From Tetramitus jugosus (Eukaryota > Heterolobosea > Eutetramitea > Acrasida > Vahlkampfiidae), in NCBI GenBank assembly GCA_937625935.1, contig OW569394.1:124001-188000 (forward strand): a stretch of DNA of 64,000 bases, in the 5' to 3' direction. How positions within the stretch are numbered: position 1 is the stretch's first letter; the number at the start of each line of letters is the position of its first letter. Position numbers and translations under genes: made by a program. Of the stretch, positions 1 to 64,000 are shown in pieces. The notes under the pieces are model-generated. The model ran no database searches. It worked only from the letters and a program-made list of their open reading frames with translations, and was not told where the DNA came from.

Positions 1-6
1 TAGATC

Positions 7-141
7 TTAGTGTTCCTTGTGCTTCTTGTTTCTGACCAGTGACTCCACCTCTTGCTGATCAGTTGTGGACGATTCTCTAGATCTCTTTCGATCCGAGTGA
101 TTAGTTGTTGTTGGCATGATCCTTGCCCTTGCCTTTGCCAT
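7..141 (-). CDS. possible small basic protein or terminal exon
   Basis: A short open frame of 44 residues runs from an ATG at 141 to a TAA at 7-9. It is rich in Arg, Lys, Ser and Thr and ends in a run of basic residues (RNKKHKEH), as nuclear or nucleolar proteins often do. No family is recognised. It lies about 90 bp downstream of the stop of the BAG6-like gene on the same strand. A possible acceptor (CTAAAG) lies just upstream, so it may be the last exon of a gene or simply 3' flanking sequence. The window edge prevents a decision. Confidence 0.2.
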   Translation of the reverse strand: MAKARARIMPTTTNHSDRKRSRESSTTDQQEVESLVRNKKHKEH

Positions 142-232
142 TGTTCATTCCCTTTAGATGGTAAGTTAATATTCTTGACGCGTTCTCACACAACAGCATT
201 CACATACCACAAACAATAAATAAAAAACCAGG

Positions 233-2887
233 TTAACATACATTGGTCATTTGTTCTGCTTCGTCATCCATGTCTAAACTAGCTGCTGCCATCTCCAACA
301 AATCATCAATATCTGTTGTTGAAGAAGTCGTGGCAGCAGTTGCTCTCCTTGTAGCAGCAGGAACAGTTGCCTTGTATGATTGATACATGCGCAACAAGAA
401 ATTCACCAAACTATGTTTCAACACATTTTGATTCATCATAATGGTCGTTGCCATTGCAATATTGTTATTAGCACCACCGCCTTGTTGCTGATTCAATGAA
501 GAAACAAGCACGGAGACTACGTGATCCGAATAGAATTGCAACAATCGTCTCACATTTTCATCACTTGATGATGATGATGATGATACAGATGATACAGATG
601 AAGAAAAGACTCCTTGTTCCTCCATGAACACATCAATCATTTGACCCAACCACACACTCAATTCATTCCTAAACTCTCTATAATACTCTGCTCTTCTACT
701 ACTATTACTACTGCCACCATTATTGTTATTGTTATTTTGAAGAATGAGCAATCTCAATTGATATACATGTGTTTGCACAATCTGTATCAATCGCTCTTGT
801 ATTCTCTCTGTATTGCATCTACCACTATTACTACTACTATTACTACTACTAGATGATGATGATGATGATGAATTGGAGTGCAAATGAGAAATCAATGCTT
901 CCAAATTCAAACATCTCCTCATGTACTTTTCAATCACTTGATTCCATCTCTGTCTCTCTTCCTCACTATTATTAGTAGTAGTAGTATCAGTATCAGATGT
1001 CAAGAGTTGATAGAGTGGAGTACTAATGGAATCAATGACTCCATTCCATTGATCACTCATAAACAATTGAATCCAATCGTTCATTGTGACATGAGAGAAC
1101 ACTGAATGAAACACATTTTGAATTTGTTTCATTTCTTCTTCATCATCTTCACTACTATTACTATTACTACTATTACTACTACCAGTATTAGCAGTAGTAG
1201 TAGTAGTAGTATTGTTATTGTTGTTGAGATTGGTCGTATTCAATTGTTGAAGATTGGTGGCTGCATTGGAGATGACTGTTTGTACCATGGGTGCTACACT
1301 TGAGAACCATTGACTCCATGTTGAAGTTGGATTATTACTATTGGTAGGATTGGTAGTAGTATTACGAGTGTGATTAGCTGTTGTTGTAGTATTGTTAGCA
1401 GTAGAAGGAGTAGTAGTAGTATTTCTAGGTAAGAGTGTAGGAGTAATGGTAATGGAGGAAGAAATGGTTGGTTGTTGTTGTTGTTGAGATTGTGATTGTT
1501 GAGATTGTTGAGCAGCAAGAGATGTCTGTAATCGACTCAATTGACTCGGTATTCTATCAATTTCATCCAAATTGGCATGTAAATGCAATTGAATCGGTGG
1601 AATACTATTATTACTATTGTTGAGTGAGGATTGAGATGATTGTTGTGGAATAGTGCCAACTCCTCTTGCTTGTAAATATCGATTCAAATCCAAAATCATT
1701 CGTTGAACAATGGCTACATCATTATTGTTCGAATTGTTATTACTGGTGAGTGCAGAGAACAAGTGACCTCTATTTCGTTCATAACCTTCAATAAATTGTC
1801 TCAGAATCATTCGACTATTTTGATCAAGAGGAGTAGAAGCAGCAGCAGCAGTATTCGCTGTATTATTTGCAGTATTTGTAGTGTTAGGAACAGCAGTATT
1901 GCGATTAATTACAACTGTTGCTCTTCTCACTGGTTGTTGTTGTTGTGATGGTTGTGATGGTTGTTGTGATGGTTGTTGTTGTGGTAGTGGTGGGCCATTG
2001 GATACCATTCTCACTACTTGATTCACAATTTGACCTACTACATCATTTACATTATTCGTAGCACCAGTACCACCAGTACCAGCACTACCATTTGCACCTG
2101 AATTTTGAAGTTGAGATAAATCAATGGTAAAATTATGTGTAGTGACTGTTGGTACTCCACCTACTGCAGTATTACTATTATTCGCATTCGTAGGATTTGG
2201 CATCATGAATGGAAATGGTAATTGTTGTTGTTGTTGTTGTTGATTTGGTTGCTGATTGAATGGTTGTTGTTGTTGTTGCAGTGAAGATACAGGTAATGTA
2301 ATATTTGATACAATTACATTTCCACCATTGATCATTCTTCTTACTTGTGGAGGTTGTTGTTGTTGTTGATTCATCACACTACCACTACTACTACTACTAC
2401 TAGATGATGACGATGCTGGTAGAGGTGGAGGTGGTGGATTGTTATTGACCAATAAAATCACATTGTGGTCCTGAATACCACACTCATTCAACAATGAGTC
2501 ATCTCTCAGTACCCTACCAGAAAAGATTAATCGTTGTCTGTTGATGGGTACTTGAATCTCACTCTCTATTCTCTTTTTGAGTTCCATGATGGAAATCTAG
2601 TTTTTTTGTATTTGTTCATGATGTGTAAGTTGATGATTTGATTTTTTTTTGGGTTGGAATACAAAAAAAAAGTGTGGGAAGCATACATTGTGTGGAAGGT
2701 TGTTCAATACGATTTCTCTGTGATCGACAGTTCGAACTTTGATTGTACGAAAATTGTTACTGTTATCATTATCATTCTTATTATTGTTGTTGTTGTTTTC
2801 TCCTTCATTGTTAGATGATGCTGGTGCGACGCTATCATTGCTGTTTTCATTAGTGGGGGTATTTGATGATGATGATGATGATGACAT
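233..2887 (-). CDS. ubiquitin-like domain protein, BAG6/Scythe-like
   Basis: Two exons (2887-2687 and 2596-233) joined across a 90-nt intron with GTATGC donor and CTAG acceptor give 854 residues. The ATG at 2887 is the first real ATG in frame. After an S/N-rich leader, residues about 46-118 form a ubiquitin-like fold (FRTIKVRTVDHREIVL, then after the splice ELKKRIESEIQVP, QRLIFSGRVLRDDSLL); the intron splits this domain. The rest is Q/N/S/T homopolymer sequence with helical islands (around RQFIEGYERNRGHLFSAL, WIQLFMSDQWNGVIDSI) and an acidic C-terminal helix (DIDDLLEMAAASLDMDDEAE). N-terminal Ubl plus low-complexity middle and helical C-terminus resembles BAG6/Scythe, a chaperone-like quality-control factor; ubiquilin is an alternative, but no UBA domain is seen. 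Divergent with ORC3. Confidence 0.65.
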
Positions 2888-3057
2888 TGAGAATAATAGT
2901 GAGAATTGGTACAATGGATTTGGTTTTGATTTCGAAGAGCACGAGTGGAATTTGCTCTCCCCGCAGGAATTTGATCAAGAAAGGAGTAATAGGAACGGAA
3001 TATTTTTATGCATTTTGGCGCCTTTACCAAAATGCGAAAGAAAAATCGAACAGAAAA
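2888..3057. promoter_or_regulatory. short divergent promoter between BAG6-like gene and ORC3
   Basis: Only 170 bp separate the two start codons, so both promoters must lie here or reach into coding sequence. The + strand carries TTTTGGCGCC at 3013-3022 followed by TTTACCAAAA. The first part contains TTTGGCGC (3014-3021), which fits the E2F/DP consensus TTTSSCGC, and TTTTGG...CCAAAA forms an inverted repeat. The site is about 37 bp before the ORC3 ATG, so it may sit in the 5' leader. Its use by E2F is an inference. Confidence 0.4.
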
Positions 3058-5729
3058 ATGAGCGTGACACCCAATAAGAAACGGAGAATCTCTCAAGCAC
3101 TACAACAACCAGAGGAGACACCCACCACGGCTATCACTGCACCCAATCATGTCCCACTTCTCTCTCCCGCTTCCACAACTCAAATTAAAAACCCCGCTGT
3201 CAAGACAAACACAGCCAGTTTCTCCTTCTCCGCCATTCGCGCCAATTTGGCCAGAAAAAAGCGCGTTCAAAAATCGTTGAATACAAACTCGTTAGCTTCT
3301 TCGTCAGCGACTACAATCCTTCAACCCAACTATTGGGACTCTTTTATTGAGGAATCCAATGAACATGCAAGCCAATTCTGTCAAATGAGAAAAGACTGCT
3401 TCGTGCATCACATGGACATTTTGAGTGATGAGATGAATCAGATTCGAAATGTTCACAAGGGTGATGACACTGTCGTAGAAGTGGAAAAGTTTGTGATGCG
3501 AGAGTATGATGCATGGAAGGTGTTACAGCAACAAACTTGTCAAACTAATGAACAATCTTGCTTATGGTGGCTTTCATTGCCGATTGCTGTTGTTCAGTGT
3601 GATTTAGGTTAGCATTTGGTTGTGTTTTTGTATTTGTTTTTTTTGTAAAGTTGGTTTGTTTGTTTTACAATATTTTTATTTCTCCGTCACACTCATAATG
3701 ATGAACAAACAGGTGAATTGAATGAGCCGTTCAAGCTCTTTTATGAAAAGAAGAAACAAGCAAAAGGGGCCTCTGTTGAAGATGAACAAGACACACTTGT
3801 CTTTCACATTCATTCCATGCACTGCAAATCGACCACAACACTGCTAAAGTATCTACTAGAGAACGAGTTGGACCTGAACAAGGTGAAATCTCCGTCTTTT
3901 GATACCATTGTTAAATGGTATTCAGAGAGGAGAGAAGAGAGTGATGGTGCTTCATTTGCACTCGTGTTTGTATGGGATGATATTGATGCGGTGCCTCCTT
4001 CAACGCTGAATCGATGGATTGAACTCTGTCATCAAAAGTACAAGTCTGTTGCAGTGTATAATGTGTTGAGAGTAAGTCGCGTGAAGAGTGCGTCCGTCTT
4101 ACAGTCCATATTCATGTACAATGTATGTTATTTAGTTTGTTTGTAGTTGATTATTTGTAGTAGCTAAACATGTTTCTCATCATCTCATGGTTAGATTGCA
4201 GAAAAGTTGAACATTCAAGTGTTTAAGACTCAATCATCGTCTGCTCTCGTATTCTACAAGACAATCAACCAACTGTTCCTGAAGAAGAATTCAAAGTGTT
4301 ATGTCCGACCAGGCTATCACATGTTAAAGTTCATGTTTGATTACTTTCATCAGAAATCAACATCGAACAAGGATTTTAAGAATCAAATCAAGGTATGAAG
4401 TATTTGTCTTTAGATTTATTGTTCATTATATTTCTTATCATTTTCTTTAACACCTTCTTGTTTCAGTTCATGTTAGAGTTCTTCTATCAACAGGAGCCCT
4501 TGTCTTTCATGCCGGCTGTGTTGTTCCGATTCACACCTGGTCATGCTTCTCACAAAATGGTCCTTGACTCCTTGTTACCATTTCACAAGCGTCGATTGTG
4601 CCAATTCCCTTCAGTGTATGTATTATTGTTGTCTCATTAATTGACCGATCGAAACATGCTATTAACACTGCATACATGCACTGTCATACACTAGTCGAAT
4701 GACTTATGATGAAAAGGTTTTCCATGAGAGCTTCAATGAGATGACAACATCGGCATATCTACACTTTTTGTTTATTCCTCATCTCATCAACTTGATTGAG
4801 AAACTGTATCGCTCGGTCATCATGGGCGAGATTGGTGAATCAATGACTCCACGCACAAGTGAAGATGAAGATGAAGAGATATTATTGCTTCGTATCAATA
4901 TTTACTTGTCTGTCATGGAGAAGAAGGACATTGGAAAGAGTGCATTTGTTGTTCAAGTGTTTAAGACACTAGAGTATGTTATCTGTTCATTTCTTTATTG
5001 TCGTATCTTCTTTAGCTAACAAACTTTGTACTTAGAAATTGTACTGCAATTGACACAATTGTTCACGTCTTGTCCGTTTGTACATCCTTCCTGCATGAAC
5101 TGAATAATGAACCGTTGTTGAAGGGTCAATTGGAAGATGCAGAAGAGGACATGAAGAAGATAAATGATTCGATGATGAACACCTTCTCTGAAATGAATCA
5201 TGATACCGCACAAACTTCCACGAAGAAACAAAAAACTCAAGTCAAGCAACTTGTTGTCTTCCTTTACAAATTCTTTAATGACTACTACACTCATTACAGA
5301 GACTTCCACATGTGGGAACTGTTTTACTTTGATGTGACAGATGTAGAGCAATTTTTCTCTCGTTCTATATGCTCGATGCAGATGGATCTCTTGAAACGAG
5401 TGACTGAGAGCATTGCCGATAGCAGTATGAGTGATGATGAGGAAGAGAGCCAAGACGAGAATGATGACGAAGAAAAGCAGAGCAAGAAGAAGATGAACCT
5501 GACAAAGGATTTGGCAATTGGGTATGCCACGTATAAGAACTGTGGAGAATCGAGCAGACAATTCCACATGCTTGAATGGTTGGATCAATTCGCAAGACAC
5601 ATTGGTGAATCAAAGGACAGCGACGGCGTTCAGGCAAGATTTGCACTGGTTGTTCGATCCATGATGCACACAGGCTACGTCAAAGGAGTCAATAATCAAC
5701 CCTGGGTATTTGAGAAACAACTCTTGTAA
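3058..5729 (+). CDS. ORC3: origin recognition complex subunit 3
   Basis: Six exons (3058-3607, 3713-4122, 4195-4392, 4467-4615, 4695-4973, 5036-5729), with phases that close exactly, give 759 residues; human ORC3 is about 710. Introns are 62-105 nt and most start GTATG. Recognition rests on the AAA-like core (FVWDDIDAVPPSTLNRWIEL, compare the ORC3 segment in which this acidic strand is followed by a helix), the helix KFMLEFFYQQEPLSFM typical of ORC3, and a C-terminal winged-helix-like end (QARFALVVRSMMHTGYVKG). ORC3 has no working Walker site and serves as scaffold with ORC2 in origin binding. An acidic then basic disordered insert (DDEEESQDENDDEEKQSKKK) interrupts the C-terminal half. The start at 3058 is preferred because the upstream open frame is poly-Met read through a GAT repeat in the promoter. 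Confidence 0.85.
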
Positions 5730-5812
5730 ACATTACACCTGCGAAAAAAAGAAAGTGCAACATTCCCTTGATTGTATTCTACTATTTATCATAATATAAT
5801 ATTATATTCATT

Positions 5813-7309
5813 TTACAATTCGTCGTGAACCAATTCCTTGGCAGCAACAGCGTGCTTCTTCACGAATGCAATCATATCGGCTGCAGTTCTGTCACCTTCG
5901 TAGGCGATTGGAGCCTTCTTGCCAGCTGGGTAGAAGTACAGGGTTGGGAATCCTTGAACTTCAACACCAGCGTTTGGTGTGTCATTCTCAGTAGCATCAA
6001 TCTTGGCAATGATCAATTTGTCTTGAGGGACAGAGCTGAATGCCTTTGCAACTTCTTCGTATTGTGGAGCCAAAGTCTTACAGTGACCACACCATGGAGC
6101 ATAGAACTCAACAAAGACGTCTCTGTCTTCGTTCAAGACAATTTCGTCAAAGTTCTTTCCAACAAGGACGTACACTGGTTCGTCTTGAGTCTCAGGAACT
6201 GGTTGAGATCTGAGGTTTGGTTGAATCTCACCGCTGGCAACACCTTGGATGAAAGCAGAGATTTCATCAGCCTTCCACTCACCAGTGTATGGGAAGTTTG
6301 TTCTCTTTTCAAGGTTCATAATGGCAATACCTGGCAATTGTTCTGGATTTCCACCCATCACCTTGTATTGTTCACCATAAATGTCACCGTCAGAGTAGGT
6401 CAAGGAGACCTTTCCGTCCAACTTTTCATCCTTTGCGACTTCATTCATCAAATCAATAGTCTTCTTCTTCATGTCTTCATCGCTAAACTTGGTGAATGCA
6501 ATGACGATTGGAAGTCCGGCATCTGCGAATCTTGTAAAGGTTTCACCGCTCAATTCATCAACCTTTGGGAATCCCTTGCTAATGACAAAAGAAGCAATGT
6601 GATCAAAGTCAGCAGTGTCAACAGAAGCATCTTCAAAGTATGGATGAACTTCATATTGTTCCTTTTCAATGTTGGAGTCACCAACGACTTCAGCAAACAA
6701 GAAACCGTCAAGCTTTGGCTCATCAGCAGCAGCCAAAAACTTTTGACGATTCTCCGAATCGGCGCTCAAAAATTGACCAATGACAATAGTTGTAGTGGCA
6801 GAAGCAGCGCGCTTTTCAGTGACGAAAGCTTTTGCTTCTTCCAAAGATTTGAGAGAAACGGTGCTTGGTCCAGTCTTCTTGATCAAGAAATTCTTGAAAG
6901 CTTCAGCAGTACGTGGTCCATCATAATCCTTGAACAACTTTCCATTCTTGAGGAGCTTAATTGTTGGGAAACCTTGGACACCAAACTTGGAAGGAACACC
7001 TTGATTCACATCACAATCAATCTTTGCAATGGTCACCTTGTCTTTGAGTTGAGGATCTTCAGAAACTTCCTTTGCCAATTGTTCATATGGAGGAACAAGC
7101 TTCTTGCAATGTGGGCACCATGGAGCATAGAACTCAACAAGTGCGTATTCTGTGTTTGACAATTGTTCGTCAAAAGTGGCCTCTGAGAGGTTGATGACAA
7201 GGGAGCCTTCTGGGGTGAATTCAGCATCGTCAGCTGCAGCGGCAGCAACTGACATGGCAGTGAAGAAAAGGGCGATCAGTGCCAACAGCAAAAATCTAGA
7301 TACCATCAT
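5813..7309 (-). CDS. PDI: protein disulfide-isomerase (ER)
   Basis: The protein has 498 residues in a single exon. A signal peptide (MMVSRFLLLALIALFFTAMS) is followed by an a-b-b'-a' thioredoxin layout, and it ends in HDEL, an ER-retrieval signal. The N-terminal active site is WCPHC (cysteines 65 and 68) and the C-terminal one is the classical WCGHC (near residue 404). PDI forms and rearranges disulfides in the ER lumen. The length matches the usual ~500 residues. CPHC in the first domain departs from the standard CGHC and recalls DsbA-type sites, which are more oxidising. The upstream spacer holds a repeated 11-mer, described separately. The long antisense frame opposite this gene is a shadow. 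Confidence 0.95.
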   Translation of the reverse strand: MMVSRFLLLALIALFFTAMSVAAAAADDAEFTPEGSLVINLSEATFDEQLSNTEYALVEFYAPWCPHCKKLVPPYEQLAKEVSEDPQLKDKVTIAKIDCDVNQGVPSKFGVQGFPTIKLLKNGKLFKDYDGPRTAEAFKNFLIKKTGPSTVSLKSLEEAKAFVTEKRAASATTTIVIGQFLSADSENRQKFLAAADEPKLDGFLFAEVVGDSNIEKEQYEVHPYFEDASVDTADFDHIASFVISKGFPKVDELSGETFTRFADAGLPIVIAFTKFSDEDMKKKTIDLMNEVAKDEKLDGKVSLTYSDGDIYGEQYKVMGGNPEQLPGIAIMNLEKRTNFPYTGEWKADEISAFIQGVASGEIQPNLRSQPVPETQDEPVYVLVGKNFDEIVLNEDRDVFVEFYAPWCGHCKTLAPQYEEVAKAFSSVPQDKLIIAKIDATENDTPNAGVEVQGFPTLYFYPAGKKAPIAYEGDRTAADMIAFVKKHAVAAKELVHDEL

Positions 7310-7752
7310 GGTTTGTTGTGTTTCTTATTGATAATAATAATGTTGGTTTGTTTTGATTGATCGTTTGTTGTTTTTCGAGCTGCTGATGAAGGTTGCAGAG
7401 TGTGTGATGCTCCTGCTTGCTGGGAGGAGTCCTTGCAATGTCGCATGTCAAAAAAAGGCTCATAAAACTCCAAGGTGTTCTGTTGATGGATCACAAGCAA
7501 GAATAGATTTCTGCGCAATGTTGTTACAATGAAATTTCTTTTTCAGCGAAGCCACGTGGTCAAATTTGGCGGGCTCACATCGAATACAGAAGGAAAACTC
7601 CCATAAAATGACTTCCCCAGAGGACTTTCGGTGAAGGAAACAACACGTGGTCAACCTTGCCGGACAATGTTCAAGAATCAAAGAACAAGTGTCAGTCGAT
7701 TCGGTCGTAGACCAATTCGTCCTTTTACTGTAAACCTGGTCGGCATCTTCTG
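7310..7752. promoter_or_regulatory. PDI upstream region with repeated TTGACCACGTG motif
   Basis: This 443-bp spacer lies between the PDI start and the stop of the RPP38-like gene. On the PDI strand the 11-mer TTGACCACGTG occurs twice (+ coordinates 7553-7563 and 7644-7654), 91 bp apart. It contains CCACG/CACGTG, the core of animal ER-stress elements and of G-boxes. PDI is a usual unfolded-protein-response target elsewhere, so a regulatory role is plausible but inferred. No supported gene is seen here. Confidence 0.35.
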
Positions 7753-8459
7753 TCATCCCGATTTCTGGGGAACTGTCGTGTGGTGGGGCACCTTTGTCAC
7801 CGGCAATACAACAGGAGGTGTATTAACGGAGAAATTCGAAGGTTTTAGCTTTCTTTGCAACCAATCAAGCAACAAGGGCTTAAAATTCTGCTGCACAGTC
7901 AATGAATTGACATTATGCTTCATGCGAACCATGAGGAACCGCGTGTGAGCAACCAACTTACCACCTATAGCTCTACAGTGCTCTTCACACAATTGATTCA
8001 TCATCTTTGCAGACAGCATCTGGATGGGTATTTTCTTCAGCGCACAAGCAGCACTCAAAAAAGGCAAAAGTTGTCGGTTGCTATTCGTATCATCGTCGTT
8101 CAACACAAAAACAACGATATAAAAATCTTCTTCTTGCGCTTGCTGAAAAGCTTTTTCAATATGCTTGTTTTTCTGTAGTTGAATGAGATGATGAGAGCTC
8201 ATCGTCATCATGATTGGCATGGATTCCAGTTGTTTCATCACTTGGTTAAAACCAATGATAAAATGGGCATTGGCAACACTAATAATGATTCGATGGAAGT
8301 CAGTGAAAGAAAAAAATGATCATGATTTTAAAAAAGAAGTGTGTACTTTTGAAGAGTGTATTGAATAATTGGTTCAGTTTCATCATCTATCGTGGATGTG
8401 ATGAGATGTTGGTGCTGTACATGATTGAGACTGCTGTTGGTGTGCAAAGAGTATTTCAT
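7753..8459 (-). CDS. L7Ae-family protein, probable RNase P/MRP subunit RPP38
   Basis: Two exons (8459-8347 and 8278-7753) joined over a 68-nt intron (GTACAC donor, TTAG acceptor) give 212 residues. The splice restores a continuous L7Ae-type start: LQNVANAHFIIGFNQVMKQL, then PIMMTMSSHHLIQLQ, which matches the 'GVNEVTRALE ... ITSHLIQL' pattern of RPP38. RPP38 binds kink-turn RNA in RNase P and RNase MRP, acting in tRNA and rRNA processing. An insert rich in D/N (VLNDDDTNSNRQ) lies between strands. After the conserved fold come about 40 divergent residues. The ATG at 8459 is the first in the upstream exon. Other L7Ae proteins (SECIS-binding or NHP2-like) remain possible, because the identification rests on short motifs. 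Confidence 0.55.
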
Positions 8460-8568
8460 TTCTGGCCCATAATTTGTATGTTCGATTTTTAGCAAGAACA
8501 AAAACAATGTTAATATTTCTCCGATTTTTTTTAGATGATAAAATCAAAGGGTGATAATACAACAACAA

Positions 8569-8642
8569 GCGGGTTTGGCGCAGCTGGTAGTCGCGTAGGT
8601 CTCATAATCCTAAGGTCGTGAGTTCGATCCTCACAACCCGCA
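8569..8642 (+). tRNA. tRNA-Met (CAT), elongator
   Basis: A complete cloverleaf without intron. Acceptor stem GCGGGTT (8569-8575) pairs with AACCCGC (8635-8641), with discriminator A at 8642. The anticodon loop is CTCATAA with CAT as anticodon, the variable loop is AGGTC, and the T arm is GTGAG-TTCGATC-CTCAC. The D-arm/A-box (TGGCGCAGCTGGTAG) and B-box (GTTCGATCC) are intact. The sequence closely follows eukaryotic elongator tRNA-Met, including the T-T mismatch at the top of the anticodon stem. It sits between two protein genes, 89 bp before the DUF2817 ATG. Confidence 0.95.
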
Positions 8643-8648
8643 TGATTA

Positions 8649-8660
8649 TTTTTCGTTTTT
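8649..8660 (+). terminator. RNA polymerase III terminator of tRNA-Met
   Basis: Two runs of five T on the non-template strand (8649-8653 and 8656-8660) start 7 nt after the end of the tRNA, as expected for pol III termination. Confidence 0.75.
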
Positions 8661-8730
8661 GGCAATTTGTTGGCCATGGATCCAAAAAACAATCACAATC
8701 TGAACCAACTCTGTTATCGATCGATATCCA

Positions 8731-10023
8731 ATGGATTTCACTCACTTTTCCTCCAATTATCTCGAAGCACGTGACAAATTCCGTACCGCCTCTCAATCTG
8801 CCAAAATCTATGATTGCCTATTTTTGACTTGTATTGAAAATGGCGCCAATGAAATTTACGACAAGGGTGTGCACCATGAGCCAAAAGAAGTGAAACGAAG
8901 GGGAATTCAAGGTGAAGAGCTCACAATAGATATCGCAGTGTTCGGCAATGTACAAAACCCAAGATTTATTCAAATTCACTCCAGTGGCCTCCATGGAGTC
9001 GAAGGTTATGCAGGCTCTGCCATTCAACTGCACTTGTTAAAGGAGAAGCTGCATGAGCTGAACCAAGGATCAAGTAAAAAGCAAGGTCCAGTTGACGGTG
9101 AGCAACATGATGGTGTCAATAGTGAAGGAAACGATGGTGACACATGCATCATCTTTGTTCACGGTCTCAATCCCTATGGCATGTCCTATCACAGGAGATG
9201 GAATGAGAACAATGTGGATCTCAATCGAAACTTTTTCTACTCTGAGTTGCACAACACTCGTCAATGCTTAAATGTGCAGTCACCATATGAGAAGAGAGGC
9301 ACTTCGACTGGTTATGATCAGTTGGATTCCATTATTAATGTGAAATTGAGCAATATGGGCATGTTTGATGGTGTTTCGTTTTATACGAAGGCGGCTGCCG
9401 TCACCTACCGCGCTGGTTTCTCCAATGTGAAACAAGCATTGGCAGAAGGACAAAACAAGTATCCTTGTGGCCTGTTTTATGGTGGTAACCGGTTGGAACA
9501 AGGCCCAAGACTCTTCATGGAGTGGCTCGAGAGATTTTTGTCGAATAGCGATATGAAGTCTGTTGAAAAGTGCATTCATATTGATATTCACACTGGTTTG
9601 GGAACATTCGGTGAAGACACATTGCTGTTTGGATCGAATCACGCATCAGAAGTTCCCCTGCTCAACCAAGCATTCGGTTCAGATCGTGTCTCCATTTCAC
9701 AAAAGGAAAATTTGGCATATGAAATTGTTGGTGGTATAGAGCATGGATTGGGCGACTTGTTTGCTGCCAGAAACATAAAGTATTATGGCATTTGTCAAGA
9801 ATATGGCACTTACAATGGAGTGTCCGTTGTCAAGGCACTGAGATGGGAGAATGCTGCTTGGCAAGAGTTGGGAGAGCGCATGAGTGTGGATCATGAAGCA
9901 AAGAAAAATGTATTGAAAACATTTTATGTTATGGATGACCTGCAGTGGAAGACCAAAGTGTTGACTCGCGGTCAAATCGTATTTATTCAGTCACTTCGGA
10001 TGCTCACAACACCAAATAATTAG
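8731..10023 (+). CDS. DUF2817 (M14-like) metallopeptidase family protein
   Basis: A single-exon protein of 430 residues starting MDFTHFSSNY. The motif HSSGLHGVEGYAGSA (about residues 83-97) gives the H-x-x-E pair (H88, E91) that binds zinc in M14-like carboxypeptidase folds. NENNVDLNRNFF (around 168) holds the conserved Asn-Arg, and HIDIHTGLG (around 283-291) supplies the third metal-ligand region. This order is typical of DUF2817, predicted metal-dependent peptidases or amidases of unknown substrate. No signal peptide is seen, so it is probably cytosolic. A Gln/Gly/Asp-rich insert lies near residues 110-135. The stop is TAG. Confidence 0.85.
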   Translation: MDFTHFSSNYLEARDKFRTASQSAKIYDCLFLTCIENGANEIYDKGVHHEPKEVKRRGIQGEELTIDIAVFGNVQNPRFIQIHSSGLHGVEGYAGSAIQLHLLKEKLHELNQGSSKKQGPVDGEQHDGVNSEGNDGDTCIIFVHGLNPYGMSYHRRWNENNVDLNRNFFYSELHNTRQCLNVQSPYEKRGTSTGYDQLDSIINVKLSNMGMFDGVSFYTKAAAVTYRAGFSNVKQALAEGQNKYPCGLFYGGNRLEQGPRLFMEWLERFLSNSDMKSVEKCIHIDIHTGLGTFGEDTLLFGSNHASEVPLLNQAFGSDRVSISQKENLAYEIVGGIEHGLGDLFAARNIKYYGICQEYGTYNGVSVVKALRWENAAWQELGERMSVDHEAKKNVLKTFYVMDDLQWKTKVLTRGQIVFIQSLRMLTTPNN

Positions 10024-10128
10024 CTGACTGGCGATCTATATATTTTCACGGAATCGATTACAACAATTTTTGCTCGAATACAACAACATTTATATCTTAC
10101 AATAAACTTTTAATTTTTACATGAGGTT

Positions 10129-10737
10129 TTATTGTGCTTCAACTGTTTCCTTGATCGAATCTTGATGATTGATAAAGGAAGAGAGACGAGGATTACTCGT
10201 CGTGTTCTGATCCCACTTGCTCAAAATGGCTTCCACATGCTCTCTGTCATCGAAGAAGATTTCTCTCAGAGCTTCATGCATATCCACCGTCTTCTTGGTC
10301 TTTGGATTGAACATGGCCAATCTAGCATAACCTCTGCCAACAAATCTTCCCTTTACGTAGCATGTATGTTCAAAGTGCATCCACTTTGGATCAACGCCCA
10401 TGATTCTCGTCCTTGTTTCAATTGTTTGGAACAGAGCGACTTCCCTTCTGTATTGGAAGCTAACGCCCGCCAAAACAAAACCGTAGTTTTTCTTGAGCGC
10501 GTACTGATTAATTCCGCATTCCATTCCATAGCGATTTCTGGAAAATTCAAGCACCGTAAAGTACACACTGTTGTTCATGTGCAGATTCATATCTAGGTTA
10601 CTGAACAGACATGTGTAGTAGCCCTTGTGCTCATAATCTGGAGATATGAGCTTTCTTCTCTCTTCGAGGTCTATTTGCTTGTTATAGTAGAGGAAATAGA
10701 CAATCCATTCCCAGACGACTCTTATCCAGTAGTTCAT
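10129..10737 (-). CDS. THEM6-like hot-dog thioesterase family protein
   Basis: A 202-residue protein; human THEM6 is about 208. A hydrophobic N-terminal segment (WIRVVWEWIVYFLYY) suggests membrane anchoring. It is followed by the 4HBT_2/THEM6 signature LDMNLHMNNSVYF (about residues 48-60), the turn and long helix of the hot-dog fold, then LEFSRNRYGM. Family members are acyl-CoA thioesterase-like, but THEM6 itself lacks a well-defined reaction, so only the fold is claimed. It converges on the DUF2817 gene with about 100 bp between stops. Confidence 0.8.
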   Translation of the reverse strand: MNYWIRVVWEWIVYFLYYNKQIDLEERRKLISPDYEHKGYYTCLFSNLDMNLHMNNSVYFTVLEFSRNRYGMECGINQYALKKNYGFVLAGVSFQYRREVALFQTIETRTRIMGVDPKWMHFEHTCYVKGRFVGRGYARLAMFNPKTKKTVDMHEALREIFFDDREHVEAILSKWDQNTTSNPRLSSFINHQDSIKETVEAQ

Positions 10738-11124
10738 TATGATTCAAGTTGTTAAATTTGGTACCAATGTGCTTTGGTTCTTCTTGCTTTGTTTTGGCTA
10801 CTTCATGTCATGAAAGAACCAGAATTTAAGCTCTTGGAGGGGAAAATTCCTCTTGGCGCAAATTCGTGGAGAATTTCAGGAGAATAGAGAATGACGCAGA
10901 CAGCGTTTTGTTCCATTGTTCCGCGCAAGCAATGACGTCAGTTTCGGGAGCGAATACACTTAGGTTGGTGAGGTGGAATTTCGATTGGGTGTTGGAATAC
11001 ATTTTCTAATACAGGGAAGATTGCGTTCGGTTGTTTCACCAACAGAAAGGACGGTGTGCGGTTAGCAATGTTGTCATGACCTTCCAACGAACTGCACCGA
11101 ACGTTACACCAAACTTGAAGAGAG
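10738..11124. other. divergent spacer with CRE-like palindrome
   Basis: This 387-bp spacer lies upstream of the THEM6-like gene (-) and the HNH relic (+). It holds a perfect TGACGTCA palindrome at 10933-10940, the consensus of CREB/ATF bZIP sites, about 200 bp from the THEM6 start. Nothing else is recognisable. Confidence 0.3.
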
Positions 11125-11612
11125 ATGGCGGCACAATTGTCTGCAAAGCGCCATGAATCACCTGAGGCCTTCATTCTCTCGCTTTGCAATGTAAGTCTTG
11201 TCAAATCAGATGAACAAAGGACTCAGCGGAAACGACCTAAGTTTATTCAACACTGCATCGACCTCTACCATCAACAAAACGGTCGTTGTAGCATCAGTGG
11301 GGTGCCAATGAAGCATGTCGCCGAGAAGGCTGTTCCTTATCAAATCTCCATCAGTCGAATTGACAAACAACAAGGTTGCCCGGTAACGTTCGCTTGGTGT
11401 GTCACTATGCTTCGAACGCCATTGGAGACAGTGGTCTGGATGCCTTCTACTACTTTGCCAAGCAGATTTGTTTGGCTGCCAACATTCCACAAGACACTAG
11501 AATGGAGAAGACGATGAGAAAAGCCAATGGACGACATCAAGAGCAAACAAATAAACAACAAAATGGATGCACGGCAAGGTTTTTTGGTTTTAATCGATTC
11601 TGTGCGTTGTAA
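11125..11612 (+). pseudogene. frameshifted HNH-endonuclease-like gene
   Basis: Two overlapping frames together spell one HNH-type domain. The first, from the ATG at 11125, reads LYHQQNGRCSISGVPM and then ISISRIDKQQGC. At about 11375 the homology moves to the next frame, which reads PGNVRLVCHYASNAIGD and then ends at 11612. This is the usual order of free-standing HNH nucleases: Cys-containing 'GRC-SG', a SI-RID strand, and a 'GNV--VC---N--K/GD' metal-binding helix. The shift lies in GGTTGCCCGGTAAC with no GT-AG pair that would repair it. It is therefore a broken gene or an assembly error of one base. HNH genes of this type are common in mobile elements and large viruses, so transfer is possible. 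Confidence 0.5.
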
Positions 11613-11636
11613 CTCAAAAAAAAGAGATGACAATGA

Positions 11637-11948
11637 ATGACCACCAGCGTTACCGTTGGTCAGCAATCAACAAACAAACAAAGCGTGCCACGTTTGAGAC
11701 AAGCACCAGCTTATTTGGCTGATTATGAGTTATCAATGGACTTCAGAAGACGTGAACACAGAAGTGGTACAGTGTCTGAAGGAGGAAGGAAGAGTGCGTA
11801 CGTCAATGCCCATGAAGGAAGACTGAGCAAATCGAGGAAGGCAATGATCCAGGACACGGTGTTGCAGGCAATTAGAAAGCGTATGACTGCAAAGAAACCA
11901 ATTGGATGGCATCTGCCAAAAAGGCCAACACGCTTCAACACCGGTTGA
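11637..11948 (+). other. uncertain basic open frame between HNH relic and GDI
   Basis: An ATG-initiated frame of 103 residues, rich in Arg/Lys ([20 protein letters not shown]), ends just before the GDI leader. An overlapping frame from the same start region reads DHQRYRWSAINKQTKRATFE before stopping, so the coding-like signal also jumps frame here. It may be a continuation of the decayed HNH gene. No family is recognised. Confidence 0.2.
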
Positions 11949-11992
11949 ACAACAAAACACACGAAGCTTCACACTTAACCCAACAAACAAAA

Positions 11993-13424
11993 ATGAATGA
12001 CACATATGACGTTGTAGTTCTAGGCACTGGTTTGACCGAATGTATCCTTTCTGGCCTCTTGAGCATCTCTGGCAAGAAGGTTCTTCACTTGGACAGAAAC
12101 CCATACTATGGTAGTGAGTCTGCATCATTGAACCTTGAACAAATGTACCAAAAGTTCAGAGGTCCTGATGCCAAGCCACCTGCAAATTTGGGCAGATCAA
12201 GAGACTACAATATTGATTTGATTCCAAAGTACTTGATGGCTACCGGTATGTTTTCCTCTTTTTTTTTCAGTCTCTCTCACTCTTTTTGTTTTTGGCCAAC
12301 AAGTGTATACTGACTGCTCTCTCTCTCGCCTCATAATGACAACGACAGGTCAATTGAAAAAGATTTTGATTGCTACTGGTGTCACTCGCTACGGCATGCA
12401 ATTCAGATTGATTGATAGTTCCTTTGTGTTGAGCAGCAACAAGAAGATTTACAAGGTTCCTTGCACTGCTATGGAAGTTGACACCTCTCCATTGTTGGAA
12501 TTCTTTGAGAAGGACGGAGCAAAGAAGCTCTTGACCTATGTTTACGGATATGAACAATCCAACCCACAGACCCATCAGGGATTGGACCTCGCTCGTGCTC
12601 CAATGAGCGATGTGTACAAGAAGTTTGGTGTTGATCAGAACACTATTGACTTTTTGGGTCACTCTGTTGCTTTGTGGACCAGTGATGACTATTTGAACAG
12701 ACCTGCATTGGAGACTGTTGAAAAGTTGAAGCTGTATGCTGAATCATTGGCCATGTTTGGTGGTTCTCCATACTTGTACCCTCTGTATGGTCTTGGTGTG
12801 TTGCCTCAAGTGTGTGCCGTCTTTGGTGGTACATTTATGCTCAACAAGCCTGTTGACAAGATTATCTATGATGAGAATGGACAGGTGTCTGGTGTTGAGT
12901 CAGAAGGTGAATTGGCCAAGACCAAGTTTATCATTGGTGATCCATCTTACTTCCCAGAGAAGGTCAAGAAGACTGGAAAGGTGATTCGTGTCATTTGCTT
13001 GATGAATCATCCAATTCCAGGAACCAACGATGTTCAATCTGCTCAAATCATTCTTCCACAGAAGCAAGTCAACAGACAACACGATATTTACATTAACTGT
13101 ACCTCCAACAAGCACGAAGTTGCACCTCAAGGCATGTATGTTGCTATTGTCTCCACTGAAGTTGAGACCAACAACCCAGAAGCTGAAATTAAGCCTGCCA
13201 TGGACATCTTGGGACCAATCATGGAGAAGTTTGTCTACATTTTGGACTCTAATGAGCCATTGGCTGACGGAAAGGCTGATGGTGTCTTCATCTCCCAATC
13301 CTATGACCCAACTGCTCACTTTGAAAGTTGCTGCAAGGACGTCATCTCCCTATATGAGAGATTCACTGGTGAAACCTTCAACTTGGAAGAGATTGAGAAG
13401 AGAGCCAAGGCAAGAGCAAGCTGA
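11993..13424 (+). CDS. GDI1: Rab GDP-dissociation inhibitor
   Basis: Two exons (11993-12245 and 12349-13424) with a 103-nt GTATGT...CAG intron give 442 residues, the usual GDI length. The start [17 protein letters not shown] carries the Rossmann-like GxGxxxC signature of the GDI/REP family, followed by HLDRNPYYG and the Rab-binding segment [18 protein letters not shown], in which the intron falls. GDI extracts prenylated GDP-Rab from membranes and recycles it in the cytosol. The frame is open further upstream, but the conserved family start fixes the ATG at 11993, preceded by a CAACAAACAAAA leader. Confidence 0.95.
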
Positions 13425-13872
13425 ATTGGGCGAGTAAATGAATGATAGGAACCACCAAACTTTGAGTGCCACACAACAAAGATGGTTCAGGATCAACTTT
13501 AGCATCACACATGTTTTCAAACCAATCTTGTAGATCAACAAACATAGGTAGTTCACGAACCAATAGTTCCAGAGCAGTTTTCACCAATCGACAGACATGA
13601 ATCAGAATTCGATTGGCAGTGACGTAGCACCAATGAACAAACTGTGGTGTTTTGAAGACCAGATAATGGGAGGTCTTATAGTCAAGGTACACTGGACCAA
13701 CCAATGCTGACGCGACCATCTGGACAGGCGTCAAACAGGTTGTTTCATTCTTGATGCTGATAATCCATTGTATTTCACTAAATTGTTCCTTCAGGTAAGA
13801 AAACCATTTTCCCCGATGTTCAACGATCAAGAACTTTCAACAAACAAAACCAAAAGCAAAGTGTCAACAGTT
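13425..13872. other. spacer between GDI and RCC1-like gene, with antisense open frame
   Basis: On the minus strand a frame stays open from about 13830 to about 13380, overlapping the GDI 3' end. Its middle reads protein-like (VGPVYLDYKTSHYLVF, VHWCYVTANRILIHVC), but the first ATG lies well inside and no family is recognised. It could be an exon or chance. No other feature is seen. Confidence 0.2.
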
Positions 13873-15207
13873 ATGAGCGACAACGGTAGTAGTGACCTGG
13901 GTAGCACAACAACATCAGTAGAAGAGAATGACATGATCCATCGTCATGTTCTCGTGCCATGTACCAATCTGGAAAAACAGTTGGATTCTGATAGTGATGC
14001 CCAAGTTGCCTTCTTGCAGCCTATTGCTTCTGAGTCGATAAACAAGTTGTTGTTGGTCCCTAATGATGCCATTGGACACGAACTTGTTCATCAAGTGGTT
14101 TGTCGTCTTCAAGCTGCATTCATCGTCACAGAGCCAGGTCACGTGTACAGTGTTGACCTCGGTTGTACATTCAATCGACCCATTCTGGCCACTGGTAAAA
14201 CAGTAGATTATGAGACTGGAAATAGGGATTTATACCGTATTCATCGAATTGATTTTTCAATCTTCTCTCCTCGTCCTCGCATTGTTCAGGTCAGTGCTGG
14301 CTATTCCTGTGTTTTCTTCCTGTGTGAGACTGGTCGATTGTTTTATGCTGGTTCCAACACGACTCACTGTATCGGTTCAATGAACACTTCAAGTGTGGCG
14401 AATCAACCAACACAGTTTGACACACAGATGATCAACCATGAGAGAATTGTTACTGTTTGTTGCGCTGCCTATACGACATGCTTTGTCACAGAGGACCCAA
14501 CCACTGGTTTTCATAACTTGTATTACGGCGGCAGTAATCAGTTTGGTGAGTGCTCAACAGGTACTCAAGATCAGATTACGACGGGACCACAGAGACTTGA
14601 TCCCCAACTCTTTTCAGGTCATCTTGTGAAAAAGATTGTGGCCGGTGATCATTCGTTTCAAATATTGACACAAACAGGCCGCTTGTTTGGCAATGGATAC
14701 AATTCTTCGAACCAGTTGTTGTTGACAGGAGCAGCGTCCAATCAACTTGTGACTCGATTGACAGAATCGCACCCAAGCAAAAATTCAATTGTTGATTGTG
14801 CTTCTCAGTTTTATGCCTCGGTTGTTTTAGATTCTAATGGATGCTTGATAAGCTCTGCCACGTTTCAAGATCCCTCAGACAGAGAGATGACACTTGAAGG
14901 AATTCATTCACATGACATTAGATCTATCGAGGCGGGTGATAGGTCATTCGCAGCCATAACGCACCGGAATACCATCTATTGGATGGCGCAACCGAATTTT
15001 TTCAATACGATCACCCACAAACATATCTTTCCTCATCTGTGGAATGCACAATCCATGGTGGGCAAAGAAATTCGTGCAAGTTGTGACTCGATAACAGCTT
15101 TTTACTTGTGGTCTCCTACTGTGTCTGTGTCTAGGCATTTCCCGAGGTTGAATAGGTTGCGTTTACAAGGATCATTAGCTGATGTTGAGTTTATTCACTC
15201 TTCTTGA
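13873..15207 (+). CDS. divergent RCC1-like repeat protein, apparently truncated
   Basis: From the ATG at 13873 (MSDNGSSDLG) the protein has 444 residues; an in-frame ATG at 13816 would add 19. Weak RCC1 repeats are visible: IVQVSAGYSCVFFLCETGRL, LYYGGSNQFGECS, VKKIVAGDHSFQILTQTGRL, IRSIEAGDRSFAAITH. Glycines are less regular than in the giant protein downstream. The final residues LQGSLADVEFIHSS resemble the opening strand of a BTB domain (LxDVxF), and the frame then stops. RCC1-BTB proteins are common in such amoebae, so the gene may be truncated. The upstream ATG is disfavoured because AACAAACAAAA, a leader-like run, lies between the two. Confidence 0.55.
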   Translation: MSDNGSSDLGSTTTSVEENDMIHRHVLVPCTNLEKQLDSDSDAQVAFLQPIASESINKLLLVPNDAIGHELVHQVVCRLQAAFIVTEPGHVYSVDLGCTFNRPILATGKTVDYETGNRDLYRIHRIDFSIFSPRPRIVQVSAGYSCVFFLCETGRLFYAGSNTTHCIGSMNTSSVANQPTQFDTQMINHERIVTVCCAAYTTCFVTEDPTTGFHNLYYGGSNQFGECSTGTQDQITTGPQRLDPQLFSGHLVKKIVAGDHSFQILTQTGRLFGNGYNSSNQLLLTGAASNQLVTRLTESHPSKNSIVDCASQFYASVVLDSNGCLISSATFQDPSDREMTLEGIHSHDIRSIEAGDRSFAAITHRNTIYWMAQPNFFNTITHKHIFPHLWNAQSMVGKEIRASCDSITAFYLWSPTVSVSRHFPRLNRLRLQGSLADVEFIHSS

Positions 15208-16080
15208 TACCTGGAAAGGCCGAATTACACTTGATTCGAATGAATATGCCAAGTGAGGATAGGAAATGGACGTAGGAAAGCATGAGATTAAGAGAGTGTC
15301 GAAGTATGACCAAAGACTATTGGAGATTGGTAGCCATCAAACAATAAAAACTGTACACTCCAAACACATTTGGGAAGAGGAACAAGGCGAGGGATTGATA
15401 CAAATACCATTACCATCAGCAGACTAAAACCCTTTCCAATCGTTCGCGGCAACTAACTCTACTTCGAGAATTTGATTGACACATGTAGACAACAACGCAC
15501 GCGGCTGAACGGAGAATACCTTCCAGTTCAACCACCTTAACATCATAACTACAATTCCTTTAGATTCACCCACAGTTGCATTCGGCTGAGTTTTCTGGTT
15601 CAAGAGGGTGAAATTACTTTAAACAAATGAAACACAAGGAGGAAGTTTGGATCTCGTTCAACGTGTTGACGAATCAACTGGTTCAAGGTTTAGTCACACT
15701 CGTTGACACCATTGTGTTTTTCAAGTAAGAGAAGGCTGCGTGGATTTGTTGCCCTGGTATGGAGTATTGTTGCGCTAGTATGAGTGGTACCACTAGTTGT
15801 CGGAGAAGAGGCCATATGAGAGACCTCAAAGGCCACTTACCTTGTAAATGTTCGATAAAAGAAAAATTGATACTACCTTGGTTTGTTGTTATACGCATAA
15901 CATTGCTGTATTCGTAGTTAGAAAACTTCATACATTAACTTTTCAATTTTCAACAGTAGACTTCGAAGAAAACTAAACACTAATGTCCTTCATATTGAGG
16001 GGTCGACTTTTTTAAAGTCATATGGAGCTCCAAACAAGCGTAAAAGTTGCCGCCAAAAGTTGTATTCGATCTATGGAACT
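15208..16080. other. 873-bp spacer without supported gene
   Basis: Frames on both strands are short and closed. A minus-strand frame (15931-15683) shows no domain. No recognisable BTB continuation of the upstream RCC1-like gene is present. Confidence 0.4.
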
Positions 16081-16450
16081 TGCAACAAACAAAAAACCAA
16101 AAGCAGATTCTTCAGAACAAAAATGGTGGTAGTAGTGACCTGGGTAGCACAGAGAATGACAATATCCATTGCCATGCTCTCGTGTCCTGTACCGATCTAG
16201 AAAACAGTTGGATTCTGATAGTGATACCCAAGTAGCCTTCTTGCAGCCTATTGCTTCTCAGTCGATAAACAAGTTGTTGTTGATGTCATTGAACACGAAC
16301 CTGTTCATCAAGTGGTTTGTCCTCTTAAAGCTGGAATCATCGTCACAGAGTCAGGTCACTTATTCCGTGTTGACCTCGGTTGTACATTCAATCGACCCAT
16401 TCTGGCCACTGGCAAAACAAAGAGTGTTTAGGGATTTGTACCGAATTGCA
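16081..16450 (+). pseudogene. partial decayed duplicate of the RCC1-like gene 5' part
   Basis: This segment repeats 13834-14250 of the RCC1-like gene. Shared stretches include GGTAGTAGTGACCTGGGTAG, TTGGATTCTGATAGTGAT, GCCTTCTTGCAGCCTATTGC, GATAAACAAGTTGTTGTTG and ATTCAATCGACCCATTCTGG. The copy has several small deletions and frame changes (the reading moves between two frames around 16190-16210) and ends in stops near 16429. It covers only the first ~135 codons. It is a direct repeat 2.2 kb from its parent and so a non-functional tandem duplicate. Confidence 0.8.
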
Positions 16451-16890
16451 CTTGGACAGCTCAAGATACTGGAGGGAAGCCTGGTGGGTAGTTAGAGGAA
16501 GAGTATGTCCAATTGATTCAATGAAATCCCAGTCAAAATGAAATGAAGCGAGCGAACTGTTCGACTAAGACTGTCCAGAACAACTAGTTTTCCGTACAAC
16601 ATGACTTGAAAACTTAGTGGAGACATTGGATACCCCAAGTTACGAGCCTGAAGGTGAAATGATGCATATGACCTATTCCAAACAAGTGAACAAAAACTGT
16701 AAACACTCACAGAACACCTAACGAAGACCCCGAGGAGGAAAAAGGGGAACAAATTCCATCGGAGAAACTGGTCCAGACAGATGACATTCCCCATCGAAAA
16801 GTTCCCTTCATAGGAAAACAAGAAAGAAGAAAAAAGAGAGCCCACAAAACATCGATCTTCCAAGCTTCGTTTGTACTCGAAGAGGAGAGA
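16451..16890. other. upstream region of receptor kinase gene
   Basis: This 440-bp region lies between the RCC1-like relic and the kinase ATG. An open minus-strand frame (16917-16492) lacks recognisable sequence and overlaps the kinase start. Purine-rich sequence (GAAAACAAGAAAGAAGAAAA) at about 16815-16835 probably belongs to the leader. Confidence 0.3.
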
Positions 16891-19800
16891 ATGATCACAC
16901 TTAGAGATAAAATTCAATGCCCTGTCATTGCCTTATTGCTTGTTCTGTTGTTCGTCTTTTTGCTCGGACAATCGGAGAACATTTTTGTGAATGCAGCGAG
17001 TGAATGGGACGTGAGTCACGGAACATCGTCCCGTTGCTTTGCAGAGGTCGAACAAGAAGTAGAGTACAAGTCCCCTGTCTCTCTGCGCGTTGTTGGTAAA
17101 ATTCAGACGGATATTTTGCTCAGGCACCCCTACAGCGCCAACGCTTCCCAGCCGGAGTTAATTGCCATTGTAAGCGGATACACTGCACACGTGAATCCTG
17201 TGGGACCATCGATTGTTCGATTCGCAACCAGTCAGAGGACAACAGAGGAGTTGATTGATCTGGTTCGGTATACGATGCACAGTCCCATTGATCGTTTGTA
17301 TCTCAATACTCTGGATATAAACTTGAGTGGCAACATTTTGAGAGCGGATTTGGTTCAGGCTGACACGGACGAATACTACTTGTTTATTCAGAGGGTTGTA
17401 GAAGATGGAAATCTTGATTTTTCGCGCATTCAAGTATCGAATGAAGTCTTGGTCTTGAAGGACAGAGTAGTGCTACAAGGCTCTGATACAACTGCACTGA
17501 CGGCTGAACCAGGTGAATTGAACCGCGCAGGATCCATTGTTCACTATATTCAGGTTGTTCGGTGCGATGATACGACTGATGCAGGCCTATGCACGACCAA
17601 TCGAATTCATGTACGGACAATGAAATGGCGCACGAACACTTGGATACCACTCCACGGTTTCTCCAGCCACAAATCAGGTCTCGATATCATCGTGTTTGAC
17701 ATGTTCGCTTCACCCAAGAACAATCACCCTGACTACCAAATGGAGTACTTTGTCATTTACAATGCGACACATATCATGTCCTTCAATCGGAACACCGGTT
17801 CTCTCAGTTGCTCCATTTTCTATCACTCTGATCTTTATGATAGTCTTCGTCCGTCGAACACTTATCCACGTGTGCACATGCACCCGCAAAGCTCCACATT
17901 TGTCATTGTGAGCAATTGTTTGCTTCATTATTATTTTAATGGATCGAATGGAAACATAACATTTCTCAAGGAGTCATGCTCTTCACTCTATAACAAGACT
18001 GATACTGAGAACTTCGTTGGCTCCATGGACGCAACCATAGGCTCTATCACGCCGGACAATAAGGCTATTCTTTTTACAGTCTCACCTGCTGATATTGATT
18101 GTTTCGTCATGGTGTATGACTTGTATACAATGGTATTGAGTGAAAGCTCTTTGCCATGCTCCAACAGTTTCTCTCAGTCCAATTATCACTTGTTAAGTGG
18201 GCATTTCAATGCAATGGTGAGCTTGGGCAACAATAGCTACTTTGCGATTCATTCAACGGGAACCATGGTAGATTTGAGTGCTGATTCACAATACAATAAG
18301 CTAGCAGAAAACCGACGCTTTCCAACAAGAGCCACAGTGCTCCACTACATTACGGAACCGTTCTCAGAGTACATGAGAGACTATGTGACCTCACTGCTTG
18401 TTTATGATGTAGAAATGGACAAAGTAACACTGTTGATTCAATCTCACAAGTATCGATCGAGTCGATTGTGGTTCTTGGACCTAACAGTAAACGCTCAAAG
18501 GTCAGAGATTGAAAAGTTGAACTTTGGACATGAGTTATCCATTCAGCCCATTCTCGCCGACCATAGTATTTATCAAGTGCCATTGATTGCACATGCACCT
18601 TTCCGCTTTAAGAGCACACCCAAGATGGCTCATGTGATGTATGTGGCATCATCCTCCGAATATGAAAGAAACAATGCTGTTGCTGCTCTCTATACATATA
18701 ATCCAGACAAGCGAGAGTTAGCATGGTCCAAGGATTTCCTGTTTACTGAAATTATTGGATATAGGCCACCGAGTCTTGACTTTATATACTTCGTATCTCA
18801 TGCCCACGAAATGATTTTTGCTATATCGGAAATGATTGATTCCACAGCTGTCATTTGGGGAACGACTGTGGAGGATGCACCTGTCGAGTCACAGAGAATT
18901 ATCTTTGATGCAAACTCTACCGTCTATTTGGATGAACTAACATTGATTTCCTTCCGATGCTTTTCGGATGCTGATGAAACACTTGCAGTCTTTTCTGCAA
19001 CATCATCCAGTTCAAAGACACTTTTGCTCGTGCGAATCGATGTATTCACGGGTGAAATCAAGGGTATTATTGAAACAGGTGTCAGTAAGTATCGTACAAT
19101 AACCGCTGTACCCCACAAGGGAGTCATATATGTTGTTGGTTACAGACCTGTTGTTCCCACCGTTTATGATAAGAGTGTATTGGATACATCTATCAAAATT
19201 ATCATGATTCCACTCTCCTTTAATGAAAACGAGAAAAAAGTGGTCGATCTAAGGTATGAGAAGAGGGTGAATATTGTGCTTACAGGTTGTTTCTTTGATT
19301 CAGATACCACTATTTATGTTTCGGCTGAATCAACAGGAGGAAAGACTGCCCTATTCCAGATTTTTATCGGTGGTAGCGATCCCTACTTAAAGCAAATGTT
19401 CTTCATTGGTGACAGAACAGGTGCCTTAACAAGAGCTTTGTTTTCAAAGCAAAAGAAGATGATCTTTTTCTTTACTGAGGGCACAGGAGATTATCTCATG
19501 GAAGCACCAGTGATTCATGTGATGAAAATACCGTTTAGAAGACAGTTTAAAAACAAATGCCTCAGAGCAATTCTGGGAAGTGTTGTGACCTTTATTTCGC
19601 TCATCTTTGTTCTGGGCATTGTGTTAGTGTTAGTCACTCGTTATAAGCTTGCAAAGGTGAGTCACATGTACAAGAAAATGGAGGAAAAGTGGATTGATCA
19701 TAACTCTCTGGAATATTCAACAAAGAAATGGTTGATCGAATATAACGATCTTAAACTAGAAAGAGTGTTAGGAAAGGGTATTTCTGGGAAGGTGTTTGAA

Positions 19801-20637
19801 GGTCGATGGGGCAGAAGCAAAGTGGCGATCAAGCTGATGCATGATGTTGAGTCTGACTCACAGTTCATCGAAGAGGCTCACACACTTATTCAATTGAGAC
19901 ATATGAACGTTTTACTCTTCTTAGGTATTTGCATTCATGATGATAACAGATATTTAGTGACAGAGCTCATGGAGAGAGGATCTCTTGACTCTATCTTGAA
20001 TTTACAGTATGAGGTAGACCTTTCATCCAAGCTCGCAATTTTGAGGGACATAAGCGAGGGAATGGTATATCTGCACAGCAAAAAACCTCCCATCATTCAT
20101 CGTGACTTAAAACCTCAGAACATTCTGCTAGATCAATACATGAGACCTAAGATTGGAGACTTCGGTGTGTCAAAGTGCGGAGAGAGTGTCTCTGGATTTG
20201 CTGGCACTCCACAGTACTGTGCACCAGAAATCTTATCAGGCCAAAATGGATATACCACGAGTTGTGACGTGTATTCCTTTGGAATTCTAATGTATCATCT
20301 TTTAACAGAGAGTGTGCCTTATGGTGCGTATACTATCTGGAATGGTATTCCACAACAAAGAGTCATCAATGGTGAAAGGCCTCAATTAGATTTCCTCATT
20401 GATAATATTGAGTTACCTGACCTTGATAGTCAATCCCAGAAGCCACTCATAAAATTCATGATCGATGAACAGAAATTGCACAGATGGTGCAAGAAGGTGG
20501 GATATCAGAGCTCTTTTGCAGTTCAAAGATACACAGAATTAATGGTAGAATGTTGGCAGAATCATCCAATGGATCGACCAGAGTTTATTGACATTCATGG
20601 ACAACTTCAAGAGATTTTGCGCGAACTCACCTTTTGA
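16891..20637 (+). CDS. receptor-like TKL-family protein kinase
   Basis: A single exon of 1248 residues. A signal peptide (CPVIALLLVLLFVFLL) precedes an ectodomain of about 850 residues with repeated beta-strand blocks that suggest a propeller; no known ligand domain is evident. A membrane helix lies at about 893-920 (VVTFISLIFVLGIVLVLV). The cytosolic kinase (about 954-1245) has GKGISGKV (glycine loop), VAIKLM (ATP-binding Lys), FIEEAHTLIQLRHMNVL (C-helix Glu), HRDLKPQN (about 1070), GDFGVSK (about 1090) and CAPEIL. All catalytic residues are present. The loop sequence and 'H-NVLLFLG' place it in the tyrosine-kinase-like group of Ser/Thr kinases. It is probably a plasma-membrane sensor; the ligand is unknown. 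Confidence 0.88.
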   Translation: MITLRDKIQCPVIALLLVLLFVFLLGQSENIFVNAASEWDVSHGTSSRCFAEVEQEVEYKSPVSLRVVGKIQTDILLRHPYSANASQPELIAIVSGYTAHVNPVGPSIVRFATSQRTTEELIDLVRYTMHSPIDRLYLNTLDINLSGNILRADLVQADTDEYYLFIQRVVEDGNLDFSRIQVSNEVLVLKDRVVLQGSDTTALTAEPGELNRAGSIVHYIQVVRCDDTTDAGLCTTNRIHVRTMKWRTNTWIPLHGFSSHKSGLDIIVFDMFASPKNNHPDYQMEYFVIYNATHIMSFNRNTGSLSCSIFYHSDLYDSLRPSNTYPRVHMHPQSSTFVIVSNCLLHYYFNGSNGNITFLKESCSSLYNKTDTENFVGSMDATIGSITPDNKAILFTVSPADIDCFVMVYDLYTMVLSESSLPCSNSFSQSNYHLLSGHFNAMVSLGNNSYFAIHSTGTMVDLSADSQYNKLAENRRFPTRATVLHYITEPFSEYMRDYVTSLLVYDVEMDKVTLLIQSHKYRSSRLWFLDLTVNAQRSEIEKLNFGHELSIQPILADHSIYQVPLIAHAPFRFKSTPKMAHVMYVASSSEYERNNAVAALYTYNPDKRELAWSKDFLFTEIIGYRPPSLDFIYFVSHAHEMIFAISEMIDSTAVIWGTTVEDAPVESQRIIFDANSTVYLDELTLISFRCFSDADETLAVFSATSSSSKTLLLVRIDVFTGEIKGIIETGVSKYRTITAVPHKGVIYVVGYRPVVPTVYDKSVLDTSIKIIMIPLSFNENEKKVVDLRYEKRVNIVLTGCFFDSDTTIYVSAESTGGKTALFQIFIGGSDPYLKQMFFIGDRTGALTRALFSKQKKMIFFFTEGTGDYLMEAPVIHVMKIPFRRQFKNKCLRAILGSVVTFISLIFVLGIVLVLVTRYKLAKVSHMYKKMEEKWIDHNSLEYSTKKWLIEYNDLKLERVLGKGISGKVFEGRWGRSKVAIKLMHDVESDSQFIEEAHTLIQLRHMNVLLFLGICIHDDNRYLVTELMERGSLDSILNLQYEVDLSSKLAILRDISEGMVYLHSKKPPIIHRDLKPQNILLDQYMRPKIGDFGVSKCGESVSGFAGTPQYCAPEILSGQNGYTTSCDVYSFGILMYHLLTESVPYGAYTIWNGIPQQRVINGERPQLDFLIDNIELPDLDSQSQKPLIKFMIDEQKLHRWCKKVGYQSSFAVQRYTELMVECWQNHPMDRPEFIDIHGQLQEILRELTF

Positions 20638-20759
20638 TTGAAAAATGACGCAGTTGTTTTGGCAGCTCACGTCAACTGCACAAAAACTACGGGTTCTCTG
20701 TTTTGTCTAAACCACGGACGACCACAATATATCAGTCTCAGATTGCACAAGGTCTCTGA

Positions 20760-21269
20760 ATGAGCTCAATGGACAAGAAAATGAATCGTCACCTGGTCTC
20801 TTCTGGTGTTTACCAGAAATCTTCCAACTCATTATCCAGGCTCTTAACAATCACATGTGTGCTCTTGTTATCCTTGTACTTTAATCTCTGTAATGCCTAT
20901 GATGCTGAAATCACCTGTCCCAAGACTCTTTGCCTTAAAAAGTATTCCTATTGGAGAGGATTTGCCAGGGAAGCTCTAGGTGTGATTCCTCCATGTATCT
21001 CGTGCACATATACTTACTCGTCCAGCCTTACACCTCAAGAACAATGGTCTGGTTCGAGCGTCGGTATCATTCACAGTGCTCCAAGCTCTTGGAACTATTT
21101 AAATATGACGCTTACTTTGAACGATATTCTACCAGATTCCCGTGTCATTACAATCATTGGAAAAGAGACAAGAAACAACGTCCTATCAAAGTACATCGAG
21201 AAGACGATCCTCGTTCGTTTTGATACTAACAAAATGACACCAAACGAAATCGAGTGTGCCAACTTTTGA
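20760..21269 (+). CDS. small secreted or type II membrane protein, unknown
   Basis: The frame encodes 169 residues from the ATG at 20760, with further in-frame ATGs at 20769 and 20781. A hydrophobic stretch (LLTITCVLLLSLYFNLCNA) after a basic leader is a signal peptide or anchor ending before YDAEITC. The remainder has Cys pairs (CPKTLC, CISC) and one near the C-terminus, consistent with a disulfide-bonded extracellular domain, plus strand-like segments (RVITIIGKE, TILVRFDT). No family is recognised. It lies 122 bp after the receptor kinase on the same strand, but nothing shows a functional link. Confidence 0.55.
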   Translation: MSSMDKKMNRHLVSSGVYQKSSNSLSRLLTITCVLLLSLYFNLCNAYDAEITCPKTLCLKKYSYWRGFAREALGVIPPCISCTYTYSSSLTPQEQWSGSSVGIIHSAPSSWNYLNMTLTLNDILPDSRVITIIGKETRNNVLSKYIEKTILVRFDTNKMTPNEIECANF

Positions 21270-21796
21270 GTGAATACATTCATTGATGTTTGAAGGTCTG
21301 AATAAAACACAAATGCTGTCTCCCATCTTTATTCCAACCGAAAGGTTAGTACCTTGAATTTTTTATGTTAGATGATTTCTTGTGGCACAGATGATAGTCA
21401 CATCGCATAGCAGTTGTTTCAGGCGGAATGAATTGATGTTGGGTCGTTCTGCACAACCGCCTGATGGAAGAGGTACCTGTCAATTTAATAAATGTAGATT
21501 CATTTAATCAACATCGTCTTCAAACTGTACTTGTTCTGGCGTAATGCTATTGTTTGGGGTTCACTGCCATCTTGTACACTGCTTTGTTCGAACGATCGTA
21601 CATCAAACCATTTCCAGAACCGTTTTGATTTACTAACCCTTAAGAGAATAAGACAGAATCGATTTTCTTGCATTGAAAATCGATGGGATGGCCTCTCTAG
21701 TGACACATCTTGCCTCAGCAGACAAATGCAAGATGTCGATTGACATTCAACTGTTGCTCTTACTTATTCAAGTCCACATTGTGGTTTATTCGTGCA
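21270..21796. other. 527-bp convergent spacer
   Basis: This lies between the 3' ends of the small secreted protein (+) and the DUF167 gene (-). A pair of short opposing frames (21500-21743) overlaps without domain content. Nothing else is seen. Confidence 0.4.
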
Positions 21797-22513
21797 TCAC
21801 GTACAGCTAGCCTTGAGTTTCTCAAGCACATACTCTACATTGACCATGCATTGCTTGTCTGCTGGTGATGCATTGGACGAAGTAGCCGATGAAGCTCCAG
21901 TCTCACTTGCCTTGGCCTTGCTAGAAGATGAAGATGAAGAAACATCAGACTCGAAATCTACTAAAACTACCTTGTTTCTGGCCTTGTGACCAGAGTGTAA
22001 CGATACTTGTCTCTTCTTTAACGCAAGTACGCTTGACACATAGTCAACCACTTCTTCATTGGCCTCGCCGTCTCTGGGTGGAGCAGCAATCTGAACACCC
22101 ACTTCATCGCACGTCATCAACTGATCCGGTGCAGTGGTGATATTGTTCTGCTTGGCACCTGGTTTCACCAGTAACTTGATCAATAGATTAGTTCCTTGTT
22201 GCTGGGGATATCGTGTCAAAAAGGGAGGTAATTGGACGACTCCAGTGGTGCTTGCATTGTTCGAAGAAGCTTTGACGTTACTTGCTTGTTTTTTCTTTGA
22301 ATTTTTCATTTCTTGATCTTGTTGTTGTAATTGTGCAGGAGACCTTGGTGTATTGTTTTTCAACTCGCTCTTGTGAAAGGAACGGAAATATTTGGGTTGA
22401 CCAATGACAATAGGAAGGGAGTGAAGTATCAAGGGACGAAATGACGTGAAAGAGAAACACAACAACTGACAAGTAACCAAACAACAAAAACTGCGTGATC
22501 TTCCAATGATCAT
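21797..22513 (-). CDS. DUF167 / UPF0235 family protein (C15orf40-like), likely mitochondrial
   Basis: The protein has 238 residues. Residues about 110-195 are the DUF167 domain: [36 protein letters not shown] (the conserved 'ApP-dGkAN' motif), [19 protein letters not shown] (conserved 'G-k-r-K' loop). The function of the family is unknown. An N-terminal region rich in Arg/Ser/Phe with few acids ([20 protein letters not shown]) suggests mitochondrial targeting. A Ser-rich acidic C-terminus follows the domain, ending near LEKLKASCT. The start is the first ATG of the frame. Confidence 0.85.
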
Positions 22514-22623
22514 CGATCGAGTGTTGTGTGCGAGCTTTTCGGAACAAAAAAAATCTCCTCCAAAACCTTCGAAAAACTCCTCCTTTTGGACTTGTTTTGA
22601 TTTATTGAGATTTACACTGAGAA

Positions 22624-23418
22624 TTACATGCGATATTCTTCAAATGCTCTCTTGAGTGCCAACACATCATCTTCCTGAGCAATCTGATTGCTATAGCTTG
22701 ACTTTAATGATGTGTTTCGAATGGCATTGTCCAAACTTGAATCAACCAGTGATTTTGCAACAGTCTTATGACTCGTTGCCTGTTGAAGATCATATTGATC
22801 CTTCATTTGAGCCAACCTCTTTTGTAGAGCAATTGCCGTGAGAGCTTGTTGTTCTTGGAGTGCATTTGCTTCTGTTAGCTCTTGCTCATCTTGTTCTTGG
22901 TCCATGAGACCCATGGTCCTTGAAGCTATCTCTGCTGCAGCTCTTGATTGTTCATTGGAAAGTGTTAGTGGTGCTTGTTTTTTTTGTTGATTGTTGTGTG
23001 TTTTAGATGATGTTGATGTTGATGTGGTTGGTGGTGGTATTCTGTGCTGTTGTTGTTGTTGTTGAAGCTTAATGAGTTGAGCTCTTGAAGCAATTGAAGA
23101 GCTTGCTAATGATGGCGATAATAGCTGTTGTTGTATTTGTAGTGGTGATGATGATGAATAATTGGATGTTTGCTTGAGAACTTGGTTGTCTAGGATGTGA
23201 GACACGAGAAGCTCACAATCCTTTTCTACTCTGTTGACAAGGGAACACAGCTCATAACCGAATGAAATACCTTGCTCAAACGAAGGGGGGCCTTGCTGCG
23301 TCGGCACACCATTGCACGACCGGCGAATAAAATTTTGTACAGTTTCGGTTTTGGCGCGCTGCAGATGATCGCTGGACGGCGCTAAAAAAAGATTGTTTTG
23401 AAGCAGATGAGAGTGCAT
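22624..23418 (-). CDS. Q-rich protein with helical segments, unknown
   Basis: From the first real ATG (23418) the product has 264 residues; the frame is open further upstream without ATG. The N-terminal third carries a helical segment ([29 protein letters not shown]). The middle is Ser/Gln/Thr homopolymer. The C-terminal third is predicted coiled coil ([36 protein letters not shown]). No family is recognised. The next gene is divergent, with 443 bp between starts. Confidence 0.5.
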
Positions 23419-23861
23419 GAGGGTGAAAGATTGTGTAATGGTGGGAAGATGTGAAGAAGTGTTTTGGTGTGATCTCGATGAAGCTCTTTGATGGTTTCTG
23501 TGATCGCAAAGTGGGTCTTCTCTCAACAAGAATTCTTATTTTTTGTGGCTGCTTGAAGGGATTTCTGAGCTGTTTTTAGATTAGCGGAGATTAGCTTTGG
23601 TTGAAGTTCAATTTCATTCAATGTGCCGAAACGTTATGTTATGGAAGCGGTACTTGGAGTGGCTGATAATGGGTGACCAACAGGTTTAAGGCAACCTCAG
23701 TCGTCATAACAACAAATGGTGTGTGAAATGAAAGAATCGTGAAAATATCACCGGAAAAATCAAAGAATATAACCGCCATTTTTTCTTTTCAGCCGGTTCA
23801 ACAAAGAAACAAACAAAGCTTCAACAACCACCACGATCGTACAACCAATCAACTGAATTCA
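23419..23861. promoter_or_regulatory. divergent spacer between Q-rich gene and His/Gln-rich gene
   Basis: The 443 bp between two divergent ATGs includes leader-like CAACAAACAAAG-type sequence on the + strand (about 23805-23825). Open frames run into it from both genes without ATG support. No specific site is recognised. Confidence 0.3.
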
Positions 23862-25865
23862 ATGAGCGCTCATGAACAAACAGTGACGGAGGACGAACAA
23901 CAAGTCCATCAACAACATGAAGAAGAACATGAATCATCATCATCACCACATGAACATCACCACCATCATCATCGAACAACAGAAGAAGTCGAAGAAGCAA
24001 TCATAGCTCTCGAACAAGAAATTTCCAATCATCAACAAAATAATCATCATCATCATCACACATCAGAAGAAGAAGAAGAACAAGAAGAAGAATCAGCAGT
24101 CGACCAACAACAACAAGAAGAAGAAGAAGAAATTCATGATCAACCAACAAACACAACAACAACAACACATGAATCATCACCAACAGATGAAATTCATTCA
24201 CATGTTGTTTCACTGTCTTCACTGAATCCATTGGAGCCTGATGACCCCACTCCTAATCAACTCACTGCCATGAATGAATTTTTACAGAGACAAGAACTTC
24301 AACAATCATTTACTCATAATGATGGTGAAGAAGAAGAAGAGGATGATGATGATGATTCGACTGCTATTCATCATCATCTCCAACAACAACAACAACAACA
24401 TCATCATCAAATGGTGGTCAATCAAGTGGCTCCTCCACCACCACCTTTATCACTATCATCCTCCTCTTCATCGTCACCAAATACTGTTGTTTCTGCTCCT
24501 GCTGGCATGATTCATCACTCACAATTTCAACATCATCATCATCATCATATGACTCAACATCAACCACCAGATGGTGTTGAAGAACAATCAACAATCAACA
24601 ATACTCCTACTACTGGTGCTATGAATAGTAGTGGCAGTAGTAGTGCCAATGGTAGAGAATGGACAGTCGAGTACACCAACTCTGATAAAATTACAGTATC
24701 AGGTGTTCAATTCTCGATTCGAACAAGAACGGATCCACCTACGTGTATCCTACCAGACAAACTCTACAGTTCACTAAAGTACAAGTTTAAACAAACAGTG
24801 AATTGTATGATTCATGGTGGTGGTGGTGACTCCATGCTCATTTCCAAGATGCAAGTCTTTAATGCACAAAACAATATTGAAGTGTTGAAGAATAAGAAAC
24901 CGATATTGTCCAGTACGCATGATCAAGCAGGTGGAACACTTCAAGCAGCCAACACCACGACCACTGCAAACACGACAACAACAACGAGTGGTTCTTCTTC
25001 AAATGGTGTAAAGAGTGAGGGAAATTCAATGTCACCACTCATGATGATTCATAATAATAACAACATGAGAGATTTGACGTGTGAAACATCCTTCCGATTC
25101 AATGATGTCAGTTATCATCATTCAAAGGCGGATTTTCGATTGAAATTGAGTTTTTATTTACCATCGGATTTGATTCATCCGGTGCATGTTGTTGTGTCTG
25201 CACCGTTTCAAGTGTACGCCCGTAGAAGTGCCATTCAAAAGAAGCAAAATTCAAAAGTGACTTCAAACAGCACGACCAATAGCAGTAGTGGCAATGCAAG
25301 TGCTGATGATGAAGATGAGGATGACAATCATGCTTCCTCTGCAAAGAAGAGAAGAAGAATATCGAGTCATCACTCTGATGGAAACACTTCTGATGATGCA
25401 AATAACAACAATAACACTGGTGGAAATCAAGAAGATGATGATGAAGAGGGAGACAATCATGCAAGAGGAACAAGTGCGGACAGTGGTAGTGGAGATGATG
25501 AATCATCGTCACCCATGATGAAAAAGATGAAATCATCGTCGTCATCATCATCCTCATCCTCTTCTTCGCTTGAACCCAACTTGAACAATTATTTGGTCTT
25601 GTTGGAGGAAGTGTTGGCATGCAAGGATCGCATCGTGAACCAAAATGAGCGAAAGCTGGCGTGTGGCATGTTGGCCACACGATTGAACATTTTGTCCACT
25701 CATCCAGCACCAGCGCACCATCATCCTCATGCACACCATCACCCACATCATCATCACATGATGCCTCCACCTGGCTCCTATCACCAGTTTTTGATGCCTC
25801 CAGTGTTCCACACCATGCCACAACCCATGCATCCAATGACTCCTCCACAAGTTCAGAGAAAATAA
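23862..25865 (+). CDS. low-complexity nuclear protein with possible Ig-fold DNA-binding domain
   Basis: Starting MSAHEQTVTEDEQQ at 23862, the protein has 667 residues. The first 260 are His/Gln/Glu homopolymers. Residues about 265-450 form an ordered region: REWTVEYTNSDKITVSGVQF, ILPDKLYSSLKYKFKQTV, then after a T/S/N insert ETSFRFNDVSYHHSKADFRL and VVVSAPFQVYARR. The last part, a strand followed by 'SaPFqVyaRR', is reminiscent of p53/Rel-type immunoglobulin-fold DNA-binding proteins; this is an impression of pattern, not a firm match. A bipartite-like basic stretch (AKKRRRISSHH) suggests nuclear import, followed by an acidic/Ser tract, a helix (NNYLVLLEEVLACKDR) and a His/Pro/Met tail. Confidence 0.55.
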   Translation: MSAHEQTVTEDEQQVHQQHEEEHESSSSPHEHHHHHHRTTEEVEEAIIALEQEISNHQQNNHHHHHTSEEEEEQEEESAVDQQQQEEEEEIHDQPTNTTTTTHESSPTDEIHSHVVSLSSLNPLEPDDPTPNQLTAMNEFLQRQELQQSFTHNDGEEEEEDDDDDSTAIHHHLQQQQQQHHHQMVVNQVAPPPPPLSLSSSSSSSPNTVVSAPAGMIHHSQFQHHHHHHMTQHQPPDGVEEQSTINNTPTTGAMNSSGSSSANGREWTVEYTNSDKITVSGVQFSIRTRTDPPTCILPDKLYSSLKYKFKQTVNCMIHGGGGDSMLISKMQVFNAQNNIEVLKNKKPILSSTHDQAGGTLQAANTTTTANTTTTTSGSSSNGVKSEGNSMSPLMMIHNNNNMRDLTCETSFRFNDVSYHHSKADFRLKLSFYLPSDLIHPVHVVVSAPFQVYARRSAIQKKQNSKVTSNSTTNSSSGNASADDEDEDDNHASSAKKRRRISSHHSDGNTSDDANNNNNTGGNQEDDDEEGDNHARGTSADSGSGDDESSSPMMKKMKSSSSSSSSSSSSLEPNLNNYLVLLEEVLACKDRIVNQNERKLACGMLATRLNILSTHPAPAHHHPHAHHHPHHHHMMPPPGSYHQFLMPPVFHTMPQPMHPMTPPQVQRK

Positions 25866-26025
25866 ACTCAACAGCTCACAAGCCAAACCAAAAAATTCAC
25901 TTCCAGAAAACGGTGGAACAAAAACTCGAATCCCCAAAAAAAAACGGATCAGAAAAAAACAACAACACAGAGCTAAACCGCCATCATACTTTGTCATCAT
26001 CTATAAACTTATAAACATCAACAAA

Positions 26026-27460
26026 ATGAAGAGATCAACAACGAGCACTGCAGGTGACAATGGATATCATCATACGAATGAAGAAGAATCTCAAACAAAA
26101 AAATTTAAGCAAAGTCCACTTTCTTCTCATGTACTATCCTTGTTGTTGATGCCACATTCATCATCATCATCAATTGAGAAGAATAATGATCTAGTAGAAA
26201 TGGACACACCAGAGCTACAATGTACCAACAAATCACTATCACAACTCATGAATCATTGTCCTCGTGCAATGAGATTGATTTTTGAGTTTTTGAGCTTTGA
26301 TGAGTTGATACAGTCTGTGAGTTTGGTTTGTAAAACAGTGTGCGTTCATGTCTATCACAGCATTCATAAGCTGTTTCTTGTGAGTGACTCTGTTCGCTTT
26401 GATAGTCAAGAACACATGTTATCAGTGATCAAGAGGTAGGTTGATTGATACATCACAAAAAGAAATTGAATTTTTTTTCATGCTTGTTCGTTTGTGTGGT
26501 TGACTGACAAATTGTCATTGTGTTTTCCTTGTTATTGTGCTTGTTGTTTTTTTGTTGTTGTTGTTGTTTATTGTTGTGTTTATTGTCTGTTGTTGTGGTG
26601 ATAGGTTTCCTCATGTACAACATGTGATCATGGATGGATTGGATGTGGAGAATGAACAGCAATTTGAGCTCTCACCCAATGTTTTACAATTGTTGATGCG
26701 CAATGCAAAGACCTTTAACAAGCATTTGAATGAAATTACGATCCAGCAGTGTAATTTGCCCAGTATTTCCATTGTGGACGACAATCAGCTACAAGTTTTG
26801 CGATTGGATCATTTGCAGCTGAGTCAGGGAATTCATCTTGAGGCGTCAAGATTGCGCGTCATTGAATTCTATGATTGTAGCTTTGTGGTGCAGAATCAGC
26901 CGATTCAACTCCAAAAGTGCTTCCAAGTAGAGCAACTGCTGTTTTGCAAGTGCGCTCATTTTACAGATTTGTTGCTGCACTCGTTTTTGACAAGTTTTTT
27001 GTCGGAGGGAATCAAGAACAGGATCGAATTGGCCAGAACGAGTCGTCATCAGAGCACCATTATCGACAAGAGCAGTACTGTGAGTGGTGACAAGAGTGGT
27101 AGTGATGATGGTGAAGATCGTCCATCTCAGGAAAACTTTTTCCAAACGCCATACAAGCTCAAAAAGCTTACACTCATTGAATGTGAGCCATTGACCAACC
27201 CTATTATACAATCAGAGACATTGGAAGAACTTCGACTTGTTCGTTGTAAACACTTGTCGGCGCCACTCATCTCCTGCTATCGATTGAGTCGGTTACAATT
27301 GAATTGGTGTGATCAATTACAGAATTTGACCATGGCCGCACCAAAATTGAAGTTCTTGGATTTGACTGGCGTAGGCAGGAGAGACAACAATGAAAACACA
27401 CGAAACAACATTATCTCTGCCGTCAAGCAATTCAGTCCAGACATTCAAATCTCCTACTAG
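26026..27460 (+). CDS. F-box / leucine-rich repeat protein
   Basis: Two exons (26026-26435 and 26605-27460) with a 169-nt intron (GTAGGT donor, ATAG acceptor) give 421 residues. The F-box lies at about 77-115 (CPRAMRLIFEFLSFDELIQS, VSLVCKTV), where 'L-f-FLs-deL----lVCK' is the Skp1-binding signature. The second exon encodes LRR-like strands: LQVLRLDHLQLSQ, SRLRVIEFYDCSF, YKLKKLTLIECEPL, TLEELRLVRCKHL, YRLSRLQLNWCDQL, PKLKFLDLTG, of the Cys-containing type seen in SCF substrate receptors. It probably recruits a substrate to an SCF ubiquitin ligase. The stop is TAG. Confidence 0.75.
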
Positions 27461-27530
27461 CCAATCGGAAAATTACACAAGAATAAATTTCTCCTCCATC
27501 AGAAAAAAAACAAAGCACGAAACATTGATC

Positions 27531-28226
27531 ATGAAGACATTTTCATTTACATTGACATTATTGTGTCTCTTCTTCCTATTCGTGTCAACAGTTGTGGTTG
27601 GAGATTCAACAACATATCCGCTCATTTACACCACATCGAGCGGCGCTTCATTGACGAGATTGAACATGGAATTGGCGCGATCAGGTTTACAAAATGTTCA
27701 ATTGGTCGTTTCCGGTGTCAACAAGGATGAAACACTGCCAAAGGACGAACTCGTCAGAGTGTCCATCGGAAATACAAACATTTTTACGACCGCGGTCAAC
27801 CTTACAAAATGCGAAAAATTTTTGATCGACGTGAATAAGGTGACTTTGGAACCAATTCATATCGAACAAGTGAACTGTAAGCTTTTGGGTCCAAATTCAC
27901 TTCAGCTCGCAGGAGCTACTACTGGTGGAGCGAGAGCTATCCCTAGGAGCTCTCCATCCTCTTCCACTGGTGGTGCAACTAAGGCAAAGCAAAGCAGCCA
28001 AAACTCCATTGTTTATCTGAGAAGTTCTCTCAGAGAGGCATCAGACTATTTGGTAAAGTCTGGTAGAGTGAGCTTCGAGGGTGTTGCTACACCAAAGAAC
28101 GAAAAGGAAACTGAAGAGAACAATCAGAGCTTCTTTAGAAAGTATTGGTACTTTATTGTGCCTGCTGTTTTGATGCTTGTCATTAGCTCCATTGGCGGTG
28201 ATGATCAAGGAGGTGCTGCTCAATAA
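27531..28226 (+). CDS. EMC10: ER membrane protein complex subunit 10
   Basis: Starting at the ATG at 27531 (MKTFSFTLTLLCLFFLFVST), the protein has 231 residues. A signal peptide is followed by a luminal beta-rich domain, a Ser/Thr/Gly linker, and a C-terminal membrane segment FFRKYWYFIVPAVLMLVISS ending in a Gly-rich tail (GGDDQGGAAQ). The FF-KYW-yi-P motif and Gly-rich end are characteristic of EMC10. The EMC inserts tail-anchored and multi-pass proteins into the ER membrane. The frame is open upstream, overlapping the F-box stop, but only the ATG at 27531 gives a signal peptide. Confidence 0.8.
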   Translation: MKTFSFTLTLLCLFFLFVSTVVVGDSTTYPLIYTTSSGASLTRLNMELARSGLQNVQLVVSGVNKDETLPKDELVRVSIGNTNIFTTAVNLTKCEKFLIDVNKVTLEPIHIEQVNCKLLGPNSLQLAGATTGGARAIPRSSPSSSTGGATKAKQSSQNSIVYLRSSLREASDYLVKSGRVSFEGVATPKNEKETEENNQSFFRKYWYFIVPAVLMLVISSIGGDDQGGAAQ

Positions 28227-28459
28227 AAAATTTCATGCCATTCATTCTGCATACAACCAATGTGAACGTTCAACAAGATCGGAAAAATATTTGTTTCGCG
28301 CCACAAATTGACCGTTATTGCCATTCGAACTTTTGCTGGAAACTCCTCTTGTGAATTTTTAATTGTGTGCCCGTACGCGTTTGAATTTCTACCATCACAA
28401 CAAAGCCAATAACAACAACACCAGTCTGTCACTATCTGTACCAATTCCCATTTACAACA
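28227..28459. promoter_or_regulatory. spacer before charged nuclear protein gene
   Basis: This 233-bp same-strand spacer ends with a CAACAACACC...TTTACAACA leader directly before the ATG. No other feature is seen. Confidence 0.25.
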
Positions 28460-29440
28460 ATGCCAAAGAAGTCAACCAAGAAGGTAGAGCAATCCAAGAA
28501 GCCTGAGAAGGAAATCAAGTCAGACTATCACTGGAGCAAACTCAGAAGTAAGGAAAAGGATACTTCCAAGAGAGTCCTGCCCGACACGGTTTTGCCAGGT
28601 ACCCGCCAAAGAACCAACTACAATTACAATTTGAGTGCCATGGCTAAAAATAATGTCGATGACGAAAAGGTTGTCAAGCGCAGACCAAGTAACTCTGTGA
28701 ATTCATTGGAGCAGAGAGAAAAGCTTGCAAAGGTTGCCAAGAAAAAGTCTGGTTCTAGCAATAGCAAGGACACTGTCGAACAACGTCGCAGAAGAAAGCC
28801 TACAAAGAAGGATCAAAAGCAAGAAGAGGAAGAAGAGGAAGAAGAGCCTACTACTGTTGTTGCCAAGGCCAACAAGACCAACAACAAGAAGGCTCCTGCA
28901 AACAACAAGAGAAGCAGACAAGAGAGAGAACAGGATGATGAAGAAGAAGAAGAGCATGTCAGTGGTACCGAAGAAGATGAACAACCAAAAGCAAAGAAGG
29001 CTGCTGTTTCCAAGAAGCAAGGAGAACCATTATCCAAAAAGGTGCTTGATTTGGCTGAAAAGTTGGGCGCCAAGGCCAGTACAAAGAACAATATTCGCTT
29101 GTACGCCAACAAGTATGAAGAGCCTCTTGCCATTAGTACCTTTAACAATTTGAAGTGGCCAAAGGTTTGTTTTGCTTGTGACAAGCACAATTTTGGTGGT
29201 ATGGAGTTGATGGAGTTGGATCTCGCAGAGAGAAACGAATACAAGTTTTTGAGAGATCCAAAGACTATCATTATTGGATCTGGAGATGTCATCTTGGCAG
29301 CCAAGTTGGATGACTTGTCTAGCGACTTTAACGTTTATATTTTGGATGATGAGCAGAAGGAGAAGTTTGAAGGACCTGTTAAAATCTCTGAACTTTTGAA
29401 GGAAATGACTGTTGATGAGGAAGTTGACGGTGCAGAATAA
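28460..29440 (+). CDS. charged nuclear protein with SUKH-like C-terminal domain
   Basis: A 326-residue protein. The first 190 residues are disordered and highly charged, with basic clusters (VEQRRRRKPTKK, AKKAAVSKKQ) and glutamate runs, typical of nuclear or nucleolar proteins. Residues about 200-320 are ordered: LSKKVLDLAEKLGAKAS, FGGMELMELDLAERNEY, then IIIGSGDVILAAKLDD and FNVYILDDE. The last two resemble the 'GsGD-----L-------V-yldhe' core of SMI1/KNR4 (SUKH) domains, usually protein-binding modules. The assignment is tentative. Its stop is only 87 bp from the stop of the giant gene on the other strand. Confidence 0.6.
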   Translation: MPKKSTKKVEQSKKPEKEIKSDYHWSKLRSKEKDTSKRVLPDTVLPGTRQRTNYNYNLSAMAKNNVDDEKVVKRRPSNSVNSLEQREKLAKVAKKKSGSSNSKDTVEQRRRRKPTKKDQKQEEEEEEEEPTTVVAKANKTNNKKAPANNKRSRQEREQDDEEEEEHVSGTEEDEQPKAKKAAVSKKQGEPLSKKVLDLAEKLGAKASTKNNIRLYANKYEEPLAISTFNNLKWPKVCFACDKHNFGGMELMELDLAERNEYKFLRDPKTIIIGSGDVILAAKLDDLSSDFNVYILDDEQKEKFEGPVKISELLKEMTVDEEVDGAE

Positions 29441-29527
29441 GTTTGATTGTTAATGTTTGGCGACATAGGACGTCGCTCGAGCTGAATACAACTTCAAATT
29501 AGTAAAACCTTAAATCACCACTTTTAT

Positions 29528-32500
29528 TTAGATGAAGTGTCTTGCTTTCTTTGCAGCTCGCAGAGCATTCAAAGCTGAAGTGGACGGAGATCCAATTAAC
29601 TCCATTTCACTATTCGAATCAGATGTGGTAAATTCTGTTACGTCAGACATTTCAATTTCAGCCTGTCTTGCATACTTTCTTGAAAACATTGCCTTAATTC
29701 TGTTGTCCTCACCGTCGTCCACCTTGTACATCTTTCTGGCGACACTCGCAAATTGATCATCCTCCAGAGAGGTCACATTCTTGTCCAGAACAAATTCAAA
29801 TTTCCAAGCGTCCAACTTTGCTTGCATTTCTTTCTTTCTCTTGGCAGATAACAATCTCCAGAGAATGAAAATGATCACTGGAATGAGGAGAGCAAAGAAT
29901 AAAAGGAAGAACAAACTTCCTGCGATGGAAGAAACCGCAACTACTACACCCTTTGTGTATTGTTTGACTTGATCAACAGGAGTAGGTGGTAGGGGTGCCA
30001 TATTCTTGGGAATGTTGGTGATATTGCATTCAAAATATTGACAAGTAACCCATACTCTATCTATTGAAGCAGTTAGGGTCATAGTGTTTTGTTGTAAGTG
30101 TCTCGAATCTTGTTGGATCAAGCTCTGAGCGATAGCTAAGTGACCCGTAGACAACATCTTTTTGAAAATTTCTACTTGGGGCCTCTCTGTGTTGGCTGAT
30201 ACTTGACATATTTGAGAGTACCCTTGCTTGACACTGGCATCAATTCTCCATGGTTCGTCTGGTAGAGGACTGGAAGCATTTGAAGACACATTTTGAATTG
30301 AAAGCCATTCATAAAACAATGTTTCGTTCATATTCAGCATTTCAACCTCGGGTCTGACCAATTTCAATGTTAAACTATGAGGTACCCCCATTGTAAAAGA
30401 TGGACATCTTACTCTCGAAGTGAACACACGATCCCCAAGTTGATATGAGGAGGATATGGTTTGAGATCCTGCTGCATCAACAGTGATACTGGCGAAAGCG
30501 TTATAGGTATGATCCAGCTCCGATGTATACCATAACTCCAAAAGGTTTCCAGTTTGTCCTGGATCAATTATGAACTCTACCACTAGTTGTTGATCCAAAG
30601 TCTTGACTAGAGGCGATTTAGAGCGGAACATCGCTCTCGTATGAGAATCAGAAAGATAGGAAGTTAATCTGGAAATGGAACGACTTGATACTTCATCAAA
30701 TGGTATCCATTCCGTGGTGATGTCATCTTGAGAAGGGAGTATTGACTCAAATGTATCATAGAACGAATTGTGATCGAATGAGTCATAGAAAGCTAATAAA
30801 CTCGTATCAATGTAATAGAAGAATGCAGGTGTATCTTGGGACGAGAATTCTCTATTCATCATTGTGACAGTTACTTGAACAACGTTATTATTGGCACCTT
30901 CAAATAGAGGAACAGGACACTCAACATGTCTCTTATCGATGTTAGTTGACATCACATCTATTGCTTCCTCCTCACCATTGAGTTTTTTCCAGAGGAATGT
31001 GCATGTAATATTCTTTTCCTGTGAGAACCAAGGTGCGTATAACGAGATAATGTCTCCCTGTTTCGCTGTCGTAGGACTGATACTAATGATACTTGGTTGG
31101 AAGTACACGAGAGAGAGGCCTTTCTGAGGAACACCTGTGGAGTTTGAGACTGAGTATATTAGAAGATCGGTAAATTCAACACTTCCCCTGTCTGACGGCC
31201 ACTTGAAGGATGGTTTGAAGCATGCGTCTCCTGTGAGACCTATAGAGCTACACGCCACAAGATTTGTGGTAACTTTTACATCAGAGATAGGATCAATCAA
31301 AGAAATTTTCGATTGGCCATCTAAAGTCAAATGTTGACCTCCTAGTCTTATCCATGAACTGAGCATCGAATCGGCAGGGATACCAGATGGTGATAAACTA
31401 TCAATGAGAGGTTCCCAATTTCCGATGATAGTGAAGAATTTATCATTCAGGTCTCTGGGGTACACTGATGGCGAGGCATCGAATGCTTTGTTCTTTGGAA
31501 CAATCATTATAAGTCGCTTCTTCAGGTCATTCAGGTACACGTGGGAGTTTGACTCGTATTTCACATCTGCAAAAAATCCACCCGCCAAGTCAGTAACAAG
31601 AGATAATTTATCCCCACTTATTCTCGATAAATAGGTTCTTCGTAGAAGATGAACGGATCCATCCACATACATTAGCGCTTGAACATCAACTATGGAGGGG
31701 AATGATTTAAAAACAATCAATTCTGAAAGTACTCCTGACGAGGTAACTTGTAAGATGACCACTTTTTCTGTTGTTCTCTTTCGAGCAAGTAAGTAAATAT
31801 TTCCGGTTGTAGTGTCAATAGTGGTGAACCTGTTGTTACTACCTCCTGTGAGAGGAGTGTATAGAGTTGTCGAGAACACTTTGTCACCACTCTTACCAAA
31901 CAAGCTCACAGAGTGAATCCTTATTTCACTCTCAAGGGAAACTACAATCATTGAATTAGCGTTGACAAAAACAGCTGACATGTTCATATTTTCGATCTTC
32001 TGGTCGGGTAATGGTCTTAGCAGTGTCAATGCTTCGGAGTTAACGGTATAGATTCCATCATCTCTCAACAAATAGAAAGATTTTGAGAACTTGCTATAGA
32101 AGGTCCCAGAAGAATTCAGTGTTCGGAAGGAGTACATGGCTCTACCACAATTGAGATCCACTAATGAAATATTTTGTGACGGACCATCTGGGAGAGAAAC
32201 CAGTAAAAATTCACTGCTGGTGTCACATTGACTCCGCACAATCTCACAATCAGATCCAGCGAAGCCTGCTAGACATAAACACTTCTCGGGAGCTATGCAA
32301 CTGCCTCTACCACTACACACATTTGTGTTGTTTCCAAATATTTGATTACAAATTGGAATGTTGCAGATATCGGATACATAACCATCTACACACCTGCATG
32401 TATTTGGTTGTATACAAGATCCGAACCCAGAGCACACATTTGACTCATTTGAGAGTCGTCCATAGCACTGTACAAGTTGACAGCGATCACCATTATAACC

Positions 32501-35500
32501 ATTATTACACGAGCAACGGTTTGGATCTACGCATGATCCGGCCCCGTTACAAACAGAGTCATTTGATGCAGGGATACCAAAGCAGATAGGGATTGAGCAA
32601 TTTGTGCCAGAATACTCAGGAACACACGAGCATGTGCTTGTAGTGTGTTCTTTTTCTGGAAAACAAACACAAGTGTCAGGTGCGATACAGTGCCCATTCC
32701 CACTACATACTAATGGATCAGACTCATTCTTCGAGTAACAAATATTGAGTTGACACTCATGACCTGTGCGACCTTCGGAGCATTTGCATTTATCAACACC
32801 AACACAAGTACCATTTGAGGAGCACACAGACGAATCAGTTTCGTTAATTCCATAGCACATTGATAATTGACACTCTATACCTGTTCTTCCGAATGTTCTG
32901 CTACAGTTACACGTATCAGCTGACACACATGTTCCAACACCAGAGCATGTATCCCGATGATCATATGGAATTCCGAAACATATTGGATCAGAACAATCAC
33001 TTCCTTTCCATCCATAAGAACAATTACACCTATCAACAGAATAACAACTACCATGACCACTACAAACCATAGGATCTGTTTGATTCTTCCCGAAACAAAT
33101 ATTCCACTTGCATTCGGTTCCCGTTCGCCCAAAGTCACATTGACAAGTGTCAGTGAATATGCATGAGCCCCTTCCAGAACATACTTCTTGATTATTTGAT
33201 GCAGGAGTTCCAAAACAAATCGGAATATTGCAATCAAATCCTGTCCATTGATTAAAGGAACAATTACACTTGTGCGGTCCAATGCATTTACCATGACTAT
33301 TGCACACAAGTTCATCAGTTTCATTGAAACCGAAACAATAATTCAACTCACAATTAAGTCCTATTCTACCCTCACTACACAAACAGATGTCAGGTTCATA
33401 GCAGAATCCATACTTCGAGCATACGGATCTATTTGTGCCCCAAACATCATAACACAAAGGAACACTGCAGTCTCTGCTGACCCAACCATCAGTACAATTA
33501 CACTTATCTGGTTTATAGCATGAACCATGAGTAGAGCACACCTCTGGAGCCGTAGTATTAACTTCAAAACAACTAGGGTAGTAGCATTCCAAACCAGAGT
33601 ATCCATAGCTACATTCACAATTATCTGGAGATGTACATTTACCATGATTTGAGCAAACATTTACTGTATCGTTGGATAGTTTTCCATAGCAGATAGGGTA
33701 CTGGCACTCATTTCCCGCAAATCCACTATCACAGACACATTCATTCGGTGAGTGACACACACCATGTCCTGAACAAACATAGTGATCAACATCTAGTCGT
33801 CCATAACAATCAATATACTGACAATCAGTTCCATTGTAGCCTCGTTGACACAAACATTGATCTGGCTGCTGACAGTAGCCTCGCCCATGGCAAACATTTG
33901 TGTGGTTATACTCCAGGATACCATTGCAGACGTTTTGTTCGCATTCCAATCCACCATAACCGCGAGTACATACGCAAAAGTCGATATTGATACAGTTTCC
34001 ATGTCCTAGATGAGAATTACATGATGGGGGGACAGTTGTTAGGTTTTTCCCGTAACAAGTCAATGGGACACAGAAGCCATCCGCATCAAACTTGGTGAGA
34101 CATGTGCAATTGTTAGGTGACACACACGTTCCATTCTTTCCATAGTTACAAGACGCTGGATTGGTGGCATTCAACCCAAAACAGATCGGAGTGCTACAAT
34201 AAGGATCAGTGTATCCAGTCGTACAGTTACACTTACTGGGAGTGAGACATCGACCATGTCCAGAACAGTCCTTGCTGGTGGACAATACTAAATCAACAGA
34301 AGTAGCTGGGGCTTGATAGATGGTTTCAATTCCAGTAATTCTATCAAAATATCTGCTGTAGCAAACAGGATAACTGCAGTTACCTCCTGTATATCCAGGA
34401 ATAGGAATAGAGTAGCACATACACACATCTGGATCAATACACACTCCCTTTCCACTACAAACCAATGAATCATTAGTGTTTCGACTGTGGCATATTGTGA
34501 ATTGGCAGTTGTTGCCATTGTATCCTCTCGTGCAGTTACACACTCCTGGTCCGATACATTGACCATGAGAGGAGCACACAGCAGGATCATTTGATGGGCG
34601 ACCGAAACAATTAATATATTGACAACGATCACCGGACCACTTATTGGGATCACAAATACATGTGTTCAAGTATTTGCACTCTCCTCTTCCTGAACAAACA
34701 TTCGCTGTATCAGTCATATTGAATCCAAAACAAGAAGTGAATTCACAATTAGTACCAGAGAAGCCAGATTTACACACACACGTATCCCAATCAGTACATG
34801 TTCCATTTCCAGAGCAAACATCAGGATCATCTTGAAGAACATTGAAACAAGTTTTTCCATTGAATAGAGCCAGAGAATGAGTAAATCCCAATGAGAAGAA
34901 CTCTGTGTATCTCTGTGTAAAATTAGACGCAGTGATCTCTGGGACAAGTTTGTTTGTTTTTGAGTAATCACCTAGTTGGCCAATGTAATTGCTGCCCCAA
35001 GCCAATACCTTTCCAGTGTCAGTCAGCGCAAATGAAGAGCCGTACCCACTAGATGCAATCTCAACAATAGTATAACTAGAAAGGAATGTGAGTAGATTCG
35101 GTAGGCATTGAGCATCTGTCGTGTTGATACCTAGTTGCCCTTTGTCATTAGCGCCCCAGCACCACACTTGTTTCTTGCTTGTCAACGCGCAACTAAAGTC
35201 TTCACCACCAGACATTTTCTCAATCGACTCTGACTCCAAACCTTTCACTTTAACAGGAACAGAGGAGAGAGAAGTGGAAACACCTTGGCCCAATTGACAT
35301 TTCGAGTCATCCCCCCAACCGTATAATACTCCGTCAACAGTTGTTGCGAGCGAATGATAAGCACCCACAAATACACAGACCGCTTTTTTGATACTGAAAA
35401 TGCTCATGACACGAATAGGCATTAATTTTGACTTAATATTGTCAAGTGTTCCATCTCCCAACTGCCCAAACAGGTTCCCTCCCCAAGAGTACACCTCTCC

Positions 35501-38500
35501 GTGAGCAGTGAGAGCCAAACAATGGGTGCTTCCGCACGATGCAAACGACACTCTCGTTGTGTTTAGGGAAGAGATGATTACAGGAGAGTTTTGTGATGTG
35601 CTCTGGTATCCAAGACCGAGCTGACCTTGCTGGTTGTTTCCCCAAGTATACAATGACCCATTCTTTGTTGAGACTACGACCGATGAATAACCAACAGCAA
35701 CATTTGAAACGGTTAAATTTTGTTGAGAGTACAATGAAAGTACAGGAGAAGACTTGCCACTCAGTGTTCCATCGCCCAACTGACCTTGGGTATTAATTCC
35801 AACAGAATACAATTTTCCATCAACGGTTAGCGCCACTGAAAATAAGTTTCCAGCACCGACAAATTGAATCGGTATTGTGTTCAATGATGCTGCTTTGATA
35901 AAGAAATTAGTGCTAGAAACTCCTCCATTTCCCAGTTGCCCGCTTGTGCCATCTCCTGTTCCATACAAGTATCCAAATCTTGTCTCATTACAGTTCTGAC
36001 CTCTGAAATTTGGGTGACAAACACAAGTATTGTTGGGAATGCACACGCCATTTCCGGAACACACCATTAAATCAGTGTTACTCACTCCATTACAAAATAA
36101 TTCACTGCAATCCTCTGCTGAAAATTGTTCCTCGCATGCACATACATCATCGTTTGTGCACAAACCTCTACTGGCGCAAGTATTCTCATCATCTGCTAAA
36201 AATCCAAAACATGATGTTCCATTGTACAGGAACACTGTGTGTTGGAGAGAAGGTGCGATATGAACAATGGAACGAATGGGATATTCATTCACCACGGGAA
36301 CGGGACTTGAGGAAGAAACAGTTCCACCATTTCCCTGTTGACCTTGAAGATTAAATCCCCAAGAATAAGCTGTGCCATTCATTGTCAACGCAAACACATA
36401 ATTTCTCCCTGCAAAGATGGATGTTGTTTTCTTGTCGACTCGAGGATCCAAGATTGGTACTGGAAGTCTTCTTCCTAGAATATTCGTTACCCCATCCCCT
36501 ATTTGGCCCTGTGACGCCCCTCCCCAAGCAAAGATTGACCCATCAGAGAAAACTACATATGTATTTTCTTCTGAGCCTTCAACAGAAATTGCTGTCTTTC
36601 CTTTAAATTGAGAATTGAGGACAGGAATGGGGGAGTAACGATTAAAGATTGCCCCATCTCCCAATTGACCGAATGAATTCGAGCCCCAGATGTAAATTAC
36701 ACCAAAAGATCCGATTCCCATCATGTGATTCCAACCTGATGCAATCTTTGAGATTGGTATCTGATCTAAAATTCCAAGACCAACTTGTGTGGGAGTAGAC
36801 AATGGCCAGTTATCTCCATTTCCAAGCTGTCCGTTTGAGTTCGATCCCCAAGCAAAGATACTGCCATCATCAATGAGAACTGCAGTATGCGCTTCTCCAC
36901 AAACAGCTTGGACAACCTTTCGTCCTGCAATTTCACCTGCAACTTGAATGGGTGAGTGATTATCATTTGAATCTCCATTTCCTAATTGTCCACGATTGTT
37001 CCTTCCCCAGGTAAACACTCTTCCATCAGAGTCCACAATCACTGTGTGAGAATATCCAGTGCATCCTGTCATAGCATTCACACTGCTCATTCCGAGAGGC
37101 GAAACGGGAGTGAATCTTGTTGCCGTGGTACCATCACCCAACTGGCCATAATTATTCAACCCCCAACCAAACACTTGACCAGATGGTGTGATTGCAATTG
37201 AGAAATCCTTGCCTGAATCAACATGCGAAACAACGCGGCCAAACAAGTCTCCAGTGACCGGAACAGGCAATTTATGAGAGAAAGTGTATCCATCACCCAT
37301 TTGACCGGAGGATCCTTCTCCCAAAGCGAAGGCAAATCCATTGACAACTCTTTCACATTTTGTTCCAATATATCCAGGACGGCAAACACAAGCATCAGCA
37401 GCAAGACAACTTCCCCTGCCGGAGCACGTTAAAGTATCATTCGGATAATATCCAAAGCAATGGAATGAGCTACAATCTGGAGCATTATATGGGAAATCGC
37501 AAATACACTTATCCTGATCAATACAACTTCCTTTGGTGGAACAAACTGTTGGATCATCTGCAAACTTTCCAAAGCAAGTGGTGCCATTGAACAAGTAAAT
37601 CGAAAAATTATCACCAGCAACTGATGCTGTGGGATAGATACTTTGATATTGTTTTTGGACTTGAACAGCTGACATTGTTGTTGAATTGTAACTTCCATCG
37701 CCCAATTGACCGTACATGTTGTCGCCCCAAGCTATGCTTGTTTGATTGTCCAATAGAGCATGAACAAATGATCCACCTGCACTAATGGTCAAAACTCTGA
37801 TATCATCTGGTATGACTGTCACTCGTGTTGGAATTTGCTTGCCAACGGTTGTACCATCTCCCAGCTGACCTGCGTTATTTGCGCCCCATGAATACAAAGA
37901 TCCATCAAACGCCATAACCATTGAAAATGAGTCACCGGCAGTAATCTGAGAAACTGGTTTTCCATACAATAGTCCAGGAACTTGCACAGGCAAAAATTTG
38001 TTTGTTTTTGTGCTGTCTCCCAACTGTCCTTTGTCATTTTTACCCCACGCGTAAACAGTTCCATCTGATCCCAATGCCATCGAGTGATACTTTCCTGCAG
38101 TAATCTGAACAATTCTCTTGTTTTTCAACAAGGCAGCAACTTTGATTGGTGTGTATTTGAGAATGAAGGAGTTGTCTCCCAATTCTCCATCAAGGTTGAA
38201 ACCCCAAGTGTACACGGATCCATTGAAAGAAAGTGCCATGCTGTGATAACCTCCACAGGCGATTGCAACAATATCTTCTGTCAATAATTCACCTGTGACC
38301 CGAGTTGGAGTCAATTGCAAATCTTGAGGAGAGTTAATACCGATCTGACCGTATTGATTGGAACCCCAAGCAAACACTTGACCATTCGCTTCTAGTGCCA
38401 TAGCATGAGACACACCACCACACAATCCAATAATATTTGATCCGCCAAGAATATGTTGCTGAATTCCTTTGGAAAAGGTGGAATTATCTCCAAGTTGACC

Positions 38501-41500
38501 TCTATCGTTCCTTCCCCAACTGTAAATTTCGCCACTTACTGTCTTCAGAAGGGAGTATTCATATGATGGCGCAATCAAGTTGATCAAAACTGTCGAAAAA
38601 AGTGTTGCTCGGTCGACAGTTGGTCGAAAACCAACACCTCTACTACCTAACTGAGAATATGAATCTTGACCAGAAGAGTACAAGTAACCAAATGATTCTA
38701 CTTCACATCGTCTTCCAGAATACCCTTGATAACAGACGCAAGTATCCAATGAAACACATCTTCCTCCACCAGAGCAAACATTTGATTCGGTTGCATTAAT
38801 TCCAAAGCATTGAGCCACACTACAGTCCCTTCCTCCATAACTCGGAGGACACTCACAGTGATCCAGTGCAGTACAATTACCTCTCCACGAACACACTGTA
38901 GGATCATCAAACACAATACCAAAGCATGAAATTCCAGAGAAAAGAAACAGAGAGTGCTTCTTTCCTGCTGACATACTCGTGATATATCTCTGAGGCTTCG
39001 TGTTTCCAACAGCAGATGAAAAGTTTCGACTGACAAAGGTATAATCTCCCAATTGACCATCATTATTGACACCCCAACCATAAGCTGTTCCATTCGATGC
39101 GAGAGCAAGAACATAATTGGAGTTCTTTCCAATGGCAATTGAAGTGATTGGATAATCAGTTTCAAAGGGAATCTGAGCGGGATACTTTCGATTGATTACT
39201 ATTGAATTATCGCCGAGCTGCCTATTGGGAATGTTTGATCCCCAAGAATATGCTGTTCCATTCTTCAATAAAGCATAAGAACTATCAATTCCTGCACCAA
39301 TCGATATGACCGGTTCAGGACCAAAATCATTGCGTTTGACTGCGAAGGGCACGATTCTGGAGTAAGTGTATCCATCCCCCAATTGCCCCATTGTATTTTT
39401 GCCCCAAGAGTAAACTGTTCCATCTTGATTCAGAGCAAGTGAATGATAAATACCTGCCGCAATGGCAATAATATTCTTGTTATTCAATGATCCCTGAATC
39501 AACGATGGTGCAGTTTCGAATGCACTTGTAAATCCTCTTCCAAGTTCTCCATCACCATTTCTTCCCCAAGAGAATACTTTGCCCTTTGATGAAAGAGCAA
39601 GCGTATGTGCCTGACCACATGCAATATCAATGATTACTTCTGATCCAAAATATTGAGTTATGTTCACTGGAGAAATATATTGTTGGGTGTTTCCTGTTCC
39701 AAGCTGACCGAATGTATTAATTCCCCAAGCATACACATTGTTATCAAAATCAATTGCTAGTGAGTATCCAACGCATGCAACAAGATTGATAATCGATTTT
39801 CCTTCAAGAATAGACACAGGAAAATATCTTGTAAAAGTTGTGTTGTCTCCCAGTTGACCATAATCATTGTTACCAAAAGCAAAAACACCTTCAGTCAAAC
39901 TGACAGCAAATGAACTTCCATCTCCTGCAGAAATATAGTTGATATCTGTGAGAGCCAACAAACTGGCTTGTCTTGGATAGTTTTGAGAAACAAAGAATCC
40001 ATCTCCCAATTGAGAACTGGAATCATCACCAGATGCATACAGAAATTGTCTATCATTATTGTTGCACATTGCACCAAAATAACCAGCGTCGCAAAGACAC
40101 ACGTCGTTGAAGATACATCTACCATGACCTGAACAGACAAGTGCATTATCTGACCATGTACCATAACACTGAGCAATCGAACAATTAGACCCAGTGTAAT
40201 GATTGTCGCAAACACAAAAGTTGTCTGAGACACAAATACCTCTGAACGAGCAAACACTTGGATCATCAGCCAACACACCGTCACAATATGTTCCATTGTA
40301 AATCATCAGTGTGTGAGCATTACCAACGCCAAATGACACCACGAAACTCGTTTGATCTTGGAATCGAACAAGATGATGAGGAGAATACGCAGTAACTACA
40401 CTCATGTCTAATCCTAAATGTTTTCTTGTATTATCACCCCAGGCGAAGCTTACACCATCTTGTGTTGTTGCTTCAACAGAGTTTGACCATATGCTTGATG
40501 AAATAAATGAAACATTGACCAAACCATTCACTTGCATTGGGATTGTGAAAAGATCAACTGTTGAGTTAATACCAAGCTGACCGTTTGAATTATCACCCCA
40601 TGAAAACAATTTTCCGTCTTCTGTTGTTGCATACGCAGATTGTTTGCCTGATGCAATTTTGGTCACTGCAATCTTGCTGAACACTCCTTTGATCAACCTT
40701 GCATGAAAAGTGTTTGCAATGTTGGTTGTGCCATCAGCCACTTGTCCTCGAGAATTATCACCCCAGACAAACACTTTGCCTCGATCAGTCAAGACCATGG
40801 AGAATTTATCCCCTGCAGCAATTGAGATCACTTTCTTATCACCAAGTGGTTCTCCTATTGCTGTATTGACCTGTAACAGCTTTGGAGAGTTGAGATAAGA
40901 GCCATAGAATGATTTATCTCCCAATTGAGCATTGTTATTTTGACCCCAACCATAAGCAAATCCATTGGATGTTCGCGCAAGTGTGTGCTGGGAGCCACAT
41001 GCGAGCTCAACAACTTTACCACCAGAGTAATTGTCTGCTGGAGGGGTCACCATCACTGGATTGTTGCTCCAATAAAATGCACTATTTCCGAGAACTCCTG
41101 ATCTTGTTGGACATGCACCTGGACTGATGCATGGACATATTGTTTTTCCCAACGGAAGCACAACAGTTTTTGATCCCGTTGTATTTGTGCAACTCAAGAC
41201 TCCAAAAGTGTTCACACCCCAAGTGTAAATCACATTGTTATCATCAACCGCAGCGACATGATAAGTGCTGACACACATGTGAATGATATTGGAAAGAATT
41301 TTTTCTGGTCGATTCCTGTTCATCAATATTCCATCACCCAATAAACCAACTGTCACGTTTGAATAACTCCAGACAGCTCCCTTCCCCCAAGAAAAGAGTT
41401 CGCCATCCACTGACAGACCAAGCGAGATATCCACTCCAGATGTTGCATGCTTCACATATTTCCAATAAGTTAATGGAGCTGCCGTTGGTGCTGCAATCAA

Positions 41501-44500
41501 CTTGGCATCATAGTAATCATCTCCCAATTGGCCCTTTGAGTTATCACCGACTGAATAAAGAAGGCCATAAATGGATATCTCACATTCTCGACCAGTAAAA
41601 TAAATCTGGCATGCACAAGTATCGCGTGCAACACATGATCCATGGCCAGAGCAGACATTGCTATTGGATTGATTCAAACCAAAGCATACATTGATACTGC
41701 AATCAGCTCCAAGGTATTCTTCCTCACAAATACAATGGTCAGTTGAGACACAAGTTCCTCTTGTTGAACAAACACTTTCATCATCAGATAAGATCCCAAA
41801 ACAAAATGTTCCATTCAGAAGAAACATGGAATGAGAAGATGATGCTTCTGCTGCCACGAAAAAACTTGATTCATATGGATTCAACACTTGTGAAGGAGAT
41901 AATCTGCTGATACTCGTGCCATCACCAATCTTGTTAAAAGTGTTATCTCCAAACCCGAATGCTGTGCCGTTTCGTGTGACCACCAACGCATACTTGCTCC
42001 ATGTGCCAGCTGATATGCTCATGACTTCCTCCACTCCTTGCACAACAGTGGGAATATTTTGGTTGATTGAGGAGTTGATTCCCAACTGACCTGCGTCATT
42101 TTCTCCCCATGAGAACAGAGTTCCATCAGAAGCGATGGCATAGGAGGATCTTGTTCCTGCAGCAATCTGAATCACGCTCTTGCCAAACAATTGATTCATC
42201 ACTTGTCTTGGGTGTCGATTATTAAGTGTTGAAGCATCTCCCAATTGACCTTTGCTGTTATCGCCCCAAGTGTACACTTCACCTCTGCTTCCAAGTGCCA
42301 TGCTGTGATACTCACCTGCTGCAATGGCAACAATTTTGACTTCTGAAAGAATGCCTTTGATTGGACTGCTTGCACCAACTCGAACAGGTATCGTTTCCTT
42401 TCGTACCAAACCATAACCAACTGCTCCATAGGTTTCATCATCACCAAAACCGAACATATATCCTTCTTTTGTCAAAACTAATGTGTGCACGTGACCACAT
42501 GCCACTGTAATTGGTGTTCCCAATAATTCCGATACTATTGTTGGTGAAGAACTGTACTGTTTGGAAGCACCAATTCCCAATTGACCTGCAATTATTGAAG
42601 CAGTATTTGTTGTTCCATCCATTGTATTCACTCCCCAAGAATACACTTCACCAGAGCTTGTCACTGCTGCACTATGATAGGATCCCCTACAAACACTTAC
42701 AACTTGCTTTGATGAGAGTATTCTACTTGGAAAGAGTTTTGAAGTACCATAACCCCATGAAAATAGTTCTCCAGTAACAGTGATTCCAAATGATGCATCA
42801 ACGCCTGAGCTGATTTGTTGAACAAGAGTCCTATCGGCCAATGATTGATACGTTTTCGTCAACTCCGTCCTTGCAATTGTGTAATCATCTCCCAATTGGC
42901 CATAATTATTGTTTCCAATTGTTCGAAGTGAACCAAACACTGGCTGATCGCAGGCTTTTCCAGTGAAACCAACTGAGCACTTACAAGTATCATGATCAAT
43001 ACATGACCCATGACCAGAACAAACATCCAAGTTTGTGTTGTTCAATCCAAAACAAGTTGTGAATTGACATGCATTTCCAAAGTAATTGTTGGCACATACA
43101 CATATATCTGTCTCTGTGCAGTTTCCTCGAGTTGAACAAGCCATCACATCATCCATCGGATATCCAAAGCAATAAGTGGTGTTCAAAACCAAAACACTGA
43201 AAATATTTCCCGTTGTTGCAGCAACAATCTTCCTCGTTGGATAAGGATTCACAACAAGTGTTGGTGCTCTCTTTGATGTGATTGATCCATCATTTGCCTG
43301 AGAATTAGTATTGAGTCCCCATGAATAAGCTGTTCCATTTGATGCAATGGCAATCACTGTTCTTGAACTTGTCGCAATAGAAACGATACTCGCACCAGCT
43401 AAACTTGATACATGTGTTGGAATGGAGACAAACGAAACGGTACTGTCAATACCCAGTTGGCCAACTGAATTGTCACCCCATGAATAAATTTGACCATCTG
43501 ATGTCAACACGTAGGATGAATAATCTCCTGCGACAACTTGAATGACTGGCAGACCGAGTACTGTTGTAAACACTTGAATAGGGTGTCGACTGTCTGTTGT
43601 TGTTCCATGACCCAATTGCCCTTTGCTGTTGTCACCCCAAGTGTAAACATCACCTTTGCTTCCCAGAGCAATGCTATGATAGAGACCGGTGGAAACTTGA
43701 ACGACTCTGACATTGGAGAAGATGTCTCGAATTGGACTGCTGGCTGCAACCACAACTGGAGAAAGTGAATTCGCCCAATTTCCAATTCCCAATTGACCAT
43801 TTGAACCTTCTCCCCAAGCATATAACTTTCCTGATGAAGATAGTGCTATTGTATGTGAAGCTCCACAACTTACTGAAACAATTTGAGCACTGAGTGAAAC
43901 TTGTCTTGGAGTTGCGGAAAAGTAGTAAGAGCCTCCCAATCCCAGATATCCTATTATTGGTGGATAGGTGTAAGGATTACATGAGCAACTTGTGTCAGAG
44001 CAATAGGAAGTATTGGCAGGAGTACCAAGTGGACATGTCACTCGTCCATCTTGAGTGTTGCTTCCCCAAGAGAATACATTTCCGAGAGAATCAACAGCAA
44101 CACCATGATACTTTCCTGCGCAAGCACTGACAATGCTGCGATCAGAGAGAAGTTGAAAAGGTCTCAATGAATCTGTGGTCGTTCCTGTTCCCAAGTTGTA
44201 AAAACTGTTCTTTCCCCAAACAAACAACTTGTTCGTTCTGGAAACTGCAACAGTGAAATCCACACCAGCATCAATCAATTGGACATGTTCACCATATGAA
44301 AGTGGATATGATGTTCTTGTGAGAGTTGATTGATCAAGATAGTAATCATCTCCCAATTGACCATCTGAATTGGCACCAATTGAATAGCTTTCACCAAACA
44401 ACCAAACACTGCAATTTTTACCAGTGTATCCAGAGGCACATGAGCATGAATCATGCGAAACACATTCACCAAAACCAGAACAGACAGTTGGATCAGTGGA

Positions 44501-47500
44501 ATTGACTCCAAAACAAGTGGTCAAGCCACAATCGCTACCAAAGTAATCAGATTGACAAGTGCATGTGTCAGTTGCAACACATTCACCTCTCCATGAACAG
44601 ACAAAAGGATCATCCGAGAATAAACCAAAACAGAATGTTCCATTGAGCAGGAAAAGAGAGTGTTGAGTGCCAGCAGCCACTGCAACAATCGATCTGTTCG
44701 TGTATGTTTGTGTCACTGGATTGGCATAAAGTTTCAGTGTGGGTTGTGGTGTAATGATTTTGTCAGTCACTCCATTCAACAATTGATAATTGCTTCCCAA
44801 TCCCCAACCAAATCCATCTCCATTCAAATCTCCTGCAATCACAAAATCACTTCCAAATCTGCTCGATGACATTGTATTGATGGGCATTTGATTGTTCAAG
44901 GCAACTGGATTTGCTGTCTGTGCGACTGTTGAATTGATACCCAACTGATAATTTGTGTTGCTTCCCCATGCAAACACACTATTATTTGAACCAATCACAA
45001 AAGAAGAAAATGTTCCAGCACTGATGGATTTGATTGGAATTCTGTACAATGGAGAACTCACAATCTTCTTTGGGAATCGACTCAAGTTGGGACTTCGGAC
45101 AAGGTCATCTCCAATTTGACCATTTGCATTGCTACCCCACACGAATACTTCACCCATAGAGTTGAGGGCCATGCTGTGGTAGGAGCCAGCAGAAATTGCA
45201 ATGATTTTCACATCACTCAGAGTTCCACCTGATGCTAATGAGGGTGCCACTCGTACTGGAATAAAAGATCTGACATTTGTGCCAAAACCACCATTTCCCA
45301 ACTGACCATAAGTGTTGTCACCCCATGCCCATACTGCTCCACTCGACATCAACGCTAAGCAATGATACAATCCACATGATACCGAAACTGCTGTTCCAGT
45401 CATGCCAGTGACTTCTCGAGGTGTAGCACTGAAGAAATATGATGAACCTAACCCCAAATATCCAAGTATTGTTGGATTTGAAGTACAACTGACTGATGCA
45501 GAGTTCACACAACATTGTGTTTCTGTGCATTTTGCTGTTTCAGAAGTCCAATAGTCGTTACCATAAATATTTATCCTTCTTTGTTGGTAGTCATAGTCAG
45601 TGTCACATGAAAGAGTGTTGCAACCCCAAGAATAAACTTTTCCATCATCAGTCACTGCAACAGCGTGGTATTGTGCAGCTGAACCAGAAACAAACTTCAG
45701 GTTAGATTTCAAAATTGGGCGGATTCTTTGGATTCTCCCAAAGCCATTGACGGAACCGTAATAATAAAAATCTGAACCCCAAGTGTACAACTCTCCCTCT
45801 CGCGTGATAGCAAGCGAAAAATCCAATCCTGCAGACAAAAACTTCACATACTTGTCAGTGGAAAGTGGCAACGAAGTTGTCACAAGAATTGAACGATCAA
45901 TCTGCAAATCATCTCCAAGCTGTCCATCACTATTCTTTCCTGCCCCATAAATATATCCCATCACTGGTTTATCACAATTACTGCCAGCGAAAGAATCAAT
46001 GCAAGAACAAATGTCAAGTGCAACGCACGTTCCACTTCCAGAACAAACAGTTGAGCTATTGGAAGGAATATCGAAGCATGTTGTCAGCTCACATTCATTT
46101 CCATAATAACCAGAATCACAAGCACATCGATCCTCATCAACACATGTTCCTCTCCAATTGCACACCAATTCATCATCTGCCAATATGCCATAGCAAATTG
46201 TTCCGTTCAACAAGAGAAGTGAATGTGTACTACCTGCTCCAACACCTACCAAATATGTGGAGGGATAGTTTTCATTCACCACTTGCTTCACTGGTTGCAG
46301 TCTTGTTGTTGTGCTCTTATCTCCCAATTGAGAGAATGTGTTGATTCCCCACGAGTATCCAGCACCCGTTTCATTGATGCCAGTGACCCAAGAAGTGATC
46401 CTGCTGGGATACAATGCTTTAAAGTGGACATCATTGATGTTCTGAACAAATCCAGGCAATGATCTGGATGTACCTGCTGAAGAGTCACCCAATATTCCAT
46501 TCGTGTTACTTCCCCATGAATAAACTTGACCCTTGTTCGTCACTGCAAAAGAACTCTGGACAGACGCAGAGATATGCACAATTAATTCTGTGGTGATAGC
46601 TCCTGTTGCCAGAACGGGGACATTTTTATCCGTTAAGGTGGTATCGGCTAATTGGCCCATATTATTTCTTCCCCAAGAATACACTTCTCCATACTCTCCC
46701 AAAGCAAGTGAGTGATAATCACCCGCGGCAACTTGCGCAATATTAGTTAGTCCTAATACTTCCTGAGCAATTGCGAGGTTTGATGTCGATCCCACTCCTA
46801 ATTGACCAGCTGCGCCATACCCAAAAGAGTAGACTGTTCCAATATTGGTCAGAATTAATGTATGATATGCTCCACATGCGACCGACTTTGGAATTTCACC
46901 AGTATCAAACAACGGAGACGTGGTGAGCCCATATGAACCCCAAGTTTGAACAGTGCCATCCTTCTTGATGGCAACCACTCGGCCAACACCAGCACAACAA
47001 TCAAGAACATTGCTTGATATCTTTTGAGGTCTATCATTGTCATTGATAGATCCCCATGAATACAAATCACCAACTTGAGAGAGTGCAATTGAAAAATAGT
47101 TTCCTCCATCAACTTTGGTCACGATAACCTTTGTCAAAAGTCCACCAACCAACAGAGGAATCTGTGAATAACCCACGGAAGGAACATCATCATTCGCCAA
47201 GACACCATTGGATTGTTGACCAATTGAATAAGTGATTCCGCGCACTTCTTTCTCGCAATTCAAACCAGAGTATCCTGGATTGCACAAGCACACATCCACT
47301 CCTGCGCACACTCCTCTCCCAGAACAAACAGAAGAATTATCTCTTGCAATTCCGTGGCACTCAAAATAATCGCAGTTCAACCCACTGTATCCCTCTTCGC
47401 ATAAACATTGATCAAATGTGCTACAATTTCCATGATAAGAGCAAACAGATGGTTCATCCGCTAACACTCCATAGCAAGATTTGGCAAGATCATACACAAT

Positions 47501-50370
47501 CAATGTATGAACACATCCCACTGCCATGCTTAAAACTTGTCGATCAGGAAAATAAATGTGATAGTTAACTGGAGATATTCGTTGAATGCTTGTTCCATCT
47601 CCCAATTGACCAAAATTGTTATTTCCCCAAACATAGGCAAGAGAATCAGAGATTGCACTGACATGAGTCTGAGAATTACAAACTCCAGCAAATATCTTGG
47701 ATACAATTTTGTTCGAAAGAGGAACAGCCACTTTCTGGAAACTTAATGCGTTTGTTGTCGAGCCAATTCCAAGTTGACCATTTAAATTATTTCCAGATGA
47801 GTAGAGAAGACCATCAGCGATTACATGTGATGAATAACTGCTGGCAGCAATTCCAGTCACTTTTTTTGATGCCAGTACTCCTGTGTTTAACGCAATGGCA
47901 CGTGTTGCTGTGTTTAGTGTGCCATCACCCAGTTGGCCAACAGAGTTTTCACCCCAACGATACAGCGTTCCATCGTCTGCAATCACCATCGTGAATGATC
48001 CTCCTGCTGCAATTGCTGCCACTCTTCTTTTGTAAAATAATCCAGTCAATAAAACAGTCTGAGGAAGTGTCTTCTGCGCAGTTGTGCCATCTCCCAACTG
48101 CCCGAAGTGATTTCTCCCCCATGCAAGAACAGTTCCATTACTGAGAAGAGCAACGCTATGATATGAGCCACATGCCATAGAAACAACTCGTTCACCCGTG
48201 AGAGCACCTCCTATTTTAACTGGCGTGGATGTTTGAGCAGTGTTGCCAGTGCCCAATTGACCATAACTATTGTCTCCAAACGACCAAACACTTCCTGTTT
48301 CATCAACAACCAATGAATGAGTTAACCCTGCACACATAGTCACAGTGGGTCCGTTGAATGATCCTTCAACTTTCACTGGACTGCTTCTTGGTGTGGTCGA
48401 ACCATCTCCCAACTGACCATAATCATTCTTTCCAACTGAAAAGAGTGTGCCATTGACCAATAATATCAAAGAGTAAGACATGCCAGATGCAACAGAGTTG
48501 ATGTGTACTCCAGCAAATGCAGAAGAACTAACAGGAATCATTCTGGACACACCATTCCTTCCCAAGTTATCTGCCAATTGTCCAAAACTATTATCGCCGG
48601 AAGCATAGAGGAAACCTTCATCTTTCTTTTCACAATTCTGACCTGAATAACCTTGATGACACAAACAAGTATCAATTGTTAAGCATTGTCCATGTCCAGA
48701 GCAAACCATGTTATCTGATGCATTCTTGCCAAAGCAATAGGGCAAACTACAATCTTCACCTGTGTATCCTGTGTCACACTCACATTTATCAGTGCCCACA
48801 CAATCTCCATGACTGGAGCATACTAATGGATCCATCTTGAAGATTGAAAAACAAATATCGGAATCAATCAAGTACATAGAATGAGCGGATCCAGGACTAA
48901 CTTTGGAAACAGTGCTCAAAGCATAAGGTGTCCCAATCATCCTTGGAGAAGCGTAATCACTTCCTGTCGAACCTATTCCAAACTGGCCATTCATGTTATT
49001 TCCCCAAGAAGCAACGGAAGTATTCGTCACAACAGCATTTACATTTTCGGCAGCAAATCCTGAGAACACTAACCTTATGGGCACATCTGCCAAGATAGTG
49101 ACCAATACTGGGGATAATGATTTCGTACCTATCCCAGGATTTCCGAGCTCTCCATATCCATTGTGTCCCCAAGAATAAATTCTTCCATCACTCAAGACAG
49201 CGAATGTTGATATCTTTGATGCCGTGACGGATACAACCGAATTTAACAGTGTAAGAAGAAAAGGCTTGCCCTGACTAATTACTGAAGAATCACCGTTGCC
49301 TGATTGCCCCGATTCTGTCCCACCCCAAGTCCAAACATGACCTGCACTATCTAATGCAACATTGTGCCTCTCTCCTGCGGCAACGTCAACCCATCCTACG
49401 TCATTGGAAACAATAGTAGGAGCAAAGTTACCAGAACCTGTGGTTCCTTGAGCTAATTGACCGTCGACATTTCCACCCCAAGCAAATATTGTACCTGCTG
49501 AGCTGAGTGATATGGAATGAAACTTTCCACACATTACTTTGATTACGTTTGTAAATGCTGCAGGGCCACTCACCTTCTTTGGAGAGTAATAATTGGTTCC
49601 AGAAGGAAAACCAAGCCATCCAGCAGTAGCTTTCCCACTATTTGTTGCATCATTTGTTCCCCACGCGTATACATTTCCATCAACATCAGCTGCCAATGCA
49701 TGATAAAAACAAGCAGAAATCGAAACAATTCTCTTGTTTTGCAAATCACCTCTAAGAATGGAGGGAATGGCTTCAGAAGCAGAAGTAAATCCGAGTCCCA
49801 ACTGACCATAATTATTCGCACCCCATGCAAACACTTCGCCCTTTGTTGTGAGCGCAAGGGAGAACCCATCACCAGATGAGATGACTTCCACTCTCATTAA
49901 ACCAAAATAATCTCCCACTCGAATCATTGTGGAAGTGGTTAAACTCGTAAACAGTGGATCTCCCAACTGTCTATAGGCGTTATTGCCCGATGAAAACACA
50001 TGACCTGATCCTCTCGTGGCACAATTTGGCAAATCATATCCATCATGACACAAGCAAGTATCAGTTGCGATACAGAAACCATGAGCCGAACAAACAGAGG
50101 CATGACTTGCTAAAACACCGTTACAAGAAGGTACCTGAGCTAAGATAAAGAACGCACAATCACATGATGAAAAATGTTAAAGCACGAATCACAAACACAC
50201 CACAAGCAAACCACAACAAACATACCATATGTTACATTGCAACTCCATAACAACAACAGTAAAAATATCGTTGAACTCAGAAATGATATAGTTTTTGAGA
50301 CCTTAAGCATCATCCTTGGGTCTCGTTTTTTCTTCTTCTTCTTCATGTTGGAACTGAGGAGAGCATTCAT
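29528..50370 (-). CDS. giant single-pass RCC1-propeller/EGF-repeat surface protein
   Basis: Exon 1 (50370-50226) encodes a basic leader and signal peptide (ISFLSSTIFLLLLLWSC...VTYA); an 86-nt GTATGT...TTAG intron follows; exon 2 (50139-29528) is one open frame of 20.6 kb. Total about 6918 residues. One EGF-like module opens the mature chain, then eleven blocks of RCC1/ATS1-type repeats (pattern G-vy-WG-N--GQLG ... i--i--G--HS-al), separated by ten pairs of EGF-like modules (C-g----d--VCS-hG-C---d-C-C--G--G--C). A 21-module EGF array follows (about 34860-32230), then a beta-rich region with IPT/TIG-like segments (about 31400-30850), a further ordered domain, one membrane helix (VVVAVSSIAGSLFFLLFFAL, about 29930-29850) and a tail of about 120 residues. 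It is probably a plasma-membrane adhesion or sensing protein; function is inferred from architecture only. Alternative ATGs lie at 50346 and 50313. Confidence 0.85.
32230..34860 (-). repeat. tandem array of 21 EGF-like modules
   Basis: A period of about 40 residues (120 bp) with consensus CfG-n-sd--VCSghGsC---d-C-C--Gy-G--C. Modules near 34.2-34.4 kb and 32.6-32.7 kb carry extra residues; the latter contains an additional CSC segment. No RCC1 repeats occur inside. It ends at a single Cys-containing linker before the beta-rich membrane-proximal region. Confidence 0.85.
34860..50139 (-). repeat. eleven-unit array of RCC1 propeller plus EGF pair
   Basis: Large-scale protein-coding repeat with a period of about 1.13-1.57 kb. 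EGF pairs fall at about 48.62-48.85, 47.25-47.49, 45.96-46.21, 44.38-44.64, 42.94-43.18, 41.58-41.82, 40.05-40.30, 38.69-38.94, 37.35-37.59 and 35.99-36.22 kb. In each pair the first module usually reads CFG---DD--VCS-RG-C and the second CFG-N-----VCSGHG-C, so the two types alternate in register. Each propeller starts with 'Y--G-NS-GQLGDD' and ends with a 'HS-fl-NGT-CfG' strand. Confidence 0.85.
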
Positions 50371-51075
50371 TATGAGAGATGAGTTTTTTGGACGTCAATG
50401 ACGATACTGATATTATTGGTTGATTTTTTCTCTGCGAGGACAATTTTCGAGCACAGAGCCCAGCGACCCACACCAGCTCGTTTGCCACGCAAGCGATCCC
50501 CGAGCGAGATACAACTGTAGATCTCCTATCGGAAAAAATTGAGCCGGCCGCCGCTTCGCCTGTTGTAGTTTCTCAACGGGCCAGAAATGGGAAATGGTTG
50601 GTCCCTGCGACCGATTACAGACATTCCATTGGTAATACTGTATGCAGGTTCACAAAAGAATGTTCTTTCCGAAAAATGCCTGGAGAGGACGTCATGCCAA
50701 GAATATGGTGCTCTGTTGTTGCTTTTTTTTCATCGCAACTTTCATGTCGCAAACGCAAGCAAAAACAAACATAACAACAAACGTGTGTGAAAAATGAGAA
50801 AACTGCTCACACAACGACGAAGATGAACAAAGGTATGTTTTTCACGGGAGAAGATTAACAAGCTTTTTGGATGTGAAGAAACAAAAATCACCAACAATAA
50901 AATTTGCTCTCCCATCCACCATTTGCAGCACTGTCAACTTGCGCAAAAAAACAACATCTACCCCCAAAAAACAGATTTCTTTGTGTGGGCTGTTTGTGAA
51001 AGTTTTTTATTGGCTTATTTCTAAGAATTTTTTTCTGGCTTCAGTTAGTTGTGATGTGTGCAATTATCGTGTCAG
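50371..51075. promoter_or_regulatory. upstream region of giant gene with local GC-rich patch
   Basis: This 705-bp spacer lies between the giant-gene ATG and the stop of the next minus-strand gene. About 50430-50600 is clearly richer in G and C than its surroundings (GAGCCGGCCGCCGCTTCGCC, CCCAGCGACCCACACCAGC). It may be the core promoter/leader or an unrecognised non-coding RNA. The part from 50730 to 51075 is AT-rich with A/C-rich runs and shows no gene. Confidence 0.35.
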
Positions 51076-54000
51076 TTAGTTGTACATGGAATCGAACCGT
51101 TGTTCAATTTCGTCAGTTGGAGCTCTAACTTGTTTCTTTGGCTCAAATTTTGACTTGTTCGTGCTCAATAGCTTGAAAAAGATGATGGCAGCAGTTCCAA
51201 CCGCAAGTAATGTGATGATGACCACTACGGTAAAACAAGCCAGCACAATGAGAACAATTGCATATGTTTTCAAGCCTTGATTTCTTCTCTGGATGGAACA
51301 TCCACAAGGATTGGAACAAATGTCGCCACTTTCTGTGATCACAGACTCCGAAGATTGAATATAGTCCAATGAAACAGTGTGACTCACTGGCTGAGAACAA
51401 ATGCATTGAACCAATGTGTCATTGCTGTTCTTTGATGTTGTTTGTGTTCGACACACTTTTGCATCTTGCAACCATTGTTTGTTGTTGGTATTCAAATACT
51501 TGCATGCATACTGATAGTCTTTGGTATGATTGCGAAGAGAAGATGCGAGGCTGGGAAGACTGAGAGATGATTGAGTCAATGTTGGCGAGTCTACCGACTG
51601 AATTAGTTGTTGGTTTTCTGTGAACAACTTGGTTGAGACTGTAGGAGACACTCCACTGGTGTTACACTTGTTTGAATACTGATCCGGAGGATTTGCAATC
51701 GCTTGTCCTTGCACAAATGAGACATTTCCATTCGCCAGAGTGTCACGATTGAGTACGATTTGAACATATCCAGTATTTGTGTTCGTGTTGCTTGAAGACG
51801 GATGTCTCACAAGGATTGTTGTTGTTGTGTTGGTTCCAATAGAGGTCGAATTCAACTTTGAGATCACAGTTTCAAGATTGGGGAATGAAATCTCTTGTGT
51901 TTGACCTTCAGTCATGTTCTTACGAACCTTGTCAGTCAACACAACAACCATCGATGAGAAGGATTCTCTTTGAACATTTGAACTGTTTGTTGAAATCATC
52001 ACATTGGCCAAGTTGTGAGCAACATCGATAGAGTCGATAATTTTTGAATCGTTTCTTTGAATCGAGTTGATCAAGATCAATGAAGTCTGAATGGTTGATA
52101 CCTCAGAGAGATAGTTGAATTGTTGGGAGATTGTCTTAATTGTTCCAATTTGGATGGTCGTACTCAGTTCATCACCCTTTGATTGAATAATATTGATCAA
52201 GTTGTTCAACAATTGAGAGGTTTGGTTCGATGTTAGGGCTTGAATCGATGTGACCAAAGAGTTGGTGTACGTTGTAAGTAGAGATTCAAACTCTGTTCCA
52301 TTTCTATGAGAAAGATCATTGGCTTTCTCAGTCAAAGCATTGGTCACCTTTGATGATTCTCCTTGATACACTGTGACAATGGTTGTTGATTCGGAAGTTT
52401 CACCATTCTGGAATAAGGCTTGAGCGAACAGAGTTACATTTCCAAGAACCGAGAGTGTGGTATTAAGAGTGGGATTCCTTGTGTTACTAACGAGAAATAC
52501 TCGATTGTTACTTCTATTGATATAACCAAAGCTAAACAATACATCTCCAGGATAACTAATGTTTGAATTCAGCAAAAAGTGGTCATAGAGCATGGCACCA
52601 GAGTTAGGTACGACCGCAACGTTCATTTGTGGGGTTTTTGGGATCAGCATGGAGAGTACTTTGGATGAGATGATATTTGTTGTGGTGGCAATCTGGATCG
52701 ATACGCTAGCAGTGTATTGATGATTCCTTGCTAAGTCGGCGAAAATATTTTGAATTGATTGAATAGGAGAATGGAGGGTGTAGACGCTACTATAAGTTCG
52801 TTCATCAGTTGAATTAAGATCCCTGACAGCCCAATTAACATTAGCAGTTACAAGAAGATTTCCTGAAAACGCGATTGTTACGTTCAATGCCCAATTATTT
52901 TCAAAGAGAAGGCCTTCAATTGCATTGGATTCGAACCACAGAGTCGCATTAGACTGCTCACAATACTTTCCTAAATATCCTAGATTGCAAAAACAAGTAT
53001 CATTCAGTCCACAGGAACCTCTTTGTCTACAAACAGTTCTGTCATTCGAGGAGATTCCATCGCATAGTGTATACTGACAATTGAAACCGGTGTACCCCTC
53101 ATTACAAGTGCATGTATTATTTTCCACACAACTTCCCCTGCCACTGCAAACGCTCGAGTTAGAGGAATCAAATTCAAAACACGTGATAGGAGGTAGATCC
53201 ATTACCTCCGCGATAAAGTTAAATGTGGAGTTACTGGAGAGGTTTCGATTAGAAGGAAAGATAAATGCAAGAGGCGATTCACTTCGCCCTAGCACAGAAA
53301 CGTAACCATCCTTTCCAATGGATACTTCCAAACCATTTGTAGCAAAATTGTTGTACACCATGATTACAGCATAACTTGAGTCAATTTTGTTCAGCTTCGC
53401 AACGTAGGCAGTAGACTCAGAGTTCTGACCGAATGATTGCAATGAACCTGTCAAATATATTGATTCATTCATGCCATATGCTATTCTAGGAATTCCACTT
53501 TCCATATCAAACAGAACTGCCCTATGTGAGTTGAAAATGAGGTTTGTTTTGTTGAAGTCATACCTCTCCAAAGAGCGGGCAACAGGAGATGAAACGATAG
53601 AGATATGCAATGATCCAAAATATTCTGCATCGCTTAATGATATACCGATTGGAATAGCATCATTAGAGTATGCAGTAGTGCCCAATTGAGAAAAGGTGCC
53701 GTTATTTGTTCTCAAGCTTGCAACGAAAAGAGAAGGGTCAGGTACTATTGATGGAATTGAACCAAAACCTGCATGTCCAATATCTTGACGACCTGCAACA
53801 TAAACGAGATCAGAACGGCATTTCACTGATGTAATAGTTGCATTTGAAATGGCTGAGGCCCACACACATGATCCAGAGTAATCGAATTGTGAGATGAAAC
53901 TGTTAGCACCGGGGGATGGATTCACTCGTGCACAACCAAATGGAATGGTTTGATTTATGGAACCAGCGAGATAAATAATATCTTCATTTTCAGCTGGATC

Positions 54001-54528
54001 GCAACAACTACGAGCTTCAGTTACAACAACAGAGTTAAGCAGAGGAGAATTAAGCACCTTACTCCAAAGAACGCTTCCAAATTTATCCACTTTGATAATA
54101 AGGACAAAAGGGCTCTCATCACCGCTCGTTCTACGATGAAACAGTGGAAAATCATTGGTACAGTTTGGAAACACCACAATGACACCCTTCTGATCACAAC
54201 CAGGCAAGAAAATGGGAACAAAATGAACATTTCCAGTGTCAATCTCCATCATCCAGTCATACTTTGATTGAATGGCATCATACTGGGCCAGAATGGTTTT
54301 CTTTGTGAAATTTCCAGTTGGTTCATCCTTGTTCTTGAAGGATCGATAGATGACAGATTGGCGGTCAACTTTTATTCCAGTGATTTGATAGTGGTCAGTG
54401 ACATCATCAATAATCGAAATGGTTCCAAAAGTAATGGAACCACGGGCGAAAGTAGGTGAACAAAGAGCTAGCACTAGTGCAGCTAGAACGATAAAACTCA
54501 GCTTGAGAATACCGTGAATGTGTGACAT
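51076..54528 (-). CDS. single-pass surface protein with EGF modules and GPS-like box (copy 1)
   Basis: From the ATG at 54528 (MSHIHGILKLSFIVLAALVL, signal peptide) the protein has 1150 residues; the frame is open upstream but the paralogue supports this start. The N-terminal 440 residues are beta-rich with propeller-like strands (FVLIIKVDKFGSVLWSKVL, DIIYLAGSINQTI). Two EGF-like modules lie at about 450-528. A long Asn/Ser/Thr-rich helical region follows. A cysteine box at about 1008-1041 (CKYLNTNNKQW...VC...VQCICSQPVSH) has the C-W-C-CxC spacing of a GPS motif, without the HL(T/S) cleavage triplet. One membrane helix (about 1083-1113) and a short tail ending DEIEQRFDSMYN complete it. The overall plan resembles a GAIN-bearing adhesion receptor without seven-helix part. 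Many N-glycosylation sequons are present. Confidence 0.75.
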   Translation of the reverse strand: MSHIHGILKLSFIVLAALVLALCSPTFARGSITFGTISIIDDVTDHYQITGIKVDRQSVIYRSFKNKDEPTGNFTKKTILAQYDAIQSKYDWMMEIDTGNVHFVPIFLPGCDQKGVIVVFPNCTNDFPLFHRRTSGDESPFVLIIKVDKFGSVLWSKVLNSPLLNSVVVTEARSCCDPAENEDIIYLAGSINQTIPFGCARVNPSPGANSFISQFDYSGSCVWASAISNATITSVKCRSDLVYVAGRQDIGHAGFGSIPSIVPDPSLFVASLRTNNGTFSQLGTTAYSNDAIPIGISLSDAEYFGSLHISIVSSPVARSLERYDFNKTNLIFNSHRAVLFDMESGIPRIAYGMNESIYLTGSLQSFGQNSESTAYVAKLNKIDSSYAVIMVYNNFATNGLEVSIGKDGYVSVLGRSESPLAFIFPSNRNLSSNSTFNFIAEVMDLPPITCFEFDSSNSSVCSGRGSCVENNTCTCNEGYTGFNCQYTLCDGISSNDRTVCRQRGSCGLNDTCFCNLGYLGKYCEQSNATLWFESNAIEGLLFENNWALNVTIAFSGNLLVTANVNWAVRDLNSTDERTYSSVYTLHSPIQSIQNIFADLARNHQYTASVSIQIATTTNIISSKVLSMLIPKTPQMNVAVVPNSGAMLYDHFLLNSNISYPGDVLFSFGYINRSNNRVFLVSNTRNPTLNTTLSVLGNVTLFAQALFQNGETSESTTIVTVYQGESSKVTNALTEKANDLSHRNGTEFESLLTTYTNSLVTSIQALTSNQTSQLLNNLINIIQSKGDELSTTIQIGTIKTISQQFNYLSEVSTIQTSLILINSIQRNDSKIIDSIDVAHNLANVMISTNSSNVQRESFSSMVVVLTDKVRKNMTEGQTQEISFPNLETVISKLNSTSIGTNTTTTILVRHPSSSNTNTNTGYVQIVLNRDTLANGNVSFVQGQAIANPPDQYSNKCNTSGVSPTVSTKLFTENQQLIQSVDSPTLTQSSLSLPSLASSLRNHTKDYQYACKYLNTNNKQWLQDAKVCRTQTTSKNSNDTLVQCICSQPVSHTVSLDYIQSSESVITESGDICSNPCGCSIQRRNQGLKTYAIVLIVLACFTVVVIITLLAVGTAAIIFFKLLSTNKSKFEPKKQVRAPTDEIEQRFDSMYN

Positions 54529-54633
54529 GTTTTTTGTGAGTTTGCTGCCACTTGGTGGGTGCTGCTCTGTCAACTGGTTGAAATAGTTGGGTGACCCACT
54601 CTTCAATGTCAATTCAACAGCAAAAAGGTATTT

Positions 54634-55130
54634 TCAAGCGCACGGATTTTCTCTATCCCTCCTCTGAAATTTGATTTCGTGGTCCCGCGGACAACTGTTG
54701 AGAACTTGATGTTGATACCCTAGAAACTGCACCCAGAACGACTCTTCCCATGGAAGTACAGTTTTGTTGAAGGTGGCCCCATAGCGTCCAAATGTAACTG
54801 ACTTCAAAAAATTGTTGAGGTTTTGGCCGACAACTGAATTCGCAACAAAGTCCGGACTTCGGAAACAGATAAGGTATTTGTTTGTCGCAGTGGTTGTTCT
54901 TGGGATGACGAACATGTCAAGCACATATGGTTGCACTTGGATAAAACGAAACGGTCACGACCATGGTAGACGACCATGCTGACTGCACTTTTCACACTCG
55001 AGCTTTGACCAGTGCTGATGGAACCACAACGGAATCTCCATTCAGTACTACGTCCATCGAGTTCGTTTTTGTCGCAGTAATAAATGAATGGCAATCTCCA
55101 CCCAAAATCGAAAATCCCCATTATCTTCAT
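54634..55130 (-). pseudogene. broken gene of unknown family between the two paralogues
   Basis: A protein-like frame starts at the ATG at 55130 (MKIMGIFDFGWRLPFIYYC) and continues to about 54950 (VSMVVYHGRDRF). The coding-like signal then moves to another frame (QVQPYVLDMFVIPRTTTATN, VLPWEESFWVQFLGYQHQVL) down to 54634. No GT-AG intron fits so short a shift, so it looks like a one-base frameshift around 54940. The composition is unlike the low-complexity surface proteins on both sides. No family is recognised. Confidence 0.4.
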
Positions 55131-55431
55131 TCTCGCTAAGCAATTCCACAATGATTCCTCACCGACTTGGTCGACCGATAGAACAGATTAAAATTTATGT
55201 GTCACACAAAATCAATATTCTTGTGTCCCATTGTGAATCATCATGCCGTGGTGCAAGAACTAATCCATACAATGATCGATTGCATAGTCCCATTGAATAG
55301 GATGAATTCCTAGATGTTGTTCAATGTTCGGACCGTCATGTTCCTGAGGTAAGGTGAAAATTCGTTATTTTATATGTAAAGGAACCCAACCTTAGGTTTT
55401 CCCATGTTTCTTGTGTTGAATACTTCGTCGG
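55131..55431. other. spacer between broken gene and copy 2
   Basis: About 300 bp of AT-rich sequence without open frames of note. It includes the 3' flank of the copy 2 gene. Confidence 0.3.
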
Positions 55432-58400
55432 TTAGTTGTACATGGAATCAAATCGTTGTTCAATTTCGTCAGTTGGAGCTCTGATTGAGTCCTTCAGCTC
55501 GAACTTTGAATCTTTGTTCTTCAACGTCTTGAAAATGATGATTCCAACAACAGCAACAACAAGGACAGTCGCGATGCCAACCACTGTAAAACAAGCCAAT
55601 GCAATGAGAACAATCGCATATGTTTTCAATCCATTTCTTTTGATGGAACATCCACAAGGATTGGAACAAATGTCGCCACTTTCTGTGACCACAGACTCCG
55701 AAGATTGAATATAGTCTAATGAAACAGTGTGACTCACTGGCTGAGAACAAATGCATTGAACCAATGTGTCATTGCTGTTCTTCGATGTTGTTTGTGTTCG
55801 ACACACTTTTGCATCTTGCAACCATTGTTTGCTATTGGTATTCAAATACTTGCATGCATACTGATAGTCTTTGGTATGATTGCGAAGAGAAGATGCGAGG
55901 CTGGGAAGTGTGAGAGATGATTGAGTCAATGTGGGAGAACCCACTGACTGAATTAGTTGTTGGTTTTCTGTGAACAACTTGGTTGAGACTGTAGGAGACA
56001 CTCCACTGGTGTTACACTTGTTTGAATACTGATCTGGAGGATTTGCAATCGCTTGTCCTTGCACAAATGAGACATTTCCATCCGCCAGAGTGTCACGATT
56101 GAGTACGATTTGAACATATCCAGTATTTGTGTTCGTGTTGCTTGAAGATGGATGTCTCACAAGGATTGTTGTTGTTGTGTTGGTACCAATAGAGGTCGAA
56201 TTCAACTTTGAGATCACAGTTTCAAGATTGGGGAGTGAAATCTCTTGTGTTTGACCTTCAGTCATGTTCTTGCGAACCTTGTTAGTCAATACAACAACCA
56301 TCGATGAGAAGGATTCTCTTTGAACATTTGAACTGTTTGTTGAAATCATCACATTGGCCAAGTTGTGAGCAACATCGATAGAGTCGATAATTTTTGAATC
56401 GTTTCTTTGAATCGAGTTGATCAAGATCAATGAAGTCTGAATGGTTGATGCCTCAGAGAGATAGTTGAATTGTTGGGAGATTGTCTTAATTGTTCCAATT
56501 TGCACAGCTGTACTCAGTTCACCTTGTTTCGATAGAATAATGTTGATCAAGTTGTTCAATAATTGAGAGGTTTGGTTCGATGTTAGGGCTTGAATCGATG
56601 TGACCAAAGAGTTGGTGTACGTTGTGAGTAGAGATTCAAACTCTGTTCCATTTCTATGAGAAAGATCATTGGCTCTCTCAGTCAAAGCATTGGTCACCTT
56701 TGATGATTCTCCTTGATACACTGTGACAATGGTTGTTGATTCGGAAGTTTCACCATTCTGGAATAAGGCTTGAGCGAACAGAGTTACATTTCCAAGAACC
56801 GAGAGTGTGGTATTGAGAGTGGGATTCATTGAGCTCCTAATGAGAAACACTTGATTATCGTTGTCGAAATAACCAAAGCTAAACAGCGTTCCGGGATACT
56901 CAATGTTTGAATTCAACAAAAAGTGGCCATAGATCATGGCACCCGAGTTCGGTATGACCACAAGATTCACATCTGGTGTTGTTGGGACCGACATGGAGAG
57001 TACTTTGGATGAGATGATATTTGTTGTGGCGGCAATCTGGATCGATACGCTAGCAGTGTAATGATGACTCTGTACAAAGTCGTCAACAAGCTTTTGAATT
57101 GATTGAATAGGAGAATGGAGAGTGTAGACGCTACTATAAGTGCGTTCATCAGTTGAATTAAGATCCTCGACATGCCAGTTAACAGCAACATCCACAGGAA
57201 GACTTCCAGCAAAAGCGATCGTTACGTTCAATATCCATGCATCATAAACTTGACCTTCAATGGCATTGGAGTCGAGCCAGATAATTGCATTTGACTCATC
57301 ACAAAACTGTCCCATGTATCCTTGGTTACAATACGATACTTCTGCGACGTAGTTAAATGTGAAGTTACTGGAGAGGGTTCGATTCGAAGGAAAAGTAAAT
57401 GCAAGAGGCGATTCACTTCGACCCAGCGCACAAACATAACCATCTTTTCCAATAGATATTTCCAAACCAGTTGTAGAAACATTGTTGTAAACCATGATTA
57501 TATCATGACTTGAGTCAGTTGTATTCAATTTCGCAACATAGGCAATAGATTCAGAACCCTGACCGAGTGTTAGCAATGAGCCTGTCAAGTAAATTGATTC
57601 ATTGACACCGTACGCTATTTTTTGCATTCCACTTTCTTTATCAAACAGAACTGCCCTATTCGAGTTGAAAATGAGGTTTGTTTTGTTGAAGTCGTAGCTC
57701 TCCACAGAGCGAGCAACAGGAGACGACAACATGGAGATATGCAATGACCCAAAGTAGTCTGCATCACGTAGTGATATACCGATTGGAATCGCATCATTAG
57801 AGTATGCAGTAGTGCCCAGTTGAGTAAAATTGCCATTATTTGCATTCAATGTGGCAACGAAAAGAGCAGGATCAGCTACTATCGATGGAGTTGAACCAAA
57901 GGTTGCATGTCCAACATCCTGACGACCGGCGACATAAACGAGATCAGGACGGCATTGAAGTGCTGTCACCGTGGCACTTGATATGGCTGACATCCACATA
58001 CAAGATCCGTAACTACTAGTGAATTGTGAAACAAAATTAGTGGCACCAGAGGACGGATACGCCCATTCACAAGCAGTAAGGATGGTTTGATTCGCTGAGC
58101 CAGTGAGGTAAATCAGATCTTCATTTTCATTCGGATCGCAACAACTACTGGCATCAGTTACTATTAAACCTCCAGAGTTTGGCACTGGAGAACTCACATC
58201 TCTGTTCCAACCAACTACACCGAACTCATCCACTATGAACATCAGAATAAAAGGGCTCTCATCACCGTTCGCTCTAGAATGAAACGGTGGAATATCGTTG
58301 GTACAATTTGGAAACACCACAATGACACTCTTCTGATCACAACCAGGCAAGAAAATGGGAACAAAATGAACATTTCCAGTGTCAATCTCCATCATCCAGT

Positions 58401-58674
58401 CATACTTTGATTGAATGGCATTGTACTTGGCTAGAATGGTTTTCTTTGTGAAATTTCCAGTTGGTTCATCCTTGTTCTTGAAGGATCGATAGACGGCAGA
58501 TCGGTGTCCAACTTTTATTCCAGTGATTTGATAGTGGTCAGTGACATCATCAATGATCGAAATGGTTCCAAAGGTAATGGATCCATGGGCAAAAGAGGGA
58601 AAGCAATAAACAGCTATCACAAGTGACACAAGACCGATAAAACACAGTCTGAGAATACCGTGTATGTTTGACAT
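55432..58674 (-). CDS. single-pass surface protein with GPS-like box (copy 2, EGF region reduced)
   Basis: A tandem paralogue of the gene at 51076-54528. From the ATG at 58674 (MSNIHGILRLCFIGLVSLVI) it has 1080 residues. Signal peptide, beta-rich N-terminal half, helical Ser/Thr/Asn region, GPS-like cysteine box, one membrane helix and the identical tail end DEIEQRFDSMYN all correspond. The main difference is an in-frame lack of about 69 residues: copy 1 has two EGF modules, whereas here VAEV is followed directly by SYCNQGYMGQFCDESN, the remnant end of the second module. The C-terminal half is nearly identical to copy 1 in DNA, while the middle is clearly more diverged. Confidence 0.75.
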   Translation of the reverse strand: MSNIHGILRLCFIGLVSLVIAVYCFPSFAHGSITFGTISIIDDVTDHYQITGIKVGHRSAVYRSFKNKDEPTGNFTKKTILAKYNAIQSKYDWMMEIDTGNVHFVPIFLPGCDQKSVIVVFPNCTNDIPPFHSRANGDESPFILMFIVDEFGVVGWNRDVSSPVPNSGGLIVTDASSCCDPNENEDLIYLTGSANQTILTACEWAYPSSGATNFVSQFTSSYGSCMWMSAISSATVTALQCRPDLVYVAGRQDVGHATFGSTPSIVADPALFVATLNANNGNFTQLGTTAYSNDAIPIGISLRDADYFGSLHISMLSSPVARSVESYDFNKTNLIFNSNRAVLFDKESGMQKIAYGVNESIYLTGSLLTLGQGSESIAYVAKLNTTDSSHDIIMVYNNVSTTGLEISIGKDGYVCALGRSESPLAFTFPSNRTLSSNFTFNYVAEVSYCNQGYMGQFCDESNAIIWLDSNAIEGQVYDAWILNVTIAFAGSLPVDVAVNWHVEDLNSTDERTYSSVYTLHSPIQSIQKLVDDFVQSHHYTASVSIQIAATTNIISSKVLSMSVPTTPDVNLVVIPNSGAMIYGHFLLNSNIEYPGTLFSFGYFDNDNQVFLIRSSMNPTLNTTLSVLGNVTLFAQALFQNGETSESTTIVTVYQGESSKVTNALTERANDLSHRNGTEFESLLTTYTNSLVTSIQALTSNQTSQLLNNLINIILSKQGELSTAVQIGTIKTISQQFNYLSEASTIQTSLILINSIQRNDSKIIDSIDVAHNLANVMISTNSSNVQRESFSSMVVVLTNKVRKNMTEGQTQEISLPNLETVISKLNSTSIGTNTTTTILVRHPSSSNTNTNTGYVQIVLNRDTLADGNVSFVQGQAIANPPDQYSNKCNTSGVSPTVSTKLFTENQQLIQSVGSPTLTQSSLTLPSLASSLRNHTKDYQYACKYLNTNSKQWLQDAKVCRTQTTSKNSNDTLVQCICSQPVSHTVSLDYIQSSESVVTESGDICSNPCGCSIKRNGLKTYAIVLIALACFTVVGIATVLVVAVVGIIIFKTLKNKDSKFELKDSIRAPTDEIEQRFDSMYN

Positions 58675-59642
58675 GTTTTGTTCTTTGATGCTGCTTGGAG
58701 AGTGTGCAGCAGTCAACTTGAAATGTGAGTGACCTACCGTCATCCGTCACGCCACAGCGAAAAAGGTCAAAACTATCCTTGGAAAATCCGGATCCGTATG
58801 GGCCCTTTGATTCCGCGCAAGGGCAGCACCAATCGTCTGCACAACCGCATGGTTTTGTCGACGGTCAACATTGGAATTGCCAATATATCAGCATTGCATC
58901 GGATACGTATGTTGTATTTGTGGAAAACGATATGCAAGCGCAGATTGACAGAACATACGAACAAACATAAACCTCCATTGTGTCCTTGTAATTTGAAAAA
59001 AATGGCCACCACCCGAACTGCAGACGACTTCACGCCAATTTTTTGACTCAGAAACGTACTAACAATTGGCCACAGGACGTAGATGTCCACAACCAAATTC
59101 ATAGCGAAATGAATTTGCGCCAATATGTATTTACAGCTTGATAAATCAAAAGAGTGGCGATTAACGATTACTTTCGATCGAAATACAATCATTTATTCAT
59201 AAAAACACATTTTCTCAAAGATTATTTGTTGACTATGGTATCGTACACCCAATAATTTATGATTAAAACGATACACACATTCAGGGTGCAACCAGAACAG
59301 CATGTTCACCAAAAATAGCGTGTACTCGATCACACAGGCAGGAAGTTTTCCCTCTGTATCATCCTCGATTTACCTTTTTCTAACTTAAATAGAAGATATG
59401 AATTGATCATTTACTTGAGGATACATCTTACAACTGCAGAATCGATCAAACATGTCCACTCACTGCATCCCAAACTTGTAATGATGGACCATTGAGGGAA
59501 CGGCCCTCTTACTACTTTCCACACATTGGAGACGAAGTTACAAATTGGCTTGTCAAAAAATTCGTGGGATCAACCAATAATTTGAATTCTTTCCCTCTGA
59601 GCCCTTTGTGGAATCGGTTCTTATGGATGAATAATAAGCCAT
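58675..59642. other. gene-poor region upstream of copy 2
   Basis: This 968-bp stretch holds overlapping open frames on both strands at 58730-59190, none with recognisable protein features. 59200-59640 is AT-rich. The promoter of copy 2 must lie at its left end. No gene can be supported. Confidence 0.35.
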
Positions 59643-59672
59643 TGGTCGCAGGTTCGATCCCTGCAACGACCA
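59643..59672 (+). tRNA. 3'-half tRNA relic (T arm and acceptor strand)
   Basis: The T arm GCAGG-TTCGATC-CCTGC and 3' acceptor strand AACGACC plus A are intact, and the B-box GGTTCGATCC is perfect. The matching 5' acceptor strand GGTCGTT, D arm and A-box are not found upstream. The sequence just before (ATAATAAGCCAT) could be a corrupted anticodon arm with AAT (Ile), but the stem does not pair. A run of T follows at 59674. It is most likely a tRNA pseudogene fragment. Confidence 0.5.
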
Positions 59673-59699
59673 GTTTTCTTTGTCAGTTTGTTTTTTTCT

Positions 59700-62060
59700 T
59701 CGCGCCATATATGGTGGTCAAATTACTTTTGTGATATTTGCAGATCAAGTAATAGATAAATCAGATCTGTCCTCTAATCTCGTCCTACAAATGTACGATC
59801 ATAAGAAAACTTCTGATGAAGAACAGACAAGTGGGACACTGCCTCCTTTGTATCTTCAGTTTGATAGGGAACAAAGAGGTGTGAAGAGTAGTCCAATACA
59901 TAATCAACGATCTGATGTGCTTGTATTTGGGTAGAATCCGGGCTATTCTCTAAATTTCGAATCAAGTTGTACAACACAAAATAAGTGTTAACAATGAAAG
60001 TGGGCCAAGTAATTTCTTTGCTTGTGCCCTCTGTGGAAGCGGAAAAGTTAAGTTTGGATTGAGAATCCTGTTGCACCTTCAGGTATTTGTGTCAGGGAGG
60101 AACTGGATGCTATACAAAAATATTGAGTGTGGTGAACGGAGGTATGAAGTTTATTGTTGTGGAATTTGATGGAATGTTCAAGCAAATGAAGTTAAGTGAA
60201 AGATATCCTGGTTGTGTGGATCCCATCAAGCGAATATGAAATCACCGGGATAAAAGGGCATTCCTTTCAATTACTTTACAAGGTGGGTTGGAAGAACTCA
60301 GACAAACCTTTACTTTCTTTTTCTCTTATATCTTGTGGTTTTTGAGTTGAAGAAAAGAAGAGTTGGCAAAACGCTCCATCTTTAGTTTTTACATTGTCAA
60401 GGAGGTACCCACAGTGCTTTTGGGAATGTTCCGTTGATTTACAATACCACATAGATTCTTCTTCATCTTCTCCTCTCCGAATGGAGGAGGCCTATGTTGT
60501 GATTGATGATGATACATAAGATGTCATAGGGTGTTGATATCAACTGAGGGAATGGAGGTGCTGGAGATGATACTGGTGGCGGTGAATAAAAGAAGCTTGC
60601 GCCAGTGTCTCACGGTTTTGGTGGAACCCATTTTTTCAATTTTTTGTAAGGAAGACCGTTTTTCGAATAAAAACAACCTCGTCGACATGACACAAACATT
60701 TTCATCTCACGGTATGAAACAAAAATGGAGCTATGAATCGTACAACACCAACTTTGATTATGACAGGAGGAAGTTAAACATGAACAAGCATTTTTAGACC
60801 GACGACACGACCTTCATTTCATTTATTATGAGCATCGATAGTAATGCACATGTGTTTGTTGATAGTTGCACAATACATAAATTCACAGATTTAGAGATCA
60901 TCAGAACAGAAAGACTGCGCACGAGGTTATCTGAAGATTCCTTTTTATATTGTTCTGAGTCAGTGATATGTGATGATCCATGTCCTACTCTCAATGAAAC
61001 TACGAGCCAGTTCGATAATTATGAAGAGAGTGTCATTGAGTCGCTGAGCACACCTGATCGAGCGGAAGAGTTTCGGTTGGACATTGATAGTACCAGTGTA
61101 GTTCAACACACAGAACCACCGATAATGGCATACCCAGAGGCCACTTTTGGTACTTGTTGTAGTATTCAGGCCTTATTTTTTATCCAATGGACACTCCGAA
61201 GTTTCTTAAGTGTGATACATGCCAATGAGATATTGAATTTCATTCAGATCTACTCACCATCACTCCACTCTTCTTCCCAATTCCTTCCACGAGATACAAA
61301 GAATATTAGATGAATTGAAGTATGAACTTCCTGATCACATTGTCGATCACGGACCATGTTACAGTCTGGATACAGCAAGGGTAGTGATTTTGAAATGGCA
61401 AAAATTTCATTGCAAAGAATTGATAATCTAAGTTGAAAACTCTGACAACTCCAGTAGAAGTCACAAAAATGGCTCTGGAAATCAAAAAGAACACAGGTTA
61501 TGTCTTGATAAACACAGCAAAGAGTACAAAACCAAATCAAAGAAAGATACTCAATCGAACAGTGACTATTAAAGAAAATTAGCCATTGGAGATACTCGAA
61601 TCTCCTTACTGGGTAGTGGAAAAGTACGATTTTAATTTATACAAGGACAGTGGGGATATTTATCATCTAATAATTCTTGGACTCGTCCCCCTTAGATTTA
61701 AGTTCTACATTGAGTAAATTGCAACTTTGAATCGAAGATTAGATTTACTACCCTGATATGTTAAATATGTCAACGAACTCAAGACGAAATGGATGATGAA
61801 TTCAATAGAATAGGTGGTTGTATGTTTGTGATGGAGTTGTCTCCCTTGGATGCGAAACCAGCTGGAAGAAAACATGTTTTATCATCATATGGAAAGTGGA
61901 TATCTGTATTTGGATATCAAACAAGTGTTTAGTAGACAATGTTTGGAAGGAAATGTTCTGAATTTGGGATATGAACTGTTGCTGTAGATCTACAACTGAA
62001 GGAGAGCGAACCACAAAAAACTAGAGAAGTGTAGAGTGGTAGTTCCAAAACAGCTCTACT
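59700..62060 (+). pseudogene. region of decayed coding fragments on the + strand
   Basis: Several stretches read as protein in successive frames, broken by stops and shifts: 59740-59934 (DKSDLSSNLVLQMYDHKK), about 60142-60230 (MKFIVVEFDGMFKQMKLSER), 60531-60797 (EGMEVLEMILVAVNKRSLRQ), 60798-61140 (around MSIDSNAHVFVDSCTIHK), about 61290-61430 (FHEIQRILDELKYELPDHIV), about 61433-61718 (TPVEVTKMALEIKKNTGYVL, then in the same frame after a TAG, PLEILESPYWVVEKYDFNLY) and 61789-61928 (FNRIGGCMFVMELSPLDAKP). The in-frame TAG near 61581 has no flanking GT-AG to remove it, and TAG is a normal stop elsewhere in the window. This may be one or several dead genes; some parts could be real exons. No family is recognised. 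Confidence 0.4.
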
Positions 62061-62384
62061 TCATAAGAACTCATCAAACAATAGCAATGTTAGTTTTATA
62101 ATATTGAATCCTCTCTGACCTGTGGCAAACAATGCTGATAGCATTGCTCGCACAAATACTGGGATTTTCGACAAGGGTTCATTACCAACAAGAGTCCCAT
62201 AGAAGCCTCTTCGTCTACTAGCACCACATAAAGCTTGTACTTGTATCGCATTGGTTGAAATGATATACATTTGTTGTATCCACTACCGACATTCTTTTTG
62301 TTTTTGTCAATTGAAAACGGTCGTTTTTTTGCGGAAAATTTGTGCATGCGATCAGTTTATTTTTGGCGACTGATTTACAATACA

Positions 62385-62715
62385 ATGAATCATGACACCA
62401 AAGCACAAAATTCCAAAACAAGAAGATATTACGGTCATCCTAAATACCCAAAAGATGATCTTGAAGGGGTAGTCAATCTTGAAGAGAAGTCCTTACAAGA
62501 AGCCAATGTTCGAGTTCATCAAATCCCCGCCAGTGGGTGTGTGGATCTTTTGGCTGATATACAGGTTCTTAAAAATTCAAGGTCATTGTTATTTTTTTTA
62601 CTTCAAGGTTCTGTGGTTGGATGGATCCTATTCATGGGAACCTTTGCCCAACATTGATCAAGAGAGTGTAAAGGAGTACATGAGAGAAAAGAATCTCTCT
62701 GATGAGGAAGAATAA
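62385..62715 (+). CDS. small chromodomain-like protein
   Basis: Two exons (62385-62564 and 62608-62715) around a short 43-nt intron (GTTCTT...CAAG) give 95 residues in phase. The joined sequence reads ANVRVHQIPASGCVDLLADI followed by QVLWLDGSYSWEPLPNIDQE and a terminal helix VKEYMREKNL. This follows the chromodomain outline: strand, turn, strand, 'W-g--WEP--NL', C-terminal helix. It could be a stand-alone chromatin reader or the chromodomain left from a retrotransposon integrase. The N-terminal part (RRYYGHPKYPKDDLEG) is not recognised. The intron is unusually short and its donor weak, so the model is uncertain. Confidence 0.45.
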
Positions 62716-62963
62716 TTTTGTAAATAAAAAATTGTGTATTTATAATTTGCTTTTGTCGGTTTGTTTTGTCGGTTGGTTTCCATCATTCACAATTTTTGTT
62801 GCAAAACAAAGAAAACAAATCAATTCATCCCTCCGAACATACTAGCGCTCCTCAATCATCAATTGTTCTTTTCCCATCCTCAACAGTTTAAAAGTGAGTA
62901 GTTCTTTCGTGTTACTTCCTCACAACTAACTAATTTTGTCATACGTATCAATATAGGTGGTAG

Positions 62964-63340
62964 ATGATTCTTTTCATATTATGGGGAGTCAATCAATTGT
63001 TTGGAAAAGAAATCATGGTCTTTTACTTCACAATCTTCATTATCCCTACTATCTTGATCAATTGCTGTGAGAGTACTTCTACAAAGGTATGAAGCGGTTC
63101 CAGGAATAGGAAAGTCGTCCAATTGGTCATCGTTGGAGTTGAAAGGCCCTTATTATTGTTACTACTACTCACTTCTCTTTTATCAAGTTACTTCCAACTG
63201 GGGCTGTAAGATACCAAAAGACAATTCAACAGCAACGAAACAACAACCAGGCTGTTGTCGTAGATGGACAAAGTGCTTCAAAGTTCGAAGCTAGAGTGTC
63301 AATACTGTTGTTGAAGTATGCCATTATGAAGACTGAATGA
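62964..63340 (+). CDS. small membrane protein, unknown (two exons)
   Basis: Two exons (62964-63086 and 63188-63340), intron of 101 nt (GTATGA donor, CAAG acceptor), phase 0, giving 91 residues. Exon 1 encodes a hydrophobic segment (MVFYFTIFIIPTILINCC) likely to span a membrane. Exon 2 encodes a soluble tail (LLPTGAVRYQKTIQQQ, KFEARVSILLLKYAIMKTE) and the stop. Upstream, another frame through exon 1 also reads protein-like, so the exon assignment may be wrong. No family is recognised. Confidence 0.35.
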
Positions 63341-64000
63341 ATAGACAATATACTTTCACTGGTTCGTGGAGCGATCCCACTAGAACCGCATACAGTGTAC
63401 AGAGCATGTTTGATCCTGAGATTATGGCACATACACACATTAACAGTAAACCGACTGGGGTCAACGATGTGGATATGGTGATCGAGGGTGACGACTAGAA
63501 ACTGTTTGAACTTTTGTGACCCTCTGTGGGGTGCGTGTGTGCATGACTTCCACTTGTCATCAGGTTGTTCTGGACTACCAGTCTACTTTCCTGTATCTAG
63601 CACAATACACCGAACGAAGATCGGATGACCAACATCAATTGTGGCACAAAAGTCATACCTGCGCCAATCTGATCCAATGCATAATATCAACACTATTGAA
63701 TAAAGACACAACACAAGCAGCTTGGCGCTACGGCACTCCTACTCTAGTCTCGCGCCTTTGTACGTCTTACCCCCAGTACAGAGTCAAAGTCGTCTAAAGT
63801 CTGTTGCAGTTTTAACACTGTTGCCGATAAAAATCTGTTAAATACAGCACAGATATATCGGCTCTACGAGCCGATAAAGCTCAAATCGAGTTGAAAACCA
63901 CGCTTATCTCTTCATCTCATCATGGAAGATGTGCCGATCTACTCCAACTCATTAGTGAATCAATCCAGAATCAATCGCTTGCTTCAAACATAGCAATTGA
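63341..64000. other. window end, no supported gene
   Basis: This 660-bp stretch is open only in short frames. It contains the perfect hairpin listed separately. Nothing else can be supported before the window ends. Confidence 0.35.
63856..63876. repeat. perfect 9-bp inverted repeat (hairpin)
   Basis: TATCGGCTC (63856-63864), a three-base loop TAC, and GAGCCGATA (63868-63876) pair perfectly. The flanks are AT-rich and there is no adjacent gene. Confidence 0.6.

Follow-up and report, generated by a model that had tools for sequence, protein, structure and literature searches.

A giant predicted surface protein alternating RCC1-type propellers with EGF pairs in a heterolobosean-like protist

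The window analysed here, a stretch of 64,000 nucleotides (C51:124001-188000) from an assembly of 26.3 Mb in 56 contigs, carries on its minus strand a very long ATG-to-stop frame of 6,799 aa (49927-29528). This ATG is internal, and the frame stays open 5' of it up to a splice acceptor at 50140. When a predicted first exon (50226..50370, minus), which supplies the start codon and a signal peptide (MNALL...CNVTY), is joined to the long exon by removal of a predicted 86-nt phase-1 intron (50140..50225, minus; GTATGT...TCTTAG), a protein of exactly 6,918 aa with no internal stops is obtained. The signal peptide was judged from hydrophobicity and by eye rather than by a dedicated predictor. A similar signal-peptide exon, joined in phase 1 from a GTATG donor, could be drawn in five of the six family genes tested, including the window gene and excepting C43, by a script that admitted phase-1 joins and listed donor words only and left two to three possible acceptors per gene.

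From its N-terminus the predicted protein comprises the signal peptide, one EGF module, eleven RCC1 blocks with ten EGF pairs between them, 21 further EGF modules, a C-terminal ectodomain, a helix and a tail. The initial annotation had described a chain of about 6918 residues with a signal peptide, eleven RCC1-type blocks separated by EGF pairs, 21 further EGF modules, one membrane helix and a short tail; each of these elements was recovered, and the observation of the giant RCC1-EGF protein as a whole is confirmed. Hydrophobic peaks were found at the signal peptide, at aa ~6777-6816 and, weakly, at aa 389-412 within block 1; the last was taken for a propeller strand, leaving a single C-terminal candidate for a membrane helix. 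The ectodomain holds 93 N-glycosylation sequons, a mild excess over shuffled sequences (76.9 +/- 7.7).

The RCC1 blocks, each of 353-447 aa, are all encoded on the minus strand. Block 1 (aa 89-477; 48854..50020) matched WD40_RLD at 5.6e-99, the lowest E-value of any block scanned, and RCC1 at 1.6e-53, and has seven repeats. It is followed by block 2 (aa 552-936; 47477..48631), block 3 (aa 1011-1363; 46196..47254), block 4 (aa 1438-1884; 44633..45973), block 5 (aa 1959-2371; 43172..44410), block 6 (aa 2446-2827; 41804..42949), block 7 (aa 2902-3333; 40286..41581), block 8 (aa 3408-3786; 38927..40063), block 9 (aa 3861-4236; 37577..38704), block 10 (aa 4311-4691; 36212..37354) and block 11 (aa 4766-5145; 34850..35989), with Cys-rich inserts in blocks 4, 5 and 7. 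A Pfam scan, one of the checks proposed with the initial annotation, covered blocks 1, 3, 4, 9 and 11 singly and blocks 1-3 also as one piece of 1386 aa; both RCC1 and WD40_RLD scored above cut-off in every block scanned (6/11). Since block E-values reach as low as 5.6e-99, a chance match is excluded. A repeat HMM, which is partly circular as it was built from the giant protein's own repeats, found 70 RCC1 repeats, seven each in blocks 1, 2, 6, 8, 9, 10 and 11 (7/11 blocks), six each in blocks 4 and 5, five in block 7 and only four in block 3; for blocks 5-8 and 10 the assignment is that of the repeat HMM.

Structure prediction, likewise proposed as a check, was carried out for block 9 with its flanking EGF pairs. 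The model closes into seven four-stranded blades of the RCC1 type; it represents one of the eleven blocks and was computed from an alignment of ten sequences, all taken from the giant protein itself. Block 9 is also the most conserved block, with 62% identity to its counterpart in the database protein P0001 and 74%, 79% and 71% to those in the family frames C51a, C22 and C40.

Forty-two EGF modules were counted in the giant protein by an HMM of its own, 21 of them behind block 11, and Pfam EGF_2 and EGF_Teneurin scored above cut-off in its EGF parts. The first, single module (aa 54-88; 50021..50125, minus) precedes block 1. Each of the ten inter-block pairs measures 74 aa with 12 cysteines. 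On the minus strand they lie at 48632..48853 (between blocks 1 and 2, aa 478-551; EGF_Teneurin 2.3e-15), 47255..47476 (2-3, aa 937-1010), 45974..46195 (3-4), 44411..44632 (4-5), 42950..43171 (5-6), 41582..41803 (6-7), 40064..40285 (7-8), 38705..38926 (8-9), 37355..37576 (9-10) and 35990..36211 (10-11). The pairs flanking block 9 are part of the structure model, and the remaining ones, like the first module, were identified with the EGF HMM. The array of 21 modules (aa 5146-6013; 32246..34849, minus; EGF HMM, EGF_2 1.8e-66) directly follows block 11. When ten EGF-block-EGF units were aligned, the EGF-to-propeller joint was gap-free in 10/10 rows, indicating that the propeller-EGF units stand in strict register. 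The EGF cysteines are conserved across these units (except that the last row, whose closing module is cut, misses its final cysteine), a pattern that would fit passage through the secretory path.

Behind the array lies a private C-terminal ectodomain (aa 6014-6776; 29957..32245, minus), with long matches in eight frames of the genome, its own included, and in two database fragments. The last 898 aa of the giant protein matched no Pfam family at E<=0.1. An IPT/TIG-like region had been noted here by the initial annotation: the giant protein itself gave no TIG match at that threshold, but Pfam TIG matches two of nine aligned family C-termini (best E 9.1e-7), and a putative IPT/TIG-like part can be placed by eye from the family alignment at 30809..31099 (minus). 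A structure model of the C-terminal domain, built on three sequences, was unusable (mean pLDDT 48). The structures that matched it best in the PDB (50 listed, with GH43 enzymes and DDB1 among them) reach a TM of only 0.11-0.20 and were not interpreted. A twelfth propeller at aa 6021-6230 was considered and rejected on this basis.

The predicted membrane helix has its core at aa 6787-6807 (29864..29926, minus), as judged from hydrophobicity and a tail alignment, and is followed by a putative cytoplasmic tail (aa 6808-6918; 29528..29863 with the stop, minus) that carries the motif KLDAWKFEFVLDKNVTSLEDDQF..AR.MYKV. Among the 14 tails compared, the motif, written in full as KLDAWKFEFVLDKN-SSLEDD-F--AR-MYKV, is whole in six (the window gene, C51a, C22, C40, C43 and P0122) and partial in C24, C15, P0001 and P0121; the tails of P0002, P0003, P0004 and the C38 frame showed no trace of it.

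Several other genes of the window deserve mention. On the minus strand, 51076-54528 and 55432-58743 encode tandem, similar single-pass proteins of 1,150 and 1,103 aa with a hydrophobic start, a C-terminal helix and a common tail end, APTDEIEQRFDSMYN; next to the giant gene there is thus another family of surface proteins. The 1,150-aa protein has an EGF pair in mid-chain (Pfam EGF_2, EGF_Teneurin), and the 1,103-aa protein matched no Pfam family. The plus strand encodes a protein of 1,248 aa (16891-20637) that begins with a hydrophobic segment and has a single internal helix and a Pkinase match (2e-46), the layout of a receptor kinase; a DUF2817 family protein of 430 aa (8731-10023; 3.1e-67); and an RCC1-like protein of 463 aa (13816-15207; WD40_RLD 3.1e-24, below its cut-off; RCC1 1.9e-9). 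Elsewhere, C14:174621-177998 encodes an intracellular-looking RCC1 protein whose front, judged by eye, is RhoGEF-like and whose end resembles a FYVE zinc finger; the genome therefore also has the usual kind of RCC1 protein. One 362-aa exon of the window's GDI, used as a query, showed 62% identity to Willaertia, 60% to Naegleria, 59% to Acrasis and 59% to Percolomonas, the closest among named organisms, and up to 95% to database proteins. On this one gene the host would belong in or near the Heterolobosea, as a species other than those four relatives.

The giant gene belongs to a family. Its C-terminal 898 aa matched 11 places in its own genome, eight of them long, the window gene included. Read as DNA, the other long frames comprise C51a (C51:38-63k; 8,381 aa, 14 RCC1 blocks), C22 (6,971 aa, 11 blocks), C40 (9,248 aa, 16 blocks), C24 (6,312 aa, at least ten blocks, nine whole and one cut), C43 (5,514 aa, eight blocks), C38 (3,388 aa beside a second frame of 1,666, at least four blocks) and C15 (1,020 aa, no block). 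The last, with a hydrophobic start, few EGF modules (two by HMM), the C-terminal domain and a helix, is the smallest member seen. Where C51a and C40 exceed eleven blocks, every additional block matches unit 7, which is present in four and six copies, respectively.

In a protein database search, 617 of the 801 proteins scored passed E 1e-3, and among the best 120 of these 617, EGF families occur only in P0001-P0004. P0001 (7,087 aa) is colinear with the giant protein over 11/11 blocks, each block best matching its counterpart at 44-62% identity. The blocks of C22 stand closer, at 56-79%, so P0001 is regarded as a homologue with the same plan, one-to-one orthology being unproven. P0002-P0004, whose N-termini look cut, retain at their end the counterparts of blocks 8-11. 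Because these blocks are kept there as well as in P0001, the membrane-near blocks 8-11 are taken as the family core. The C-terminal part alone matched two proteins in a search over proteins of ~494-1,571 aa, limited to the 8,000 candidates sharing most words.

A different kind of relative lies on the same contig. C51c (C51:196898-211036; 4,713 aa), on the opposite strand and ~22 kb from the 5' end of the giant gene, contains blocks 1-6, an EGF array, a REJ domain (1.1e-37), a PKD-type domain (3.6e-7), a GPS (9.9e-11) and about eight hydrophobic segments; for the GPS part there is a PDB match to adhesion GPCR L3. Its block 1 is 71-73% identical to that of the giant gene, and blocks 2-6 are 94-96% identical; dS between the two genes is 0.05-0.15 in blocks 2-6 and 0.64 in block 1, against ~2 or more for other paralogues. 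The near-identity of blocks 2-6 points to recent duplication or to gene conversion or exchange. A second such sister frame, on C28 at ~38-50.6 kb, is 93% identical at the C-terminus and 88% in block 6, with one TAG within the matched stretch. A third (C51:259331-263623; 54%) has RCC1 matches in the same 2,598-aa frame. On C2, RCC1 and REJ matches that agree in frame length and position indicate two more RCC1+REJ frames (2,004 and 1,828 aa). Thus, as far as predicted domains tell, the RCC1-EGF type of ectodomain is combined with a single-pass end in some genes and with polycystin-like ends in others. For a protist with a genome of 26 Mb the polycystin/REJ-like repertoire is large, with 41 GPS and 44 REJ match rows genome-wide.

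Over the eleven blocks, dN/dS was 0.117 against C22 and 0.111 against C51a, both old paralogues, with synonymous changes close to saturating (pS 0.70 and 0.74) and dS undefined in one and four single blocks, respectively. Against C51c, blocks 1-6 gave 0.31 at dS 0.15. Single-block values ranged from 0.06 to 0.46 in the 23 of 28 comparisons that had one (5/28 undefined), and no sign of diversifying selection appeared at whole-block level in these 23. Estimated from codon comparisons, purifying selection thus acts along the blocks, and the low dN/dS indicates that the frame is maintained as protein across them.

Among known systems, the low-density lipoprotein receptor relatives come closest in plan. 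LRP1, LRP1B, LRP2 and LRP5/6 resemble the giant protein in being single-pass, with propellers alternating with EGF modules and several units per chain; in the account of PMC8469001, LRP receptors alternate six-bladed YWTD propellers with EGFs, LRP1/1B have an EGF cluster near the membrane, and LRP5/6 are also without NPxY. They differ in that the LRP propellers are of the six-bladed YWTD type, accompanied by LDLa modules and, in core members, NPxY tails, whereas those of the giant protein are of the seven-bladed RCC1 type. No YWTD (Ldl_recept_b) match at E<=0.1 was found in the six of eleven blocks scanned with Pfam, all of RCC1 type, nor any LDLa in the pieces scanned, and NPxY is absent from the tail. 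Membership of the LRP family is rejected on the propeller type of the blocks scanned and modelled and on the tail without NPxY; as the propeller type differs, the resemblance is read as a convergent plan.

The seven-bladed fold of the modelled block is shared by intracellular RCC1, HERC1/2, UVR8 and RPGR, which are nuclear or cytosolic; the giant protein is unlike these in its signal peptide, EGF partners and membrane anchor. The ectodomains of the plant receptors CRINKLY4/ACR4, which have one propeller and a kinase and neither EGF pairs nor a string, align to the modelled propeller, indicating that a propeller of this kind can serve on the extracellular part of a receptor. Strings of RCC1 blocks occur in database proteins (for instance P0007 and P0024, named as bacterial, and P0005) as 10-14 clusters per chain, mostly of six or seven RCC1 repeats. 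No EGF module was detected in P0005-P0120 by the giant protein's own EGF HMM, and their Pfam lists show other spacers (Fn3, cadherin-like, dockerin). By BLAST, each of the 11 blocks scored higher with such string proteins (128-213 bits, best of P0005-P0070) than with four RCC1 frames from its own genome (90.5-145 bits), one of which belongs to an RCC1+REJ frame. The string-protein set is far larger than the four frames and was itself chosen for resembling the query, and another program gives UVR8 211 bits with block 9; a bacterial origin of the propellers is therefore not concluded.

The features of polycystin-1 and adhesion GPCRs, namely REJ, PKD-type domain, GPS and a multi-helix end, belong to the sister C51c; REJ and GPS before membrane helices were not found in the C-terminus of the giant protein (no Pfam family at E<=0.1). 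PKD1 and aGPCR ectodomains are not known to carry RCC1 propellers. RCC1 is absent from the GPS/REJ/polycystin literature among the open-access matches listed. The giant protein recalls teneurins in that its EGF modules match Pfam EGF_Teneurin and EGF_TEN, but no teneurin-type C-terminus was found in its last 898 aa (no Pfam family at E<=0.1), and teneurins are type II proteins according to PMC6433969. No RCC1-EGF receptor was found among the open-access matches listed. For RCC1, EGF and Naegleria together, the only match names RCC1 as the strain of a virus host in the available text of PMC3482391, and the part available of the Naegleria pangenome mentions RCC1 once, for UVR8-like genes (n = 18; PMC9928731). 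The initial annotation considered such an architecture very unusual. What appears to be new is that RCC1 propellers alternate with EGFs, that they do so on this scale and that the arrangement also occurs on REJ-GPS ends; the alternation of propellers with EGFs as such is known from LRPs and the stringing of RCC1 blocks from bacterial proteins.

Taken together, the giant protein is probably a type I cell-surface recognition or adhesion receptor of a heterolobosean-like protist, with an exchangeable ectodomain. This reading is preferred because it accounts for the signal peptide, the EGF cysteines, the helix, the tail and the selection alike. The signal peptide would route the chain into the secretory path, and the eleven RCC1-type propellers, fixed in register by disulfide-bonded EGF pairs, would form a long extracellular string on a stalk of 21 EGF modules and the private beta-rich domain. 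If a propeller measures ~4-5 nm and an EGF module ~2.5 nm, the protein may be of the order of 150 nm long. The single helix would serve as anchor, the tail would couple the receptor to cytosolic partners, and the propeller faces would bind molecules on the surface of prey, of the substrate or of adjoining cells. Anatomy, the propeller fold of one block, conservation and purifying selection rest here on sequence or prediction; surface location, disulfides, ligand binding and tail coupling are inferred. The interpretation offered by the initial annotation, with prey adhesion or contact sensing as a possible role, is partly supported. According to PMC13197933, polycystin-1 ranks among the aGPCRs as an atypical member that has a GAIN domain, and adhesive and mechanical cues are likely aGPCR inputs. 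The REJ-GPS sisters suggest that in them ligand binding is converted into a signal, whereas in the window protein it would serve mainly adhesion, capture or uptake.

That the protein is instead a phagocytic or endocytic multi-ligand scavenger receptor like LRP1/LRP2, whose units would bind soluble or particle ligands and whose tail would drive internalisation, seems rather unlikely. Its single pass, propeller-EGF repeats, membrane-near EGF stalk and short tail do parallel LRP1/LRP1B as portrayed in PMC8469001, but the missing NPxY and the failure to find LDLa or YWTD in the Pfam-scanned pieces speak against it, and the GPS-ended sister genes point to sensing besides uptake. A structural coat, in which long fibres of a glycocalyx, cyst wall or flagellar hair would use the propellers as mere spacers, is improbable: retention of the tail motif in part of the family, block-specific conservation with its maximum in block 9 and reuse of the ectodomain on a REJ-GPS end would all be unexpected for a passive spacer, even if the great length, the strict unit register (10/10 gap-free joints) and the many paralogues of differing length would suit one.

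Low dN/dS (0.06-0.46 in 23/28 comparisons), with no sign of whole-block diversifying selection, makes quite improbable a repertoire for self/non-self or mating recognition, in which duplication of units and gene conversion would set the paralogues apart and so confer identity on cell types. Such a repertoire would agree with the four and six copies of unit 7 in two paralogues. It would also agree with blocks 2-6 having been exchanged or duplicated recently between two genes of the same contig (dS 0.05-0.15 vs ~2 or more). A very long open frame may also raise the suspicion of an assembly chimera, several genes or a pseudogene; given the same 11 blocks in a protein from another source (P0001), six further long family frames in the same genome, purifying selection on the blocks and a similar first exon in 5/6 genes tested, an artefact or decayed gene is extremely improbable. 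Several separate genes or a pseudogene were rejected in view of the one open frame, the colinear homologue and purifying selection.

Returning to the type I receptor, a wider reading is possible, if doubtful: a combinatorial recognition system in which propeller-EGF units are lengthened by one-unit duplication and recombined between single-pass adhesive ends and GPS-containing, polycystin-like signalling ends. If so, the cell would both hold and sense the same ligands. Independently of this wider reading, a propeller fold best known inside cells has been built, in an organism only distantly related to animals, into predicted surface receptors of very great size, the sister frame C40 reaching 9,248 residues and 16 propellers, against ~4,500 residues for LRP1. 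The family offers a testable case of GPS-type receptors in a non-animal lineage and of how single-celled eukaryotes put receptors together by exchanging modules.
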